From positions 2,046,001 to 2,110,000 of the forward strand of contig NZ_BMYZ01000001.1 in NCBI RefSeq assembly GCF_014652535.1: a stretch of DNA of 64,000 bases, in the 5' to 3' direction. Position numbers and translations under genes: made by a program. This stretch comes from Cellvibrio zantedeschiae. GTDB taxonomy: Bacteria > Pseudomonadota > Gammaproteobacteria > Pseudomonadales > Cellvibrionaceae. The notes beneath the pieces were generated by a model. That model ran no database searches. It was not told the origin of the DNA and was given only the letters and a program-made list of their open reading frames with translations. Shown here one piece after another: positions 1 to 64,000 of the stretch. Within the stretch, counting starts at the first letter, position 1. Every line of letters begins with the position of its first letter.

Positions 1-233
1 TCCAGGCTGGTGAGGCTATTATTATCCAGATAGACCTCGCCAGAGGTAGGTACATCCAATCCTGCCAAAATACCCAAGAGGGTGGATTTGCCTGAGCCAG
101 AGGCTCCTGTAATTGCAAGGGATTCCCCCGCAGCAACACTCAATGTGATAGGTTGCAATATTTCCAACTCACCTTCCTGGGTGGTCACTGATTTCGTTAT
201 TGCTCGTACATCAAGTATTAATGCAGACGACAT
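1..233 (-). CDS. ABC transporter ATP-binding protein (YbbA/LolD type), partial
   Basis: This is the N-terminal 77 residues of an ABC ATPase; the gene runs off the left edge. The translation begins MSSALILDVRAITKSV and contains a clear Walker A loop, GASGSGKST, at about residues 43-51, followed by LLGILAGLDVPTSGEV, typical of the LolD/MacB/YbbA group. It is divergent from tesA with about 230 bp between them. The ybbA-tesA divergent arrangement is conserved in many Gammaproteobacteria, which favours a YbbA-like ATPase working with a large YbbP-type permease, probably encoded beyond the edge. The Q-loop, signature motif and Walker B are outside the window, so the exact subfamily is inferred from context. 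Confidence 0.88.
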   Translation of the reverse strand, partial: MSSALILDVRAITKSVTTQEGELEILQPITLSVAAGESLAITGASGSGKSTLLGILAGLDVPTSGEVYLDNNSLTSL

Positions 234-461
234 AATTAATTCTCTTGGGTTGTAAAATCAAATATTGCCACAATGCTTATCAAAGCAATGTTAAGTTTCG
301 CAATCAAGTTTGACGAGGCATAATGCGTTAAAGATGCAGTCACAAAAATTTTTTTAATTCGCAGGATTTATCGAGACATTTATATAGACAAAGGAATTCA
401 ATCGCTATCAAAATAGCCCCATCCTTAAGACCACAATGCCACATTTACAGGAAGCCTTAGC

Positions 462-1085
462 ATGACTTTTGTCAGAATTTTGGTGCTCGCATTATTCACT
501 TTTGTAGCAACATTTGCCTTTGCCAAACAACCAAGCATTCTTGTTATGGGCGATAGCTTGAGCGCTGGCTACGGAATTAAATTGGAACAAGGATGGGTGC
601 ACCTGTTACAACAGGAACTGGCTAAAAAGCAACAAGCCACTCTTATAAACGCGAGCGTGAGTGGTGAAACAACCAGTGGTGGTTTAACCCGCCTGCCCGC
701 GCTGCTTAGCAAACACAAACCTGATATTGTTATTCTTGAATTAGGGGGCAATGATGGGTTGCGCGGCCAGCCGTTAAAAATCATGCGAGAAAATTTACAA
801 GCAATGATTAGCTTAAGCCAAGGTAGTAATGCAAAAGTATTGCTTGCGGGAATGCAAATCCCACCGAATTATGGGCAACGCTACACAACACAATTTAAAG
901 ATATTTACCCGGAACTTGCAGAAAAAAATAAAATCTTGCTGATTCCTTTTTTGCTGGAAGATGTAGCAGGCCATAGCAACCTTATTCAACCGGACAACAT
1001 ACATCCGACAGCAGAAGCACAGCCAGCCATTGTAAAAAATGTCTTGCCTGTTTTATTACCGATGATCAAAGAAGCTGCGCAATAG
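462..1085 (+). CDS. tesA: Arylesterase / multifunctional acyl-CoA thioesterase I (TesA-like SGNH hydrolase)
   Basis: A 207-residue SGNH-fold hydrolase. A signal peptide (hydrophobic residues 4-20, likely cut after AFA near residue 21) sends it to the periplasm. Block I is GDSLSAGYG with the nucleophile Ser32; block III is GGND near residue 97; the catalytic Asp/His pair lies in DNIHPTAEAQ near residues 177-186. The family hydrolyses aryl esters, acyl-CoA and lysophospholipids. The length matches E. coli TesA (about 208 residues), and the divergent YbbA-like ATPase supports the assignment. The ATG at 462 directly precedes the signal peptide; the stop lies 6 bp before the converging recJ stop. 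Confidence 0.93.
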   Translation: MTFVRILVLALFTFVATFAFAKQPSILVMGDSLSAGYGIKLEQGWVHLLQQELAKKQQATLINASVSGETTSGGLTRLPALLSKHKPDIVILELGGNDGLRGQPLKIMRENLQAMISLSQGSNAKVLLAGMQIPPNYGQRYTTQFKDIYPELAEKNKILLIPFLLEDVAGHSNLIQPDNIHPTAEAQPAIVKNVLPVLLPMIKEAAQ

Positions 1086-1091
1086 AAATGA

Positions 1092-2825
1092 CTAGAGAGC
1101 AGCTTCCATATAGTCCACCATAAGCTGCACAGTTTTATTACCGCGGAATTCATTCACATCCAGGCGATAAGCCACTTTTACTTTTTTCGCCTGCAAATTT
1201 GGCCAAAGCTTGGCATCAATATTAAACGCTATGGCATCTACCAATTGTTGCCCCAGTGGATCAACACCCAAGGTCATTTTCAGGTGCTTTTCACCCAAGA
1301 GTTTCTGCTGAATTAGAAAGAATTCACCATCAAAAACCGGCTCTGGAAAATGTTGTCCCCAAGGGCCTGATTCGCGTAACTGCTGGGCCATCGACAAATT
1401 AAAATCTTGCGCGTGTAGTTCACCATCGCTTAGCACTACAGCAGACAAATCATCCTGCGTTAATTGACGGCGCACTTCGTCATCAAAAGCCCGCGCAAAC
1501 GCAGAAAAATTTTCGCGAGTCAAACTCATTCCAGCAGCCATAGCGTGACCGCCAAACTTTTGCAAAATGTGTGGATGACGTGCGGCTATTGCATCCAAGG
1601 CATCGCGAATATGAAACCCGTGGATTGAACGCGCAGAGCCTTTGATTTGCCCGTCGCCAACATCTGCAAACACAATGGTTGGTCGATGATATTTATCTTT
1701 AATTCGCGAAGCCAAAATACCAATCACACCCTGATGCCATGTTTCATCAAACAAACACACGCCCCAGGGTAACGCATCTTCATCTGCCGATAACACTTTT
1801 TGCAGCATAGACATAGCCTCCTGCTGCATACCGGTTTCAATGGCTTTTCTGTCCTTATTTAAATCGTCCATCTGCATGGCCATTTCACGTGCAAGAGATT
1901 CACTTTCACAAATCAGACATTGAATGCCGAGAGACATATCGTCCAAGCGCCCTGCCGCGTTTAGACGTGGGCCCAGTGCAAATCCAAAATCACTGGCAAC
2001 AACTTTATGCGCTTGCTTGCCTGCGACATCTAACAGAGCATTTATTCCCGGACGCGCCATACCCGCACGAATTCGCTGCAAACCTTGGGCAACGAGAATA
2101 CGATTATTGTGATCAAGGGGAACAACGTCCGCCACTGTGCCGAGCGCAACCAAATCTAAAAAGCTCGCCATATTCGGTTCAGTAATTCCGCTTTCTGCAA
2201 ACCAGCCCATTTGACGCAACTCAGCACGCAATGCGTTCATTACGTAAAAAATAACACCAACACCCGCAAGATTTTTGCTGGGGAATTCGCAACCGGGTTG
2301 ATTGGGATTTACGATGGCATCTGCTTCGGGCAATTCACTACCCGGCAAATGGTGATCTGTTACGATTACTGCAATACCTAATTCGCGCGCTGCATTTACA
2401 CCTTCGATACTGGAGATTCCGTTATCTACAGTGATGATTACATCCGGTTCCTGCGCGGCAGCTACGGCAACAATTTCTGGCGTTAAACCGTAACCATATT
2501 CAAAGCGGTTGGGCACCAAAAAATCCACATTATGCAAACCCATTGCACGCAAAGCCAAGACTGCAAGCGCACTGCTGGTTGCGCCGTCAGCGTCAAAATC
2601 ACCAACGATTATTATTTTTGCACCGGCAACAACTGCATCCGCCAAAATACTTACAGCTTCCTGCAAACCTTTGAAGTTTGGTTTATGCAGCTGCGCGAGT
2701 TGATATTGCAATTCATGTTGCTGCTGAATGCCGCGAGCGCTGTAGATGCGTTGCAGTAAGGGATGAACTGATTCATCGAATTTAGTTTGTTGATCGATTG
2801 CACGGCGTTTGATAATTTTTTTCAT
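1092..2825 (-). CDS. recJ: Single-stranded-DNA-specific exonuclease RecJ
   Basis: RecJ is a 5'-3' single-strand DNA exonuclease used in mismatch repair, base excision repair and RecFOR recombination. The 577-residue product is the usual length (E. coli RecJ is 577). The DHH phosphoesterase core is visible: DFDADGATSS near residues 77-86, DNGIS near 133-137, TDHHLPG near 156-162, followed by the DHHA1 region with GGHAMAAGMSL near residues 423-433 and the C-terminal OB-like segment. It lies downstream of hom-thrC, but a terminator and a long palindrome separate it from thrC, so it is probably transcribed on its own. Confidence 0.97.
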   Translation of the reverse strand: MKKIIKRRAIDQQTKFDESVHPLLQRIYSARGIQQQHELQYQLAQLHKPNFKGLQEAVSILADAVVAGAKIIIVGDFDADGATSSALAVLALRAMGLHNVDFLVPNRFEYGYGLTPEIVAVAAAQEPDVIITVDNGISSIEGVNAARELGIAVIVTDHHLPGSELPEADAIVNPNQPGCEFPSKNLAGVGVIFYVMNALRAELRQMGWFAESGITEPNMASFLDLVALGTVADVVPLDHNNRILVAQGLQRIRAGMARPGINALLDVAGKQAHKVVASDFGFALGPRLNAAGRLDDMSLGIQCLICESESLAREMAMQMDDLNKDRKAIETGMQQEAMSMLQKVLSADEDALPWGVCLFDETWHQGVIGILASRIKDKYHRPTIVFADVGDGQIKGSARSIHGFHIRDALDAIAARHPHILQKFGGHAMAAGMSLTRENFSAFARAFDDEVRRQLTQDDLSAVVLSDGELHAQDFNLSMAQQLRESGPWGQHFPEPVFDGEFFLIQQKLLGEKHLKMTLGVDPLGQQLVDAIAFNIDAKLWPNLQAKKVKVAYRLDVNEFRGNKTVQLMVDYMEAAL

Positions 2826-2845
2826 AAGTAGATTTTAATTTAACA

Positions 2846-2936
2846 GGGAATCGTCATCCTCGCGAAGCGGGGATCCAGCTTTTGATTTTGTAAACTAAAA
2901 GAGCTGGATCCCCGCTTCGCGAGGATGACGATTCCC
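2846..2936. repeat. Long perfect inverted repeat (palindromic intergenic element)
   Basis: Two 35-nt arms, 2846-2880 and 2902-2936, are perfect reverse complements around a 21-nt AT-rich loop. The arms contain CCTCGCGAAGCGGGGATCC, itself a small palindrome, which resembles the dispersed GTCATCC...GCGGGGATCC repeats known from many Proteobacteria. The element sits in the 216-bp gap between the thrC stop and the recJ start. There is no open reading frame or transposase, so it looks like a REP/MITE-type mobile palindrome. As RNA it would form a very stable hairpin in either direction. Confidence 0.85.
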
Positions 2937-2980
2937 TATTTACTCTACTCAATCACTTAAAAAGAAAGAAATAGTTTTTA

Positions 2981-3020
2981 AAAACAAAAAACGCCGCATT
3001 AGCAAACCAATGCGGCGTTT
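2981..3020 (-). terminator. Rho-independent terminator of hom-thrC
   Basis: On the minus strand a 12-bp stem (2989-3000 with 3009-3020, core CGCCGCATT / AATGCGGCG) closes an 8-nt loop and is followed by a T-rich tract. It begins 21 bp after the thrC stop. Confidence 0.85.
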
Positions 3021-3041
3021 CGTTATACGCAGAATACTAAA

Positions 3042-4439
3042 TTATTTGCGCACGTTAGCCGCAATAAAATCCTGAACCTTTTTAAGCTCTTGCGGCAATA
3101 CAGTGTAACGCTCTTCGCGCTCAAACAAATCTGTCATGTGATGCGGCAACGCTGGATCTTCATCCTGCCCTGCCTTACGCACTGCTTCCGGGAATTTTGC
3201 AGGATGCGCAGTTGCTAAACACACCATTGGAATGTCGTGACGACGGCGAGTCTTACGCGCGGCTTCAACACCAATAGCAGTGTGTGGATCAAGCAAGTAT
3301 TCGGTATTTTCAAATACATCGCGAATCACATCAATAGTGACATCATCATTCACGCCGTAGCTAGTAAATAACTCACGTGCGCGTGAAAGTGCAGATTCTT
3401 TTAATACCATGCTGCCTGATTTGAAATCTTCCATTAGCTGGCGAATTGCATTGCCATCGCGATCATACAAATCAAACAACATACGCTCGAAGTTGCTCGA
3501 TACCATGATATCCATGCTTGGCGACAAGGTATGTTGCAATTGATTTTTGCTGTGATCGTTACTGCTAATACAACGGTGCAATATGTCGTTGCTGTTGGTG
3601 GCAATAACTAATTGATCAACCGGCAAGCCCATTTTCTTAGCAAGATAACCCGCAAAAATATCACCAAAGTTTCCAGTAGGAACAGAGAAAGCAATTGGAC
3701 GATGTGGAGCGCCGAGCGCCAAACCTGCGTAGAAGTAGTAAACGATTTGCGCCATGATACGCGCCCAGTTAATGGAGTTTACCGCTACTAGTTGACGACC
3801 TTCTGGCAGAAAAGATTGATCGCCAAAACTTGCTTTCACCATATTTTGGCAATCGTCGAAGTTACCTTCGAGTGCAATATTGAAAACGTTCGGTGCAAGT
3901 ACAGTGGTCATTTGGCGACGCTGAACTTCAGACACGCGATTGTTCGGGTGCATGATAAAAATATCGATGTTATCGCAACGGCGACAACCTTCAATTGCTG
4001 CTGAACCTGTATCGCCAGAGGTTGCGCCCATGACCACAACTTTTTGGTTACGCTTTTTCAATAAGTGGTCAAGCAAGTGACCTAAAAATTGCAACGCGAA
4101 ATCTTTAAACGCAAGCGTTGGGCCTTGGAACAACTCCAGAATAAATTCGTTATGTGCAGTTTGCACGAGCGGAGCAATTGCATCATGACGGAAAGTTGCG
4201 TAAGCATCGGCAATAATTTTTTTGAAATCCTCATCGCTCACCGCACCAGCAACAAATGGCTTCATTACGTTGAACGCCAAATCCTGATATGACAAGCCAG
4301 CCCATGACGCAATTTCTTCTTTTGAAAAAGTTGGCAAAGTTTCTGGCACATACAAACCGCCATCAGGAGCCAAACCAGTTAGAACAACTTCTTCGAAAGA
4401 AAGCGCAGGTGCAATGCCGCGGGTGCTGATGTATTTCAC
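3042..4439 (-). CDS. thrC: Threonine synthase
   Basis: PLP-dependent conversion of O-phospho-L-homoserine to L-threonine, the last step of threonine synthesis. The 465-residue protein starts MKYISTRG, as usual in this family, and has the PLP lysine in GPTLAFKDFALQF at residue 112. GATSGDTGSAA near residues 138-148 matches the phosphate/PLP-binding loop. Length fits the long-form (fungal/proteobacterial class II) threonine synthase. It follows hom by 57 bp on the same strand, so the two form a hom-thrC operon ending at the terminator just downstream. Confidence 0.97.
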   Translation of the reverse strand: MKYISTRGIAPALSFEEVVLTGLAPDGGLYVPETLPTFSKEEIASWAGLSYQDLAFNVMKPFVAGAVSDEDFKKIIADAYATFRHDAIAPLVQTAHNEFILELFQGPTLAFKDFALQFLGHLLDHLLKKRNQKVVVMGATSGDTGSAAIEGCRRCDNIDIFIMHPNNRVSEVQRRQMTTVLAPNVFNIALEGNFDDCQNMVKASFGDQSFLPEGRQLVAVNSINWARIMAQIVYYFYAGLALGAPHRPIAFSVPTGNFGDIFAGYLAKKMGLPVDQLVIATNSNDILHRCISSNDHSKNQLQHTLSPSMDIMVSSNFERMLFDLYDRDGNAIRQLMEDFKSGSMVLKESALSRARELFTSYGVNDDVTIDVIRDVFENTEYLLDPHTAIGVEAARKTRRRHDIPMVCLATAHPAKFPEAVRKAGQDEDPALPHHMTDLFEREERYTVLPQELKKVQDFIAANVRK

Positions 4440-4496
4440 GTTAATTAACCTTTTACAAAATTTTCAAAATTATTTCGATACTGCGCGTATTGTCAC

Positions 4497-5819
4497 TTAC
4501 TTCAATGATTCAACACGAATGCGAACAACAGGAGCTGAAATAGAATCAAGTGATTCAATTTTGCTAATCGCAGCAATCATTTTCTTTTCTTGCACACGAT
4601 TGGTAAGCAAAATTAACGGCACAGTTGATTCACCCTCCTTCGCTTCTTTTTGAATCATGGCCTCAATACTGATCCCCGAGTCGCTCAAAATAGTCGCAAC
4701 TTTAGAAAGAACGCCTGGCTTATCCAACGCAGACATACGCAGGTAATAAGCGGTTTCAATTTCATCCATTGGCAAATGTTTTTGCTCGGTAACGAACTCG
4801 TCCTGAAAACCAAGATAAGGAACGCGGTGAGCTGGGTCTGCAAGCAAAGTACGCGCAACATCAACAATATCACCTACAACAGACGAACCTGTTGGCTCTG
4901 CACCCGCGCCAGCGCCGTAATAAAGTGTTGGACCTACAGCATCACCTTTTACCAATACAGCATTCATAACGCCATCAACATTCGCGATTAAGCGCTTTTC
5001 TGGAATCAGCGTTGGGTTTACATGCAATTCAATTCCACCGGCAGAGCGACGCGCTATACCCAAGTGCTTGATGCGATAGCCAAGCTCTTCAGCGTAATTC
5101 ACGTCTTCAGTCGAAATTTTGGTGATGCCTTCTGTGAATACTTTTTTCACATCGAGCGGAATGCCAAATGCTAGCGAAGCCAAAATCACCAACTTGTGCG
5201 CCGCATCAATACCTTCTACGTCGAAAGTTGGATCTGCTTCGGCATAACCCAACTCTTGCGCTTCTTTAAGCACATCTTCGAAAGCACGACCTTTGTCGCG
5301 CATTTCGGTCAAAATAAAGTTGGTAGTACCGTTAATGATGCCCGCCAACCATTCAATGTTGTTAGCAGCCAAACCTTCACGGATAGATTTGATAATTGGT
5401 ATACCGCCTGCAACAGCAGCTTCAAACGCAACAGTGACACCTTTAGCTTTAGCGGCCGCAAAAATTTCATCGCCGTGATGAGCAATCAATGCCTTATTTG
5501 CTGTAACGATATGCTTGCCATTAGCGATTGCAGTCAATACCAAATCTTTGGCAACGGTAGTGCCGCCGATTAACTCAACAACGATATCAACAGCTGGATT
5601 ATTCACCACATCGAAAATATCGCGGGTAACGGAATAGCCTGACGTATCCACTTTCGGGTTATCGCGACGGGCGCCAATTTGCACAATAGACACATTGCAA
5701 CCTGAGCGGGCATCGATCAGCTTTTTGTTGCGTGTGAGTATGTTTACAGTGCCGCTAGCGACGGTTCCAAGACCGCAGATGCCCACGTTGACCGTGCGCG
5801 CAGAGTTGACTGGATTCAA
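4497..5819 (-). CDS. hom: Homoserine dehydrogenase (TTG start)
   Basis: NAD(P)-dependent reduction of aspartate semialdehyde to homoserine, the branch to threonine and methionine. Residues 1-130 form the Rossmann domain (VGICGLGTVASGTVNIL); the catalytic region includes ANKALIAHHG and GIINGTTNFILTEM; a C-terminal ACT domain (about residues 355-430) begins YYLRMSALDKPGVLSKVA and is the likely threonine-feedback site. An ATG 66 bp further upstream would add an unusual hydrophobic leader. A TTG at 5819 preceded by AGGGGA at 6-nt spacing gives LNPVNSARTVNVGICG, which aligns with family N-termini, so I choose it: 440 residues. It is the first gene of hom-thrC. Confidence 0.93.
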   Translation of the reverse strand: MNPVNSARTVNVGICGLGTVASGTVNILTRNKKLIDARSGCNVSIVQIGARRDNPKVDTSGYSVTRDIFDVVNNPAVDIVVELIGGTTVAKDLVLTAIANGKHIVTANKALIAHHGDEIFAAAKAKGVTVAFEAAVAGGIPIIKSIREGLAANNIEWLAGIINGTTNFILTEMRDKGRAFEDVLKEAQELGYAEADPTFDVEGIDAAHKLVILASLAFGIPLDVKKVFTEGITKISTEDVNYAEELGYRIKHLGIARRSAGGIELHVNPTLIPEKRLIANVDGVMNAVLVKGDAVGPTLYYGAGAGAEPTGSSVVGDIVDVARTLLADPAHRVPYLGFQDEFVTEQKHLPMDEIETAYYLRMSALDKPGVLSKVATILSDSGISIEAMIQKEAKEGESTVPLILLTNRVQEKKMIAAISKIESLDSISAPVVRIRVESLK

Positions 5820-5928
5820 GTAGATTCCCCTAAGCGTGAAAGCCCAAAAAAAGAAACGAAAAAATAAGGATTGAACCCCAAGCATTTAGCCGGTTTTCAA
5901 AAAAGGTGGTCACCATACTCAGGGAAGT

Positions 5929-5953
5929 CAGGGCTGTCAATGCACCAGCCCTG
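5929..5953 (-). other. Small hairpin downstream of dsbC
   Basis: An 8-bp inverted repeat (CAGGGCTG / CAGCCCTG, 5929-5936 with 5946-5953) lies 33 bp past the dsbC stop and upstream of hom. It has no T-tract, so it is not a standard intrinsic terminator; it could be an RNA-stabilising hairpin. Confidence 0.4.
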
Positions 5954-5985
5954 CTGATAAGCGAAGTTCTACAGAAAAACGAAAA

Positions 5986-6741
5986 TTACAAAATACCAAG
6001 ATCTTTTGCGAGCTGACTTGGGGGCAAATAACCTAACTTGATAGTGCCATCTGGCATCCAAAGTGCGGGGGTTGCACTCACACCCAAACGCCCGCCCAAT
6101 TCGAATTGCGCAGCAACAGGATTGGGGCACGTGAGGTTTGGAACCTCATAGCCTTCTTTAACTTTGGTCAATACAGCTTGCTTGTCTTTAGAGCACCAGG
6201 CGGTTACCAGCTTGTCTGCAGATGGGCTGGGGATACCGGAGCGCGGGAAAGCCAAATAACGAATTTCAATACCCAGCTTGTTGTAATCAGCCATTTCACT
6301 ATTTAGCTTACGGCAATAACCACAGTCCACATCAGTAAACACATAAACCACAGCCTTGGTTTTTGCAGGTTTGAAGTTAATGGAGTCTTTGGGATTGATG
6401 GTTGTCAGCATTTTCTTGCGCTCGGCAACCAAGGCCGGATCTTCCCATTTAGCGATGCCGGTAGAGGTAACGTCAAAAATATCGCCCTGGATAAATTTGC
6501 TACCGTCGGCGGTGACCAATACATCGCTACCGCCAATTTGCACAAGGTACAAGCCAGCAATAGGGGAAGGACGAACCGAAGTCACTTTGTATTGGGGAAT
6601 CGCCTGGGAAAGCTTGGCAATGATAATAGACTCGGGTGTTGGGCGCTTAAGCAAGTTGCCCGGTGCATCGGCCGCATAAGCAGCACCCATGCAGAAAAAA
6701 GCCATGAAACCAAACCATAAAGACAGGCGACTAGCAGCCAT
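5986..6741 (-). CDS. dsbC: Thiol:disulfide isomerase DsbC-like
   Basis: Periplasmic disulfide isomerase that reshuffles wrong disulfide bonds. Residues 1-24 are a signal peptide (cut near AYA|AD). Residues about 25-85 are the DsbC/G dimerisation domain; the thioredoxin domain has the active site DVDCGYCRKL with Cys140 and Cys143, a cis-Pro in GVSATPALW, and a second cysteine pair (AWCSK and LTCPN) as in DsbC. An in-frame TTG 12 bp upstream is less likely than the ATG at 6741, which has GGAG at 6-7 nt spacing. It lies next to xerD, a common proteobacterial pairing (xerD-dsbC-recJ region). Confidence 0.93.
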   Translation of the reverse strand: MAASRLSLWFGFMAFFCMGAAYAADAPGNLLKRPTPESIIIAKLSQAIPQYKVTSVRPSPIAGLYLVQIGGSDVLVTADGSKFIQGDIFDVTSTGIAKWEDPALVAERKKMLTTINPKDSINFKPAKTKAVVYVFTDVDCGYCRKLNSEMADYNKLGIEIRYLAFPRSGIPSPSADKLVTAWCSKDKQAVLTKVKEGYEVPNLTCPNPVAAQFELGGRLGVSATPALWMPDGTIKLGYLPPSQLAKDLGIL

Positions 6742-6762
6742 AACTAACTCCAAAACGATAAA

Positions 6763-7683
6763 TTAACCGCGCGGGTGATGCGCAGCGTGCTGTGCTTTCA
6801 TTCGTGTACGCGCAATATGCGTGTAAATCTGTGTTGTTGATAAATCACTGTGCCCCAATAGTAATTGTACCACTCGCAAATCAGCTCCGTGATTTAAAAG
6901 ATGGGTCGCAAACGCGTGCCTGAGGGTATGCGGCGATAAAGGTTTATCGATACCCGCAACTGTAGCCCAATGCTTGATGCGATGCCAAAAAGTTTGGCGG
7001 GTCATGTGCTGCGCGCGCGTACTGGGAAATACCACTTCGTTAGGCAAGTTATTCAGCAAAAAAGGTCTTGCCTCGCGAAAATATTTTTCCAGCCATGAAG
7101 CAGCTTCCTCCCCCATAGGAATTAGCCGCTCTTTACTACCTTTCCCCATTACGCGAATTACATTCTGACGTAAATTGATTTGCGGCATAGTCAGGGTTAC
7201 CAATTCAGTCACTCGTAAGCCACAAGCGTAAAGAACCTCCAGCATAGTGCGATCACGTAACCCGATAGGATCCTCCAAATCTGGGGCATCCAACAATGCT
7301 TCGACATCAGCTTCGGTTAAAGATTTCGGTAAGGAGCGAGGTAATTTTGGGCTTTCGATTAACGCCATAGGGTTTTCTTGCAAAACACCCTCTCGCAATT
7401 GGTGGCGATAAAACCCGCGCATGCACGAGAGAAAACGCGCACTTGAACGGCTTTGAAGCTTCTGCGACAACCGGTGCGCAAGATAGGACTGTAGATCAAC
7501 AGAAGTAACGCCCAACAAATTCTTTCCCTGCAAACATAACCACTGAGCAAACAAGGTTAAATCTGTGCGATAGGAATCCAGCGAGTTTTGACTCAGGCCT
7601 TTCTCCATCCAAATCGCATCAAGATAAAGTGCGATAACACTTTCTTCGTGCGCCGATAGCGGTTGCGGTAAATCAGCTTCCAT
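6763..7683 (-). CDS. xerD: Site-specific tyrosine recombinase XerD
   Basis: XerD works with XerC and FtsK at dif to resolve chromosome dimers. The 306-residue protein has the N-terminal SAM-like core-binding domain (about residues 15-105) and the catalytic domain with Arg in YACGLRVTEL, Lys in GKGSKERLIP, His-x-x-Arg in SPHTLRHAFATHLL, His in LLGHSDLSTTQIYTHI and the nucleophilic Tyr in the same segment. It is upstream of dsbC and recJ, which matches the E. coli xerD-dsbC-recJ order, here with hom-thrC inserted. No mobile-element features flank it, so this is the chromosomal Xer and not a phage integrase. Confidence 0.95.
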   Translation of the reverse strand: MEADLPQPLSAHEESVIALYLDAIWMEKGLSQNSLDSYRTDLTLFAQWLCLQGKNLLGVTSVDLQSYLAHRLSQKLQSRSSARFLSCMRGFYRHQLREGVLQENPMALIESPKLPRSLPKSLTEADVEALLDAPDLEDPIGLRDRTMLEVLYACGLRVTELVTLTMPQINLRQNVIRVMGKGSKERLIPMGEEAASWLEKYFREARPFLLNNLPNEVVFPSTRAQHMTRQTFWHRIKHWATVAGIDKPLSPHTLRHAFATHLLNHGADLRVVQLLLGHSDLSTTQIYTHIARTRMKAQHAAHHPRG

Positions 7684-7719
7684 TAAAGCATCTCAAAAAA
7701 TTCGAGATTAACAGAAAAC

Positions 7720-7752
7720 AAAAAGCCAGGGCAGTTTCCTGCGCTGGCTTTT
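7720..7752 (-). terminator. Rho-independent terminator after rplS
   Basis: Minus-strand stem AAAAGCCAG...CTGGCTTTTT around a GC-rich interior, then a T-run. It lies 34 bp after the rplS stop and closes the rpsP-rimM-trmD-rplS operon. Confidence 0.8.
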
Positions 7753-7785
7753 GCGGTTATAGCAACTAAAAAATTTAGCTGACTA

Positions 7786-8136
7786 TTAAACCAATTTTTC
7801 CTTAATACGTGCAGCCTTACCAGTAAGGTCGCGCAGGTAGTAAAGTTTAGCTTGACGTACATCACCACGACGCTTCAGGGTGATGCTCTCGATTTGGCGA
7901 GAGTGAGTTTGGAAAGTACGCTCAACACCAACACCGTGAGAAATTTTACGTACGGTGAAAGCAGAGTTCAAACCACGGCTACGGATAGCGATTACAACGC
8001 CTTCGAAAGCCTGTGAACGCACGCGATCACCTTCTTTTACTTGTACCTGAACTACAACGGTGTCACCTGGTGAAAATTCGGTTACGTTGGCTTTCAGTTG
8101 TTCAGCTTCGAGAGCCTGAATAATTTTGTTAGTCAT
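7786..8136 (-). CDS. rplS: 50S ribosomal protein L19
   Basis: L19 sits at the 30S-50S interface of the ribosome. The 116-residue protein has the family length and the motifs [25 protein letters not shown] and the KKLYYLR-like end ([20 protein letters not shown]). It is the last gene of the conserved rpsP-rimM-trmD-rplS operon, 32 bp after trmD, and is followed by a terminator. Confidence 0.98.
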
Positions 8137-8168
8137 TGATATTCTCCTAAGAGTCTATAGCTTCACAG

Positions 8169-8954
8169 CTAGAGTGTGTCGTTATCAAGGTCCCGACGAT
8201 AATCCGTCAACAGCTTTTGCTGTTCCTCGGTTAAGTTTATTGCTTGCAATAAATCTGGCCTTTTCAGCCATGTTCGCCCTAACGCTTGTTTCAAGCGCCA
8301 GCGCCGAATCAGTTCATGGTTACCAGACATTAAAACCTCTGGAACCCTCATGCCTTCAAATTCTTCCGGCCGAGTGTAGTGCGGGCAATCTAACAAACCC
8401 GCAGTAAACGAATCTTGCTCTGCCGATAGCGCGTGCCCTAAAGCCCCCGGAATTAACCGCGTTACCGCATCTATCAACACCATCGCCGGCAACTCGCCAC
8501 CGCTTAACACATAATCACCGATGGACCATTCTTCATCGATAACTGTGTCGAGCAAGCGCTCGTCTATGCCTTCGTAGCGCCCTGCGATCAAAATCATGTT
8601 GTTATAGCCCGAAAGCTGCACAACACCCGCTTGATCCAGCGTTCTACCCTGTGGCGACAGGTAAATCACTTTGGCTTCACTACCCGCCCAGACCTTGGCT
8701 TCTGCGATAGCATCCCGCAAGGGTTGCACCATCATCACCATACCGGGGCCGCCACCGAAGGGGCGATCATCCACTGTTGAGTGGCGATCATGCGCAAAAT
8801 CTCGTGGAGTGATAGTTTTCAACTCCACCAAACCTTGCTTGAGCGCGCGACTGGTAATACCAAAGTTGGCGATAGCGCCAAACATATCGGGGAAGATCGA
8901 GATTACCGCTATCTTTAACGGTGACCCGCTTGTTTGTGGTTGATTATCCACCAC
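8169..8954 (-). CDS. trmD: tRNA (guanine-N1)-methyltransferase TrmD
   Basis: Methylates G37 of tRNAs that read CNN/UNN-type codons with S-adenosylmethionine, preventing +1 frameshifts. The 261-residue sequence has the SPOUT trefoil-knot signatures: [15 protein letters not shown] near residues 67-81, [11 protein letters not shown] near 97-107, [11 protein letters not shown] near 125-135 and [15 protein letters not shown] near 144-158. The catalytic Asp is in the C-terminal [11 protein letters not shown] area. Translation begins at GTG: either 8954 or the GTG directly after it (8951), both close behind GAGGGG. It lies in the rpsP operon between rimM and rplS. Confidence 0.97.
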
Positions 8955-8976
8955 AGCCCCTCAATGATTTTAAAAC

Positions 8977-9516
8977 TTAAAATTCTGGATCCCAGTCAAC
9001 TAGTATCTCGCCTGCCGTTAAATCCACAGAGAGAACAAATTGCTCGGGAACATAAGGCACTAAACGTTCTTTTTGGTCGATAGATTCAGCATCGCCGACC
9101 ACCACCAACACATCGTTAGCACCCGTTTCAAACAGTTTTGACACAATCCCCAAGCGCTGACGCGTACCGGAAAACTGTGTGTATACTGCCAAGCCCTCAA
9201 GCTGACTCCAGTAGTATTCACCATCATCCAGCTCTGGCATGAGATCGCGTTCAATCGCAATATCGAAACCGGTAAATTCCATCGCCAAATCGCGATCATC
9301 CACCCCAACAATATGCGCAACAAAAGCGTCGCCATGCGGTCTTGCATCATCAATCTCAACCTTTTTGACACCGTGGGCTGTTTTCAACCACCAAGGGTGA
9401 TACTCAAAGAGGTTTTCTTGCGGCTCGGTGTAAGAGTGAACCTTCACCCAACCTTTAATACCAAATACAGCAGTGATACGCCCAACGTTGATTAAATCTA
9501 ATTTTTTCTCAGACAT
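8977..9516 (-). CDS. rimM: 16S rRNA processing / 30S maturation factor RimM
   Basis: RimM binds S19 and helps mature the 30S head. The 179-residue protein has the N-terminal RimM barrel (INVGRITAVFGIKGWVKVHSYTE) and the C-terminal PRC-barrel (YYWSQLEGLAVYT to VPEQFVLSVDLTAGEILVDWDPEF). Length and the terminal VDWDPEF-type motif match the family. It lies 15 bp after rpsP and 22 bp before trmD. Confidence 0.97.
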   Translation of the reverse strand: MSEKKLDLINVGRITAVFGIKGWVKVHSYTEPQENLFEYHPWWLKTAHGVKKVEIDDARPHGDAFVAHIVGVDDRDLAMEFTGFDIAIERDLMPELDDGEYYWSQLEGLAVYTQFSGTRQRLGIVSKLFETGANDVLVVVGDAESIDQKERLVPYVPEQFVLSVDLTAGEILVDWDPEF

Positions 9517-9531
9517 TAGGCGTCAAATCAC

Positions 9532-9777
9532 TTAAGCAGCTTTTTGGCTTTTAACGAGAGCAGCAACGCGATCACTCAATTGAGCGCCTTGAGCAACCCA
9601 GTGAGCCAAACGGTCAGCATCAACACGCAAAGTTTCTTCTTGACCACGAGCAACTGGATTGAAGAAACCAATACGCTCAATGAAACGGCCGTTACGAGCG
9701 CTGCGGCTGTTGGTTACAGTCAAGTGATAAAATGGACGAGCTTTAGAGCCGCCACGTGACAGACGAATAGTTACCAT
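9532..9777 (-). CDS. rpsP: 30S ribosomal protein S16
   Basis: S16 is an early assembly protein of the 30S body. The 81-residue protein starts [19 protein letters not shown] and contains [10 protein letters not shown] and [19 protein letters not shown], all diagnostic for S16. It is the first gene of the operon; the promoter should be in the 150-bp gap upstream, towards fabY. Confidence 0.98.
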
Positions 9778-9928
9778 TGAGGTCTTCTTCCTGTGTTTGT
9801 TTAGAGGAGAGCGTTAATGCTCTCAGTTAAAAAAATGTTAATCGCACAACAAGGTATGCGAAAGGCGCGGCATTTTAAGGGAAAGCGATGGGTTTGTATA
9901 GACTTGTTTCGCCCCTAAACCACAAGAT

Positions 9929-11833
9929 CTAGGGAGCCATATCCTCAAATCGACTGGTTACTGGTAGATCGATGGACTGAGCAAAGCCCGGCAAAGTGAT
10001 TTTTGACTGACTAATAGTAATTTGGCTCTCATCAACCAGGTTTTTACCAAAGTGATAGATAGTATCGAAATTACCCTTAAGCGCTTGCTGGTCATAATCA
10101 TTCGCATTGGCTACAACCGCCGCTCGGCGCTCCTGATAAGCCGCTACAGCATCAGCCCCATAACGACGACTCAGCATTGACGCCACTACATGAGGCGCCA
10201 AAAGATTCGCCGTAGCGTTATTGCCTCCAAAGCCTTTGGAGTTCAGGAAAGCAACATCAATAGGCGAGGACCTACGGTCAACATCTTTAATCGATATTTG
10301 CAGGCGCTCGGCAAAAACATCATCCGCAACCTTGTCGATGGTTTTAATGCCCGGAATCAGGCCGTATTTGAAAACTCCCAAGCTGGAGATCAACTGCTCG
10401 CCACTTGCAGCAGCCAACGAATGACCAACGTAAGCCTTCACTGCAGAAACCGGCCACTGCGTAATACCAAAAGTTTGGGCGATTTGATCGAAAATATGCG
10501 ATTCAGTGACACGGTTTTGCGGAGTGCTTGAACCATGGGCCTGGATCATGGAGCGCTCACGGACCGCTTCTTCACCCACCAAGGCGCGCGCTGCAGCCAC
10601 AGCCTTAGCCATGGTGATGTAATTACCCGGACCGGGAGCGGAAATGGATTTTTTAAAGCCGTCAGCATTAATAAACACATCGCTCACGGCACCGTGAATG
10701 TCTGCACCCAATTCCATCACCAAGGCATCATCCATCAAGACAATGTATTGGCTAGCCTCTGCCATAGTAAAACCGGCGTTTTCACCAAACGGGCGACTTG
10801 TGCGGCGAGGATCAGCCTCTTCGGTACCATCCAATTTTCTAAGCTTTTCTTCACTGGCCAACGCACCCATGGTCGCATAGCCATCAATAATCTCAGGCAG
10901 TATGGGCGCCTCAGCAGTACCCACCACAGCAACGCGACATTTACCCGCAATAATATCTTCCACGGCAGCGCGCAGGTTATACAGAAAGGACGCACAAGCT
11001 CCCGTAATGGCACCAGTGTGGCCTACGCTCCCAAGGATGTAAGCATTTACAAAATCAGCGGGCATGGTATTTAAACCCAGCGGGCATTGTTTACTACCGA
11101 CTCGACCACCTTTTAAGCGCGATTTCAGCAAACCGCCGAAACCATTTTCGTCCATTTGGCTCATAACGTTGCTGGCATAAACGGTGACCTGATCAGGATT
11201 AACAGCATCCATAATGGTCTGCCATTCAATACCAACAGATTGAATGGCATCTGAAGCGCCAATGACCGCCAATTGCAGTGCGCGCGGATGGTAATGTGAA
11301 TTGTAGAGGGAACCAGGATTGAAACCGCGCGGCAACTGACCCGCAGATTTAACAGGCAGCTCGCGATAACTATCAAATTTAACTTCCAGGCCATTTGGCG
11401 CTGTGACTTGGACACGGTCATCATCCAAATCTTTTACCAACCAATTTGCGGGCACCGGCTCAGGCAAATCGCGGCGGCGCATGTCAAAAACTAGAGGTTG
11501 GTCATTGGCCCCCAGAACAGCATTTTTCTGCCAGTGAGCAGCATCCACGTCAAAAAAAGTTTTCTCAATGCGACGAATCAAGGTGCCATCTAAAACCGCA
11601 GCGCCATGCTTCGACTCTATCTGAGCCAGACTCAAGGTATTGCCTGATTCATCCTGATATTGGTCGCCTTCGTATTTCACTAAACCCATCATGACAGCCA
11701 AACCCGCCAGGGTTTCCTGACGTTCTTGCTCCGGCAAGCTCTCAATGACCATGCGACGATAAGCATGATGACCGGAACTACGGCCTGCAGCACTAAAACC
11801 ACCAAAACCAACAATGATAGGCAAACGCGACAT
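9929..11833 (-). CDS. fabY: 3-oxoacyl-ACP synthase, FabY type
   Basis: A long beta-ketoacyl synthase resembling FabY of Pseudomonas aeruginosa, which starts fatty acid synthesis by condensing acetyl-CoA with malonyl-ACP in place of FabH. I start it at the ATG at 11833, behind TGAGGT, giving 634 residues (family-like length) beginning MSRLPIIVGFGG; the longer frame adds 18 poor residues. The thiolase-fold triad is visible: Cys280 in TGACASFLYNL, His433 in IQAHGSSTPQNR and His471 in YVGHSLAAASGEQ. The N-terminal ~170 residues are the FabY-specific extension. The gene stands alone and is divergent from an AraC/GlxA-type regulator. Confidence 0.88.
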   Translation of the reverse strand: MSRLPIIVGFGGFSAAGRSSGHHAYRRMVIESLPEQERQETLAGLAVMMGLVKYEGDQYQDESGNTLSLAQIESKHGAAVLDGTLIRRIEKTFFDVDAAHWQKNAVLGANDQPLVFDMRRRDLPEPVPANWLVKDLDDDRVQVTAPNGLEVKFDSYRELPVKSAGQLPRGFNPGSLYNSHYHPRALQLAVIGASDAIQSVGIEWQTIMDAVNPDQVTVYASNVMSQMDENGFGGLLKSRLKGGRVGSKQCPLGLNTMPADFVNAYILGSVGHTGAITGACASFLYNLRAAVEDIIAGKCRVAVVGTAEAPILPEIIDGYATMGALASEEKLRKLDGTEEADPRRTSRPFGENAGFTMAEASQYIVLMDDALVMELGADIHGAVSDVFINADGFKKSISAPGPGNYITMAKAVAAARALVGEEAVRERSMIQAHGSSTPQNRVTESHIFDQIAQTFGITQWPVSAVKAYVGHSLAAASGEQLISSLGVFKYGLIPGIKTIDKVADDVFAERLQISIKDVDRRSSPIDVAFLNSKGFGGNNATANLLAPHVVASMLSRRYGADAVAAYQERRAAVVANANDYDQQALKGNFDTIYHFGKNLVDESQITISQSKITLPGFAQSIDLPVTSRFEDMAP

Positions 11834-11953
11834 CTTTAACCTCAGGCAACAAACAAGCATTCGATAAAAACAGTCTATTGAGTTCAACCTCCAAAGTCAT
11901 TGTTGATTTAGCCATAATTAATGGTATTTTAGCCATTACTAACCGAGGCCCAT

Positions 11954-12958
11954 ATGCAAAGCACCAACATCACCTTTGTCTTGCTTGAGAACATGCTTGC
12001 AACCAGCACTACCCTACCCTCCGAGATGTTGTTGGCAGCTCAAAGTGCGGCATCTAAAGCCTTAACAGTCAACGCCCAAAATACACCGCCCATACAAATA
12101 CGTACCGCCAGCCTAACGGGAGAGCCGGTTTTAACTCGCTCGGGTTTGCGTTGGCAGCCAGACGGTGCGCTGCATGAATTCGCTGACAACCAGATCATTT
12201 ACATCCCGGGCCTGTGGCGCAACCCTCGCCCCCTCATAAAAAAAAGCCAAGCTTTGCTGGATTGGCTAAAACAGGAATACCAAAATGGGGCATTAATTAG
12301 CGCCGTTGGCACCGGATGTTGTTTTTTGGCGGAGGCCGGATTACTGGATGGTAAAGCTGCTACTACTCACTGGCATTATTTTGATCAGTTCCAAAAAGAT
12401 TACCCGCTGGTGCAACTCAAACGGCAATATTTTATTACCCAAGCGGGCAACCTTTATTGCGCAGCCAGTGTGAACTCTCTTGCCGATTTAACAGTGCATT
12501 TTATTCAACGATTATTTGGAAAAGAAATCGCCAATCACGTTGAACGGCATTTCTCTCACGAAATTCGCCGTGCTTATGAAGCGAGTGGTTTTTTTGAAAA
12601 AGAGCACAGCAACCATCCGGACGAAGACATCACCCAAATTCAAATTTGGTTACAAGATAATTATCACCGTGACATCGTTATGACACAGCTAGCCGAAAAA
12701 TTTGGCATGAGTACGCGAACATTAAATCGCAGATTCAAAGCAGCACTGGGAATTTCGCCGTTAGATTTTTTACAGGAAGTTCGAATTAATATCGCCAAAG
12801 ATCTATTGAAGACCACCAACTTATCTATTAACGAAATCGTTGATAAAGTTGGTTATCAAGACACAGGATTTTTTACCGCCTTATTTAAAAAGCATTTGGC
12901 AACGACACCTATTGCCTATAGGGAAACCGTACGCGCAAAATTATTTAGCACAACCTAA
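11954..12958 (+). CDS. AraC-family regulator with DJ-1/PfpI-like N-terminal domain (GlxA group)
   Basis: A 334-residue transcription factor. Residues about 1-200 have the DJ-1/PfpI-like GATase fold of GlxA-type regulators, with a nucleophile-elbow-like segment GTGCCFLAEAGLLDGKAATTHW (here split: GTGCCFLAEAGLL then GKAATTHW) near residues 117-140. Residues about 230-330 hold two helix-turn-helix motifs: MTQLAEKFGMSTRTLNRRFK and INEIVDKVGYQDTGFFTALF. It is divergent from fabY with 120 bp between the starts, so control of itself or fabY is possible but unproven. The ligand is unknown. Confidence 0.88.
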   Translation: MQSTNITFVLLENMLATSTTLPSEMLLAAQSAASKALTVNAQNTPPIQIRTASLTGEPVLTRSGLRWQPDGALHEFADNQIIYIPGLWRNPRPLIKKSQALLDWLKQEYQNGALISAVGTGCCFLAEAGLLDGKAATTHWHYFDQFQKDYPLVQLKRQYFITQAGNLYCAASVNSLADLTVHFIQRLFGKEIANHVERHFSHEIRRAYEASGFFEKEHSNHPDEDITQIQIWLQDNYHRDIVMTQLAEKFGMSTRTLNRRFKAALGISPLDFLQEVRINIAKDLLKTTNLSINEIVDKVGYQDTGFFTALFKKHLATTPIAYRETVRAKLFSTT

Positions 12959-13014
12959 AAACGAATATCCCCCGCACAAAAAACTGCACGAGGGATAAAT
13001 TCGATGAGGTCAGA

Positions 13015-13518
13015 TTAAGCGGCTACTGTATTTCCGCCGGCCTCAGCATTGGCGGCCACAGACGAAGTGACCTGAGTAAGCTTATCTTGCGCTGCACTAT
13101 TTCCGATAGGAATACTACGAGGCTTCATAGCTTCTGGAATAATTCGCTGCAGATCTATATGCAACAAACCATTTTCATAGTTGGCTGATTGCACTTGGAC
13201 ATGATCAGCTAATTGAAAACGACGTTCAAAACTGCGTGCAGCAATACCTTGGTGCAGATAAGTACGAGCTTGCTCTTCTGTACCTTTATTAGCAGAAACA
13301 GTTAAATGATTTTGATTCACTTCAATATTAATTTCCGAGCGATCAAACCCAGCCACTGCCATAGTGATGCGATATTTATCTTCGCCCGTTAATTCAATAT
13401 TGTAAGGAGGATAGCTTGGCTGATTTTGTTCAGCACGATTTAAACTATCAAGAATGTTGGCCATACGATCAAAGCCAATAGCAGAACGATACAGCGGAGA
13501 AAAATCAAAATTACGCAT
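13015..13518 (-). CDS. ibpA: Small heat-shock protein, Hsp20/IbpA type
   Basis: An ATP-independent holdase that binds unfolding proteins with DnaK/ClpB follow-up. The N-terminus MRNFDFSPLYRSAIGFDRM is almost the E. coli IbpA/IbpB start, so I choose ATG 13518 (GAGG 8 nt upstream) over the ATG at 13524 and the upstream frame: 167 residues. The alpha-crystallin domain spans about residues 35-130 (YNIELTGEDKYRITMAVAGF to ENGLLHIDLQRIIPEAMKPR) and the IPIGN near residue 135 resembles the C-terminal I-x-I anchor. The C-tail is Ala/Val-rich and longer than in E. coli. Control: see the sigma-32 promoter and ROSE-like hairpin upstream. Confidence 0.95.
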   Translation of the reverse strand: MRNFDFSPLYRSAIGFDRMANILDSLNRAEQNQPSYPPYNIELTGEDKYRITMAVAGFDRSEINIEVNQNHLTVSANKGTEEQARTYLHQGIAARSFERRFQLADHVQVQSANYENGLLHIDLQRIIPEAMKPRSIPIGNSAAQDKLTQVTSSVAANAEAGGNTVAA

Positions 13519-13522
13519 AAAC

Positions 13523-13545
13523 ATATCCTCAATTCTGAGCAATAT
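13523..13545 (-). promoter_or_regulatory. ROSE-like RNA thermometer hairpin at the ibpA ribosome-binding site
   Basis: On the minus strand the segment TTGCTCAGAATTGAGGATAT folds so that UUGCU...UCA pairs with UGAGGA...UAU, hiding the GAGGA Shine-Dalgarno. The pairing contains the G-G mismatch and bulged U expected of ROSE elements, whose conserved UUGCU-type strand faces the Shine-Dalgarno. Position directly before an ibpA start codon is the classic ROSE location. Folding was done by eye. Confidence 0.7.
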
Positions 13546-13615
13546 AAAAAATGACTTATCGCAATGATCAAGTCGTTAGTTTTTTGCAACTCCCTGATGA
13601 GCAGCTGCCAGATAG

Positions 13616-13643
13616 ATATGTAGCCTGCCTAAAACATTTCAAG
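13616..13643 (-). promoter_or_regulatory. Candidate sigma-32 (heat-shock) promoter for ibpA
   Basis: The minus strand has CTTGAAA (13637-13643), identical to the sigma-32 -35 consensus, then a 13-nt spacer and CTACATAT (13616-13623), which matches CCCCATNT at most positions. It lies about 100 bp before the ibpA start. Confidence 0.6.
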
Positions 13644-13953
13644 GTAATAATTAAAAAATAATTACTCTCTAACTTGGAGTGCCGATTCCGGTGCACCAAG
13701 GCTTTAAAAATCGCACCAAAAGCAGACGGATCACGAATTTAGCAGCACCACATTTGCTCCCATTCGCTTATTACCTAAAAAACTTAAGGAACTATGTAGA
13801 GATTAAAATGTTATTAAGATAAGTGAATTTAATCTTGATATTTGTTATCAAAGAGTCAATATTGAAACCGAGGGTCGGGAGTTTTACCGGCTTCCCTAAA
13901 TGTAAAAGCCGGAAAATTGAATCTGCCCTCTAACATAAACGTTAAGGAGCTTT

Positions 13954-14271
13954 ATGATGAAACCTGCTGTCGACGTTCTCTATCGTGATTTGGATTTCTC
14001 TGCTTCACTCAACGAAGTTATTACAAAAAAACTTGAAAAACTAAACCGCTTCTCCGATCAAATTATGCACAGCCGTGTGGTTCTTGACACCCCCCACAAC
14101 CACAAACACAAAGGCAAACAATTCCGCGCCTCTATTGAAATAGATATCAAAGGCCATCCTATAGCCGTTACACAGGACAACGAATCGATTCATCTTGCCG
14201 TGCGCGATGCGTTTAATAGCGCCGAACGTAAAGTTAAACAAATCACAGCACGTCAAAGAACGCTGCAATAG
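13954..14271 (+). CDS. hpf: Ribosome hibernation-promoting factor / RaiA-like protein
   Basis: Short HPF/YfiA family protein (105 residues) that binds the 30S tRNA channel and silences or dimerises ribosomes in stationary phase. The beta-alpha-beta-beta-beta-alpha fold is suggested by VDVLYRDLDFSASLNEVITKK, an internal HNHKHKGKQFRASIEIDIKG strand pair, and the end ESIHLAVRDAFNSAERKVKQI, which matches the family helix with conserved DAFD/N-A-E-R-Q/K. No C-terminal dimerisation domain, so it is a short form. Two ATGs are adjacent (13954 and 13957); AAGGAG fits the second slightly better. It is not next to rpoN as in many relatives. It ends at a bidirectional terminator. Confidence 0.87.
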   Translation: MMKPAVDVLYRDLDFSASLNEVITKKLEKLNRFSDQIMHSRVVLDTPHNHKHKGKQFRASIEIDIKGHPIAVTQDNESIHLAVRDAFNSAERKVKQITARQRTLQ

Positions 14272-14301
14272 GCAGCTCCCCGGCACTTACAAGTGCCTAT
14301 A

Positions 14302-14339
14302 AAAAAAGCCGGAACCTCTTGCGAGATCCCGGCTTTTTT
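14302..14339. terminator. Bidirectional terminator between hpf and the SapC gene
   Basis: AAAAAAGCCGG and CCGGCTTTTTT (14302-14313 and 14329-14339) form a stem with A/T flanks that gives a U-tract on both strands, suited to the converging hpf and SapC genes. Confidence 0.85.
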
Positions 14340-14353
14340 AACACCGTCACAAA

Positions 14354-15097
14354 TTATTCTTTAGCTAACTGCGCGGACATAATGTCAATCAAACGGTTGA
14401 AGTTGGACAAGGAATTCATGTGTGCATAAATGAGTTCCAAACCATCTTTCTTAAACAAATCCAACGCCTCTTCATCGCTAATCGCTTTTAGATTTTCACG
14501 CTTCACAACAAAAAAGCCACCCAAATTCAACTTAACTTCTTCCTTTGCTTTGAAGGAAATGTTAGCCGACATAGGTTCTAACAAACCTAACTCATGTAAT
14601 TTCTTGCTAAAGTTGCGCGTTAAAGGCGCGTGAGACTGATAGTCCTGTTGGAAAGCAATAATATCATTCAACAGATCTGAGTTGCTGCCGTCATCATTAA
14701 ACAAACGCTCACCGCGGCTACCATCTTTAACGACTGCCTTACTGTCTTCATCCAAACAAAGGGTCATCATTTCTGCACCCTCTGCACCGCCCAAAATGAA
14801 CGGATAACGGCGAATAAAAGCGGGCACATAGCGAGTGATTAAGATATTTTTATCGTTAAGCAGCAGATTTTGGTCGTCTTTTAACCCCATAACAGCGAGA
14901 GGGAGATATTCACCCTCTACACCGGTCTTGGAGAAGATAATCGGAAATTCAGCTGCTGCTGAGGAGATTTCGCTGGCGAGAAGAGGAACAGAATTTAAGT
15001 GGCTGACAAATGCATGGTCTTCAACGCTTATAGACCACTTGGCGTGCTTTTCAGATAAAGGTTGGATGTTGTCGTAAATCATTAATTGCTTTGACAC
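14354..15097 (-). CDS. SapC family protein
   Basis: A 247-residue protein of the SapC family (named after an S-layer-cluster gene in Campylobacter); biochemical function unknown. Family features visible: HAKWSISVEDHAFVSHLNSVPLLASEI in two parts near residues 18-45 (the conserved lead into an Ala/Glu-rich helix), FPIIFSKTG near 51-59, RYVPAFIRRYPFIL near 88-101 and GGFFVVKRENL near 193-203. No signal peptide. Start is GTG at 15097 with AGAGGT upstream. In Cellvibrio-type bacteria SapC genes usually lie beside TonB receptors and tryptophan halogenase-like genes; this copy is isolated, with such genes almost 40 kb away in this window. Confidence 0.85.
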   Translation of the reverse strand: MSKQLMIYDNIQPLSEKHAKWSISVEDHAFVSHLNSVPLLASEISSAAAEFPIIFSKTGVEGEYLPLAVMGLKDDQNLLLNDKNILITRYVPAFIRRYPFILGGAEGAEMMTLCLDEDSKAVVKDGSRGERLFNDDGSNSDLLNDIIAFQQDYQSHAPLTRNFSKKLHELGLLEPMSANISFKAKEEVKLNLGGFFVVKRENLKAISDEEALDLFKKDGLELIYAHMNSLSNFNRLIDIMSAQLAKE

Positions 15098-15245
15098 GGG
15101 GATACCTCTTGTTATTGTGACGCACAGAGCGCTCTGGAAAAATTAGGTGCTTCAAAAATGAAAATGCATGGTAGCACTTTGATTGATGAGTGCCACTAGC
15201 TGGGAATTAAATTCGTTAGAACAAATAATGCGAAAATTTCGGGCA

Positions 15246-15273
15246 ATAAAAAAGGCGCTTATAAAAGCGCCTT
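15246..15273 (-). terminator. Terminator of the tRNA-Pro gene
   Basis: Minus-strand AAGGCGCTT / AAGCGCCTT stem with a 4-nt loop followed by TTTTTTA, starting 11 bp after the tRNA 3' end. Confidence 0.85.
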
Positions 15274-15283
15274 CTCATAAATA

Positions 15284-15360
15284 TGGTCGGAACGGCGGGA
15301 TTTGAACCCACGACCCCCACACCCCCAGTATGGTGCGCTACCGAGCTGCGCTACGCTCCG
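15284..15360 (-). tRNA. tRNA-Pro (anticodon GGG)
   Basis: A 77-nt cloverleaf including the encoded CCA end. Acceptor stem CGGAGCG pairs with CGTTCCG; D arm GCGC...GCGC; anticodon stem CCATA/TGTGG closes a CTGGGGG loop, giving anticodon GGG (plus-strand 15324-15326); T arm GTGGG-TTCAAAT-CCCGC. C1-G72 at the acceptor end is the normal proline tRNA identity pair. It reads CCC and CCU. It has its own terminator. Confidence 0.95.
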
Positions 15361-15495
15361 AGTGTAAACCTTTTGCTATTTATCACATGCGCAGCATAAA
15401 CAATGCCTATGCTGCGAGGGACGGGCATAATACCTTAATTCATTGGGATTGCAACAAACTATTAGGATTAATCCGACGGGAATTTATGGGGCTTT

Positions 15496-15855
15496 TTAGC
15501 GCGACTTTAACACCTTTAAAACCTGTTCCAACTCGCCAATCATTTGATTGACCAATTGCGAAAATTGGTTGATATCGGTCTGCGAAGTTTCGCTGCTCAT
15601 TTGCAAACGAGCGCCGCCAATCGTGAAACCTTGATCGTAGAGCAATGAGCGAATCTGGCGAATCGTCATTACGTCCTGACGCTGGTAATAGCGGCGGTTA
15701 CCGCGGCGTTTAACGGGCTTTAATTGGGGGAACTCCTGCTCCCAATAGCGCAGCACGTGCGGCTTAACCGCACACAACTCACTGACTTCACCAATAGTGA
15801 AATAGCGCTTCCCGGGTATGACCGGGAGTTCGTCGTTATGACTGGGTTCCAACAT
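15496..15855 (-). CDS. MerR-family transcriptional regulator
   Basis: A 119-residue MerR-type protein. The winged helix is [22 protein letters not shown] (shown as [11 protein letters not shown] and [12 protein letters not shown]) near residues 17-42, followed by [25 protein letters not shown] and a C-terminal coiled coil ([17 protein letters not shown]). No ligand-binding cysteines are seen, so it is not a metal sensor of the MerR/CueR kind. It overlaps ihfA by 20 bp, an arrangement found in Pseudomonas and many other Proteobacteria (pheST-ihfA-merR). Targets are unknown. Confidence 0.9.
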
Positions 15856-16144
15856 AAGCTTCTACTCGAGCCTTAAGTTTTTGTCCGGGACGGAAGGTTA
15901 CTACCCTGCGCGCGCTGATTGGTATTTCTTCGCCAGTTTTCGGGTTACGACCCGGGCGCTGGCTTTTATCGCGCAGTTCAAAGTTACCAAATCCGGATAA
16001 CTTAACCTGTTCATTATTTTCAAGCGCGTGGCGAATCTCCTCAAAGAAGAGTTCGACCAGCTCCTTGGCTTCACGTTTGTTTAAACCTAAATCTTCATAC
16101 AGCTTTTCAGCTAAATCCGCTTTGGTTAAAGCACCATCCGACAT
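15836..16144 (-). CDS. ihfA: Integration host factor subunit alpha
   Basis: DNA-bending architectural protein; pairs with IhfB and is needed for sigma-54 promoters, recombination and replication. The 102-residue sequence contains [26 protein letters not shown] (in parts), [26 protein letters not shown] with the intercalating Pro, and [18 protein letters not shown], all strongly IhfA-like. It follows pheT by 32 bp, as in E. coli. The 3' end overlaps the MerR gene start. Confidence 0.97.
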
Positions 16145-16176
16145 AGTTATTTTTCCTATTAAGGGCTGTCATAGGG

Positions 16177-18564
16177 CTATCTTAGGGTGGCAGCGAAATT
16201 AGCCTCCAAAGATTTAATAACCGCATCTATGGAAGCATTAACTTCATCCTCGTTAAGAGTGCGTGATGGATGCTGAAAGGTCAAGCCCAAAGCAACACTT
16301 TTTCTATGTGGATCAATGCCTTTGCCCATATATACGTCAAACACCTTTAAGTCCGTCACATGCTCGCCTGCGGCCGCAGATACAGTATCCATCAGGGTTT
16401 TAGCTGCCACTTGACGATCAATCAGGATCGCCAGATCACGGCGCACCTCGGGGAAGCGCGACAGGCTTGAGAATGCTGGCACCCTCGCCTGGGTAACCGC
16501 AGACAGCTTCAACTCAAACAAGAAGACGTTTTTAGGAATATCCAACTGTTGCTGTAAGGTTGGATGCAAAGCACCCACATAGCCTTGTAGTTCGCCGTTA
16601 AGATATATGGCTGCAGTTTGGCCGGGGTGCAAAGCGGAATGCTCACCCGCCTGGAAGCTAAAGTCTTTGGCATTGCCAGTAACTGCCAAAACAGATTCAA
16701 GGTCGCCTTTGATATCAAAGAAATCTACCGCTTCCGCGACGTTTGACCAAGCTTCTGGCAAGCGACTGCCGTAAATTAAACCGGCCAACATAGCTTCTTG
16801 CTGCAAACCATCAACACCGCCCTTCTCGCTCGGTACAAAACGCAACCCAGTTTCAAATAGGCGAACACGCTCTTGCTGACGGTTGAGGTTGTTACGCAGG
16901 ACGGTAACCAAACCGGGCAGCAAGCTGGTCCGCATGGCTGCCAAATCTGCACTAATGGGATTGCGGAGCACTACTGGCTCGCACTTTGGATCAAACAAAG
17001 CAGAAAGTTTTGGCTCAATAAAGCTGAATGTAATCGCCTCTTGATAACCGCGAGCAACCAACTGGCGACGCACAGCTGAAACGCCAAGAACAGCTTCTGG
17101 GCGTTCATCGATTTGGATAGGTGTAGCCAAAGCGCGGGTTGGCAAACGGTTGTAGCCATATACACGAGCCAACTCTTCAAGCAAGTCGGCCTCAATGGAA
17201 ATATCAAAACGGTAGCTTGGGACATTGAAAGTCCAGCCGTCAGCGTTTTGAGAAACCAAACTTAAACCAAGACGGGTAAGGATATCTACCACCTCGTCAT
17301 CCGCCATCTCCAAGCTTAAGCCACTGACAATACGGGCTTTGCGTAGAGTTACTTGACGCTCTTGCGGCAAATGATCGTTGGTCACATGGGTCAAGGGGCC
17401 TGCTTCACCACCGACAATCTCAAGCAACAATGCAGTTGCGCGCTCGATAGCTTCCACCTGCAGGTTGTAATCTACACCACGCTCAAAACGATGTGAGGAG
17501 TCAGTATGCAAACCATAAGAGCGGGCACGACCTGCAACTGCTAATGGATTGAAAAAAGCGCTTTCAAGAAAAATATCGCGGGTTTCAGTCGTAACTGAAC
17601 TTGGTTTACCACCAAATACGCCGGCAATTGCCAATGCGCCCTGCTGATCGGCAATCACCATAGTATCGGCATTGAGCTTAACCTCTTGGCCATCCAGCAA
17701 TGTCAACGCCTCATCTTGTTTGGCCAAGCGAACATCAATACCACCAGACAGTTTTGACAAGTCAAAGGCATGCATAGGTTGGCCTAATTCGACCAGCACA
17801 TAGTTAGTTACATCCACTACCGCGTCAATGCTACGCAGACCGGCGCGAACGAGCTTATCTTGTAACCAAGCAGGGCTCGGTTTGGTGATATCGATATTGC
17901 GGATCACACGGCCAACATAACGGCTGCACGCGGCACCCGCAGAAAGCTTTACTGGGAAAGTATCGGCAATAGTTGCTGTAATTGGATCGATTGCTGGCGA
18001 CTGCACAGGCGCGCGGAACAGTACACCGACTTCACGAGCGATACCTTTAACACTCAGGCAATCGCTACGATTGGGAGTTAAATCTACTTCGATAAGCTTG
18101 TCATTAAGGTTCAAATAGTTTCGAATATCTGCACCTACAGGAGCGTCAGCAGCCAATTCCCATAAGCCAGTATCGTCATCACCTGCTTTTAATTCGGTTT
18201 GACCACAAAGCATGCCGAATGATTCAACACCGCGAAGCTTGGCCTTTTTGATCTGAAAGTCGCCTGGCAATTCAGCACCAATAGTAGCAAATGGGATTTT
18301 GATACCTACACGCGCATTAGCCGCGCCGCACACCACTTGGGTTGGGCCATCAGGCAGACCGGCAACTTGGGTTACACGCAACTTGTCAGCATCGGGATGC
18401 TGCTCACAAGCTACAATTTCACCCACGATTACACCGGTAAAATCGCCGGCGACTGATTCGATCGCATCTACTTCCAAACCCGCCATGGTGAGCTGGGCTA
18501 CTAATTCGTCGGTGCCAACCGCAGGATTTACCCACTCGCGCAACCAGGATTCACTTACTTTCAT
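16177..18564 (-). CDS. pheT: Phenylalanine-tRNA ligase beta subunit
   Basis: Beta chain of the (alpha beta)2 PheRS, carrying editing and tRNA-anchoring domains. The 795-residue protein is the normal length. Domains in order: N-terminal MKVSESWLREWVNP; EMAP/tRNA-binding OB fold about residues 40-150 (VIVGEIVACEQHPDADKLRV); B3/B4 editing region about 210-380; B5 about 405-475; catalytic-like core about 480-690; C-terminal ferredoxin-fold anticodon-binding domain from FPEVRRDLAILIDRQV to the end. It follows pheS by 92 bp and precedes ihfA. Confidence 0.98.
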   Translation of the reverse strand: MKVSESWLREWVNPAVGTDELVAQLTMAGLEVDAIESVAGDFTGVIVGEIVACEQHPDADKLRVTQVAGLPDGPTQVVCGAANARVGIKIPFATIGAELPGDFQIKKAKLRGVESFGMLCGQTELKAGDDDTGLWELAADAPVGADIRNYLNLNDKLIEVDLTPNRSDCLSVKGIAREVGVLFRAPVQSPAIDPITATIADTFPVKLSAGAACSRYVGRVIRNIDITKPSPAWLQDKLVRAGLRSIDAVVDVTNYVLVELGQPMHAFDLSKLSGGIDVRLAKQDEALTLLDGQEVKLNADTMVIADQQGALAIAGVFGGKPSSVTTETRDIFLESAFFNPLAVAGRARSYGLHTDSSHRFERGVDYNLQVEAIERATALLLEIVGGEAGPLTHVTNDHLPQERQVTLRKARIVSGLSLEMADDEVVDILTRLGLSLVSQNADGWTFNVPSYRFDISIEADLLEELARVYGYNRLPTRALATPIQIDERPEAVLGVSAVRRQLVARGYQEAITFSFIEPKLSALFDPKCEPVVLRNPISADLAAMRTSLLPGLVTVLRNNLNRQQERVRLFETGLRFVPSEKGGVDGLQQEAMLAGLIYGSRLPEAWSNVAEAVDFFDIKGDLESVLAVTGNAKDFSFQAGEHSALHPGQTAAIYLNGELQGYVGALHPTLQQQLDIPKNVFLFELKLSAVTQARVPAFSSLSRFPEVRRDLAILIDRQVAAKTLMDTVSAAAGEHVTDLKVFDVYMGKGIDPHRKSVALGLTFQHPSRTLNEDEVNASIDAVIKSLEANFAATLR

Positions 18565-18656
18565 ATCGTCTATTCCGTAGGTCGAGCGAGCAAAACTCTA
18601 GCCCGACATTGTTCTGGTACCGAATTAGGCCTCGCCCAATCCAACCTGCATACAAA

Positions 18657-19673
<1,017 letters not shown>

Positions 19674-19685
19674 CTATTCCAGTTA

Positions 19686-19988
19686 TTAAGATTTTTGTGA
19701 TTCGTATTCTTGGGCAATTGATTGGTGATTTTCTACAACACAATCAATCACGCTCACTAGTAACTTTTGCGCAAACACAGGATCAAGGCCATAGGCTTTT
19801 GCAAGCTCGCCGATTCTGGCCAATTGAATGGCTTCGCGCTCAATATCTTTTGCTGGCAATCCGTGCTGAGCTTTGTAGTGTCCGACTTTAGCCGTCACCT
19901 TAAAACGTTCTGCGAACATCGCCATTATGGCGTTATCAATGTTGTCGATGCTCTTTCTTAGCTCGTCCAGATTTTCAAAACTATTCAT
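19686..19988 (-). CDS. Chorismate mutase, AroQ class
   Basis: A 100-residue all-helical mutase converting chorismate to prephenate, the committed step to phenylalanine and tyrosine. Residues expected of the AroQ active site are present: Arg in DELRKSIDNID, Arg in FAERFKVT, Lys in VGHYKAQHG, Asp and Glu in KDIEREAIQ, and Gln in VVENHQSIAQ. No signal peptide, so it is cytoplasmic. An isochorismate-pyruvate lyase (PchB) is a possible alternative fold-mate, but no salicylate genes are near. It sits directly before pheS (15 bp) and after a terminator that closes infC-rpmI-rplT, so it is the first gene of a chorismate mutase-pheS-pheT unit. Confidence 0.88.
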   Translation of the reverse strand: MNSFENLDELRKSIDNIDNAIMAMFAERFKVTAKVGHYKAQHGLPAKDIEREAIQLARIGELAKAYGLDPVFAQKLLVSVIDCVVENHQSIAQEYESQKS

Positions 19989-20064
19989 TTTGAATTCTCA
20001 CTTCGCCTGATAGACGCCGCTCCTGCGCGTCCTGCGCCCGCGGCATACCGTACATCCTGTACAT

Positions 20065-20096
20065 AAAAAAGGGGAGGAACCGAAGCTCCTCCCCTT
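20065..20096 (-). terminator. Strong terminator after rplT
   Basis: Minus-strand stem GGGGAGGA / TCCTCCCC with a GCTTCGGT loop, followed by TTTTTT. It separates the thrS-infC-rpmI-rplT operon from the chorismate mutase-pheST genes, and by its place could also act as an attenuator for them. Confidence 0.88.
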
Positions 20097-20148
20097 TCAT
20101 CGCGTTCACAGCGGTGTTAATTGCTTAACACCTGAAGTCGTTGGACGA

Positions 20149-20508
20149 TTAAGCAGCCAGAGCTGATTTAGCCTTCGCAACAACAGCAGCAAATGCTGTT
20201 TTATCATGCACAGCCAAATCGGCCAACACACGACGATCCAATACGATGTTGGCTTTTTTCAGGCCAGCAATCAATTGGCTGTACGTCAAGCCTTCAGCAC
20301 GAGACTGAGCATTGATACGAGTAATCCACAAAGCGCGGAAGTTACGCTTCTTAACGCGACGATCACGGTAAGCGTACTGACCAGCTTTGATAACAGCTTG
20401 CTTGGCAACACGGAATGTACGCGAACGTGCACCGTAATAACCTTTAGCTGCTTTTAATACTTTCTTGTGACGACGACGCGCCTCTACACCACGTTTTACA
20501 CGAGCCAT
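20149..20508 (-). CDS. rplT: 50S ribosomal protein L20
   Basis: L20 binds 23S rRNA early in 50S assembly and in E. coli represses its own operon. The 119-residue protein starts [19 protein letters not shown] and contains [21 protein letters not shown] (in parts) and [20 protein letters not shown], all diagnostic. It follows rpmI and ends just before the strong terminator. Confidence 0.98.
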
Positions 20509-20542
20509 TTTCTAAACCTCTATTTGATTACTAATGAAGCCA

Positions 20543-20740
20543 TTAAATGGCACGGAACATACGCTTAACACGTGGTACATCAGTCGCATCAATGATGCTG
20601 GTACCGCGCAATTGGCGCTTACGTTTAGTAGTCATTTTGGTCAAGATGTGACTCTTGTTTGCGTGCTTGAACTTGTAGCCAGCAGCGGTTTTTTTGAAGC
20701 GCTTAGACGCTCCGCTATGTACTTTAGCTTTGGTTGCCAT
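20543..20740 (-). CDS. rpmI: 50S ribosomal protein L35
   Basis: Small basic 50S protein. I use the ATG at 20740, giving 65 residues beginning [19 protein letters not shown], the family N-terminus; the longer frame adds five residues not found in L35. The C-terminus [19 protein letters not shown] is typical. Gene order infC-rpmI-rplT is the universal one. Confidence 0.98.
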
Positions 20741-20801
20741 GGGGTAAAACTCCACACATATAGATAAACATAATAAATAATCAAGGCAGCTAAAAGCCCG
20801 A

Positions 20802-21350
20802 CTATTTTCTCTTTTTAGGGGCGATCACCATAGTCAATTGCTTACCTTCCATCTTGGCAGCTTGCTCTACGGTACCCAACTCGAGCAGGTCTTTCTCGAT
20901 GCGTTGCATCATTTCCATCCCCAACTCTTGGTGGGCGAGTTCACGGCCACGGAACTTTAAGGTTACCTTGGCCTTGTCCCCATCCCCCAGGAAACGTATC
21001 AAGGCTTTTAATTTCACCTGATAGTCACCTTCTTCCGTCCCTGGACGAAATTTCATTTCTTTAATTTGCTGTTGCTTTTGTTTCTTCTTAGCAGCAGCTT
21101 TGGTCTTTTTGATCTCAAACAGATGTTTGCCGTAATCCATAATCTTACAGACTATAGGATCGCTATCAGCAACGATCTCCACTAAATCCAGAGTGGCCGC
21201 TTGTGCCTGAGCCAGTGCATCACTCAATGCAACAATACCGACTTGTTCGCCTTCGGCATTAATTAAACGAACTTGTTTAGCTTCGATCTGATCGTTGATC
21301 CGCGCTTTCTTGGAATTTCCTTTAGCAGCGGGGGCGTTATCTCGTTTGAT
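20802..21350 (-). CDS. infC: Translation initiation factor IF-3, non-canonical ATC start
   Basis: IF-3 checks start codons and keeps 30S subunits free. An ATG/GTG/TTG-only search would begin it at residue 42 and lose the N-domain. Upstream in frame the sequence encodes [20 protein letters not shown] and [21 protein letters not shown], matching IF-3 N-domains. The best start is ATC at 21350, 8 nt after GGAG, giving 182 residues. IF-3 genes normally use AUU/AUC/AUA because IF-3 rejects them, which forms an autoregulatory loop. The C-domain includes [14 protein letters not shown] and [21 protein letters not shown] (in parts). It lies 84 bp after thrS. Confidence 0.93.
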
Positions 21351-21433
21351 AGTTGTATCTCCAAATAATTAATAAAAACGAATCTTACTGGCTCATTTAC
21401 TCTGCAGGCTTTTCTTCGGCAGAAAGCTCTTTT

Positions 21434-23359
21434 TTAAGGAGCAAGAATTCGGCCTCGACGCGCTATATCGGCGGTCAAGTGCTCGATGAAGGCTTCCAGA
21501 TTCATTACACCCAAGTCTTTTCCGTCCCTTGTGCGAACTGCTACAGAGTTATTTTCAACCTCTTTGTCGCCAATGACGAGCAGGTAGGGAACCCGCTGAA
21601 TTGTGTGCTCGCGGATTTTAAAGCCGATCTTCTCATTTCTCAAGTCCGAAATGGCGCGGAAGCCCTTATCACGCAAGGTTTTTTCCACTTTTCTGACAAA
21701 ATCGGCCTGATTATCAGTGATATTCGCAACTACGGCCTGAACTGGTGATAACCAGACCGGGAATGAACCCTCGTAGTGTTCGATCAAAATCCCGAGGAAA
21801 CGCTCGAAAGAACCAAGGATTGCACGGTGCAACATAACCGGACGTTTACGGGCGTTATCTTCCGCCACGTACTCAGCATCCAAGCGCTCAGGCAAGACAT
21901 AATCCAGCTGGATTGTGCCGCACTGCCATGAACGGCCAAGGGCATCTTTGATTTGGTATTCGATCTTGGGACCGTAGAAAGCGCCCTCGCCCGGCAATTC
22001 TTCCCATTCCAAACCAGCAGCGCGCAAAGCAGTACGCAGACCGTTTTCGGCCTTTTCCCAAGTCTCTAGAGTACCGGCGTATTTTTCAGGGCGCAGCGAT
22101 AGCTTCACAGCAATATCAGTAAAACCAAAATCGTCGTAAACCTCTTTCAACATAGTGTTAAACGCTGATACCTCTGCTTCAACCATGTCTTCAGTACAGA
22201 AAATATGGGCATCGTCCTGCACGAATCCACGTACACGCATGATGCCGTGTAGAGCACCAGATGCCTCGTTGCGGTGACATGAACCGAATTCCGCCAAACG
22301 CAAGGGCAAATCTTTGTGTGAGCGCAAGCCGTGATTAAAGATCTGGATGTGACCCGGGCAGTTCATGGGCTTAACCGCAAAATCGCGTTTTTCCGATTCG
22401 GTAGTGAACATGTTGTCGCGGTAGTTTTCCCAGTGGCCGGATTTCTCCCACAGGGTGCGATCCATAATCAGCGGAGTTTTAACCTCGTCATAACCCCAGT
22501 CGATTTGCTTGGCGCGCATGTATTGCTCGATTTGTTGCCACAAAGTCCAACCTTTTGGATGCCAGAACACCATACCCGGTGCTTCATCTTGCAGGTGAAA
22601 CAAATCAAACTTCTTCGCCAGTTTGCGGTGATCACGCTTGGCAGCCTCTTCCAACAGATTCAAATAAGCCGCTAATTGCTTTTTATCGGCAAAGGCAGTG
22701 CCGTAAATGCGTTGCAACATTTTGTTGTTGGAATCGCCACGCCAGTAGGCACCTGAAGTGCGCATCAATTTAAAATTCAGGCAGAAACGCATGTTAGGCA
22801 CGTGCGGACCACGGCACATGTCTACGTATTCTTCGTGGTGATAGAGACCCGGCGTTGCATCTTTAGGAATGTCGCGATCCAGAATCTCCAGTTTGTAGCT
22901 CTCTCCACGCGCAGTGAAAACATCATAGGCTTCTTGCCAAGTCGCTTTTTGTTTCACCACGTCATATTCGGTTTTAGCTAATTCGATCATGCGCGTTTCA
23001 ATCGCAGCCAGATCTTCATCCGTAAGCTTTTGCTCGATGTCGATGTCGTAATAAAAGCCATTATCAATCGTTGGGCCAATGGCCATTTTCACATTGGGGA
23101 ACAATTGTTTGATGGCATGGCCGAGCAAATGCGCACAGGAGTGGCGAATAATCTCAAGACCATCTTCGTCTTTAGGGGTGAAAATCACCAAATCTGCATC
23201 TTCACTGATGAGATCGTGAGCATCCACACGTTGACCATTGACGCGGCCGCCCAGAGTTACCTTGGCCAAACCAGGGCCAATATCAGCAGCAACTTGGTAC
23301 ACGGACACGGGAGCATCGAATTGACGTTTGGAACCGTCGGGGAGAGTAATAATAGGCAT
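21434..23359 (-). CDS. thrS: Threonine-tRNA ligase
   Basis: Class II synthetase with editing domain. ATG 23359, with AAGGG upstream, gives 641 residues starting [20 protein letters not shown]; the longer frame adds 11 residues. Domains: TGS (about 1-60), editing domain with [16 protein letters not shown] and [13 protein letters not shown], catalytic core with motif 2 [20 protein letters not shown] and motif 3 [20 protein letters not shown], and the C-terminal anticodon-binding domain. Zn ligands Cys (MNCPGHI), His and His are in place. It is the first gene of thrS-infC-rpmI-rplT, the normal order. Confidence 0.98.
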
Positions 23360-23729
23360 TTCGTAACCCTTTTCAGTGGTGACCCCTACCAAAGGTCACT
23401 TGATAATAGAAATTCTCACAGATCAAGGTGCTAGGCATTAGGTCGTTAAACCCAACCATAAAAATGCTCATTTATTACAATAAACTGCGCTTTTTCTGGC
23501 TGGCTTTGCCTACTACTGCCGTCGCTGTGCCACATTCATAATGGGCTACCTTAAGCGAAAACATAAAACTGCTATTTAAAGCAGGTCGGCGAGTATAAAA
23601 AGTGGAGGCGTTGATAGCCAGTAAAATTTTATTTCTTCGGAAAACTGTAACAATTCCGTGTCGCGGTTATCTAATACTCAAGGCGACTCTTATGGTAATC
23701 TGCGCGCAACTTAAGGTTGAGCCAGAATA
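23360..23729. other. 370-bp divergent intergenic region (thrS / ECF sigma)
   Basis: No gene seen. It must hold the thrS operon promoter on the minus strand; I could not assign it with confidence. Near the ECF gene lies a possible ECF-type promoter (23646-23675). No tRNA-like leader for ThrRS autoregulation was recognised by eye. Confidence 0.5.
23646..23675 (+). promoter_or_regulatory. Candidate ECF-type promoter before the sigma factor gene
   Basis: TGTAAC at 23646-23651 and TCTAAT at 23670-23675 with an 18-nt spacer resemble the -35 AAC and -10 CTAAT-like elements seen at some ECF promoters. They lie 55 bp before the ECF start codon, consistent with autoregulation. Inferred from pattern only. 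Confidence 0.35.
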
Positions 23730-24374
23730 ATGACAACTTCGCCACCATCCACCTATATGGACAACATGGACGAGCAAGCATTTATCACTGCATTGATTGC
23801 CGGAGATGACCGCGCTTTTTGTGAAATCATCACTCGCTTTCAACATACAATGTTGAGCATCGCGCGCGCTATTTGCGGGGATACGTTTGCCGACGATGTT
23901 GTGCAAGATGCCTGGGTTGCCATTCACAACAATATTGGCAAGTTTGAGCAGCGCTCATCGCTTAAAACCTGGGTAATAACGATTGTAAGCAATGAAGCCA
24001 AAGCACGTTTGCGCCGCGAATCGCGCAGGATATCCTTGGAAGAGCTGGATGGCGAAGCGCCCGGAAGTTATTTGGACGGCAATAATTTTAAAAGTGATGG
24101 ACATTGGCAATCTGCAACACCTATGTGGAATTGTGAGTCACCTGAAGAATTATTGGAAGAAAAACAATTGCAACATTGCATCAATAAAACCCTGAACTTA
24201 TTGCCGCCTGCGCAAAAAGCAGCGTTTATGTTGCGTGATATAGAGCAACAATCATTTGAAGAAATTTGTGAGATTTTGCAAGTCAGCGCCGCAAATGTTC
24301 GCGTACTTGTTCACCGCGCTCGCTTGACGCTTATGCAAGTGATAGACCGTTATCAGGAGACTGGCTCATGTTGA
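23730..24374 (+). CDS. RNA polymerase sigma factor, ECF (sigma-70 family)
   Basis: A 214-residue ECF sigma factor. Region 2 spans about residues 33-100 (RFQHTMLSIARAICGDTFADDVVQDAWVAIHNNI, in parts, with DDVVQDAWVAI diagnostic), followed by a long linker with DGEAPGSYLDGNNFKSD, then region 4 from about residue 150 (LPPAQKAAFMLRDIEQQSFEEICEIL, in parts, and SAANVRVLVHRARLTLMQ). It recruits RNA polymerase to stress or envelope promoters. The anti-sigma gene overlaps its 3' end by 7 bp, which gives translational coupling. Two in-frame ATGs lie within the first 13 codons, so the exact start is uncertain. Confidence 0.93.
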   Translation: MTTSPPSTYMDNMDEQAFITALIAGDDRAFCEIITRFQHTMLSIARAICGDTFADDVVQDAWVAIHNNIGKFEQRSSLKTWVITIVSNEAKARLRRESRRISLEELDGEAPGSYLDGNNFKSDGHWQSATPMWNCESPEELLEEKQLQHCINKTLNLLPPAQKAAFMLRDIEQQSFEEICEILQVSAANVRVLVHRARLTLMQVIDRYQETGSC

Positions 24375-24610
24375 AATTCAAGCTACTGACATGCCAGCAA
24401 GTTGCCAGCTTGGCTAGCGACTATCTTGATAATTGTGTTGATGGGAAACTCAATTTCAAAATTCGTGTGCATTTGATGATGTGTGCCAACTGTCGCCGCT
24501 TTGTTAAGCATTTAAAACTTACCAAAGAAGTTGCGCCTAAATTTATTAACGAGCAACAACCAGTAAACGCAGAAGCAATTTTGCAACGGATAAAACAAAA
24601 AAAATTATAG
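24368..24610 (+). CDS. Zinc-finger anti-sigma factor (zf-HC2 type), short soluble form
   Basis: An 80-residue protein overlapping the ECF gene by 7 bp. It has the ZAS motif: LMMCANCRRF gives H-x3-C-x2-C (HLMMCANC near residues 36-43), preceded by CQQVASLASDYLDN, which matches the conserved helix of zf-HC2 anti-sigma factors. There is no transmembrane helix or periplasmic domain, so it should act in the cytoplasm, possibly as a redox- or zinc-responsive switch. Direct partner: the upstream ECF factor (inference from coupling). Confidence 0.85.
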   Translation: MLKFKLLTCQQVASLASDYLDNCVDGKLNFKIRVHLMMCANCRRFVKHLKLTKEVAPKFINEQQPVNAEAILQRIKQKKL

Positions 24611-25492
24611 CTCCAACTCATCCAGCTCAATTAAGGTAATTTGGTTCCTGCCATTGGCTTTGGATTGATAAAGCGCGTTATCAACCTGACGATAAATAAA
24701 TGCTGGCGATTTAGGCTGCGTGCAAATACCAAAACCACAGGAAATTGTCACGCAATCATAAGGAGGGTTGGCCTTATGTGGAATTGCCAACTGCTCAACT
24801 GCACTGCGAATATTATTGATAAACGTAATAACATCCTCACGGGTGCGACTGTGATACTGCAAGAAAAATTCTTCACCGCCCACGCGATAACCTGAATCCG
24901 ATGTTCGCTGTAAATGCTCGCGAATAACCTTGCCGATATTACGCAACACATCATCACCAGCAGCGTGTCCGTAGGTATCATTAAATAATTTGAAATGATC
25001 GAGATCGAAGAGCGCTATTCCCACTACAGATTGCGGGCTCGCCGCCACACTTAAGGATGAAAAATGGCGTTCGAATTTATTGCGGTTGAGCAAACCGGTT
25101 AAGGTATCAATGTGGCTGTACGTAATAGCTGTTACGTCGGTGAAAATCCAGATTCTTGATTGCCCTAAATCCTGATCCTGAAAAGAAACGCTCCGCCGCC
25201 GGAACACGCGCCCATCGCGCAAACGAATTTCATCTTCAAGCGATTGGGACGTTTGATGCAAGGATTCTATGATGCGCAGAAAACCGTCGGGGTCGACCAA
25301 CTGCGACAAGGCGTATTGCATAATCGCCCTTCCCTCATCGTCAAGATGAGTATCCAGCGGAATATTCCACAACTCACGAAAACGGGTATTGGTATAAATC
25401 ATTTGACGGTTATTACCGACAATCAAAATGCCATCGGGTAATGCGTCGAGCACGTTTTTAAGTAGCTCTACATTAAGGAGCTTGTAATCCAT
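24605..25492 (-). CDS. PAS-GGDEF diguanylate cyclase
   Basis: A 295-residue cytoplasmic protein with an N-terminal PAS domain (about residues 8-125; LPDGILIVGNNRQMIYTNTRF in two parts and the PAC-like SVSFQDQDLGQSRIWIFTDVT) and a GGDEF domain (about 128-290). The active site is VGGEEFFL, and RTSD five residues before it fits the RxxD inhibitory I-site, so it should make c-di-GMP with product inhibition. DTLTGLLNRNKF marks the domain start. No transmembrane segments. Its 3' end overlaps the anti-sigma gene by 6 bp in convergent orientation. Confidence 0.93.
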   Translation of the reverse strand: MDYKLLNVELLKNVLDALPDGILIVGNNRQMIYTNTRFRELWNIPLDTHLDDEGRAIMQYALSQLVDPDGFLRIIESLHQTSQSLEDEIRLRDGRVFRRRSVSFQDQDLGQSRIWIFTDVTAITYSHIDTLTGLLNRNKFERHFSSLSVAASPQSVVGIALFDLDHFKLFNDTYGHAAGDDVLRNIGKVIREHLQRTSDSGYRVGGEEFFLQYHSRTREDVITFINNIRSAVEQLAIPHKANPPYDCVTISCGFGICTQPKSPAFIYRQVDNALYQSKANGRNQITLIELDELEL

Positions 25493-25644
25493 GTTGTTGC
25501 CTGATGTTTCTAATTAGAAGGCCACGATTAGCGTAAGTCGATCTTGCTGTCAGGTGGTTTTTTCTTAATGGATCATTATCGTTTGTTGTATAGTTTTGAA
25601 CATAACACAAGCTTACACTGCCTATATTTTATACTACCCAAATA

Positions 25645-26259
25645 ATGACCAGCTCGCCTATGAAATTATTCCCGTTTTCCGCCAGGGTTACTATCAGCCT
25701 CATAATAGCGGGAGTAATCGCAGTTTTTGCTACCTTTCCTGATACTTTTTTTCCACTTCTAAGTCTGGAGCGAGCCAAACTGGCTGATGGCGAAATTTGG
25801 CGATTATTCACCGGTAACTTTGTGCACTTTGGCTGGGCACACAGCTTGATGAATCTTGCCGCTTTTGCCATTTTTGTATTTGCACTGGCAACAAGCTTTT
25901 CAACCCCGCGTTTTATAGCACTGATTCTGTTCTGCTGCACAGCGGTTGGCTTGGGGGTTTATTACCTGAATCCAGAATATGAAACCTACGCCGGTTTATC
26001 AGGGGCGATTCATGGATTTTTTGTAGCAGGATTGCTCCTAAACAACCGCCACGCTTTTTGGGTGAATGGACTTTTAACGGCTGCGCTTTTTGGCAAAATT
26101 ATTCTAGAACATCAACCAGGCTACCAAGCCACCGAACTGCAATCACTTCTACCTGTTGCTGTTGCTTACGACGCACATTTATACGGAGCCATAGCAGGAT
26201 TAATTTTTGGCTTGGGTGGTTTATTTATCGATAAGTATCTGCGCAAGCGACATACTTAA
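25645..26259 (+). CDS. Rhomboid-family intramembrane serine protease, rhombosortase-like
   Basis: A 204-residue membrane protein with about six hydrophobic segments. The rhomboid signature is seen: GEIWRLFTGNFVHFGWAHSLMN (in parts: WRLFTGNFVHFG and HSLMNLAAF), the catalytic serine in YAGLSGAIHGFFVAG near residue 119 and the catalytic His in AYDAHLYGAIAGLIFG near residue 177. The small size and GLSGxxHG form match the rhombosortase group, which trims GlyGly-CTERM tails from exported proteins. No GlyGly-CTERM substrate is evident in this window. It overlaps the next gene by 4 bp, tail to tail. Confidence 0.83.
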   Translation: MTSSPMKLFPFSARVTISLIIAGVIAVFATFPDTFFPLLSLERAKLADGEIWRLFTGNFVHFGWAHSLMNLAAFAIFVFALATSFSTPRFIALILFCCTAVGLGVYYLNPEYETYAGLSGAIHGFFVAGLLLNNRHAFWVNGLLTAALFGKIILEHQPGYQATELQSLLPVAVAYDAHLYGAIAGLIFGLGGLFIDKYLRKRHT

Positions 26260-27515
26260 TCATTGGCATCCTCATCACCCAACACCATATTCCCACCCGC
26301 TTCTTTCCCTAATCGCAGTAAATGGGTAGCACTTTTGATTTGCGGATCAACACCATCTTGCATATGGTTACTAACGCCGGCGCTAAAATAAAGCCGTTTG
26401 GATTCGCCGTTAATCACACATTCTTCAGAAGATAATAGCTGCCGTACCCTGCTAATAAGGGAAACCGCTTTTTCATTGTCCAACCCCGGCAAGAGCACAA
26501 AAAAATCATCCGCATCCGCACGACAAATTAAAAAGCGTTCAAGCATATTATTTAAACACTGCGCCACATGTTTGAGCGCAAGATCACCGGATTCATGACC
26601 GTATTGTTCGTTAAAATCCCGGAAGTGATCTACGTTAATGACCGCTAGAGCCAAAGGCATGGATTTTTCCTGGGCGTTGCGATAAACCTCGCGCGCTGCG
26701 TTAAAAAAATGATGGCGATGATACAAACCTGTGAGGTGATCGCGCTGCGCTGCGCTGGTAATTTGCTCAACCAGTTCGAGATATTCAAGGTTGTGAATAA
26801 TGCGGCAATAAAACTCTTCCGGGTGAAAAGGTTTGCGTAAAAAGTCGTTGGCGCCGTGTTTGATAAATTTAGCAGACAAAGCTTCTGTGCTTTCGCCAGA
26901 GACACCAATCATAATCAAATCAGTTTTGTCGTATTTGTAACGCAAGTTTTTAACCAATTCAAAACCGTCCATGCGCGGCATATTGTAATCGGTAATTAAT
27001 AAGCGGACGTCCTGATTATCGAGCAGCACTTTAATTGCATCAACACCATCTTTTGCTTCCACTACTTGAAACAAGTGGCGGCGAAATAAATTGCTCACGT
27101 GCTTACGTGACATGTCGGAATCATCAACAACAAGCACTTTGATCTGTTCGTTTTTTTCCAGGCGATGAATTAAATCGACTGCCTTGTTGTAAGCGTAGCG
27201 CCCTTCTTTGGTGACATAATCCACTATGCCCTTGGCAAAAAGATGTTCACGTTTTTTTTCGTCGTAACTGCCAGTCAGCACAATCGTGGGGATTTTTTGC
27301 GAGAGAGCGTAGTCAACAATTTCGCCATCAGGCGCATCAGGTAAATTCAAATCCACCAGTGCTGCGAAAATATCCTGGGGATGTTGCTCTACAATTTCTT
27401 GAGCCTGAGCCATGTTGGCTGCGAATAGCGCCTGATAGTGCGGATACTGCGCCATTAAATGGCGCAGCACTTTAATGACCATATCACTGTCTTCTACGAT
27501 CAGGACTTTTTTCAT
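26256..27515 (-). CDS. Dual-receiver response regulator with degenerate GGDEF domain
   Basis: A 419-residue protein: REC1 (about 1-115; KVLIVEDSD, phospho-acceptor in ALVDLNLPD), REC2 (about 128-250; KVLVVDDSD, phospho-acceptor in LLITDYNMPRMDGFELV), and a GGDEF fold (about 258-410; DHLTGLYHRHHF). The signature loop reads ADADDFFVLLPG where RxGGDEF is expected: both glycines are gone, so cyclase activity is doubtful and it may bind c-di-GMP or GTP or act through its partners. No HPt or kinase gene lies next to it. Confidence 0.88.
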   Translation of the reverse strand: MKKVLIVEDSDMVIKVLRHLMAQYPHYQALFAANMAQAQEIVEQHPQDIFAALVDLNLPDAPDGEIVDYALSQKIPTIVLTGSYDEKKREHLFAKGIVDYVTKEGRYAYNKAVDLIHRLEKNEQIKVLVVDDSDMSRKHVSNLFRRHLFQVVEAKDGVDAIKVLLDNQDVRLLITDYNMPRMDGFELVKNLRYKYDKTDLIMIGVSGESTEALSAKFIKHGANDFLRKPFHPEEFYCRIIHNLEYLELVEQITSAAQRDHLTGLYHRHHFFNAAREVYRNAQEKSMPLALAVINVDHFRDFNEQYGHESGDLALKHVAQCLNNMLERFLICRADADDFFVLLPGLDNEKAVSLISRVRQLLSSEECVINGESKRLYFSAGVSNHMQDGVDPQIKSATHLLRLGKEAGGNMVLGDEDAND

Positions 27516-27600
27516 CAGCGAGCACTCTGGAATTTATTTGAATACCTTTGAGTGTAGCCAAACTTTGAAAAAGTGCTGTTAAATCAATAAGGCAGTAGTT

Positions 27601-28410
27601 TTAAGACCACAAAAACGCAGAAATTTTGGTGTTAAACAAGAAGCCACTAAAGACTTTCGTCGCTACCGGAGAGGCAATTGAGCCTGCACCGAAACAAACG
27701 TGCAACGGCAATAAATGCTCTTCACGCGGGTGACAAAAAAGCGCTTCGGGCGCATTTTTCCAGTCCACCAGACGTGCCGCTCTATCTTCCGCAGTTAAGC
27801 CATCCTGCGTAATAGTTTCCGTCAGCCAATCGTCAAAGTCTTCGCTTCTCGCTTGTGTTGAGGGATTCGCCGAGAAAAATGCCCGCATATTATGGAATGA
27901 CATACCAGAGCCAAGAATCAGCACGCCTTGCTCGCGCAAGGGCGCAAGCACTTTGCCGAGCGCTATATGCGCAGCGGGATCAAGGCTTTTAAGCAGCGAT
28001 AACTGAACAACCGGAATATTGGCATGCGGATACATCAACATAAGCGGCACAAAACTACCGTGGTCCAGATCGCGCGCAGCATCCAGACGTGACTTCAAAC
28101 CCTGAGCTTCCAGTAAAGCTGCAATCTGTTGTGCTAATGCAGGATCGCCCGCAACAGGATATTTAAACTCGTAAGATTTCGGTGGAAATCCAGAATAGTC
28201 GTACAACATGCCGGGCGCAGGGCTATTAGAAATAGTCGCAATATTTTCCTCCCAGTGCGCGGTAATGACCACAATAGCTGTAGGTCGCGGTAAATCCGCA
28301 CTTACTGACTTCATAAATGCGGTGAGCTCGCGGTGATTGGCCTCGCCTAACAATGGCATAGGCCCACCACCGTGGGGGACAAACAGTACAGGCATGATTT
28401 TATCGCTCAT
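27601..28410 (-). CDS. Extradiol ring-cleavage dioxygenase, class III (DODA/LigB-type)
   Basis: A 269-residue member of the YgiD/4,5-DOPA-dioxygenase family. Start at 28410 has AGAGG five bases upstream; the upstream frame adds nine residues. Metal-site candidates: His in LFVPHGGGPMPL near residue 14, His in VITAHWEE near residue 53, and His-associated regions DHGSFVPLMLMYPHANIPV and GSGMSFHNMRAF, which match the family pattern. YgiD-type proteins are often zinc or iron enzymes of uncertain substrate. It stands alone between the regulator and a DMT transporter, so no pathway is suggested. Confidence 0.85.
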   Translation of the reverse strand: MSDKIMPVLFVPHGGGPMPLLGEANHRELTAFMKSVSADLPRPTAIVVITAHWEENIATISNSPAPGMLYDYSGFPPKSYEFKYPVAGDPALAQQIAALLEAQGLKSRLDAARDLDHGSFVPLMLMYPHANIPVVQLSLLKSLDPAAHIALGKVLAPLREQGVLILGSGMSFHNMRAFFSANPSTQARSEDFDDWLTETITQDGLTAEDRAARLVDWKNAPEALFCHPREEHLLPLHVCFGAGSIASPVATKVFSGFLFNTKISAFLWS

Positions 28411-28501
28411 AAACACCTCTTCAAGATTGGTATTCACAGGATAATTAATATCACAGAAGAAATGGTTCGTATTTGACGATGGATTAAAACGAAAAAACGA
28501 A

Positions 28502-29380
28502 TCAATCCGTCAGGGTCATGGCTGACTTGTTGTGTTCGCGCAGGGATTCGTAGATAGCAGCAGTGACGATGATTGCGCCGCCGACAAAAGTGGAAACATC
28601 AGGAATGCTGTGTAAAAAAATCACCCCGTAGATAACACCATAAACCGGTTGCATACAGGCAACCAAGCCGACTGTTTTAGCTTTGAGGTAACGGAGCGCG
28701 TAACCAAACAATGTATGCGAGAAAGCGGTGAAAAATAAACCGAGAATTAAAATTAATCCCCAATCCATGCTGCTGGGAACGTGCTTTGAGGAAAAAATAA
28801 CTGGCGTCATTAGCACTGCAACAATGAGCACTTGATAACTCATAGAGCGGGCAGAAGATTGGCCACTAAACCAGTAACTCAATAGCAAATTACGCAAAGC
28901 GAAGGTAAATGCAGAAACAATCCCCCAGAGAACCCCTTGGGTCATGCTGTTGGCAAAATCAAATTCGGGCACGAGAAAATAAATACCGACCAGCACAAAC
29001 ATGCCGCTGGCAACATCGCCCCAATCTATTTTGGTGCCCCTGAGTAGCGGCTCCATAAATACTGTCATTACCGGGTACGCGTAAAGCGACAGCATGCCTA
29101 CGGCGATATTCGATACTTGCATGGAATGAAAAAAAGTAATCCAGTGCACACACAGCAACACGCCAAGCACTAACATACGGCGATAATCACGCGCAGATTC
29201 AAGAGCCACATGACCTTCGCGCCACCATACCCAGGCGAATAAAACGCCTGCCGCAATCCAGGTGCGGTAGCCGGTAATATCCCACGCGGGTAAGTTGATA
29301 ATCTGCGAAAACAGCCCCGTAGCCGCCATTAAAAATGCGCCTACGTGGAGAGTTATTAACGCCGACTTAGTGGATGACAT
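28502..29380 (-). CDS. EamA/DMT-family transporter
   Basis: A 292-residue inner membrane protein with about ten predicted hydrophobic helices in two EamA repeats (first about residues 5-130, second about 145-280). Features such as LGVLLCVHWITFFHSMQVSNIAVGMLSLYAYPV (in parts: VHWITFFHSMQ, SNIAVGMLSLYAYPV) and ALRYLKAKTVGLVACMQPVYG match drug/metabolite exporters. Substrate cannot be told. It follows the RNA helicase gene by 76 bp on the same strand. Confidence 0.88.
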   Translation of the reverse strand: MSSTKSALITLHVGAFLMAATGLFSQIINLPAWDITGYRTWIAAGVLFAWVWWREGHVALESARDYRRMLVLGVLLCVHWITFFHSMQVSNIAVGMLSLYAYPVMTVFMEPLLRGTKIDWGDVASGMFVLVGIYFLVPEFDFANSMTQGVLWGIVSAFTFALRNLLLSYWFSGQSSARSMSYQVLIVAVLMTPVIFSSKHVPSSMDWGLILILGLFFTAFSHTLFGYALRYLKAKTVGLVACMQPVYGVIYGVIFLHSIPDVSTFVGGAIIVTAAIYESLREHNKSAMTLTD

Positions 29381-29456
29381 GAATTAAACCGAATCAATTT
29401 TTTACTACATCCGTGCGTGTTGTTCGCGCGGTTTTCCGTTTATTAATACATTTTTA

Positions 29457-31109
29457 TTAAGCACGAGGGCGACCGCCGCTGCGATGCCCACCACTGCGAC
29501 TACCACCTGAACCACGACTGCCACCGCTGCGGTTTGTACGCGCACCAGCACGGGGGCGATCCTCACGCGAGCTTCTGGGTGCCGGCGGCAAATCAGGCGG
29601 AGTTAGCAACAAATATTCTGGTGGTTGCTCACATTTAATTTCTTTGCCCAACAACTTCTCGATGGGCTCAAGACGGAATGCATCGTCTTCACACGCAAAA
29701 CTAATTGAAGTACCGCTCTTGCCTGCACGACCCGTACGACCAATGCGATGCACATAATCTTCTGGTTCTTCGGGCAAGGTGAAATTCACAACGTGACTAA
29801 TATCGCTAATATGAATGCCGCGCCCCGCTACATCGGTAGCGACCAACACTTTCATATCACCATTTTTAAACGCGTCTAAAGTTGATACGCGTTTGTTTTG
29901 CGTGATTTCGCCAGACAACAAACCTGCGTTAACGCCATGACGAACAAGTTTCTCTTGCAAATCACGACACTCGTCGCGGCGATTCGCAAACACAATCATG
30001 CTTTCGGCATGTTCTTGTTGAATCAAGTTGTAGAGCAAGGTGTATTTTTCTTCTGTCGAAACCAAATACACATGTTGTTCAACTGTAGAGTTGGCAACAT
30101 TTTCCGGTTGGATATCGATAGTGACTGGCTTGTAGGTCCACTGCTCTACCAAATTGCGGACATCATCGGTAAAAGTTGCAGAGAAAAATAACGTTTGGCG
30201 ATCTTCACGCTTGGGTGCTTGACGAACAATTTGACGCACTTGCGGGATAAAACCCATGTCCAACATGCGGTCTGCTTCGTCGATAACTAGCACTTCTAGC
30301 TGATCGAGATACACATCTTTGTTGCCACAAAAATCTAATAGACGGCCCGGTGTCGCCACCAAAATATCTACCAGATCTTCATGCAGATGACGCTGCTGTT
30401 TAACGTAATCCATACCGCCAACCAGCGTGTGGATTTTTAAATCAGTGTACTTGCACAGTAATTTTGCATCTTCAGCAATCTGGATCACCAATTCACGAGT
30501 GGGCGCAATAATGAGCGCACGCGCCTCACCTGCGTAACGTTTTTCAGCGATAGGATTTTTAAGCAAGTCATCGATAATTGCCGTTAAAAAAGCGGCTGTT
30601 TTACCCGTACCGGTTTGAGCCTTACCGACAACATCCTTACCCTGTAAGGCATGAGGTAATGACTGAGCTTGAATAGGTGAGCAGTAAGAAAATCCTAAGT
30701 CAGCAACGGCGTGCATAATTTCCGGTGCTAAATCCAAATCCTGAAAGCGGGTTTTACCTGCAACTTCTTCAACAACAAAAGACGCGGGGTCCCAAGGTTC
30801 GTGTTTGACTGGAGCGGCTTTGCGAGCTGGGCGTTGGTTAGTTTGGGCAGGACGATCAGACTTGTTACGGGGCTTCTTATCACGGCTTGGATTATCGCGG
30901 CCTTGGTTGTCACGACTTTGATGATCACGAGAAGAATTGTGTTCACGAGGCGCGTTGGTTTTCTCAGATGACGAGTGCGATGAATGTCGTGAAGGCCGGT
31001 TGGATTCAGGCTTTTTTGCGCCCGCTCCTGAGTGTGTATTGCCGGTAGAAGATTGTGCTGCCGGGGCTTCATTTGCACCCATTAGCTTTTTAAAAAATTT
31101 GCCGATCAA
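29457..31109 (-). CDS. rhlB: DEAD-box ATP-dependent RNA helicase, RhlB-like
   Basis: A 550-residue DEAD-box helicase. Residues about 1-110 are a low-complexity, Ser/Arg/Asn-rich linker ([20 protein letters not shown]) after an amphipathic start [11 protein letters not shown]. The core has the Q motif ([12 protein letters not shown]), motif I AQTGTGKT, Ia PTRELVIQ, motif [11 protein letters not shown], motif III SATF, motif V and motif [15 protein letters not shown]. The C-terminal ~45 residues are RGG/SG repeats likely to bind RNA. It resembles the Pseudomonas RhlB-like helicase with an extended N-terminus; other DEAD paralogues remain possible. Confidence 0.88.
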
Positions 31110-31324
31110 GGTTATTTACCTAGCTGTATGAAAATCTAAAGAACTCTTCCGAGTATACATGATTAGTATGATAAATTGTCCGCTAAATGACGCCAATCGA
31201 CGCAAAAAGCGGCAAACCCCGGCATTAAGCAGGAAATTTTCAATAAAGCCAAGCTTGCGAAGGAATAAGTGCATTAGTTACTCTCGCCCTATTCCAACCT
31301 CTACCCAACTACACAGGAACCAAG

Positions 31325-32014
31325 ATGAGAATCCATAGCCTGCAACACGTCCCTTTTGAAGATATCGGCAGCCTGATTCAGGACGTAAAAGCCAGCGGCC
31401 ACTCGCTGACCACGACCCATTGGTATAAAGGCGACTCAGCTCCTGAGTTGGAGAGTTTCGATTTGCTGGTAGTTATGGGTGGCCCCATGGGTGTTTACGA
31501 TGACGACATCTATCCCTGGCTTGCGCCGGAAAAAGAATTTATTGCCAAGGCAATTGCAGCGGGCAAAAAAGTGATGGGCATTTGCCTGGGTGCGCAATTA
31601 ATTGCCTGCGTATTGGGGGCACAAGTAACTCGTAACGTATATCGCGAAATTGGCTGGTTCCCCTTAGAAATTTGTGCTGACGCTAGCAGCCACCCAGTGG
31701 CAAAAATATTAGCGGAATGCAAATACGTTTTTCATTGGCACGGCGATACTTTCGCAATACCGCCGCAAGCACAACTTTTGGCCTCCAGCAAAGCCTGCGC
31801 GAACCAGGCCTACGTGATTGACAATCAGGTTTATGGATTTCAATTTCATTTGGAAACGACTGAGCAATCAGCCGCGGCGCTTATTAAAAATTGCGCAGAA
31901 GATTTGGACAAATCTACTTACGTGCAGAGTGCTGAAGAAATTATGAAAGACAAAGAAAACTTCATCGCCATTAATAAAGCTATGAGTGCGGTATTTAATC
32001 AGCTGCTGAAATAA
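31325..32014 (+). CDS. Class I glutamine amidotransferase-like protein
   Basis: A 229-residue free-standing GATase1-fold protein of the GMP-synthase-amidotransferase-like group (COG0518). Nucleophilic Cys lies in MGICLGAQLIA near residue 87, and the His/Glu pair in YGFQFHLETTEQ near residues 175-180. GGPMGVYDDDIYPWL near residues 53-67 is typical of the family. Members hydrolyse glutamine or gamma-glutamyl compounds; the partner or substrate is unknown. It is monocistronic, and its 3' end overlaps the convergent DUF393 gene by 20 bp. Confidence 0.87.
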   Translation: MRIHSLQHVPFEDIGSLIQDVKASGHSLTTTHWYKGDSAPELESFDLLVVMGGPMGVYDDDIYPWLAPEKEFIAKAIAAGKKVMGICLGAQLIACVLGAQVTRNVYREIGWFPLEICADASSHPVAKILAECKYVFHWHGDTFAIPPQAQLLASSKACANQAYVIDNQVYGFQFHLETTEQSAAALIKNCAEDLDKSTYVQSAEEIMKDKENFIAINKAMSAVFNQLLK

Positions 32015-32429
32015 AACGATTTAACAACTCGGGCGATGGCATAGCACAAACAGTACTTCGCCCCATCAATTTATAACGATTACGCGCAACCCAAAGATAA
32101 AGATTATCACGCAAAAAACGTGGCAATATTTTTGCTACATAAATCCAGCTTAAGTACCACGATAAATAAGAAGCTATGTGCAAAACCGCATCGCTTTTTT
32201 CATAGACCTTGTCGCCATCCAACAACAACATACTTTCATGGGTATCTAACGGCAAGCCTAACCAAGCTAGAATTTTTTGTCCCGCAGGTGATTGCACACT
32301 GCAAAATTTTAACTTTTGGTGCGGATCATTGCGAATCAAAAATAGCATATTGCGATTACATAAATTGCAAACACCGTCAAATAGAACTAACCTCTCAATT
32401 CCATCCAAAATTTTCGGCTTATCATGCAT
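31995..32429 (-). CDS. DUF393 / DCC-family thiol-disulfide oxidoreductase-like protein
   Basis: A 144-residue DCC-family (YuxK-like) protein. The diagnostic LVLFDGVCNLCNRNMLFLIRND (in parts: LFDGVCNLCN) sits at residues about 14-30 with D-x2-C-x2-C, resembling a thioredoxin-type active site; SPAGQKILAWLGL and SDAVLHIASYL are also conserved. The C-terminal RNRYKLMGR is typical. Function is not settled. Its ATG directly follows the stop codon of the VIT-family gene (TAA-ATG), so the two are co-translated. Confidence 0.88.
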   Translation of the reverse strand: MHDKPKILDGIERLVLFDGVCNLCNRNMLFLIRNDPHQKLKFCSVQSPAGQKILAWLGLPLDTHESMLLLDGDKVYEKSDAVLHIASYLSWYLSWIYVAKILPRFLRDNLYLWVARNRYKLMGRSTVCAMPSPELLNRFISAAD

Positions 32430-33125
32430 TTACACTTGAACTCCAAACATGCTCCCAACCAATCCTGTTAAACCCATAGCTAACGCCCCCCAAATGCACA
32501 CACGCAAAGCGCCTTTATATAAGTTAGCTCCACCCACTTTCGCTGCTAGACCACCTAGAATCGCAAGCGCAACAAGCGAACTCAGTGCAACGCCAGGGAT
32601 TATAAATTTTTCACTCACCAGCAGCACAACCAATAAAGGAATTAACGCACCTACTGCAAAAGTAGCGGCTGATGTTAGTGCGGCTTGCAAAGGTTTAGCT
32701 TGTAAAAATTCCACAATACCCAGTTCGTCGCGAGCATGGGCAGCAAGTGCATCATGGGCAGTGAGTTGTACAGCAACTTGATGCGCCAGCTCTCGCTCCA
32801 ATCCACGCGCTCTATAGATTTCTGTTAACTCGCGTAATTCTGCTTCAGGATGCGCAGCAAGTTCATCTGTTTCACGGGCGATATCTGCAGTTTCCGTATC
32901 AGCTTGCGAGCAAACAGAAACATATTCACCTGCAGCCATGGAAAGAGAACCGGCAACTAAACCCGCAACGCCGGTTAAAAGAACTGCATTCACTGATGTT
33001 TGCGCTGCCGCAATTCCCATCATTAAGCTGGCGGTGGAAATAATGCCATCATTCGCACCAAGAACAGCGGCGCGCAGCCAACCAAGATGTTGGATCTTAT
33101 GGTTTTCCCCATGTCGCTTTACCAT
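32430..33125 (-). CDS. VIT/CCC1-family iron/manganese transporter
   Basis: A 231-residue membrane protein of the VIT1/CCC1 family that exports or sequesters Fe2+ or Mn2+. I use ATG 33125 (MVKRHGENHKIQH); the longer frame adds an unsupported hydrophobic leader. Family signatures: LRAAVLGANDGIISTASLMMG near residues 17-37 (in two parts), LVAGSLSMAAGEYVSVCSQ near 60-78, and the acidic cytoplasmic loop (LRELTEIYRARGLERE) that binds metal, then three further helices. It is translationally joined to the DUF393 gene. Confidence 0.92.
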   Translation of the reverse strand: MVKRHGENHKIQHLGWLRAAVLGANDGIISTASLMMGIAAAQTSVNAVLLTGVAGLVAGSLSMAAGEYVSVCSQADTETADIARETDELAAHPEAELRELTEIYRARGLERELAHQVAVQLTAHDALAAHARDELGIVEFLQAKPLQAALTSAATFAVGALIPLLVVLLVSEKFIIPGVALSSLVALAILGGLAAKVGGANLYKGALRVCIWGALAMGLTGLVGSMFGVQV

Positions 33126-33180
33126 TTGAAAATTCCGAGAAATAAATACATTGAGAAATATAAAAAATAGCAACCGGAAA

Positions 33181-33210
33181 CAACAATGCTCGCCGGAGCG
33201 AGCATTGTTG
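33181..33210 (-). terminator. Hairpin between the DUF3617 and VIT genes
   Basis: A 12-bp perfect stem (CAACAATGCTCG with CGAGCATTGTTG) and a 6-nt loop lie just past the DUF3617 stop. The minus-strand side has only TTT after the stem, so termination is likely weak; the plus side has a longer T-rich tract. Confidence 0.55.
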
Positions 33211-33215
33211 TATTT

Positions 33216-33836
33216 TTATTTGGTCTTAGGTGGTAGCGGTTTTACATCTCCGCAGTCGCTAGATAACCATTTTCCAGATTGCGTACCTTCAATGGTTTGA
33301 ACTTTTTTGTTAACTTCTGTAGTTACTTTTGTAGTGCCGGTGTAAGCCTTGTTGCTCTGAAAAACAATTTGTCCTTCTCCGTTCACCGGGTGTTCACCTT
33401 TGCAAGCAAAGGTTGATTTAAATACATTTGCAGAAACCTGCGTGACTTTCTGTTCGCAGTTTTCAGCCTGCGGCAATTCACCACTGTCAATCTGAGCTTG
33501 AGTTACACAAACCTTTATGATGGTGCCGTCTTTTGAGATGTGTAAATTTTGCGAGGTCATATCAATTCCTTTATCAGAAATTTTTATGCCTTGCTTAGCC
33601 ATCATATCTTCCATCATTTTGCGCTGTTCCGGCGACATATTAGCCATTTGCTTTTTCATTTCATCCATGGCCTGGCTAACTTGTTCTTGTTGAACGCCGG
33701 TTATGGCGCCAATGCTACCCTCATTCAATTTGAAGGTGTGTTCCCATAAGCCCGGTTTCATATCAACTTGCACTGCATATGCATTAAGACTTAAGCCTGC
33801 GGCCACAATGAATCCTGCCAATGTAACTAGTTTCAT
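33216..33836 (-). CDS. DUF3617 family exported protein
   Basis: A 206-residue protein with a signal peptide (cut near AYA|VQ). I use ATG 33836, with GGGAG upstream. DUF3617 features: VDMKPGLWEHTFKL at the mature N-terminus, a Met/Gln-rich helix QAMDEMKKQMANMSPEQRK, then the beta-rich KVCVTQAQIDSGELPQAENCEQKV (in parts) and GEHPVNGEGQIVFQSNKAYTG with conserved Cys in CEQ and ACKGE. Members are periplasmic; function unknown. Confidence 0.85.
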   Translation of the reverse strand: MKLVTLAGFIVAAGLSLNAYAVQVDMKPGLWEHTFKLNEGSIGAITGVQQEQVSQAMDEMKKQMANMSPEQRKMMEDMMAKQGIKISDKGIDMTSQNLHISKDGTIIKVCVTQAQIDSGELPQAENCEQKVTQVSANVFKSTFACKGEHPVNGEGQIVFQSNKAYTGTTKVTTEVNKKVQTIEGTQSGKWLSSDCGDVKPLPPKTK

Positions 33837-33938
33837 AATCATCTCCCGTTGGTTTGCCCGATAGTTCTGTCCTGCAATACTTATCACGCTATTCTCAAAC
33901 CATTATACAAGCGATAGCAAGCAGTTTTTAACATGCAT

Positions 33939-33966
33939 AAAAAAGCCGCTATTAAAGCGGCTTTTT
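33939..33966. terminator. Bidirectional terminator after the SGNH lipoprotein gene
   Basis: AAAAAGCCGCT and AGCGGCTTTTT (33940-33950, 33956-33966) form an 11-bp stem with a 5-nt loop and A/T tails on both sides. It starts 16 bp past the SGNH gene stop. Confidence 0.88.
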
Positions 33967-33981
33967 AAGTGGATTGTTGTT

Positions 33982-35340
33982 TTACTTAAGTAATTTGAGC
34001 AAGGTAGGCTCCATGGCTTTAGCCCAAATCTCATATCCCTTTTCATTAGGATGTAATAAATCAGGCATTATTTCCTTAGGCAAATTACCCTTGTCGTCCA
34101 GGAAGGATTTATTAATATCGAGGAAATAGATTTTCTTGTTATCTGCAAACGTGGAAATAATGGCGTTCACACGATTATTAATTTGACGCAGCTCACCTTC
34201 AGGTTTTTCATCACGCGGGAAAATTGCCAACAATAATATTTTGGTATTTGGTAAGCGCTTCTGCAACTCTTCTATGTCGCGCTTAATACCCGCAGCAGTC
34301 AATTCAGGCTTCTCCTGACGATGACCGGTATTGTTAGTACCAAACATCAACACAGCAACTTTCGGGTTTAAGCCATCCACTTCGCCATGCAGCAAACGCC
34401 ACAATACGTTTTCGGTACGATCTCCGCCAAAGCCTAAAGCAACTGCATTATATTTTTCGTAATTATGATTAAAAACGTTAAAGCCATCTTTTTCCCAACC
34501 CTGAGTAATGGAGTCACCGATAAAAATAACCTGCGCATTTTTACGTACTTTAATTTCTTCGAGCTTTTGCAAGTGACGCGGCAACCACCAACTAATAGAC
34601 CACCATTCATTTAACATGGAGGGAGTAACGGCTACTGTTTTATAATCGGGACACGTAACATTTGTGTTACCGGTTTTCTGGATATTTACATTCGCGATAG
34701 CAAGCTTACCCTCTCCACCTGTTTCAAGCGCAAAAGGTAAACGGACGCCAGAAAAATTATCACCGTCCTGCGCGAAACATTTCAGCGGAACACTTAAATG
34801 TTGCCAGCCTTTTCCAGCCAATTCCCGACCATCCAAAACATAGGGGATCTTCCGCTCGCAACTACTACCAACGCATTTAGCTTTAAAAGCCAAACCACCT
34901 TTGGCTAGCTCAATCACATTAAGATGAAAATTAACAACACCAGCTTGCATGTAATCAGCAAGATCAAGCGGTGCGTTGGCTTCAAAATTTAGCGCAGCTC
35001 GCCAGGAATCTTTCCATGCAAATGTCAATGCGTCGGCACTTGCAGACTTATCGGTTTTCGTAACGCTCACATCTGAGTTAGGTGCGGATGAACCTGCAAT
35101 TTTGCTCACTTTTGCTGAGCTGCCTTCAAGCACTTGCTGGGCCACCGGGCTTTCAATAACTACACGAATATTGGGATTTGTTTGCCCAGAATATAAATTC
35201 AAACCTTGCGTCGTTGCCGCTTGATTAACATTTGATGATTTTTTCTCTACCGTTTTTTGCCCGGTATGATTACAAGACACCAAAACCAAACTTAAACAGC
35301 TGATAATCGCCGAACGCATCGCATAAGATCGCTTTTGCAT
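33982..35340 (-). CDS. Lipoprotein SGNH/GDSL hydrolase with N-terminal beta-sandwich (ExoP-like) domain
   Basis: A 452-residue protein. The lipobox is VLVSCNHTG near residues 20-28, so it is membrane anchored. I use ATG 35340, with GGAG six bases upstream. Residues about 75-220 look like the galactose-binding-like domain of ExoP-type glycosidases (FAWKDSWRAALNFEANAPLDLADYM in parts, GWQHLSVPLKCFAQDGDNF). Residues about 245-450 are an SGNH esterase of the PAF-acetylhydrolase/acetylxylan esterase type: block I VIFIGDSITQGWEKDG, block II GFGGDRTENVLWRL, block III FGTNNTGH, block V LLHPNEKGYEIW. A carbohydrate deacetylase is likely. It lies just beyond the terminator of the fucose cluster. Confidence 0.85.
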   Translation of the reverse strand: MQKRSYAMRSAIISCLSLVLVSCNHTGQKTVEKKSSNVNQAATTQGLNLYSGQTNPNIRVVIESPVAQQVLEGSSAKVSKIAGSSAPNSDVSVTKTDKSASADALTFAWKDSWRAALNFEANAPLDLADYMQAGVVNFHLNVIELAKGGLAFKAKCVGSSCERKIPYVLDGRELAGKGWQHLSVPLKCFAQDGDNFSGVRLPFALETGGEGKLAIANVNIQKTGNTNVTCPDYKTVAVTPSMLNEWWSISWWLPRHLQKLEEIKVRKNAQVIFIGDSITQGWEKDGFNVFNHNYEKYNAVALGFGGDRTENVLWRLLHGEVDGLNPKVAVLMFGTNNTGHRQEKPELTAAGIKRDIEELQKRLPNTKILLLAIFPRDEKPEGELRQINNRVNAIISTFADNKKIYFLDINKSFLDDKGNLPKEIMPDLLHPNEKGYEIWAKAMEPTLLKLLK

Positions 35341-35387
35341 ACTTGTCTCCAATTATTTTTATGAATGATTTAAAGGTGGTTGAAAGT

Positions 35388-35413
35388 AAAATTCCCGCAG
35401 AGCGGGAATTTTG
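35388..35413. terminator. Terminator of the fucose catabolic operon
   Basis: AAAATTCCCGC / GCGGGAATTTT, an 11-bp stem with a 3-nt loop and A/T flanks, lies 39 bp past the FAH-type hydrolase stop. It works on paper in both directions. Confidence 0.85.
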
Positions 35414-35451
35414 AATCATTTTATTAAACTCTAATTAGGTTTTTGCCACGC

Positions 35452-36294
35452 TTAGGCTTTTACCACAGTTTGTTTTTGGGTACCCATACCTTCAATACCC
35501 AACTCCATCACATCGCCCACTTCCAAATAAAGCGGTGGCTTCTGGCCAAGGCCAACTCCGGGCGGTGTACCGGTACTGATAACATCTCCCGGTTGCAAAC
35601 TCATAAACTGGCTGAGGTAATGTACCAAAAATGCGGGGCCAAATACCATGTGTTTAGTAGAACCATTTTGGAAAGTTTTACCGTTAACTTTTAACCACAA
35701 ATTCAAATTTAATGGATCGGGTACTTCATCTTTAGTCACCACATAAGGACCTATGGGACCAAAACTGTCGCAGCCCTTACCCTTATCCCACTGGCCGCCG
35801 CGCTCAAGCTGAAAATTACGCTCAGATACATCATTGATAACACAGTAACCGGCAATGTGATCCATTGCATCGTCTAATTCAACATAACTACAATGTTTGC
35901 CTATAATTATGCCCAGCTCAACTTCCCAATCCAACTTGGTAGAATTGCGTGGCTTAATTACATTGTCATTAGGACCGGTGATTGCACTGGTGGCCTTCAT
36001 AAAAACAACAGGTTCATCCGGCACTGCCAAACCTGATTCAGCAGCGTGATCAGCATAATTGAGTCCGATACAAATAAATTTTCCCACGTTATTTACACAA
36101 GGACCAAAACGTACAGGATCAGCAACCAGGGGCAATGAACTACTATCAATGGCCGCAATTTTTTTTAAGCTTTCATCGGAAAGTGTTGCACCGTGTATGT
36201 CGCTGATGACATTTGATAAATCGCGAACATTTCCGTCTTTATCTAAAATTCCAGGACGCTCTTGGCCGGGCAAACCGTATCTCAGTAATTTCAT
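35452..36294 (-). CDS. FAH-family hydrolase, probable 2,4-diketo-3-deoxy-L-fuconate hydrolase
   Basis: A 280-residue fumarylacetoacetate hydrolase family protein. The metal site is visible: DWEVELGIIIGKHC with the E-x-E pair near residues 117-130 and the Asp of VINDVSERNFQLERGGQW (in parts) near 150-160. MKLLRYGLPGQERPGILD at the start is typical of the sugar-acid branch. In the non-phosphorylating L-fucose pathway this family cleaves 2,4-diketo-3-deoxy-L-fuconate to pyruvate and L-lactate. It is the last gene of the AKR-UxaA-UxaA-SDR-FAH operon. A GTG four codons upstream is an alternative start. Confidence 0.88.
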   Translation of the reverse strand: MKLLRYGLPGQERPGILDKDGNVRDLSNVISDIHGATLSDESLKKIAAIDSSSLPLVADPVRFGPCVNNVGKFICIGLNYADHAAESGLAVPDEPVVFMKATSAITGPNDNVIKPRNSTKLDWEVELGIIIGKHCSYVELDDAMDHIAGYCVINDVSERNFQLERGGQWDKGKGCDSFGPIGPYVVTKDEVPDPLNLNLWLKVNGKTFQNGSTKHMVFGPAFLVHYLSQFMSLQPGDVISTGTPPGVGLGQKPPLYLEVGDVMELGIEGMGTQKQTVVKA

Positions 36295-36373
36295 CTTAAC
36301 TCTCACAATTGCTTTGTATTTAGGATACGCAGGTTAGCAACGAGAAACAAAGCCCAACCTGCACACAAATTTA

Positions 36374-37102
36374 TTAATTAGTCCAACCGCCATCGATCAC
36401 ATTAATCGTGCCCGTGGTAAATGCAGATTCATCGCTCGCCAAATAAAGCGCGAGCTGCGCCATTTCCATCGCGCTACCCAAACGCCCCATAGGTTGGCGC
36501 GCAACAAAATTTTTGTAGGCCGTTTCATAATCGCCGGTTGAATGAAGACGCTGCTCCAGTGACGGTGTGTGTACCGTGCCAGGACAAATGGCATTGCAGC
36601 GAATACCTTGTGCAACGAAATCAGCAGCCACCGCTTTGGTTAAACCAATAACCGCGGCTTTAGTCGCGCCGTAGGCACACCGATTTTGCACTCCTTTAAT
36701 CGAGCCCGCCACTGAGGACATATTAATAATAGAGCCCCTGCCACGTGCAATCATATCCGGGAGAAAAGCGCGAATCGTGCGATACATGGAAGTAACATTT
36801 AAATCCATGGAAAAATTCCAGTCTTTCTCATCACCATCCAAAATGGTTCCGCTGTGCACATAACCTACGCAGTTAAATAAAATGTCTATTGGGCCAATTT
36901 CTTTCGCAAGTGCGATCACTTCTTCTGAATTTAAAACATCCAGCTTGCGAACTTCGCAGCCCGCAATATCTTTTAATGCATCAAGATTAATATCAGTTGC
37001 GATTACACGCGCTCCTTGAGCGGCGAATAATTCTGCGCTTGCGCGGCCGATGCCTTGGGCGGCGGCGGTGATGAGTGCGGTCTTGCCTTGTAGACGGTTC
37101 AT
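36374..37102 (-). CDS. SDR oxidoreductase, probable 2-keto-3-deoxy-L-fuconate dehydrogenase
   Basis: A 242-residue classical short-chain dehydrogenase. Cofactor motif TAAAQGIGRA near residues 11-20 with Asp in VIATDINLDAL (NAD preference); catalytic Ser in IINMSSVAG, then Tyr-x3-Lys in CAYGATKAAVIG. MNRLQGKTALITAAAQGIG matches the family of 2-keto-3-deoxy-L-fuconate dehydrogenases, which make 2,4-diketo-3-deoxy-L-fuconate. ATG 37102 is chosen; the longer frame adds 13 residues without similarity. It sits 52 bp after the UxaA-type large subunit and before the FAH hydrolase, the order of reactions. Confidence 0.88.
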   Translation of the reverse strand: MNRLQGKTALITAAAQGIGRASAELFAAQGARVIATDINLDALKDIAGCEVRKLDVLNSEEVIALAKEIGPIDILFNCVGYVHSGTILDGDEKDWNFSMDLNVTSMYRTIRAFLPDMIARGRGSIINMSSVAGSIKGVQNRCAYGATKAAVIGLTKAVAADFVAQGIRCNAICPGTVHTPSLEQRLHSTGDYETAYKNFVARQPMGRLGSAMEMAQLALYLASDESAFTTGTINVIDGGWTN

Positions 37103-37154
37103 GGTTTTGTCTTCTACTATTTGTTTTAAAGTAATTAGCAAATAATTTAAAAAA

Positions 37155-38372
37155 CTATGCTATCTGCCTAACCGGCAAACAACTTGGTCCAATCGGTTCA
37201 AAAGATTTGTAAGTCAAAATAAATTCTTGATGGCCCAATTCCTCTGAAACGCTGCGCTTACCTGACGCAACATCAATTACATTTTGTAAAATTTCTGCAC
37301 CGACTTCATCGAGCGTAGCTTCGCCTTCCAAAATACGGCCAGCATTTACGTCCATATCTTCGCTTAAACGACGATAGGTTTCTGGATTGGCGCATACTTT
37401 GATGACGGGAGAAATAGCGGAACCTACTACTGAGCCGCGGCCAGTAGTAAATAAAATGACATGGGAACCGCATGCAATTAGTTCGATAATTTCGGCATTA
37501 TCAGAAATATTCGGGAAACCAAAACGCGGTTCACCATCGGGCACAACATCCAACAAATATAAACCGCCGGTGGGTGGAATATCGCCGGGTTTTATTAAAC
37601 CACTAATTGGCGACGAACCTGATTTTGAGTAGGCACCCATGGACTTTTCTTCCATGGTAGTTAAGCCGCCGTCTGCATTCCCAGGGGCAAAACTGCCGAA
37701 ACCCATAACGCGATAATAGTGTTCGGCTTTAGCAACACAGGCTTCAATTTGTTCGCCGAGTTCCGGTGTAATGGCACGATCTGCCATAATAGTTTCGCAA
37801 CCAATTAGCTCACCCGTCTCTTCAAAAATACAGGTAGCATTGGCCTCTACCAAGGCATCAAAACAACGACCCACAGCAGGGTTTGCGCTAATACCGCTGG
37901 TACCGTCTGAACCGCCACAAATAGTCCCTACAATTAATTCACTTAATGCCATAGGTACGCGTGGTGTTTTATCTGCTTCAACTTTTATGCGTGCAACTGC
38001 TGCGAGCCCCGCTTCAATCGTTGCCTTGGTTCCGCCCGCTTCCTGGATGACTAATAATTCTGCCGGGCGACCACTGGCTCGAATTTCTTTTAATAATTTA
38101 TCGCGATTCATACTTTCACAACCGAGCGAAATTAATAATGCACCGCCGACATTGGGATGAGTGGAAACCGCACGCATCATTTCATAAGCATATTGGTTAG
38201 GGTAACAACCGGGAAAGCCAATTAAATGCACGTCCATATCATTTGCGAGGGTTACAATTTTGCGCGATACGTGATGCGCACACTCAACCAAATAAGCTAC
38301 GACAAGGACATTGCGAATTCCTTTACGTCCATCCTGACGAGCGTACCCTTGAAAACTTACCGCGGTGTTCAT
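37155..38372 (-). CDS. UxaA-family dehydratase, large (catalytic) subunit
   Basis: A 405-residue protein of the altronate/galactarate dehydratase family (UxaA C-terminal part). Family features: GYARQDGRKGIRNVLVVAYLVECAHH (in parts), GFPGCYPNQYAYEMM, LISLGCESMN, IVGTICGGSDGTSGISANPAVG and LIACGSHVILFTTGRGSVVG; cysteines in these segments (PGCYP, LGCES, TICGGSD) would hold the Fe site. Overlaps the small subunit by one base (TAATG), so the pair is translationally coupled. Relatives act on altronate, galactarate or sulfolactate; from context the substrate here is L-fuconate (inference). Confidence 0.85.
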   Translation of the reverse strand: MNTAVSFQGYARQDGRKGIRNVLVVAYLVECAHHVSRKIVTLANDMDVHLIGFPGCYPNQYAYEMMRAVSTHPNVGGALLISLGCESMNRDKLLKEIRASGRPAELLVIQEAGGTKATIEAGLAAVARIKVEADKTPRVPMALSELIVGTICGGSDGTSGISANPAVGRCFDALVEANATCIFEETGELIGCETIMADRAITPELGEQIEACVAKAEHYYRVMGFGSFAPGNADGGLTTMEEKSMGAYSKSGSSPISGLIKPGDIPPTGGLYLLDVVPDGEPRFGFPNISDNAEIIELIACGSHVILFTTGRGSVVGSAISPVIKVCANPETYRRLSEDMDVNAGRILEGEATLDEVGAEILQNVIDVASGKRSVSEELGHQEFILTYKSFEPIGPSCLPVRQIA

Positions 38373-38695
38373 TAAGACTCACTCCTGTCTTTATTTTGAC
38401 GAGTACGTGTATGGCTTGGAATATAATCACTTTGCATATTGTGCATGTGCACGTGCTCGCCCTGCGCGGCCGCTTGTGTCATTGAACCAATAGGTGCACC
38501 GTAACGATAAACTTTTTCCCCCACATTTAATGGCTGGCGCGCAAGTTTATGCCCTACCTCTATAGTTTGATTTATATGCACAGATTCACCATCAATATGA
38601 ACAACATCCCCCGCACTAATTTGTGTTACACACACCAAAATATTATCGTCAGGATGCAACAAAATGACGGGTGTGATTTTTTTTGAATTTGTCAT
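38372..38695 (-). CDS. UxaA-family dehydratase, small SAF-domain subunit
   Basis: A 107-residue SAF domain equal to the N-terminal part of UxaA: VILLHPDDNILVCVTQISAGD, GHKLARQPLNVGEKVYRYGAPIG (in parts) and QAAAQGEHVHMHNMQSDY, the last being the conserved EHVHxHNxxS/D motif. ATG 38695 is used; a TTG codon just before it gives no benefit. It lies 12 bp after the aldo/keto reductase stop and overlaps the large subunit start. Split SAF/catalytic pairs are known, for example for sulfolactate dehydratase. Confidence 0.87.
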   Translation of the reverse strand: MTNSKKITPVILLHPDDNILVCVTQISAGDVVHIDGESVHINQTIEVGHKLARQPLNVGEKVYRYGAPIGSMTQAAAQGEHVHMHNMQSDYIPSHTRTRQNKDRSES

Positions 38696-38707
38696 CAATC
38701 TACTCGT

Positions 38708-39742
38708 TTAAAAAGGTGTTGGGGCATCAGGGTGAAGTAAATTGCGCTCACGTAAACGCTGCCAAAATTCTTGCGGAATGGAATAATTCATCCAAATAAT
38801 TGCTTGCTCAACTTGCGCAGGTGATGCCAATCCAGCGATAACAGAACATACTTGCGGGTGCGCGCCAGGAAACTGCAGTGCAGCAGCAGGAAGTGGAACA
38901 GAAAATTCTGCGCAGATAATTTCTAATTGCTTGACGCGCTCAATAATGTGCAGCGGCGCTGGTTCGTAATTGTAATAAAAAGGCCCAGCTCCACTTACAC
39001 CCGAAGCGAGTATTCCAGAATTAAAAGGCCCGCCTGAAATGATTGAGACTCCGCGTTTTTTGCACAGCGGAAAAAAAGAGTCGCATGGACTTTGTTCTAA
39101 TAGCGAATAGCGCCCCGCCAATAAAAACCCATCAAAATCGCCGTGCGCTAATGCCTGCTCACACACTTCCCATTCGTTGGTTCCAAGACCAATTGCTTTC
39201 ACAACGCCTGCCGCACGCAGTTCATTCATGGCGCGATAACCGCCCTCAAAAAATTCGCGGAAATGTTGTGCGTGCTGCTCGCCATGAGTGAGCGAACCTA
39301 AATCGTGGGCAAATAAAATATCGATGTAATTTGTTTTTAGCCGCTGCAAGCTGGACTCAAACGAACGCATAACCGCATCGTAGGAATAATCAAAAACAGG
39401 TTCCAACGCAGGCGTATCCACAAAGCCATGCCGAATGGAATCGCTAGATGTTGTAGGCACCAGCAGGCGCCCAACTTTTGAAGAAATAATTAATTGCTCC
39501 CGCTTGGCCGCTAGCTGGCTACCAAGACGAGACTCACTCAAACCAAAACCATAGTGGGGTGCCGTATCAAAATAATTAATACCGGCATTAAGTGCAGCGT
39601 CCAAGGTTGAGTCAGCTTCTGCATCCGTCATTGCCCGGTACAGATTTCCCAAGGTAGCAGCACCAAAGCCCAAGGTCGGCATAGGCAAAGAGGTGTTTCC
39701 AAAACGTTTGGAACTTTCGGAAGGACCCATGGGATCTAACAT
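38708..39742 (-). CDS. Aldo/keto reductase, probable L-fucose 1-dehydrogenase
   Basis: A 344-residue TIM-barrel AKR related to D-threo-aldose 1-dehydrogenase/L-fucose dehydrogenase. The catalytic tetrad is present: Asp and Tyr in FDTAPHYGFGLSESRLG (Asp near 58, Tyr near 63), Lys in IISSKVGRLL, His in ILFAHDLGSL. The Phe/Tyr-rich loop GPFYYNYEPA is common in the aldose dehydrogenase branch. It would oxidise L-fucose to L-fucono-1,5-lactone. ATG 39742 has GAGAG six bases upstream. First gene of the catabolic operon (reverse strand), divided from the IclR gene by about 130 bp. Confidence 0.87.
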   Translation of the reverse strand: MLDPMGPSESSKRFGNTSLPMPTLGFGAATLGNLYRAMTDAEADSTLDAALNAGINYFDTAPHYGFGLSESRLGSQLAAKREQLIISSKVGRLLVPTTSSDSIRHGFVDTPALEPVFDYSYDAVMRSFESSLQRLKTNYIDILFAHDLGSLTHGEQHAQHFREFFEGGYRAMNELRAAGVVKAIGLGTNEWEVCEQALAHGDFDGFLLAGRYSLLEQSPCDSFFPLCKKRGVSIISGGPFNSGILASGVSGAGPFYYNYEPAPLHIIERVKQLEIICAEFSVPLPAAALQFPGAHPQVCSVIAGLASPAQVEQAIIWMNYSIPQEFWQRLRERNLLHPDAPTPF

Positions 39743-39863
39743 ATTCAACTCTCACGCCTTGTTTTTATAATTAAAAAAAGCTTTGCCCATAAAATAAATT
39801 TTAACCCATTATAGTCAAAGTTAACATATCCCCCTATGGGAATTGATGTAAAAAACAGTCAAT

Positions 39864-39884
39864 AAAAAAGGCGCCTTAGCGCCC
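39864..39884 (-). terminator. Terminator at the end of the IclR gene
   Basis: GGCGC-CTTA-GCGCC-type stem (39870-39874 with 39879-39883) followed on the minus strand by CTTTTTTA. It overlaps the last codons of the IclR gene. Confidence 0.75.
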
Positions 39885-40673
39885 TTCGTTACTCAGTGCA
39901 TCCGCAATTTTGCGGGCCGATATTTTGAGCTTTTCGATCACCTGCTCGTGGGTAACAGCTTGCGCTTTAATCGTTATGAAAGGCACATTGAGTACCGCTG
40001 TAGCGCCATTCAAACCCAGGATGGGCACACAAAGATCTGTTACACCCTCCACGAAATCACTCGCCGATTGAACGAAACCACGCTCCACCGCAACTTTGGA
40101 CCGCTGCAAAAAATGCTGGATAAGCTCTGAGTCTGCTGAGGCGCGCAATTGTGGCAACCAGCGAGCCTGGGTTTCCTCGGGCGCATAGCCATAGAGCATT
40201 AACCCGGAGTTGGTATCCACCAAGCGACGGCGATAACCCACACGCACAGAGAAACCCAAATCCATTGGGCTTTCAATACGCCCCACCACCACAATTTGAT
40301 CTCCAGACGGCACCACCAAGTGACAGGATTGCCCCAACTCACGTGCCAAATCTTTCATAACAGGCAAAGCAGTTTCCAGCAAAGAGCGCGCTGAACCCTG
40401 GGCGATACCCAAAGTGAATAATTTATTCGTTAAGGTGTAACCATCACGGCCATCTGGTGATGATTCTATGTAGCCACGAAATTCCAGCGCCAACACCATG
40501 CGGAATAATTCGCTAACAGAACGACCCAAAGTCACGGCCATTTGTGACGTGGTCATGGGCGCGCCATTACGCGCTAGAAGTTCAAGAATATCCAAGCCTT
40601 TTTCAAGCGCTGGAGCACGGTATTTGCGATCGTTTTCATCTGCCGATGTGTCTATAGTAATATTATTATTCAT
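39876..40673 (-). CDS. IclR-family transcriptional regulator (fucose cluster)
   Basis: A 265-residue IclR regulator. Winged helix about residues 20-80 (LEKGLDILELLARNGAPMT, MTTSQMAVTLGRSVSELFRMV, FRGYIESSPDG); effector-binding GAF-like domain about 95-260 (LARELGQSCHLVVPSGDQIV, GLMLYGYAPEE, GFVQSASDFVEGVTDLCVPILG in parts, AVLNVPFI). Placed between the two minus-strand sets of fucose genes (fucP-lactonase and AKR-UxaA-SDR-FAH), it most probably controls them in response to L-fucose or a pathway acid. Acts as repressor or activator: not determinable. Confidence 0.92.
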   Translation of the reverse strand: MNNNITIDTSADENDRKYRAPALEKGLDILELLARNGAPMTTSQMAVTLGRSVSELFRMVLALEFRGYIESSPDGRDGYTLTNKLFTLGIAQGSARSLLETALPVMKDLARELGQSCHLVVPSGDQIVVVGRIESPMDLGFSVRVGYRRRLVDTNSGLMLYGYAPEETQARWLPQLRASADSELIQHFLQRSKVAVERGFVQSASDFVEGVTDLCVPILGLNGATAVLNVPFITIKAQAVTHEQVIEKLKISARKIADALSNEGR

Positions 40674-40772
40674 AGTAAATTTTTAAATATAAATAGTTAA
40701 CCTATATATGAAAGAAAATTCAAAGTATCAGATGCGTACTTTTTGAACAAGTAAAAATGCCCCGACCCCAAG

Positions 40773-41603
40773 TTAAAAACGGTAAAAATTTTTTGCTGTT
40801 GTTCCAAATATTTCATCCAGTTCGGTTGCTGATGCGACAGGTAAAATTTGTTTTGCCAAAGTGAGCCACTCATCATAATTTCCGTGGTTGGGTGCGAGAT
40901 TTAACACCGGCCAATCGCTTCCCCACATCAAACGCTCTGCGCCAAACAAGTGATAGAGGTGAACAATATAGGGGCGCAAATGATCAACTCCCTGTTCCAT
41001 GGATGCTTCCGTAAGCAAACCCGATAATTTGCAATAGACTTGCGGCAACTCCGCCAATGCTGCAATTGCTTTTGCCCATGATTCAAAACCCTTAGCTGCA
41101 ATAGCAGGTTTAGCCGCATGATCTATCACAATCGCGAGTTTCGGATGACGCCGCGCAAAAATTCTCAAATATTGTAAATGACGCACATGCACCAACGCAT
41201 CCAAACTTAAATTGCACTGCTGCATTTCTGCAATCGCAATTTCAATATCCGGGCTCAAAATCCAGCTATCTTCCGGCAAACTTTGCAACATAGGGCGCAG
41301 ACCGCGCATTTTAGGATGCTGCGCCAAATTACGAATTCGCGGCACCGCTGTGATTGATTTCAAATCCACCCAACCGACAACAGCTTTAACTAAATCCGAT
41401 TCATTAGCGAGGCGCAGCAAAAAATCTGTGTCAGCATCACTCTCTTGCGATTGCACAAGCACACTGCCCGTAATCCCCGCAGCCTTGGTTAATGGCTCTA
41501 AATCGACTGGATTAAAATCGCGGTAAATTGCCGTTAAATCTGCAGTGGGCCAGCGACAATCGTTTTCGCCAATTCGCCAAAAATGTTGATGCGCATCTAT
41601 CAC
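40773..41603 (-). CDS. COG3618 amidohydrolase, probable L-fuconolactonase
   Basis: A 276-residue metal-dependent hydrolase of the lactonase branch of the amidohydrolase superfamily. Residues seen: DAHQHFWRIG (N-terminal H-x-H) at residues 3-12, Lys/Arg region KMRGLRPMLQ, His in VIDHAAKPAI near residue 165 and Asp in WGSDWPVLN near residue 227. The family opens L-fucono-lactone or L-rhamnono-lactone. GTG at 41603 is the start, with AGGG 7 nt upstream. It lies 15 bp after fucP and 99 bp before the IclR gene. Confidence 0.89.
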   Translation of the reverse strand: MIDAHQHFWRIGENDCRWPTADLTAIYRDFNPVDLEPLTKAAGITGSVLVQSQESDADTDFLLRLANESDLVKAVVGWVDLKSITAVPRIRNLAQHPKMRGLRPMLQSLPEDSWILSPDIEIAIAEMQQCNLSLDALVHVRHLQYLRIFARRHPKLAIVIDHAAKPAIAAKGFESWAKAIAALAELPQVYCKLSGLLTEASMEQGVDHLRPYIVHLYHLFGAERLMWGSDWPVLNLAPNHGNYDEWLTLAKQILPVASATELDEIFGTTAKNFYRF

Positions 41604-41618
41604 AACAAATCCCTGTGT

Positions 41619-42884
41619 TTAACCCTTTATTTCGCGCTGATAACATGAGCGCGCAAAAACTGCGATTACCGCAAAGGAAGCCAGGGGAATCACCACTGCA
41701 GTATGTATGCTGGAGATATCAGAAACAAAACCCATCACCGCCGCAAGAATGGCGCCGCCAATAATTGACATTACCAATAATGACGAGCCAGCTTTAGCCT
41801 GCTCGCCTAAATTTTTAATCGTTAAGGCAAAAATAGTAGGAAACATCAGCGACATAAAAAAGCTGGTAGCAACAAGCGCAAGCATACCTACAAGATTAGG
41901 GCTTACAACTGCAAGGGCACAGAGCACAACATTCGCAATCGCGTAGATAAACATTAATAAACTCGGCTTGATGCGCGCCATAAGTGCAGTGGCAAAGAAG
42001 CGTCCAATCATAAAAATGACTAAAGATGCGAGTAAATAATTGGCCAATATTTTTTCGCCTGTACCCGGCAGCGCTTGCTGACCGTAGCGAATCATATAAC
42101 TCCACAAACACACTTGCGCGCCAACATAAAAAAACTGCGCAGTTACACCAAACATAAATTGGCCACTAGCCAGCAGATTTTTATAATCGTTCCAACTCAC
42201 CGATTCGCCAGCTGAAGATTGTGTGGCAACTTTAGGAAACCTTACTAACAAAACCACAAATGCCCACAGAAACACCAGTGCACCTATCGCCAAATAGGGC
42301 CCTTGCACCGCATGGGATTCCGCTTGATAAAACTGCTCCAATGCCGCCGGAGCCATAGCGGCCAAATCTGCCGCACTCGGTTCATGGCCAGACAAAATAA
42401 ATTCACGGCCAATAATAATTCCTGCAATACAACCAAAAGGATTAAAAGATTGCGCGAAGTTTAAACGACGCTCTGCAGTAGCAGGATCACCCATAGCGAC
42501 AATTAAGGGATTGGCAGACGTTTCCAAAAAAGCCAAACCACTGGCGATTACAAAAAGCGCACCCAAAAATAAATTGTATTCGCGCTGCGCCGCCGCCGGG
42601 TAAAACAGAAACGCACCAAAAGCGTAAAGCAACAAGCCAGTGACTACCGCTGCTTTGTAACTGTAACGGCGCATAAAGAGAGAAGCGGGAATAGAGAATA
42701 CAAAATAGCCGGTATAAAAAGCAGATTGCACTAAACCTGATTTCAAATCGCTTAAGGAAAAAATTTTTTTAAATTGAGCGATTAAAATATCGTTGAGGTT
42801 ATTAGCCATTCCCCATAAAAAGAACAGGCTAATAATGAGGATCAACGGCAGTAAAACGGATGTAGCTTTCTCGTTATTATTCAT
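41619..42884 (-). CDS. fucP: L-fucose:H+ symporter (FucP family, MFS)
   Basis: A 421-residue major facilitator with about 12 hydrophobic helices. FucP-family signatures: LFFLWGMANNLNDILIAQFKKIF (in parts) in helix 1 and the loop, QSAFYTGYFVFSIPASLFMRRYSYKAAVV (in parts), LETSANPLIVAMG with the proton-linked acidic residue, and FNPFGCIAG. ETSANP is the hallmark of the FucP/GluP group. Substrate assignment to L-fucose rests on the flanking pathway. It is followed directly by the lactonase and is divergent from lldD. Confidence 0.92.
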   Translation of the reverse strand: MNNNEKATSVLLPLILIISLFFLWGMANNLNDILIAQFKKIFSLSDLKSGLVQSAFYTGYFVFSIPASLFMRRYSYKAAVVTGLLLYAFGAFLFYPAAAQREYNLFLGALFVIASGLAFLETSANPLIVAMGDPATAERRLNFAQSFNPFGCIAGIIIGREFILSGHEPSAADLAAMAPAALEQFYQAESHAVQGPYLAIGALVFLWAFVVLLVRFPKVATQSSAGESVSWNDYKNLLASGQFMFGVTAQFFYVGAQVCLWSYMIRYGQQALPGTGEKILANYLLASLVIFMIGRFFATALMARIKPSLLMFIYAIANVVLCALAVVSPNLVGMLALVATSFFMSLMFPTIFALTIKNLGEQAKAGSSLLVMSIIGGAILAAVMGFVSDISSIHTAVVIPLASFAVIAVFARSCYQREIKG

Positions 42885-42972
42885 AAGTTTTTACCCGCGA
42901 GCGGAAGCTCAAACACTTGTTATTGTCAGTTATAGCAGCGGACGCATGGCGTTGAGTATACAATACCGCCAA

Positions 42973-43002
42973 TTTATATGTAAAAGATAAATTACATATA
43001 AA
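42973..43002. promoter_or_regulatory. Candidate operator (inverted repeat) between fucP and lldD
   Basis: TTTATATGTAA (42973-42983) and TTACATATAAA (42992-43002) are perfect reverse complements around 8 nt. This 11-bp-arm palindrome lies 89 bp before fucP and 61 bp before lldD, well placed for a dimeric regulator such as the cluster's IclR protein to control both directions. No second exact copy was found by eye in the other cluster intergenic regions. Confidence 0.5.
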
Positions 43003-43062
43003 ATCATGCTAACATAAGGTCATTTATACCATAACACAAATAATCCTTTAGATAACAAGCCT

Positions 43063-44211
43063 ATGATCCTTGCAAATATCGATGACTATCGGGAACTTGC
43101 CCGCCGCCGCCTGCCCCATTTTCTATTTGAATACATAGATGGCGGCGCTTTTAGCGAAACCACCTTGCGCAGTAACGCCAATGACCTGCAAAAAATCCTC
43201 TTACGCCAGCGCGTCTTGCGCGACGTCTCCGAGGTATCCACAGCAACGACGCTCTTTGGCCAGAAGCTGGCAATGCCTATTGGCTTGGCACCCGTGGGCA
43301 TTGCCGGTTTGAATGCCCGACGTGGTGAGGTACAGGCTGCGCAAGCCGCTGAAGCAGCAGGCGTGCCTTTCTGTCTTTCTACGGTTTCGGCTTGCTCGAT
43401 TGACGAGGTTCGTGCGGGCGTAAATAACCCCGTCTGGTTTCAGCTGTACATGATTCGCGACCGCGGCTTTTTGCGTGAAATGCTTGCTCGCGCAAAAGCG
43501 GCCGGAACCAATACCTTATTGTTCACTGTGGATATGCCTGTGCCCGCTACGCGTTATCGCGATATGCGCTCCGGCCTTTCCTACGGCACCATGTTTCAAC
43601 GCAAATTAACGCGATCACTACAAGTTTTACGCCGCCCTCAATGGGCATGGGATGTGGGTATATGTGGACGCCCGCATAGCCTCGGTAACATTGCGCCTGT
43701 ATTGGGCGAGAACGCTGGTATAGATGAATTCTGGGCGTGGCTCGGTAAAAATTTTGACCCCACAGTAACCTGGGCAGATATAGACCGTATCCGCACCGAA
43801 TGGGATGGCCATTTTATTATCAAAGGTATTTTGGACCCCGACGATGCAAAGCAAGCTGCCAACATAGGTGCAAACGGAATTATTGTTTCCAATCATGGTG
43901 GTCGTCAGCTGGATGGCGCCAGTTCGTCTATTCGCGCGCTTCCAAAAATCGCCGATGCAGTTGGTGATGATGTAACCCTGTTAATGGATAGCGGTATTCG
44001 CAGCGGTTTGGATGTGGTACGAGCATTGGCACTCGGCGCCAAAGCCGTAATGATTGGGCGACCCTGGGTTTACGCATTAGCTGCAAGACAAAAAACGGGC
44101 GCGAGTGAAATATTGCAACTATTTGCCAACGAAATGCGCGTTGCCATGGCTTTGTCAGGCTGCACAAAGATCTCCGATATTAATCGGGATATGATTGAAT
44201 CTATAGATTAA
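43063..44211 (+). CDS. lldD: L-lactate dehydrogenase (FMN, quinone-linked)
   Basis: A 382-residue FMN alpha-hydroxyacid dehydrogenase that oxidises L-lactate to pyruvate at the inner membrane. Features: N-terminal DDYRELARRRLPHFLFEYIDGGAFSE (in parts), PIGLAPVGIAGL, QLYMIRDRGF, FTVDMPVPATRYRDMRSGL (loop with Arg), FIIKGILDPDDA (Lys), and the catalytic His/Arg in VSNHGGRQLDGASSS. Length is close to E. coli LldD. It is divergent from fucP; since the fucose pathway yields L-lactate plus pyruvate, it would finish that pathway. Confidence 0.94.
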   Translation: MILANIDDYRELARRRLPHFLFEYIDGGAFSETTLRSNANDLQKILLRQRVLRDVSEVSTATTLFGQKLAMPIGLAPVGIAGLNARRGEVQAAQAAEAAGVPFCLSTVSACSIDEVRAGVNNPVWFQLYMIRDRGFLREMLARAKAAGTNTLLFTVDMPVPATRYRDMRSGLSYGTMFQRKLTRSLQVLRRPQWAWDVGICGRPHSLGNIAPVLGENAGIDEFWAWLGKNFDPTVTWADIDRIRTEWDGHFIIKGILDPDDAKQAANIGANGIIVSNHGGRQLDGASSSIRALPKIADAVGDDVTLLMDSGIRSGLDVVRALALGAKAVMIGRPWVYALAARQKTGASEILQLFANEMRVAMALSGCTKISDINRDMIESID

Positions 44212-44223
44212 ATTTGAGCAATA

Positions 44224-44250
44224 AAAAAAGGGAACATAGTTCCCTTTTTT
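44224..44250. terminator. Bidirectional terminator after lldD
   Basis: AAAAAAGGGAAC and GTTCCCTTTTTT form a 12-bp stem with a 3-nt loop between the converging lldD and solute-binding protein genes. Confidence 0.9.
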
Positions 44251-44269
44251 AAATTTTAATTGAACATCA

Positions 44270-45142
44270 CTAAAGACTTTTTGGATCTATCCACAAGTCT
44301 GCGCGATCAATAGGTGTTTCCTTGGAATTGAATGGATTGTCCAACGGAATCACCAAACGATTTTTCAAATCACCTTTAGCAATGGCTTCCTGTACGCTAG
44401 GTGCGGTTAAAAAAACTTTTTCGAAAGAGCCATCCGCAATCGCGCGGTTTAAACCCAACTCCAAATCACGTGCCAGTGCCTTATTTTTTTTGCTTACAAA
44501 TAAGTAGAAATCCATTTTGTAAACCAGCATTAAACGTTTTTCTACTGTCAGGTTTAACGCGGGGCGCTTTTCAACTTCACTAAATGGCTCGAATACAGCG
44601 CGAGGAAAAGCATCGAACCGACCACCATCTAACATATGAAACAAGTTTTGGTATTTTGTGGTTTTGACAACTTTCAAACCATTAGCTTCCAAAACTTTGG
44701 TATCAATCCAGGCAGTGCCCTGCCCCAACGGAATTTGGCGCAAATCATTGATGTCTTTTACCTTATCAAATTTAGCCTGGTCACCTTTGCGAATAATCAG
44801 GAACCTGTGGCCTAACAAACCTTTAAACATAGGGATTCTTACAGGCTCAACCGATTCTTCCAATTCCTTACTCGTTCCCGCCCACATAATATCCAGCTGC
44901 CCATTAAGCGTATCTTCCACAAGACGAGTCTGGGTCATATCCTCGGCAACTGGCTGAAATTCTACTTTGCGGCCCAAGTGTTCAAACGCCAATTTAATCA
45001 TACTGGCCATATAAGGCCCGTTGGGGTCGGCATCTGACAAATTGATTTTATAAGTTTCTGCGGAAGCAGAAGAAAGGCTCACCATCATCAAGGCGACGAT
45101 AGATAATAAGGTTGAAAACAATTTACCCATTTTTACGCTCAT
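44270..45142 (-). CDS. Periplasmic solute-binding protein, family 3-like, orphan
   Basis: A 290-residue exported protein with a signal peptide (about residues 1-28, cut near ASA|ET). The mature part has the bilobed SBP_bac_3 layout (YKINLSDADPNGPYMASMIKLAFEHLG in parts; RLVEDTLNGQLDIMWAGTS; LGQGTAWIDTKVLEANG; KKNKALARDLELGLNRAI). No permease or ATPase gene is next to it, so it may act as a sensor or ligand-binding factor and not in a transporter. ATG 45142 is chosen with GGGG upstream; ATG 45130 is another candidate. It sits between lldD and the GH35 gene but ends at its own terminator. Confidence 0.82.
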   Translation of the reverse strand: MSVKMGKLFSTLLSIVALMMVSLSSASAETYKINLSDADPNGPYMASMIKLAFEHLGRKVEFQPVAEDMTQTRLVEDTLNGQLDIMWAGTSKELEESVEPVRIPMFKGLLGHRFLIIRKGDQAKFDKVKDINDLRQIPLGQGTAWIDTKVLEANGLKVVKTTKYQNLFHMLDGGRFDAFPRAVFEPFSEVEKRPALNLTVEKRLMLVYKMDFYLFVSKKNKALARDLELGLNRAIADGSFEKVFLTAPSVQEAIAKGDLKNRLVIPLDNPFNSKETPIDRADLWIDPKSL

Positions 45143-45235
45143 TACGAACAACCCCAAAGTTACATGCTTAAAGTATAGCCAGATTAAATCCATCTCGAGT
45201 TTAGTTTTGCTAAGAATCGGGTTACATATCTGAAC

Positions 45236-45269
45236 AAAAAAAAACCCTCTGCGGCTGGCGACAGAGGGT
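45236..45269 (-). terminator. Terminator after the GH35 gene
   Basis: Minus-strand ACCCTCTG / CAGAGGGT stem followed by a run of nine T residues, about 70 bp past the GH35 stop codon. Confidence 0.85.
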
Positions 45270-45340
45270 CCTTATAGTCACGATGAACTTAATTACGTTG
45301 AATCTTATAGAAGCTTAGTACACTTTTTCCAAGCGCGTAA

Positions 45341-47038
45341 TTATTTTACTTTATAGGTTGCCATTCGCACTTTTAACACATGTGGACGCTTCGCAAAGTT
45401 CAACCCCCAATCTGTCTGGTCGCCATTCCAAACTCGCTCCATCACCCATTTACCCTTTTCAAAATGACCTTCTTCAATACGGTCAATCATGTATTTTGAA
45501 TCTTTAATTTCGGTAGAAGGCTTAAATTCAACACGAGCTTTAAATGCAGTAACCAAATATTCATTCTCACTCAATTGCGCGATTAAGGCGCCGCCGCTGG
45601 CTACATCATTTCCTACGGGTGGCGATGTAAAAAACATCGGGCGACCATAGGTCACTTCTGCATTCCACCTACCTAAATCTAAAGTCTGCGTTACAGCTTC
45701 TGCAATTTTTTTACTAGCGGCTTCTTTTTCCTCTTTGGTTGCATCAGGCTTCGCCGCCAATTTTTTAAGCGCATCAGTAGTAACAGGCTCTGACGCTCCC
45801 CATACATTATTTTCAAAACTTAATTTAGCCCACTCGCGAGCCATAGGTGCAAGTACGCGATAGTGTTGCGCAAAGTTTTCGATGGTTTCTTCATCATATT
45901 TATCTGCACCAAGGGGATAATTCACGTAATCAGTGTCGTCCATACCAAAAGGAGCAAAACCCACGGCGCCTTTACCAAGAGCATCAAAAAAGTAGCGCGC
46001 ATAAGGTTGGCTGTTTCCAATTTCGGGAACAAAAAGTGGATTGTCGTTACGTGAATATTGTTCCAACCATTTCAACACTGTTTTGTGATCTGGATTATAA
46101 ATATCCGGAGCTACTGCATCCAAACTTGGTGCTGCTGCTTTCCAAATGTGAATTACATTATCAGTTGCACCACCTTTCTCCCAAAAGGTTGGGTTGAAAG
46201 GATCGCGCAAAGCAACATTGGTATACATGGGTAAGGGTTTGATTGCTTTACCTGCAGAAGCTAATTCCTCGCAAAATTTGGCAATGTAATAGGCATGGAA
46301 AAATTCATCCGCATCTTTACCAAAAACTTCTGGCCAAGTGCCTGCCTTAACGCCAATTTTTTTAACGAGTTCTGCAGGAATTGGAGCGTTAAATACAGCA
46401 TTTGCCATAGTGGAATAATCGCGGTCTGCACCCCAGGTGCCAGCTTCGTTTTGTACCTGTACCATGATGACTGTATTTTTTTCATCTACTTTTTTCAAAT
46501 GCGTCATCAATTGTAGAAACGCCTTTTTATCAGCCGCAAGCGTATTTTTTCCCAAGGGCGATAACGAATTCAAGGTGTCGCCGGTTTTGGTAACTACGCG
46601 TGGAAAACGTTCGTTATTTAATTTAACCCATGCCGGAGTGTAGTGCGGTGCATTATTTTTCCAGCTACCGAACCACAATAAAACCAAACGTGCATTATGT
46701 TCACGCGCTTGCTGCAACAATGTATCAACATAAGAAAAATCAAACTTGCCCTCAGTCGGTTCAATTTGTTCCCAGGCAACAGGAATTTCCAAGGTGTTGG
46801 CGTGCATTTTTTCAAAACTTGGCCAAACATATTTTAAGGTGTCTGGATAATTGCTGGAGTTATTTGCCTGCATAGCCAACATTAAAAAAGGTTCGCCATC
46901 TACCATGAGCGCATGGCGACCATTTTTAGAGACAAATTCCGGAGTTGATGCTGCTTGCGCACCCATTGAATTCAGCATAAAACCGAATACCGCCACAGCA
47001 GAAATAAGGGTTCGACGGAGACTTAACAACTTAAACAT
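45341..47038 (-). CDS. bgl35A: GH35 beta-galactosidase with DUF5597 C-terminus (Bgl35A-like)
   Basis: A 565-residue exported glycosidase. Signal peptide about residues 1-29 (cut near AQA|AS). The GH35 barrel covers about 30-390: RHALMVDGEPFLMLAMQANN, general acid Glu198 in VQVQNEAGTWG, nucleophile Glu339 in LFVPEIGNSQ. The DUF5597 C-terminal domain runs to the end. This architecture matches Bgl35A of Cellvibrio japonicus, which removes galactose from galactosylated xyloglucan fragments. Start has GAGGT nine bases upstream. It is followed, on the same strand upstream, by the TonB receptor and GH95 genes. A general beta-galactosidase role cannot be excluded. Confidence 0.88.
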   Translation of the reverse strand: MFKLLSLRRTLISAVAVFGFMLNSMGAQAASTPEFVSKNGRHALMVDGEPFLMLAMQANNSSNYPDTLKYVWPSFEKMHANTLEIPVAWEQIEPTEGKFDFSYVDTLLQQAREHNARLVLLWFGSWKNNAPHYTPAWVKLNNERFPRVVTKTGDTLNSLSPLGKNTLAADKKAFLQLMTHLKKVDEKNTVIMVQVQNEAGTWGADRDYSTMANAVFNAPIPAELVKKIGVKAGTWPEVFGKDADEFFHAYYIAKFCEELASAGKAIKPLPMYTNVALRDPFNPTFWEKGGATDNVIHIWKAAAPSLDAVAPDIYNPDHKTVLKWLEQYSRNDNPLFVPEIGNSQPYARYFFDALGKGAVGFAPFGMDDTDYVNYPLGADKYDEETIENFAQHYRVLAPMAREWAKLSFENNVWGASEPVTTDALKKLAAKPDATKEEKEAASKKIAEAVTQTLDLGRWNAEVTYGRPMFFTSPPVGNDVASGGALIAQLSENEYLVTAFKARVEFKPSTEIKDSKYMIDRIEEGHFEKGKWVMERVWNGDQTDWGLNFAKRPHVLKVRMATYKVK

Positions 47039-47211
47039 AGAGACCTCGGTTGGATGTTTTTATTGTTGATGATTACGAATAGACAAGAATTCTATATTAG
47101 CAAATTCATCGCTTATGCCCAGCACAACAATCTTAAATAAATGTCAAAAATAAACCCTGTAGCGCTTTTCACGATACAGGGTTTATCGATGCATCAAAAT
47201 AGCAAACTAAA

Positions 47212-50106
47212 TTAGAACTTAGCTCTCAAACTAATTGAGTAACGAGCATCTTGCGCATAGGAATATGCAACATGATCGCCTGCTTTATTTTGATCCATAA
47301 TACCGATGGTTTTTGCTTTCAACAGGTTACTGGCTTCCAGGGTAACTGTGTAGTTATCCATGAAGGTGTAGCCAATAGATGCATCCAATTGACCGTAATC
47401 ATCGTTGTAAATCGGGATAGCGGCTTTACCAGATCCGTCAGGGAAATCAGGATTGAATCCGTTGCTGCCCCAGGCGATCAAGTATTTGCTACGCCATGAA
47501 TAAGCCAAGCGCGCAGAGATGCCATCCTTTTCATACATTCCCACAACGTTGAATGCATTTTTAGACAACTGATCGATTGGCATTTGGCCATATCGAGTTT
47601 TATCGGTGTCTATAGGACCCGCACCAGTTCCAGTACCAGGTTCAGGCAGTGGAATATTAGCTTTGCTATCGATATAGGTGTAGTTTACATCTACGCCAAG
47701 GCCATCAAATGGAGCAGGCAAAGTGTCGAAAAATTTGCTTACGCCAAATTCAGCACCGTTGATATCACCTGAACCTACATTAGCTAACCAAGTGCCCTCT
47801 CCTACATATCCATTGACATTAAAGTTTGAGCTACCTCTTCTAAAGAAGTTATCCACTTTTTTGTTAAACAGTGCTAAGTGCGCCATGCCGCCTTTATCAT
47901 CAAAATACCACTCAGCCGAAAGATCGAATTGATTTGCAGTCATTGGCTCCAAATATGGATTAGTATCATGAGTTAAAGTATAGACGTAATCACTAACGTT
48001 ATTTGAAGAAGTCAAACCTTCTCTTAGATTAGCACCTAATGTAATTCGAGCTTGCATGTCTGAGAAACTTGGAGCCCAAATCGCTTTAGACGCGGCAAAA
48101 CGAATGAACACATCATCTGTTGCTTTCATTCTCAAGTTAAAACTTGGTAACACGTGTGTATAATCATTCTTAGCATCAAAAGGAGCTGCGCTATCTGGAA
48201 GAACAACAGTCCCATTTGCTGTTTTAGTTAACTTCGTTATTAAATATCCATGAGCAACGTTATCAGTTTGGACAACACGCACACCGAAGTTACCGTCAAC
48301 AGGCATAGACAAATCGTCGAAGCCGTAGTTAACCATCACGTAACCTGATGCTGTTTTTTCTTCCTGGGTATTTCTATAAGCCTCGTTTTTCAACGCGTTC
48401 TTATCATTACCGCAATACCAATCGTTACAGCCTGCGTTTACACCTTCAGTAGTTGCCCAGAAGTTTTTCACCGCATTTTCGGAATAAATGTAACCCGCTG
48501 CAGGAACTTGCACATCACCGCGTTGGAAATTATTGAACGAATACAGAGCCAGGTATTTATTGGCTTGATCCGCAGTAACTTTGGTAATTTGGTTTCTGTT
48601 ACCACCGCCCGCAGTCCATGAATCATAACGGGTTTTCCAATCGTAACCAGTGTTGATATTGTCAGCGGTTTTCTCTGAATAACGCGCACCGGCTTTAACA
48701 GATTTAATGATGGAATCATCAAAACTATATTCAGCATCAAAGCGACCGGTTTTTGCATCTGCCTCGTTACGCTCGAAGTGAGTCATAGCCTGACCAAGCG
48801 TGTAGTTCGCGTAATTGGTCATGTACTTCGGATCAATATAAATAGATGCGTCTTCCGTACCTACACCTTCCAAGCGAGCAGTTGGCGGGAACAAAATAAC
48901 GCCGAGCGTGTAGTCATCTTTGGTGGCTTCTGCTTTTACGTATTGCAAATCAGCAGAGAATTTCCAGTGATCATCTGGAGACCATTTAATGCCGGTAGAA
49001 TAATCAGTGGTGGTGGAAGTTCCTGGTGTCCAACGTGTACTGGTACCAAAGTTCAAACCCCAATCCGCAGGATTAGCAACGGTAACATCACCCGAAATCA
49101 TTTCGCCGTTTGCGCCGTATTGCCAATTTTTGGGGCTGGCAGGAACTATAGCGTTATCGCCGTTTGCGCTATTTAAAAAGAACGCGTTTTCATCGTATTC
49201 TGATTTAAGTTTGCTTTGGAAACCCGTCAAATAAATTTCGGTTTGATCGTTAGGTGCCCATTGGAACGCAGCATACTTACCATCGCGTTGACTGAAATAA
49301 TCGTTGCGACGCCAATCCACACCTTTGGAAACCCACTCAGCTTTTCCGTCAATAGTTCTTGGCAAGAATGGACGTGAGTAAACCTGATCTGAGCGGCTAG
49401 CTAATTTAGATGTTGATAAATCGATTAAGAAACCGAATTCGCCTGCATCAGTAGACCAGCGATTGCTGTACAAGCCAGAGTATTCGCCGTTGGTTTCTTT
49501 AATTTGATCACCGTAGTTACCTTTGATGGTGAAACTTGCCAACTGGCCTGCCGAATCAAACGGCATACGAGTGCGCAAATTCACAGTACCGCCCAAGCCG
49601 CCTTCAATCATATCGGCAGATGGACTTTTGTAAGTATCTACGGCGTACATCAATTCCGCAGGAACATCTTCAAAGCTCAAGCCACGGCCACTTGCTGCAG
49701 AGAAAACATCGCGGCCATTTAATTCGGCGCGAACTTGCGTTAAACCACGAATCGCCACACCACTACCTTCAGCGGCAGGGTGTTCTGCATCGTTGTTGGT
49801 GTAGCGACCAACGGAAACGCCCGGTACACGTTGCAAGGCTTCGGTCACGCTGCGATCCGGTAATTTACCAATATCTTCTGCAACAATTGAGTCCACTATA
49901 ACGTTAGACTTTTTCTTAACTTCTTGTGCACTTTGCACACTGGCACGCTGGCCAGTGATTACAATCTCTTCGGTTCCTTCAGCGGCTTCTGCGGCAAATG
50001 CCTGCATGGAGCCCATAGCACCGAACACCAGCGACATGCTTGACGCAAGCTTGATGTATACCGGCAACCTCTTTTTCAAAAATGTTTGTTGGTTTTTATT
50101 TATCAT
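47212..50106 (-). CDS. TonB-dependent receptor (carbohydrate type)
   Basis: A 964-residue outer-membrane receptor. Signal peptide to about residue 39 (MQAFAAEA). TonB-box-like EEIVITGQRAS near residues 46-56, plug domain about 65-190 (VAEDIGKLPDRSVTEALQRVPGVSV in parts, GSGVAIRGLTQVRAELNGRDVFS in parts), then the 22-strand barrel ending in YSISLRAKF with a terminal Phe. It belongs to the large carbohydrate-linked TonB receptor group (TIGR01782 type). RBS CTGGAG precedes the ATG. Between the GH35 and GH95 genes, it is the likely importer of fucosylated xyloglucan oligosaccharides. Confidence 0.95.
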   Translation of the reverse strand: MINKNQQTFLKKRLPVYIKLASSMSLVFGAMGSMQAFAAEAAEGTEEIVITGQRASVQSAQEVKKKSNVIVDSIVAEDIGKLPDRSVTEALQRVPGVSVGRYTNNDAEHPAAEGSGVAIRGLTQVRAELNGRDVFSAASGRGLSFEDVPAELMYAVDTYKSPSADMIEGGLGGTVNLRTRMPFDSAGQLASFTIKGNYGDQIKETNGEYSGLYSNRWSTDAGEFGFLIDLSTSKLASRSDQVYSRPFLPRTIDGKAEWVSKGVDWRRNDYFSQRDGKYAAFQWAPNDQTEIYLTGFQSKLKSEYDENAFFLNSANGDNAIVPASPKNWQYGANGEMISGDVTVANPADWGLNFGTSTRWTPGTSTTTDYSTGIKWSPDDHWKFSADLQYVKAEATKDDYTLGVILFPPTARLEGVGTEDASIYIDPKYMTNYANYTLGQAMTHFERNEADAKTGRFDAEYSFDDSIIKSVKAGARYSEKTADNINTGYDWKTRYDSWTAGGGNRNQITKVTADQANKYLALYSFNNFQRGDVQVPAAGYIYSENAVKNFWATTEGVNAGCNDWYCGNDKNALKNEAYRNTQEEKTASGYVMVNYGFDDLSMPVDGNFGVRVVQTDNVAHGYLITKLTKTANGTVVLPDSAAPFDAKNDYTHVLPSFNLRMKATDDVFIRFAASKAIWAPSFSDMQARITLGANLREGLTSSNNVSDYVYTLTHDTNPYLEPMTANQFDLSAEWYFDDKGGMAHLALFNKKVDNFFRRGSSNFNVNGYVGEGTWLANVGSGDINGAEFGVSKFFDTLPAPFDGLGVDVNYTYIDSKANIPLPEPGTGTGAGPIDTDKTRYGQMPIDQLSKNAFNVVGMYEKDGISARLAYSWRSKYLIAWGSNGFNPDFPDGSGKAAIPIYNDDYGQLDASIGYTFMDNYTVTLEASNLLKAKTIGIMDQNKAGDHVAYSYAQDARYSISLRAKF

Positions 50107-50225
50107 TGTCTTTCTCCAGTTAAAATAATTTGAAACTACCCCTAGATATTCACGTCACTTATTGTTGTGACTGCCTTGCAACTCCCACACTCCTTCTTAA
50201 CCATCGCGCGATATTTAAAAAGCCA

Positions 50226-52631
50226 CTACTCGCTTTTGGTTAAGATGTAAGTTTTTCCTGCTTCTGCTGCAAAAGTTCCTGAATCACCTTTCACGTCTAT
50301 AGCAATTTTTTTGCCGCTGTTTTTTTCAATCAGCGCAAATGATTTTTCCAACAAGGAATTTTTCAGCGTGACCTGACCACTTAATCCTGAAGTTAATTGC
50401 GCCTCCTGCAGCAAACCCTTTTCCCAGCGCATGTCGATCACCCAATTACCACGAGCACGCAAACCTTTTACAGCACCAGTGGCCCATACTTTTGGTAGCG
50501 CAGGAAGTAATTGAATTTGATTGTTTTGACTTTGTAACAACATCTCGGCAACACCAGCAGTTGCGCCGAAATTGCCATCAATTTGGAATGGTGGATGGTT
50601 GTCCCACAAATTTGGCAAAGTGCTAATGGTGAGCTGCTCAGATAATACTTTGTGCGCGCGATCTCCATCGAGCAAACGCGCCCATAAATTAACTTTCCAG
50701 GCTTGCGACCAGCCGGTTCCGCCGTCACCGCGCGCATTTAATGTTGTGCGCGCCGCTTGTAATAATTCGGGCGTTTTTGAAGCATCAATTTGATGCCCGG
50801 GATGCAAAGCAAACAAATGTGAAACATGGCGATGCTGATTTTTTGGATCATCAATATCCTGCTTCCATTCCTGCAACTGCCCCCACTTGCCAACACGTAA
50901 ACCAGAATCCAGATTTGCAAGAACGTCTGCCGTTTGTTGTGCGAATTTTTTATCCCCCAAAATCGCTGCGGCTTCGGATGTGTTGCGCAACACATCAAAC
51001 ACAATTTGTTGCGACATAGCAGCAGCAACTACGAAAGGCCCATGCTCTGGTGAAAAACTGGGCGACACTACCCATTTACCGTCGCGTGGATCTTTTACTA
51101 AAGTATCCAACCAAAATTGTGCTGCACCTTTCATTAAGGGATAGGCACGCTCGCGCAGAAATTTTTTATCGCCAGTGAATAAATAGTGCTCGTAATAATG
51201 TTGCGCCATCCAGGCTCCCGCTTCGGGTTGCCAAAAAGCAGTTGGCCATTCAATAACGCCAGCGAAACCCCAAACGTTGGTGTTGAGGAAAAGTGTCCAG
51301 CCATTTGCGCCCAGGATTTGTTTGGCAGCAATTTGGCCAGGAGCAACCAGTGAATCAACAAAATCAAAAAGTGGTGGTAATGTTTCTTGCAAGTTAGTGG
51401 TTTCAGCCAACCAGTAATTCATCTGCAAATTAATATTTACGTGATAATCATCGTTCCATGGCGGAGTGTTGGTCCGATTCCAAACACCTTGCAGGTTGGC
51501 AGGCAGAGAACCCTGGCGTGAAGACGAAATAATAAGATAGCGACCAAACTGAAAATAAGTTGCTTCCAACGTGCGATCTAAATTCGCGTTACCTTTGCGA
51601 TAACCTGCTAACAACTCTGGTGTCGTTAATTGATTTTCAGTTTGACCAACATCCAGGGAGACGCGATTAAATAGCTTTTGATAATCGGTTTGATGATTTT
51701 TCAGAAGTTGCTCAAAAGATTTTTTTCCAGCTTTATCTAACTTGCTGGCAACCGCAGCGTGCGGATCTTTGCCGCGATAAACAGGATATTGCTGTGCGTA
51801 ATTGGTACCGGCACTTAAAATGATTAGCGCTGAATCTGCAGCAGTAACTTCAACTACCTTGTCTTTATTAAGGACGTGGTTGTCTGCAATGACTTGTACA
51901 GCTGCTTCATACAGCAAACCATTATCATTCAATGCACCTTGCGCACTGATACGGCCATCTTTAACTTGAGTTTTCAGGCTACGGTTATCAGGGATCGTTA
52001 ACGCAGCTGTAAAATTAATTTTTTTAGGTTGATCCGCACTGAGACGAACCGCAATCACACCATCGGGAAAGCTCGCAAAATATTCACGCAGATAATGAAC
52101 GCCGTCCTGTGTATAGGTCACGCGAATCAAGCCATTATCTAAATCTAATTCACGACGATAATCTTTAACTGCTGAGGCTTGCGGAAAACCTAGCGTGAGT
52201 TCTCCAAAATTTTGATAGTCGCCATAACCTGTTGTTTTATGACCAAGTTCCTTCGCGACTGCCTCTGGGTCCATTTCACCCTTTTCAGCCAAGGCTTTAC
52301 GCACCGCAGCTAATTTTGAAATTTGCGATTCCGCAGCAATACCAAAGTCGTAACCCTGCTTTGAGCCGGGGCCGCCAGTCCACAGTGTCTTTTCGTTAAA
52401 TTGCAGATGCTCGACATCGACGCCACCCATTACCACCGCACCTAATGCGCCATTACCAATCGGTAGGCCTTCGCGCTCCCAGTCGGTAGCAGGTTTATCA
52501 AAGGTAATTTTCAAAGCAGGCGCAGAGATTTCGGCAGCAAAGGCTAGCGATTGGGCACTCAAAAGCACGAGCAGTAGACTCGGCCGGTGCAAGTAGAAAC
52601 GATGAAATGCCGCTAATAATCTATCCCACAT
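50226..52631 (-). CDS. afc95A: GH95 alpha-L-fucosidase (Afc95A-like)
   Basis: An 801-residue exported enzyme; signal peptide about residues 12-33 (cut near AFA|AE). GH95 layout: N-terminal beta domain (about 38-280), linker, (alpha/alpha)6 barrel (about 330-700), C-terminal beta domain. Catalytic-site residues typical of the family are in place: Asn399 and Asn401 in YHVNINLQMNYW, Glu529 in SPSFSPEHGPF and Asp685 in PFQIDGNFGATAG. The family inverts alpha-1,2-L-fucosidic bonds, such as those on xyloglucan. RBS AGGT lies nine bases before ATG. It releases the L-fucose that the neighbouring catabolic cluster would use. Confidence 0.93.
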   Translation of the reverse strand: MWDRLLAAFHRFYLHRPSLLLVLLSAQSLAFAAEISAPALKITFDKPATDWEREGLPIGNGALGAVVMGGVDVEHLQFNEKTLWTGGPGSKQGYDFGIAAESQISKLAAVRKALAEKGEMDPEAVAKELGHKTTGYGDYQNFGELTLGFPQASAVKDYRRELDLDNGLIRVTYTQDGVHYLREYFASFPDGVIAVRLSADQPKKINFTAALTIPDNRSLKTQVKDGRISAQGALNDNGLLYEAAVQVIADNHVLNKDKVVEVTAADSALIILSAGTNYAQQYPVYRGKDPHAAVASKLDKAGKKSFEQLLKNHQTDYQKLFNRVSLDVGQTENQLTTPELLAGYRKGNANLDRTLEATYFQFGRYLIISSSRQGSLPANLQGVWNRTNTPPWNDDYHVNINLQMNYWLAETTNLQETLPPLFDFVDSLVAPGQIAAKQILGANGWTLFLNTNVWGFAGVIEWPTAFWQPEAGAWMAQHYYEHYLFTGDKKFLRERAYPLMKGAAQFWLDTLVKDPRDGKWVVSPSFSPEHGPFVVAAAMSQQIVFDVLRNTSEAAAILGDKKFAQQTADVLANLDSGLRVGKWGQLQEWKQDIDDPKNQHRHVSHLFALHPGHQIDASKTPELLQAARTTLNARGDGGTGWSQAWKVNLWARLLDGDRAHKVLSEQLTISTLPNLWDNHPPFQIDGNFGATAGVAEMLLQSQNNQIQLLPALPKVWATGAVKGLRARGNWVIDMRWEKGLLQEAQLTSGLSGQVTLKNSLLEKSFALIEKNSGKKIAIDVKGDSGTFAAEAGKTYILTKSE

Positions 52632-52821
52632 AGATGTACCTGTAATTTTTATGAAGTGTGGAATTAAAGAATTTGTCGTATATATGGTATTTATGACTAT
52701 TTGCAGTATATTAAGATAACTTTTTTATAGATGCAATATTTATTACTTATAATAACTTCAAATAAACTTATTTTTGCAGATGAAATTTTAAGCAGAATTT
52801 AAGGTGTAAAACGAAGGGAGT

Positions 52822-52847
52822 AAGGTCACCTACTTACAGGTGACCTT
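52822..52847. other. Hairpin downstream of the tryptophan halogenase-like gene
   Basis: AAGGTCACCT and AGGTGACCTT form a 10-bp perfect stem with a 6-nt loop, 27 bp past the halogenase-like stop. It lacks a clear T-tract on the minus strand, so termination is uncertain. Confidence 0.5.
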
Positions 52848-52874
52848 CTTTCAATGGCGGAAGCAAAGCGCCTG

Positions 52875-54368
52875 TTACGCCATGGACTTGAGGAACTCAT
52901 GATGAAGCGGTGCGTATCCCACTCCACCCGCAATAGCGGATTTCATTTTTTCCAGCATCCTGGCCAGGGAATCCCGCTCTGTACCGGACAGCGAAATGCT
53001 TGTTTGGTTGGGAATGATTTTGAAACCGTTGTACATACTCAGCCAGCTGGCATCCTGGAAGGTTTCCTGGTCATAAGTGATCAGGGTGCCGTCAGCCCGG
53101 AAACGTTTGATTTTTTCCGCTAGCATCTCGGGTATATCCATGGATTGAACATCCAACCAGAATTGCGTATCGCCTCTTTTATTAGCTTTGTAATGCAAAA
53201 TCAGGAAATCCCGTAAGCGTGCATACTCCAGCAAATTGAGGCGGTTGGCCTCATCACGCAGCTCAGGGCTAAAATCCGCGTCGGGGAAGTGATTTAGCAA
53301 TTTATCAATTCCCGTCTGAATCAAAGAAATACTCGTTGACTCGAGCGGCTCTAAAAATCCGCTCGCCAGCCCCAATGCGACACAGTTTTTGTTCCAGAAT
53401 TGTTTTCGTACACCTGTAGTGAACTTGATAACACGGGGTTCGGTCAGGGCCCGGCCGCTTGCATGTTTTCGCAGAGTGTCGATGGCTTCTTGATCAGAAA
53501 TATACTTATCGCAGTAAACGTAGCCATTGCCAGCGCGATGCTGCAAAGGAATTTTCCATTGCCAGCCAGCTTCCCGTGCGGTTGAGCATGTATAAGGAAC
53601 CGGTGCCTCAGCATTCTCCGTTTGCATGGCGACAGCGCTGTTACAGGGAAGCCAATGGCTCCAATCCTCATAGCCCGTACGCAGCGCTCCCTCTATCAAT
53701 AACGCCTTGAATCCAGAGCAATCGATAAAGAGCTCACCCGCTACAACCTGGCCACTTGCCAGCACTACGTCTTTGACGAAGCCCGAATGTTCGTCCAGCG
53801 TCACCGATGAAATCATGCCTTCAATGCGTTGCACGCCGCGAGCTTCGGCATACTCACGCAAAAATTTTGCGTATAAAAATGCATCAAAATGATAGGCGTA
53901 GTTGTATCTTGTGAGTGGTGATGCCGGCTCGGCATCAGGCAGGGAAAACCTGTTCTCAAGAGCCATTTGGGTAGAGAGGCAAAAGCTTTCCAAGGCACCT
54001 TCATAGCCGTTTTTGTGCAGCTGAAGCCAATGTTGATAAAAAGATTGCCCATTGATAGGCATACCGTAATCAGCAAACGGATGAAAAAAAGATGACCCCT
54101 TGGTATACCAATCTTTAAACTCTATGCCGAGCTTAAACGTCGCCTGGGTCGCGTTGATAAAGTCTCGCTCGCCAATTCCCAACTGGCGGTTGAAATACTT
54201 GATGCCGGGAACAGTCGCCTCGCCAACACCCACTGTACCAATCACATCAGATTCAACTAATTGAACGCTGACTGGCTTGTCTTTGAGATATTGGGACAAG
54301 GCTGAGGCAGCCATCCAGCCCGCCGTTCCGCCGCCCACAATGACAATCTTCTCAATTGGCTTCGCCAT
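52875..54368 (-). CDS. Flavin-dependent tryptophan halogenase-like protein
   Basis: A 497-residue FAD protein. N-terminal dinucleotide fold IVIVGGGTAGWMAASAL near residues 7-23 and the halogenase hallmark W-x-W-x-I-P seen as GWQWKIPLQHRAGNGYVY near residues 268-285. Also GLASGFLEPLESTSISLIQ near residues 339-357, and Lys/His residues in the N-terminal third. The family in Cellvibrio and other marine or plant-degrading bacteria is often linked to TonB receptors and SapC genes, with unknown physiological substrate; true free-tryptophan chlorination is unproven. It lies about 240 bp upstream of the GH95 gene on the same strand. Confidence 0.87.
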   Translation of the reverse strand: MAKPIEKIVIVGGGTAGWMAASALSQYLKDKPVSVQLVESDVIGTVGVGEATVPGIKYFNRQLGIGERDFINATQATFKLGIEFKDWYTKGSSFFHPFADYGMPINGQSFYQHWLQLHKNGYEGALESFCLSTQMALENRFSLPDAEPASPLTRYNYAYHFDAFLYAKFLREYAEARGVQRIEGMISSVTLDEHSGFVKDVVLASGQVVAGELFIDCSGFKALLIEGALRTGYEDWSHWLPCNSAVAMQTENAEAPVPYTCSTAREAGWQWKIPLQHRAGNGYVYCDKYISDQEAIDTLRKHASGRALTEPRVIKFTTGVRKQFWNKNCVALGLASGFLEPLESTSISLIQTGIDKLLNHFPDADFSPELRDEANRLNLLEYARLRDFLILHYKANKRGDTQFWLDVQSMDIPEMLAEKIKRFRADGTLITYDQETFQDASWLSMYNGFKIIPNQTSISLSGTERDSLARMLEKMKSAIAGGVGYAPLHHEFLKSMA

Positions 54369-54623
54369 AAGAACCCTTGTTTATATTTAAAATTTATTTT
54401 ACACACAAACACTACCTATGGGTCAAATTTAATCTTATCTATATGCTAATTTTGAGTCGTATGATGCTCTTTAAACGCATACAAAGTCGAAACAGCTGCA
54501 TGTAAAGTTACCTAAACTAAACACATCCGGTTCTGGCATAAGTGTTGCTCTGCTCATTTACATCACCCTTAAGTCCTCAAGCCCAGCGGAATTTGGCGGT
54601 TACGACCTCATTTAGGACATAAA

Positions 54624-55595
54624 ATGAAGAGCACTAGCACCACTATGAGACACCCGAACAAATCAATTGCACCAGCAACTACCGATAAGTCCCTGACAAA
54701 AGGCTTCACGGAGCTCTTTCACCAGCGATTGGATGCATTAAATTTGATCAAACAGCTCAACCATATGGTTAAAGCGGTACAACGCCACCGTGGTATGAGC
54801 ATGGGCTTGCTGGGTGGAAACGCCCTCTTCCGTGAAGAATTTACCAAGCTGCAACGCCAGATTGCGGAGCGTCTTGAGCTATTCAGCGCCTTTACTGCCC
54901 GTAGCCACCAGCTTTTGCCGCAGCGGGATCAGGAAAACCTGCACAGCGCCTGGCTTACCATTAGCCACGATTGGCAGGAAGATTCGGTGATTGATAATTA
55001 TGAACTGCACTGTCATTTGATCGAACAATTACTCGCTCTGCTTGCGTCTTTGGCCAAGCAAATGGAGCAACCTATTGCAGCGATTCTGGCGAGCAATAAT
55101 GAGCCCACGCAAATTTATGCAACCTCCGCTGTTTATCCCAACCGATTTAAACAACTGGAGGTCTTGCACTTTTCTACTCGTTTAATGCCTTCTGTTGCCG
55201 AGCAAATTGGTCGCATTCGTGCGCTTGCAACTTACACCGCAGCACTGGGTTATTGCGATTCAGATTACGCCAGCAAATTGCGTTACGTTATCCAATGCAC
55301 TCGCGTGAACAACGAAAAGCTTCGCCATCAATCCAAACGAATGGAAAGTATTTTAGAAAAAGATAGCCCACTATTGAGCCAATTAAAAAGCTATGAAATC
55401 AAGCTGACATTCTTATTGAATATGATTGAGCAGGATGTATTAAGGGAAGGAAAAATCGCGGCTGACAGTAATCGTTTATTTGAACTTGCGACCGATATTA
55501 TTGATATGTATTTAAACAGTGTCGATGAAGGGACTGCGCTGATAGAACGCTGGCATAACGATGAAATTGAAAATTGGTTAATGGCGATAAATTAA
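54624..55595 (+). CDS. NIT-like nitrate/nitrite sensing domain protein (hypothetical)
   Basis: A 323-residue, mostly helical protein with no signal peptide or transmembrane segment. VKAVQRHRGMSMGLLGG near residues 50-66 resembles the QRERG-x-S element at the start of nitrate/nitrite-sensing NIT domains; RALATYTAALGYCDSDY fits the second half of such four-helix bundles. No output domain (HTH, kinase, GGDEF) is visible. It is monocistronic on the plus strand, with ATG preceded by AGGA, and convergent to PilZ and DUF1631 genes, so a link to c-di-GMP signalling or nitrate response is only suggestive. Confidence 0.6.
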   Translation: MKSTSTTMRHPNKSIAPATTDKSLTKGFTELFHQRLDALNLIKQLNHMVKAVQRHRGMSMGLLGGNALFREEFTKLQRQIAERLELFSAFTARSHQLLPQRDQENLHSAWLTISHDWQEDSVIDNYELHCHLIEQLLALLASLAKQMEQPIAAILASNNEPTQIYATSAVYPNRFKQLEVLHFSTRLMPSVAEQIGRIRALATYTAALGYCDSDYASKLRYVIQCTRVNNEKLRHQSKRMESILEKDSPLLSQLKSYEIKLTFLLNMIEQDVLREGKIAADSNRLFELATDIIDMYLNSVDEGTALIERWHNDEIENWLMAIN

Positions 55596-55657
55596 TTTGC
55601 AATCCAGTAGACGTGAACCCATGTGGAAGCAAGCTTAACGCTGTAAGCAGCTCAGCA

Positions 55658-56014
55658 TTAAAATTGTCCCCAAGACTGAATTAGCTTATGAATTTCTTCC
55701 GCTGCGTGGGGTGTAGAATCAATAATACTAAAACCCGTCCAGTGCTTACCGTTTTGATCAGCGGCGCGGGTCCACAAACAATCCACGCCTATACGTAATA
55801 CTTGCTTACCGTTTTCGTGCGGTATATGCATATCCAATTCATACAAGCGGTCCTCTTCCAAAGGGACATCGCCCACCAACATCAAACCTTGAGTGTGAAT
55901 ATTCACCAAGCGACCAATATAAATATCGCGCAAGCTGTCATAAACATCTACGTCACCACTAATAGGGTGACGATGCATGGCGCGATCATAATTCTGCGAC
56001 GATAAATCACTCAT
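55658..56014 (-). CDS. PilZ domain protein
   Basis: A 118-residue single-domain PilZ protein, a c-di-GMP receptor. It shows the loop residues RHPISGDVDVYD near residues 15-26 (a shortened R-x-x-x-R-like region with Arg15), IGRLVNIHTQGLMLVGD near 33-49, where consensus has D/N-x-S-x-x-G, and CLWTRAADQNGKHWTGFSI near 80-98. The first Arg of the RxxxR pair is present and the second is not obvious, so binding strength is uncertain. It lies 3 bp after the DUF1631 stop on the same strand, so it is co-transcribed with it. Confidence 0.88.
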   Translation of the reverse strand: MSDLSSQNYDRAMHRHPISGDVDVYDSLRDIYIGRLVNIHTQGLMLVGDVPLEEDRLYELDMHIPHENGKQVLRIGVDCLWTRAADQNGKHWTGFSIIDSTPHAAEEIHKLIQSWGQF

Positions 56015-56017
56015 AAG

Positions 56018-58483
56018 TTACTCACCTATACGGGTTACTTCAGCCGTTAAATTGCCGGCACGCTCATTGAGTGTTTGGTAAATATTTTCCAGCGCACGCT
56101 CGAAGAATGGTTTAGTGCTACCTGCAATCACACGCGCTTTACCTGAAATCATTTCACGCGCTAATTGTAAGCCCGCAATTAGCGACACTTTTCTACCTTG
56201 CTGATCCACTAACATATAGTGATTGGTTTTTTGATTGAACCAAGCCACTTTTAAACGTTTGCCGCCGTCGAATTCGAACCAGGTACCGAACTCAATCATT
56301 TTCAAACTATCGACAATTTTAGTTTCATCAGCAGTTTGAGGTTGCAATAGCTCGGTTGTTTGGCCGGCTTTTTCTGCCGCCATGCTTTCCAATTTGGTAC
56401 GCATGGGTGCCGGTGCAGATTCGGCTTTTTTACTTTGCAATGCCAAGCGCTGCAATGCGACAACCGCATCAATTAATTTACGGCCTTTGGCTTGTTCGTA
56501 ACCAATGGTTTCAAATCCATGTTCAAGCGCCGCAATCAGCGAATCTTGTTTTTCCATTTGCTTAACCTTGTCTGCCTGCAAGGTTTTAGGCTCAAGGCTC
56601 CACAATAAATCATCTACCACACTCACAGCACGCTGCCATGAATCGGAGTTTTCACCGTAACGCAACAACACGAACGACAGGTAATCAGACCAGGGCTGCA
56701 ATAGCAGCAACAAAATTGCAGAAGGCATATCGCGGCCATCTGTACGGCTACGAACGGCGTTGTTAACTTGCACTTTTGCTTCGCGTAACTTTTCTTCGCC
56801 TTGCGCTTTTTCCAAAGCGCGACGCTCCATTAACTCCTGACGACGCGCAACGTTGTGGGTATATGCATTAAATTCAATCAACAATTCTGCAAACAAACGC
56901 ACATCGTTTTTAAAATCTTCCAACAAGCGGAATACAGTGACTTTAATTTTGTTAAAAATTTCAAACTGGTCGCTGCCATCGTTACTTACCCAGCGCACAC
57001 CGGCTTCTGCCAAACTATTTAATAACACACGCGCTGGATGCTCTGGTTGTTCAAAAAAATCTTTATCTATAAAAGCAATTTTAAGAAAGGGAGTGTGTAA
57101 ATAACTTAGCAATGCTTTCACTGAATCAGGCAAATGTTCGTCAGACAGCATGTACTCAAACAACATACCCACCAAATCGATGGTTTGCATATCGCTTGCT
57201 TCAACAGCACCATTTTCATTTTCCCTGGCGATCTGCTGCATCATCAACTGACTGACTTCTTGCACACGCTGCGGTGCCAAGGTCGGAACGCCCGCGCTTA
57301 CATTGTCAAAAACCTGTTGGGTTGTGACTAGCGTAGTGGTTTGCAAACCATCCAACACACCAACTAATTGATCAGTGCTGTACACACGCAAATTTTGCGC
57401 TGATATATGTTGCGGGTGCTGGTTATAAGAGGAATCTGCTACCGCAGAATATTCACCTGCAGGACGCGGTGCGAAACCTGTGGCGGCAACCGGTGCTTGT
57501 TGCACAGTTTGTTGGCCGCCATGCCCTTGATGAGTGATGTGCGCTTGCAATAATTTAATCGCATTTAATAAACTGCTTTGGTATTGCACATCTGAAGGAT
57601 TAAGTGTGCCGCTAAGCAAACGATCACTTGCGCGGCGGTGCATAGGGTCTACAGAAGACTGACCCGGTAATTCGCCCAGCGGATTTATATCTAAGGGATC
57701 ATCTGCAACTTGATCTTCAGAGGCAGAGCGCGTACTGGAAGCGCCATCAGAACTGGGCACAAAGCGTAAATTCGGCAATAGATTCTGGTGAATCAAATAT
57801 TGGTTGATCTCGTCATAAAGACCTTCCAACTGCCCAATAACTTCTTGATCAAATATTTTGTAGCCAATAATTTTTGTTTTGGCATCCATATCCAAACTAG
57901 CTAAAACTTTACGCAAAGCCTCACAGAACTGCACAGGGCTAGCGGGATTGCTTCTTTCGTCTAATTTTTCACCATCATTCAATAACGCGAGGCGCTGTTG
58001 GAGCGACCAGAGTTGCTCAGCGTAAAAACCCTCAGCCCGGTGTGTAATTGAAGTGATTGCGATTGTTTCTTCAAGATCAGAGTGTTCAACCAAAGACAGC
58101 ATATCGCCGGTAAAGCGTTCTTCACCGGTCAAGGTATTCAAAGTTTTATTTTTAAATTTTACAAAACCATTGCCTAAGTGTTGGCAAAATTCCTGCTCAG
58201 CAGGCTGCTGCACCGCAGCGATTAAATTTTGTACTTCAAATAAGGCAAGCTGTTCTTTGTTGGATTTGGCTTGCTCAGCGTGCTCTAAAATTTCTTTGCA
58301 CCAATGCCGCCAAAAATTAGGGAATACGCGATAGGCAAAACCACGGGTAAGGTCGCGGCAGTGCTTGAGATGTTGAATCACAATTTGCTCTGACATAGGA
58401 GCAAGCGAAGGACTCGAACGCTTATTGGCATCGGCGCCAAACGACCCTAAATTCTGCATAAATTTTCCTGCATTTTTATCCAT
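56018..58483 (-). CDS. DUF1631 family protein
   Basis: A large cytoplasmic protein of the DUF1631 family; function unknown. Family regions seen: residues after the start include SEQIVIQHLKHCRDLTRGFAYRVF (in parts), then a Gln/Ser-rich linker, ALLSYLHTPFLKIAFIDKDFFEQPEHPARVLLNSLAEAGVRW (in parts) and FEFDGGKRLKVAWFNQKTNHYMLVDQQG near the C-terminus, where the sequence is PilZ-like. Start is uncertain: I use ATG 58483 (821 residues) with AGGA 12 nt before it; ATGs at 58492 and 58558 are also possible. A PilZ gene follows by 3 bp, hinting at a c-di-GMP effector pair. Confidence 0.8.
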   Translation of the reverse strand: MDKNAGKFMQNLGSFGADANKRSSPSLAPMSEQIVIQHLKHCRDLTRGFAYRVFPNFWRHWCKEILEHAEQAKSNKEQLALFEVQNLIAAVQQPAEQEFCQHLGNGFVKFKNKTLNTLTGEERFTGDMLSLVEHSDLEETIAITSITHRAEGFYAEQLWSLQQRLALLNDGEKLDERSNPASPVQFCEALRKVLASLDMDAKTKIIGYKIFDQEVIGQLEGLYDEINQYLIHQNLLPNLRFVPSSDGASSTRSASEDQVADDPLDINPLGELPGQSSVDPMHRRASDRLLSGTLNPSDVQYQSSLLNAIKLLQAHITHQGHGGQQTVQQAPVAATGFAPRPAGEYSAVADSSYNQHPQHISAQNLRVYSTDQLVGVLDGLQTTTLVTTQQVFDNVSAGVPTLAPQRVQEVSQLMMQQIARENENGAVEASDMQTIDLVGMLFEYMLSDEHLPDSVKALLSYLHTPFLKIAFIDKDFFEQPEHPARVLLNSLAEAGVRWVSNDGSDQFEIFNKIKVTVFRLLEDFKNDVRLFAELLIEFNAYTHNVARRQELMERRALEKAQGEEKLREAKVQVNNAVRSRTDGRDMPSAILLLLLQPWSDYLSFVLLRYGENSDSWQRAVSVVDDLLWSLEPKTLQADKVKQMEKQDSLIAALEHGFETIGYEQAKGRKLIDAVVALQRLALQSKKAESAPAPMRTKLESMAAEKAGQTTELLQPQTADETKIVDSLKMIEFGTWFEFDGGKRLKVAWFNQKTNHYMLVDQQGRKVSLIAGLQLAREMISGKARVIAGSTKPFFERALENIYQTLNERAGNLTAEVTRIGE

Positions 58484-58728
58484 AACTCTCATATGTCCTA
58501 ATCTTCCCACTAGAGTGTTGAAGTCCTTTTTTGGAGCCACAGCTTGTAAAGCGATCATCCGACCCGGGCTATTTCTATTGATTAAAGTTGCGCTTTCTAA
58601 TTCTAGCAGTTTCTCACATCTTGGCTACAAAATGAGGATTGCGTCACCTAATTCAACAAAAATTAATATTTTCATCAAGCTTGATGGCGCAAATTTAGAA
58701 GTATCTTGAAGAACAAGACGCCATTTGC

Positions 58729-58778
58729 GCACCACAAAAGAACATAAAAACACCTGCTTGCACCACCTAAGCGCACCA
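58729..58778 (+). promoter_or_regulatory. Three GCACCA half-sites (possible NtrC-type enhancer)
   Basis: GCACCA occurs at 58729-58734, 58760-58765 and 58773-58778. It equals one half of the NtrC consensus GCACCA-N-TGGTGC. The sites are in direct, not inverted, orientation, which weakens the call. Their distance (about 90-135 bp) from the start point expected of the sigma-54 promoter fits an enhancer. Confidence 0.35.
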
Positions 58779-58837
58779 TAATCACCCATTTTCCGGCTTT
58801 TTAGGCTGTGGCTATAGGCTTTAACAGCTTGAATGCA

Positions 58838-58856
58838 AGTTGGTATCCATATTGCT
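58838..58856 (+). promoter_or_regulatory. Candidate sigma-54 promoter
   Basis: TTGGTATCCATATTGCT matches the -24 GG and -12 GC elements with exactly 10 nt between GG (58842-58843) and GC (58854-58855). Transcription would start near 58866, about 55 nt before the riboswitch. Fits a nitrogen-acquisition operon. Confidence 0.6.
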
Positions 58857-58921
58857 AAATTCATACCGTTCACGAGATATACCTGATCCGCACTCTGAGT
58901 GGTTTGGAATATTCGACGTTT

Positions 58922-59055
58922 TACAATAGAAAGCTAGGGTTCCGGCTTCTTCCTAACTTAGGGAAGACAGTGACTGGTCCGAGAGCTTTCGACCCCAGCG
59001 GCGCAAGCCAATGAGGTTACACGGCGGGATAAAAGCCCGGGAGATAGTTGGCCGA
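58922..59055 (+). ncRNA. Guanidine-I riboswitch (ykkC class)
   Basis: The three conserved blocks of the ykkC/guanidine-I aptamer are present in order: CTAGGGTTCCGG (58934-58945), ACTGGTCCGAGAG (58973-58985) and ACACGGCGGGATAAAAGCCC beginning at 59019, followed by GGGAGA. This class binds free guanidinium and turns on guanidine export or degradation genes. It precedes a guanidine uptake and carboxylation operon, the expected context. Boundaries are approximate. Confidence 0.93.
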
Positions 59056-59180
59056 GAAGCCTGTTAGCAAACCTGTGAGGATGTTGTCGTCGTCCGCCGT
59101 TTGTACAGATTTTAATCGCCAGAGTGCTCTCAGCTTTATAAAAAGGCTCAGTCTTGAGTCCCGATAACAGCCCTGTAATC

Positions 59181-59198
59181 TAAACCGCTGGAGGTTTA
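59181..59198 (+). promoter_or_regulatory. Hairpin enclosing the ribosome-binding site of the first operon gene
   Basis: TAAACC (59181-59186) and GGTTTA (59193-59198) pair around GCTGGA; the GGAGG Shine-Dalgarno lies in the loop and 3' arm, with ATG at 59200. It could be part of the riboswitch expression platform, blocking translation when guanidine is absent. Confidence 0.5.
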
Positions 59199-59199
59199 C

Positions 59200-60270
59200 A
59201 TGCTTTCTACTGCTCTCACCAAACGCCTGTTCGGCAAAACCCTCTTGGCTTCCGCCCTCCTTTTTACCTCTGCAGTTGCTTCAGCCAAACCCTTTAACGT
59301 TTGCTGGTCCATCTATGTTGGCTGGATGCCCTGGGGTTACGCCGCTGAGCAAAAGATTGTCGACAAGTGGGCCAAAAAATACGGGATAGAAATCAAAGTT
59401 ACACAAATCAACGATTACGTTGAATCCATCAATCAATATACCGCTGGTCAATTTGATGCCTGCGCCATGACGAATATGGACGCACTGACTATTCCAGCCG
59501 CTGGCGGTGTGGATAGCACGGCTTTAATTGTTGGCGACTTCTCAAACGGAAACGATGCGGTCATCCTCAAAGGTGATAACAAAACCCTGAAAGATATCAA
59601 AGGCCAAAACGTAAATCTGGTTGAGTTGAGCGTGTCTCACTATTTGTTAGCACGAGCGCTGGAAAGCGTGAAGCTAAAAGAAGCCGATGTGAAAGTTGTT
59701 AACACATCTGATGCCGATATGGTTGCGGTATACGGTACCAAAAGCGTAACAGCGGTAACCACCTGGAATCCTTTAGTGGGTGAAATCCTGTCACAACCAC
59801 ACAGCAGTAAAGTGTTCGACTCCTCGCAAATTCCCGGTGAAATTATGGATTTGTTTGTGGTGAATACTGCCACTCTTAAAAAGAATCCTGCTTTAGGTAA
59901 AGCTCTTGTGGGCGCTTGGTACGAAATTATGAGCACTATGAGCGCTCAAGATGCCAAAGGAATTGCAGCGCGTACTGCAATGGCTAAAGCATCCAGCACT
60001 GACCTTGCCGGTTTTGATTCACAACTCAAAACCACCAAAATGTTTTATACCCCTGCATCAGCAGTCGAGTTTACAAAAAGCGATGCACTCCTAAGCACCA
60101 TGAAAAAAGTTGCAGAATTTTCTTTCTCGCACGGCTTGCTGGGTGAGAAAGCAAAAGATGCAGCAACCATTGGTGTCGAAGGCCCTAAAGGTATTTACGG
60201 CGATAGCAAAAACGTGAAGCTGCGTTTTGATACGACCTACATGCAATTAGCAGCCGACAACAAACTTTAA
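59200..60270 (+). CDS. ABC transporter substrate-binding protein (guanidine/urea type)
   Basis: A 356-residue periplasmic binding protein; signal peptide about residues 1-29 (cut near ASA|KP). The mature N-terminus NVCWSIYVGWMPWGYAAEQK belongs to the family once called putative urea ABC transporter binding proteins, with later QFDACAMTNMDALTIPAAGGVDSTAL (in parts) and AVTTWNPLVGEIL regions of the NMT1/TauA-like fold. Downstream of a guanidine-I riboswitch, the ligand is likely guanidinium (inference). First gene of the operon. Confidence 0.9.
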   Translation: MLSTALTKRLFGKTLLASALLFTSAVASAKPFNVCWSIYVGWMPWGYAAEQKIVDKWAKKYGIEIKVTQINDYVESINQYTAGQFDACAMTNMDALTIPAAGGVDSTALIVGDFSNGNDAVILKGDNKTLKDIKGQNVNLVELSVSHYLLARALESVKLKEADVKVVNTSDADMVAVYGTKSVTAVTTWNPLVGEILSQPHSSKVFDSSQIPGEIMDLFVVNTATLKKNPALGKALVGAWYEIMSTMSAQDAKGIAARTAMAKASSTDLAGFDSQLKTTKMFYTPASAVEFTKSDALLSTMKKVAEFSFSHGLLGEKAKDAATIGVEGPKGIYGDSKNVKLRFDTTYMQLAADNKL

Positions 60271-60296
60271 TTTACTCCGCGTATTTGAAACCTCCA

Positions 60297-60320
60297 AGGT
60301 GAGTGGAGCTCCACTCACCT
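60297..60320. repeat. 24-nt perfect palindrome between transporter genes
   Basis: AGGTGAGTGGAG and its reverse complement CTCCACTCACCT meet without a spacer, 27 bp past the binding-protein stop and 35 bp before the permease start. An mRNA hairpin here could stabilise the upstream binding-protein message or attenuate transcription, as in many ABC operons with high binding-protein levels. No T-tract. Confidence 0.8.
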
Positions 60321-60354
60321 ACAAAACAAAATAAAAAATGTTCGGGATTTGCTT

Positions 60355-61173
60355 ATGAAACGGCTTATTAACTTAACGCCCTCTAAATCAACACGATGGC
60401 TGCTGGGTATACTACCTTTCGCACTCATCATTCTTATTTATATTGTGGCCTCTGATGCACGTTTGGCAGAAAACGCCACAGATAAGTTACTTCCCAGCTT
60501 TGGCCAAATGGGCGAAACCTTAAATAGCTATGTGTTAGAACCCAGTAAACGCACTGGTGAATATTTATTTTGGACAGATACCTACAGCAGCCTAAAACGT
60601 TTATTGCTCGGCATTGTGATTGCAGCCGTTTTTGGTTTTACTTTTGGATTATTAACTGGCGCAATTCCGACATTCCATGCACCCGTGTCACCTTTGCTAA
60701 CCGTTATCTCACTTGTACCGCCCATGGCGCTGCTACCGATTTTATTTATTGTGTTTGGGTTAGATGAATTATCCAAAGTCGCACTTATAGTTATTGGTGT
60801 TGCTCCATGCATTGCACGCGATATACAGCGCAGCACACTTGAAATCCCGCAAGAACAAATTATTAAAGCGCAAACATTAGGCGCATCATCGCTACAGGTT
60901 TTATTGCGCGTTTATATTCCACAGCTCATGCCGCGTTTAATTAGCTCAATTCGTTTAACGCTCGGTTCCGGCTGGTTATTTTTAATTGCAGCAGAAGCTA
61001 TAGCATCAACTGATGGTCTTGGTTACCGCATATTCTTAGTGCGTCGTTATTTATCAATGGACGTAATTTTACCTTACGTCGCGTGGATTACTTTGCTCGC
61101 TTTTATTATCGATTGGCTCTTGCTTAAAACCAGCCAAAAATGTTTTAGATGGCATCACCAAGGAGCGCATTAA
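60355..61173 (+). CDS. ABC transporter permease (guanidine/urea type)
   Basis: A 272-residue inner membrane permease with about six helices. The EAA-type coupling region is in LGASSLQVLLRVYIPQLMPRLISSIRLTLGSGW (in parts, about residues 175-205), and the domain belongs to the BPD_transp_1/TauC-SsuC group. ATG 60355 with GGGA upstream is preferred over TTG 60349. The stop codon overlaps the ATPase start codon (TAATG), so translation is coupled. Confidence 0.92.
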   Translation: MKRLINLTPSKSTRWLLGILPFALIILIYIVASDARLAENATDKLLPSFGQMGETLNSYVLEPSKRTGEYLFWTDTYSSLKRLLLGIVIAAVFGFTFGLLTGAIPTFHAPVSPLLTVISLVPPMALLPILFIVFGLDELSKVALIVIGVAPCIARDIQRSTLEIPQEQIIKAQTLGASSLQVLLRVYIPQLMPRLISSIRLTLGSGWLFLIAAEAIASTDGLGYRIFLVRRYLSMDVILPYVAWITLLAFIIDWLLLKTSQKCFRWHHQGAH

Positions 61174-61961
61174 TGTCTGTTACGCCCCAAGCAACGCCTT
61201 TAATCACCGCAAAAAATCTGTGGAAAAAGTACGGTAATAATACAGTGCTGGAACGCATCAACATCAGCGTATACGCAGGTGAATTTATTACTATGGTAGG
61301 AACCTCAGGTTGCGGAAAAAGCACCTTCCTAAAAATGTTATTAGGTATGGAAGAAGCTACATCTGGCGAATTACTATTAGATGGAAAACCAATTCCAAAC
61401 GAACCCGATCAATCGCGCGGCATAGTATTCCAACAATACTCTGTATTTCCGCATTTAACAGTTTTAGAAAACGTTATCCTTGCACGTGAATTTGAACATT
61501 CGCCGTTAATAGGAAAATTATTTGGTGGTAAAAAACAAAAAGTTATTGATGAAGCAAAAGCATTATTAGAGTCTGTTGGCTTAACACCTTCATTAGCAAA
61601 ATATCCGCATGAATTATCTGGCGGCATGAAGCAACGCCTAGCCATTGCACAGGCTTTAATTCGCCAACCCAGAATTTTATTGCTCGACGAACCTTTTGGC
61701 GCTCTCGACCCGGGCATTCGCGCCGACATGCACCAATTAATTTTAAAACTCTGGCGCGAACACAATCTCACTGTATTTATGGTGACCCACGATTTAAGTG
61801 AAGGTTTTTATTTAGGCACACGCTTGTGGGTATTCGACAAGTTACGCCGCGACCCACATTCACCGGAGGCCTACGGCGCAAATATTACTTACGACTTACC
61901 GGTAACCCGCAAAAAAACAGAAGTACCGCAAGAAATAAAAGCAGCAGAGATCGCACTATGA
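61173..61961 (+). CDS. ABC transporter ATP-binding protein (guanidine/urea type)
   Basis: A 262-residue ABC ATPase. Walker A GTSGCGKST near residues 46-54, Q-loop VFQQYSVFPHLTV near 90-102, signature LSGGMKQRLAIAQALI near 150-165, Walker B ILLLDEPFGALDPG near 171-184, and H-loop MVTHDLSEGF near 204-213. It resembles TauB/SsuB/NrtD. ATG 61173, with AAGGAG upstream, is used in place of the earlier in-frame codon. It overlaps the permease by 1 bp and the next gene by 4 bp (ATGA). Confidence 0.94.
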   Translation: MSVTPQATPLITAKNLWKKYGNNTVLERINISVYAGEFITMVGTSGCGKSTFLKMLLGMEEATSGELLLDGKPIPNEPDQSRGIVFQQYSVFPHLTVLENVILAREFEHSPLIGKLFGGKKQKVIDEAKALLESVGLTPSLAKYPHELSGGMKQRLAIAQALIRQPRILLLDEPFGALDPGIRADMHQLILKLWREHNLTVFMVTHDLSEGFYLGTRLWVFDKLRRDPHSPEAYGANITYDLPVTRKKTEVPQEIKAAEIAL

Positions 61962-62692
61962 GTAAGATTTTTTATACCACAACAATTCTTGGTAACGGTC
62001 ATTGGTCGCTCGAGGTGCGTCGTGGCACCCTTATGAAAATTACCGATTTAGAAGGCGGCGCAAATGTGGGCATGCTGTTTTACAACCCACGTAACTTATT
62101 AGAAAGATACAACGCGCCCGATACGCTTAAATGCCAACACACGTTTAAATTACAGCGCGGCAACTGCTTGTACTCTGACATGGGTAGGATTTTTGCTTCG
62201 ATTATTGAAGATTATTCAGCCAACGGCGAAGGCAATTGGCACGATACGGTGTGCGGAAATAGCAACGCGCAACAAATAGAAAAGCAATTTGGCAAACGCG
62301 ATTATCAAAAAGATCGTAACAGCTGGTTGCAAAATGGTAGCGATGCATTTTTAGTAGAACTTGCAAAATATGGTTTGGGCCGTGCGGATATGGCAGCCAA
62401 CATTAACTGGTTCAGTAAAGTCATTGCAGATGATAGTGGCAACATAAAACTCGACACCAAAAATCAAGCTGCGGGGAATTCTGTAACCCTGCGCTTTGAT
62501 ATGGACACACTCCTGTTATTACATGCATGCCCTCATCCACTTAATCAAGAGAAAGCTTACCCATTCAAACCTGTACAAATTGAATTAGGTGAAGCAGACC
62601 CTGTGGGTGAAGATGATTACTGCAAAAATTTCCGCCCCGAAAACCAACGCGGATTCCAAAATAACGCACTTTATTATCTTGCGGCCAATTAA
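61958..62692 (+). CDS. DUF1989 protein, urea amidolyase-associated type 1 (carboxyguanidine deiminase subunit)
   Basis: A 244-residue DUF1989 protein (UAAP1 group). ATG 61958 overlaps the ATPase stop by 4 bp; the longer frame lies inside the ATPase gene. Motifs: [31 protein letters not shown] (in parts), [32 protein letters not shown] (in parts), [14 protein letters not shown] and [10 protein letters not shown]. In Pseudomonas two DUF1989 subunits form a carboxyguanidine deiminase that turns carboxyguanidine into allophanate and ammonium; this gene and the next match that pair. Confidence 0.9.
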
Positions 62693-62703
62693 GGGTAAAC
62701 CAC

Positions 62704-63360
62704 ATGTCTCTCATTGGAAATAAATTAATAGAAAGCAAATTAAATCCGGACAATGCCAACGCTCGTCATTACGTTGCAGCGGGTGATTATTTTTTAGGTG
62801 AAATCAAACAAGGCCAAACCTTTCGTATTGTTGACCTCGAAGGAAACCAGGCTGCGGATGTTTTGTTTTACAACGCAAAAGACCCAAGCGAGCGTTACAG
62901 CGCTATGGACACAATTCGCACTCAAGGAAATTTATATTTAACTGCTGGCACCAAGTTAATATCCAACACCAATCGCGAGCTTTTGGAAATCGTTGCCGAT
63001 ACTTGCGGTCGCCACGATACCCTCGGCGGTGCATGCGCAACCGAGAGCAATACCGTTCGCTACAGTTTGGAAAAACGCTGCATGCACGCCTGCCGCGATA
63101 GCTGGATGCTCGCCGTAGCAGAACACCCTGAATTCGGTATTAGCAAACGCGATATCACCCACAACATTAATTTTTTTATGAACGTACCCGTAACTAGCTC
63201 AGGCGGTTTGACCTTCGAAGATGGAATTTCCGCGCCCGGCAAATATGTAGAACTGACCGCGAAAATGGATATTGTGATGCTAATTTCAAACTGCCCACAA
63301 TTGAATAATCCATGTAACGGATACAATCCAACGCCAATTGAAGTATTAGTTTGGAATTAA
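62704..63360 (+). CDS. DUF1989 protein, urea amidolyase-associated type 2 (carboxyguanidine deiminase subunit)
   Basis: A 218-residue DUF1989 protein (UAAP2 group), 11 bp after the type 1 gene. Motifs: [44 protein letters not shown] (in parts: [20 protein letters not shown]), STAC-like [20 protein letters not shown] ([18 protein letters not shown]) and [20 protein letters not shown] at the end, the last being a conserved C-x-N motif. Cysteines and histidines in CGRHD, GGAC and SNCPQ could bind a metal. It acts with the type 1 subunit in guanidine nitrogen use. Confidence 0.92.
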
Positions 63361-63425
63361 ATTAATGAACTGCGATGGCACCGACTTCCCATGTGAATTT
63401 CCCGAGCATCGCAAGGCGGTAGAGC

Positions 63426-63570
63426 AAAATAGGCAGGACGCCTATTTTAGTTTTGACAATACAGGGAAGTATTGTCAAAACGGCTCGTTAGCGCCTGAGA
63501 AACGCAGGATCAGAAATTCGCTGGGTCGCCTTTCTTTTGCTTACTTTTCTTTGGTGAAGCAAAGAAAAGT
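63426..63570. repeat. Multi-hairpin intergenic element inside the guanidine operon
   Basis: Three separate perfect hairpins lie in 300 bp between the type 2 DUF1989 gene and the carboxylase: AAAATAGGC/GCCTATTTT (63426-63434, 63440-63448), TTTTGACAATAC/GTATTGTCAAAA (63451-63462, 63469-63480) and ACTTTTCTTTG/CAAAGAAAAGT (63543-63553, 63560-63570). The last resembles a repeat I know from many Proteobacteria near GCTTACTTTTCTTTGG. A 78-codon ORF (63365-63601) crosses the element but has no recognisable fold, so I do not call it a gene. Confidence 0.75.
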
Positions 63571-63661
63571 GAGGCCAGCGGCAGGCAAACAATATAAATA
63601 AATCTTCAGTGGACGACCACTGTCGTAAAAAAACCAGCGGGACGACCTGCCGGAGCAAAGA

Positions 63662-64000
63662 ATGTTTAGCAAAGTCTTAATCGCCAACCGCGGAGCAATC
63701 GCCACCCGCATCATTCGCACACTTAAAAAACTGAACATCAAATCTGTTGCTGTGTACGCCGAGTCAGATGCAGACAGTTTGCATGTTCGTCTTGCCGATG
63801 AATCTTTTTCATTAGGTGAAGGCGCAGCGGCACAAACCTATCTGGATCGCAAAAAAATAATTGAAATTGCAAAACAGACTGGTGCGCAAGCTATTCACCC
63901 CGGTTATGGATTTTTGAGCGAGAACTCTGGTTTTGTTGCAGAATGCGAAGCGGCAGGCTTGATTTTTATTGGCCCTACGGCCGAACAAATGATTACCTTT
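63662..64000 (+). CDS. Guanidine/urea carboxylase, biotin carboxylase N-terminal part (partial)
   Basis: The first 113 residues of a biotin-dependent carboxylase, cut by the right edge. [20 protein letters not shown] is the biotin carboxylase start, and [26 protein letters not shown] ([10 protein letters not shown]) is the ATP-grasp-family N-domain motif. The start is ATG 63662 with CGGAG nine bases upstream. The upstream DUF1989 pair and guanidine-I riboswitch make a guanidine (formerly urea) carboxylase the best call; it makes carboxyguanidine from guanidine, bicarbonate and ATP. An allophanate hydrolase gene would be expected further on. Confidence 0.88.

Follow-up and report, generated by a model that had tools for sequence, protein, structure and literature searches.

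Results

Organization of the locus

In the window, that is, the whole stretch of 64,000 nucleotides analyzed here, genes for FucP, a lactonase, an IclR regulator, an aldo-keto reductase, a small and a large dehydratase subunit, an SDR and an FAH-family hydrolase follow one another in this order on the minus strand (Table 1). Their orientation and spacing suggest that they are co-transcribed as one operon. An LldD-type gene is divergent from fucP, and a xyloglucan-type locus adjoins the run.

Table 1. Coordinates of the features in the window, with the match or start that supports each
Feature	Position	Strand	Details
FAH-family hydrolase, proposed L-2,4-diketo-3-deoxyfuconate hydrolase (FucG)	35452–36306	(−)	PF01557 245 bits
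SDR, proposed L-2-keto-3-deoxyfuconate 4-dehydrogenase (FucF)	36374–37102	(−)	start taken at ATG 37102
Large subunit, UxaA/GarD-type dehydratase, proposed L-fuconate dehydratase catalytic subunit	37155–38372	(−)	405 aa, ATG start
SAF-type small subunit	38372–38695	(−)	107 aa, ATG at 38695, stop ending 38372
Aldo-keto reductase, proposed L-fucose 1-dehydrogenase	38708–39748	(−)	PF00248 158 bits
IclR-family regulator inside the gene run	39876–40673	(−)	PF01614 54 bits, PF09339 40 bits
Amidohydrolase, proposed L-fucono-1,5-lactonase (FucB)	40773–41603	(−)	NF052480 203 bits, under cut-off 400
FucP L-fucose:H+ symporter	41619–42884	(−)	TIGR00885 434.5 bits, cut-off 280.4
LldD-type L-lactate dehydrogenase	43063–44211	(+)	NF008398 598 bits, cut-off 376
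Xyloglucan-type locus, proposed L-fucose source	45341–52631	(−)	GH35, TonB receptor, GH95
GH35 Bgl35A homologue	45341–47038	(−)	C. japonicus Bgl35A structure 4d1i 852 bits
TonB receptor	47212–50106	(−)	TIGR01782 625 bits
GH95 protein	50226–52631	(−)	PF22124 557 bits

Two overlapping genes encode a split UxaA/GarD-type dehydratase

An earlier note on this DNA had read positions 37155–38695 as a SAF-domain small subunit coupled to a UxaA-type large subunit. Our results confirmed these coordinates. The genes overlap by 1 base in the motif TAATG, and a Shine-Dalgarno-like AGGAG precedes the ATG of the large subunit. In the open reading frame list, the small subunit starts at a TTG (38698), one codon before the ATG retained here. 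The large subunit scored 276 bits against Pfam GD_AH_C (PF20629; cut-off 26.8) and 100 bits against GD_AH_second (PF04295; cut-off 27.3), and its residues 6–380 match the GarD structure 6u7l (E 6e-45). The small subunit reaches 18.3 bits against Pfam SAF, which is under the cut-off of 21, and it is absent from the three places given by a SAF search of its own genome (E ≤ 0.001). It matches 3k3s, a structure of an altronate hydrolase N-terminal domain (E 7e-13), and positions 3–83 of TIGR03248 (E 1.9e-7).

Joined end to end, the subunits align along E. coli UxaA (29.7% identity) and E. coli GarD (30.7%), and they are 32.9% identical to the fused UxaA of their own genome, its only other UxaA/GarD gene. 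Cysteines C31, C56, C85 and C152 of the large subunit are in register with cysteines of all three fused proteins. They are conserved in 84 of 84 large-subunit rows, as are C327 and C398. The four cysteines conserved in the UxaA/GarD family are Cys134, 173, 208 and 276 of C785_RS13685 (PMC6336799), a protein outside our alignment onto whose numbering those of the window were mapped by pattern. Thus, of the features of the UxaA/GarD superfamily (COG2721), the SAF-like N-terminal domain is present as a separate subunit, both GD_AH domains are carried by the large subunit above their curated cut-offs, and the four cysteines are all found. The pair departs from the D-altronate dehydratase UxaA equivalog, a single fused chain, in being split. 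The domain search found no MR_MLE domain in the pair, which sets it apart from the enolase-type L-fuconate dehydratase. The two chains would assemble physically into one enzyme and, by analogy with the family, this enzyme may depend on iron.

Neighboring genes are consistent with L-fucose catabolism

The earlier note had placed the pair between fucose dehydrogenase and 2-keto-3-deoxy-L-fuconate dehydrogenase. The pair is indeed flanked by an aldo-keto reductase and an L-KDFDH-type SDR, but the first of these names comes from gene context. Among the 6 solved sequences that match the aldo-keto reductase at E ≤ 1e-20, 5 bear the name L-galactose dehydrogenase, with a best E of 4e-26. No specific NCBIfam model matches the reductase, and its place in the run suggests an L-fucose dehydrogenase. 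Context likewise points to the lactonase function of the amidohydrolase, which matches 4dlf, a structure named only 'Amidohydrolase 2' (E 3e-40). The FAH-family hydrolase is closest to the L-2,4-diketo-3-deoxyrhamnonate hydrolase 8gsr (322 bits) and scored 426 bits against NF053535, under the cut-off of 500.

The SDR is closest to 8xwk/8y11 (314 bits), the L-2-keto-3-deoxyfuconate 4-dehydrogenase (L-KDFDH) of Herbaspirillum huttiense, whose mutated pocket comprises Val89, Arg148, Thr183, Leu189, Arg192, Phe211, Arg214, Gln215 and Trp252 (PMC11199699, available part). Counted along the alignment, the SDR matches all nine residues. Human DHRS6 (2ag5) aligns with the SDR at 301 bits and all nine positions are matched there too. 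We take DHRS6 to be the protein called BDH2 in the L-KDFDH study. The substrate described for BDH2 is a different one (PMC11199699, available part). Since the pocket residues are common to both proteins, they cannot decide between those two functions and were rejected as proof of L-KDF specificity.

The LldD-type gene also scored 538 bits against NF033901, slightly under the cut-off of 550. It fits the proposed pathway because L-lactate is a product of it. By gene content, the locus thus holds split UxaA/GarD genes in a route III L-fucose cluster, as in a heteromeric L-fuconate dehydratase. Beside the fucose genes, a protein with an Exop_C-like domain and a GDSL/SGNH esterase domain (33982–35352) could serve this locus as a carbohydrate deacetylase.

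The xyloglucan locus of Cellvibrio japonicus comprises four genes (PMC4285296, available part). The comparison covered those other than xyl31A, and all three have counterparts in the window. L-fucose would probably come from fucosylated xyloglucan side chains, which the neighboring GH95 and GH35 enzymes would release. A tryptophan-halogenase-family protein (607 bits; 52875–54368) adjoins the GH95 gene.

The genome lacks a candidate for the enolase-type enzyme

We searched the whole genome of the window (12 contigs, 4.27 Mb in total, with a completeness rating of 100%) for the usual enzymes. PF13378 (E ≤ 1) gave three places, namely ManD (742 bits to its own NCBIfam model, cut-off 550), L-rhamnonate dehydratase (RhmD; 737 bits, cut-off 393) and enolase, which reaches 19 bits with PF13378, under the Pfam cut-off, and 669 bits with the eno model (cut-off 300). 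PF02746 gave ManD, L-rhamnonate dehydratase and one fragment under the cut-off. The earlier note had seen no enolase-type L-fuconate dehydratase beside the pair, and these two domain searches extend that result to the whole genome. A hidden enzyme of this type was ruled out, all three PF13378 genes being assigned by NCBIfam models; the search relied on domain profiles and NCBIfam rather than on the FucD sequence itself.

No fucose isomerase was found above the cut-off in the genome (C-terminal domain PF02952, best 12.5 bits vs. 29.3). The lack of this isomerase, the one gene of the phosphorylating L-fucose pathway covered by the search, argues against that pathway. The genome gave no match to fucose mutarotases of the RhaM or FucU/RbsD type (PF05336, PF05025); the published L-fucose pathway includes an L-fucose mutarotase (PMC11199699, available part). 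Three IlvD/EDD proteins are encoded, IlvD, Edd and L097, a member of the sugar-acid branch on another contig that scored 837 bits against the L-arabinonate dehydratase model (cut-off 882). In principle, L097 could share the L-fuconate dehydration step.

On contig C3 (L005, 931–3113), L-rhamnonate dehydratase adjoins an L-2,4-diketo-3-deoxyrhamnonate hydrolase, both above their model cut-offs; this FAH protein passes the rhamnonate model with 521 bits (cut-off 500). The two genes may represent a parallel diketo route for L-rhamnose.

The split and its association with FucP are conserved

Scanning genome contigs gave 490 stretches, 483 of which were confirmed as relatives; the best 80 of these 483 loci were kept. 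Some tblastn matches at 1e-6 are distant family members, so a second count was made at ≥40% identity. Among these best 80 of 483 loci, the small subunit was found in 79 at 1e-6 (78 at ≥40% identity), the SDR in 62 (49), the lactonase in 59 (51), the aldo-keto reductase in 56 (56), IclR in 51 (44), FucP in 50 (42), the FAH hydrolase in 32 (32), LldD in 13 (9), GH95 in 13 (12) and GH35 in 3 (3). At 1e-6 the TonB receptor was matched in 13 loci, RhmD-like genes in 4 and ManD-like genes in 3. SDR, lactonase, aldo-keto reductase and FucP are all present in 38 of the 80 at ≥40% identity. The pair stands without any other query gene in eight loci (L061, L063, L064, L068, L070, L078, L084 and L088). 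Gene absences are not firm, because 24 of the 80 loci span less than 17 kb, mostly owing to contig ends.

With three plasmid loci added to the 80, both subunits were found in 82 of 83 loci, and in none of the 82 do they share one open frame. They lie −16 to +32 bases apart in 78 of 82, with starts picked by script; the exceptions are L064 and L070 (about 1.4 kb), L055 (138 bases) and L060, for which no start was found. In L064 and L070, both Planctomycetaceae on short contigs, the gap of about 1.4 kb could hold another gene. On the Ponticoccus plasmid (L091, 5764–11809), a split pair, a mandelate-racemase/muconate-lactonizing-family protein, an L-rhamnose mutarotase, an SDR and an FAH protein form one run, so the two dehydratase superfamilies can adjoin each other.

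Across 37 genomes, including that of the window, the large subunit is present in 18 (70–100% identity). The other 19 comprise 14 genomes without any large-subunit match and 5 with relatives of 33–39% only. In 17 of the 18, a FucP of >400 bits is found no more than 5 kb from the large subunit, and in the remaining one (G008) the adjacent FucP is cut by the contig end (185 bits). None of the 19 genomes without the large subunit has a FucP of >400 bits. A second FucP-like group (279–292 bits) is located elsewhere and also occurs in three genomes that lack the large subunit (G004, G006 and G020).

The nearest relatives of the window are Cellvibrio, and in the tree the window groups with 7 Cellvibrio-type rows (98/94). 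When fused outgroups were included, their branches were extremely long (4.7 to 10), so the tree is informative for the ingroup only. The split lineage could be a dedicated, obligately two-subunit L-fuconate dehydratase subfamily that, in Cellvibrionaceae, Caulobacterales and some Sphingomonadales, stands in for the enzyme of enolase type (a replacement examined in one genome), while deeper Planctomycetota and Chloroflexota branches, in which the pair stands without other fucose genes in the kept loci, would use other sugar acids. We put this forward tentatively and consider it less likely than not.

Discussion

A probable heteromeric dehydratase in a proposed route III L-fucose pathway

Gene context, co-occurrence with FucP and the lack of an enolase-type enzyme lead us to assign the overlapping genes, with good confidence for a prediction from sequence, to a heteromeric UxaA/GarD dehydratase whose proposed reaction, within a route III pathway for L-fucose, is the conversion of L-fuconate to L-2-keto-3-deoxyfuconate. 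We infer the substrate of the pair and the order of the reactions as follows. FucP would take up L-fucose, the aldo-keto reductase would oxidize it to the lactone, and the lactonase would convert the lactone to L-fuconate, the proposed substrate of the split pair. The SDR would then carry out the L-KDF 4-dehydrogenase step and the FAH hydrolase would yield pyruvate and L-lactate, the latter presumably oxidized by LldD. Some points speak against the assignment to L-fuconate: the lactonase and the FAH hydrolase fall under their NCBIfam cut-offs, no specific model matches the aldo-keto reductase, and the SDR fits human DHRS6/BDH2 nearly as well as L-KDFDH. Further such points are the possible share of L097 in the step, the lack of a mutarotase match of the RhaM or FucU/RbsD type, the eight of 80 loci that hold the pair without other query genes, and the reported dispensability of Cj0483, from a similar pair in C. 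jejuni, for L-fucose metabolism (PMC9100392, available part).

One alternative is a pair that mainly dehydrates L-galactonate or D-arabinonate, in a gene run that would serve L-galactose or D-arabinose no less than L-fucose. Both acids have the same C2–C4 configuration as L-fuconate, GH95 also includes L-galactosidases, the solved sequences closest to the aldo-keto reductase are mostly L-galactose dehydrogenases, and the SDR pocket does not discriminate. Furthermore, C785_RS13685 accepts D-arabinonate, D-altronate, L-fuconate and L-galactonate (PMC6336799), and the H. huttiense L-KDFDH binds D-KDP too (PMC11199699, available part). We nevertheless find a main role on these acids improbable, given a FucP that is well above its cut-off and co-occurs with the large subunit, GH95 and Bgl35A neighbors that suit fucosylated xyloglucan, and D-arabinose and L-fucose clusters of Paraburkholderia mimosarum that are each induced by their own sugar only (PMC6336799).

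It is very unlikely that the L-fuconate step belongs to another enzyme (L097 of the IlvD/EDD type, or RhmD or ManD acting promiscuously) and that the UxaA pair does something else. L097 does fall within the sugar-acid dehydratase branch, and a knockout of Cj0483, part of a similar pair in C. jejuni, was reported dispensable (PMC9100392, available part); but L097, RhmD and ManD sit on other contigs, RhmD and ManD strongly match their own equivalog models, and the large subunit is beside FucP in 18 of the 18 genomes that have it, counting the one cut by a contig end. We give practically no credence to an artefactual split, in which a fused uxaA would have been broken by a frameshift or by an error of sequencing. 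The same genome does carry a fused UxaA, but the relatives contradict such an artefact, since the two parts share a frame in none of 82 loci and show the short spacing described above in 78 of them, and the AGGAG motif stands ahead of the large-subunit ATG.

We regard the pair as a real and probably functional L-fuconate dehydratase of the UxaA/GarD type with two subunits; apart from it, the route III L-fucose gene run is a standard one. With this assignment, the dehydration step of L-fucose breakdown in a plant-wall degrader resembling Cellvibrio would have its enzyme, and this catabolism would be linked to an adjoining xyloglucan-type locus. Annotated plasmid records name such genes 'UxaA family hydrolase' or 'altronate dehydratase', and in a pathway reconstruction one fucose locus was described as missing its L-fuconate dehydratase (PMC5507952, available part). 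The assignment therefore aids metabolic models. The known chemistry of the UxaA/GarD family is unchanged by it.

Comparison with known systems

A 2019 paper in Molecular Microbiology (10.1111/mmi.14259) reportedly deals, by its title, with proteins of the D-altronate dehydratase family in pathways for L-fucose. Earlier work had already published or proposed the substrate, the split and the place in the pathway. The action of the UxaA pair on L-fuconate put forward in the earlier note is well supported by context, FucP co-occurrence and the lack of an enolase-type enzyme, but its novelty is not; to call L-fuconate a new substrate for the UxaA family was wrong in view of the activity of C785_RS13685 and the P. 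mimosarum assignment (both PMC6336799), and of the hypothesis on Cj0482/Cj0483. As the arrangement is already described in other bacteria, our result is good annotation rather than discovery.

C785_RS13685 of H. huttiense, compared by description, belongs to the same superfamily as the pair and accepts L-fuconate at 5.6% of its D-arabinonate rate (PMC6336799). It prefers D-arabinonate and, unlike the split pair, is not reported as heteromeric.

In C. jejuni, Cj0482 and Cj0483 (uxaA' N- and C-terminal parts, 88 and 389 aa) are by description also of a split altronate-hydrolase type. According to the available parts of the sources, they are hypothesized to convert L-fuconate to 2-keto-3-deoxyfuconate (PMC9100392, PMC12566272), both are induced by fucose (PMC12566272), and Cj0483 is listed as a predicted dehydratase (PMC6946681). 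The knockout mentioned above, which was not essential for L-fucose metabolism, is that of Stahl 2011 as told in PMC9100392. As far as these texts describe it, the C. jejuni cluster shares FucP and an amidohydrolase with our gene run but holds DapA and an aldehyde dehydrogenase, which we read as an aldolase route, in contrast to the diketo hydrolase route proposed here. FucD of Xanthomonas campestris performs the same reaction in an equivalent pathway, but it is an unrelated enolase-superfamily enzyme (PMC11199699, available part).

The P. mimosarum genes A19U_RS0100650/A19U_RS0100655, compared by description, likewise form a two-gene UxaA/GarD enzyme, assigned from gene context as a heteromeric L-fuconate dehydratase by Watanabe et al. 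2019 (PMC6336799). They would lie in cluster 2, the route III L-fucose cluster, which is induced by L-fucose only (PMC6336799). P. mimosarum is a betaproteobacterium, whereas the closest relatives of the window are Cellvibrio. In a Caballeronia plasmid locus, taken as a stand-in for Burkholderiaceae, the SDR has no match, but the large subunit is 69% identical to that of the window and has homologues of the small subunit, aldo-keto reductase, lactonase, FAH hydrolase and IclR regulator adjacent to it.
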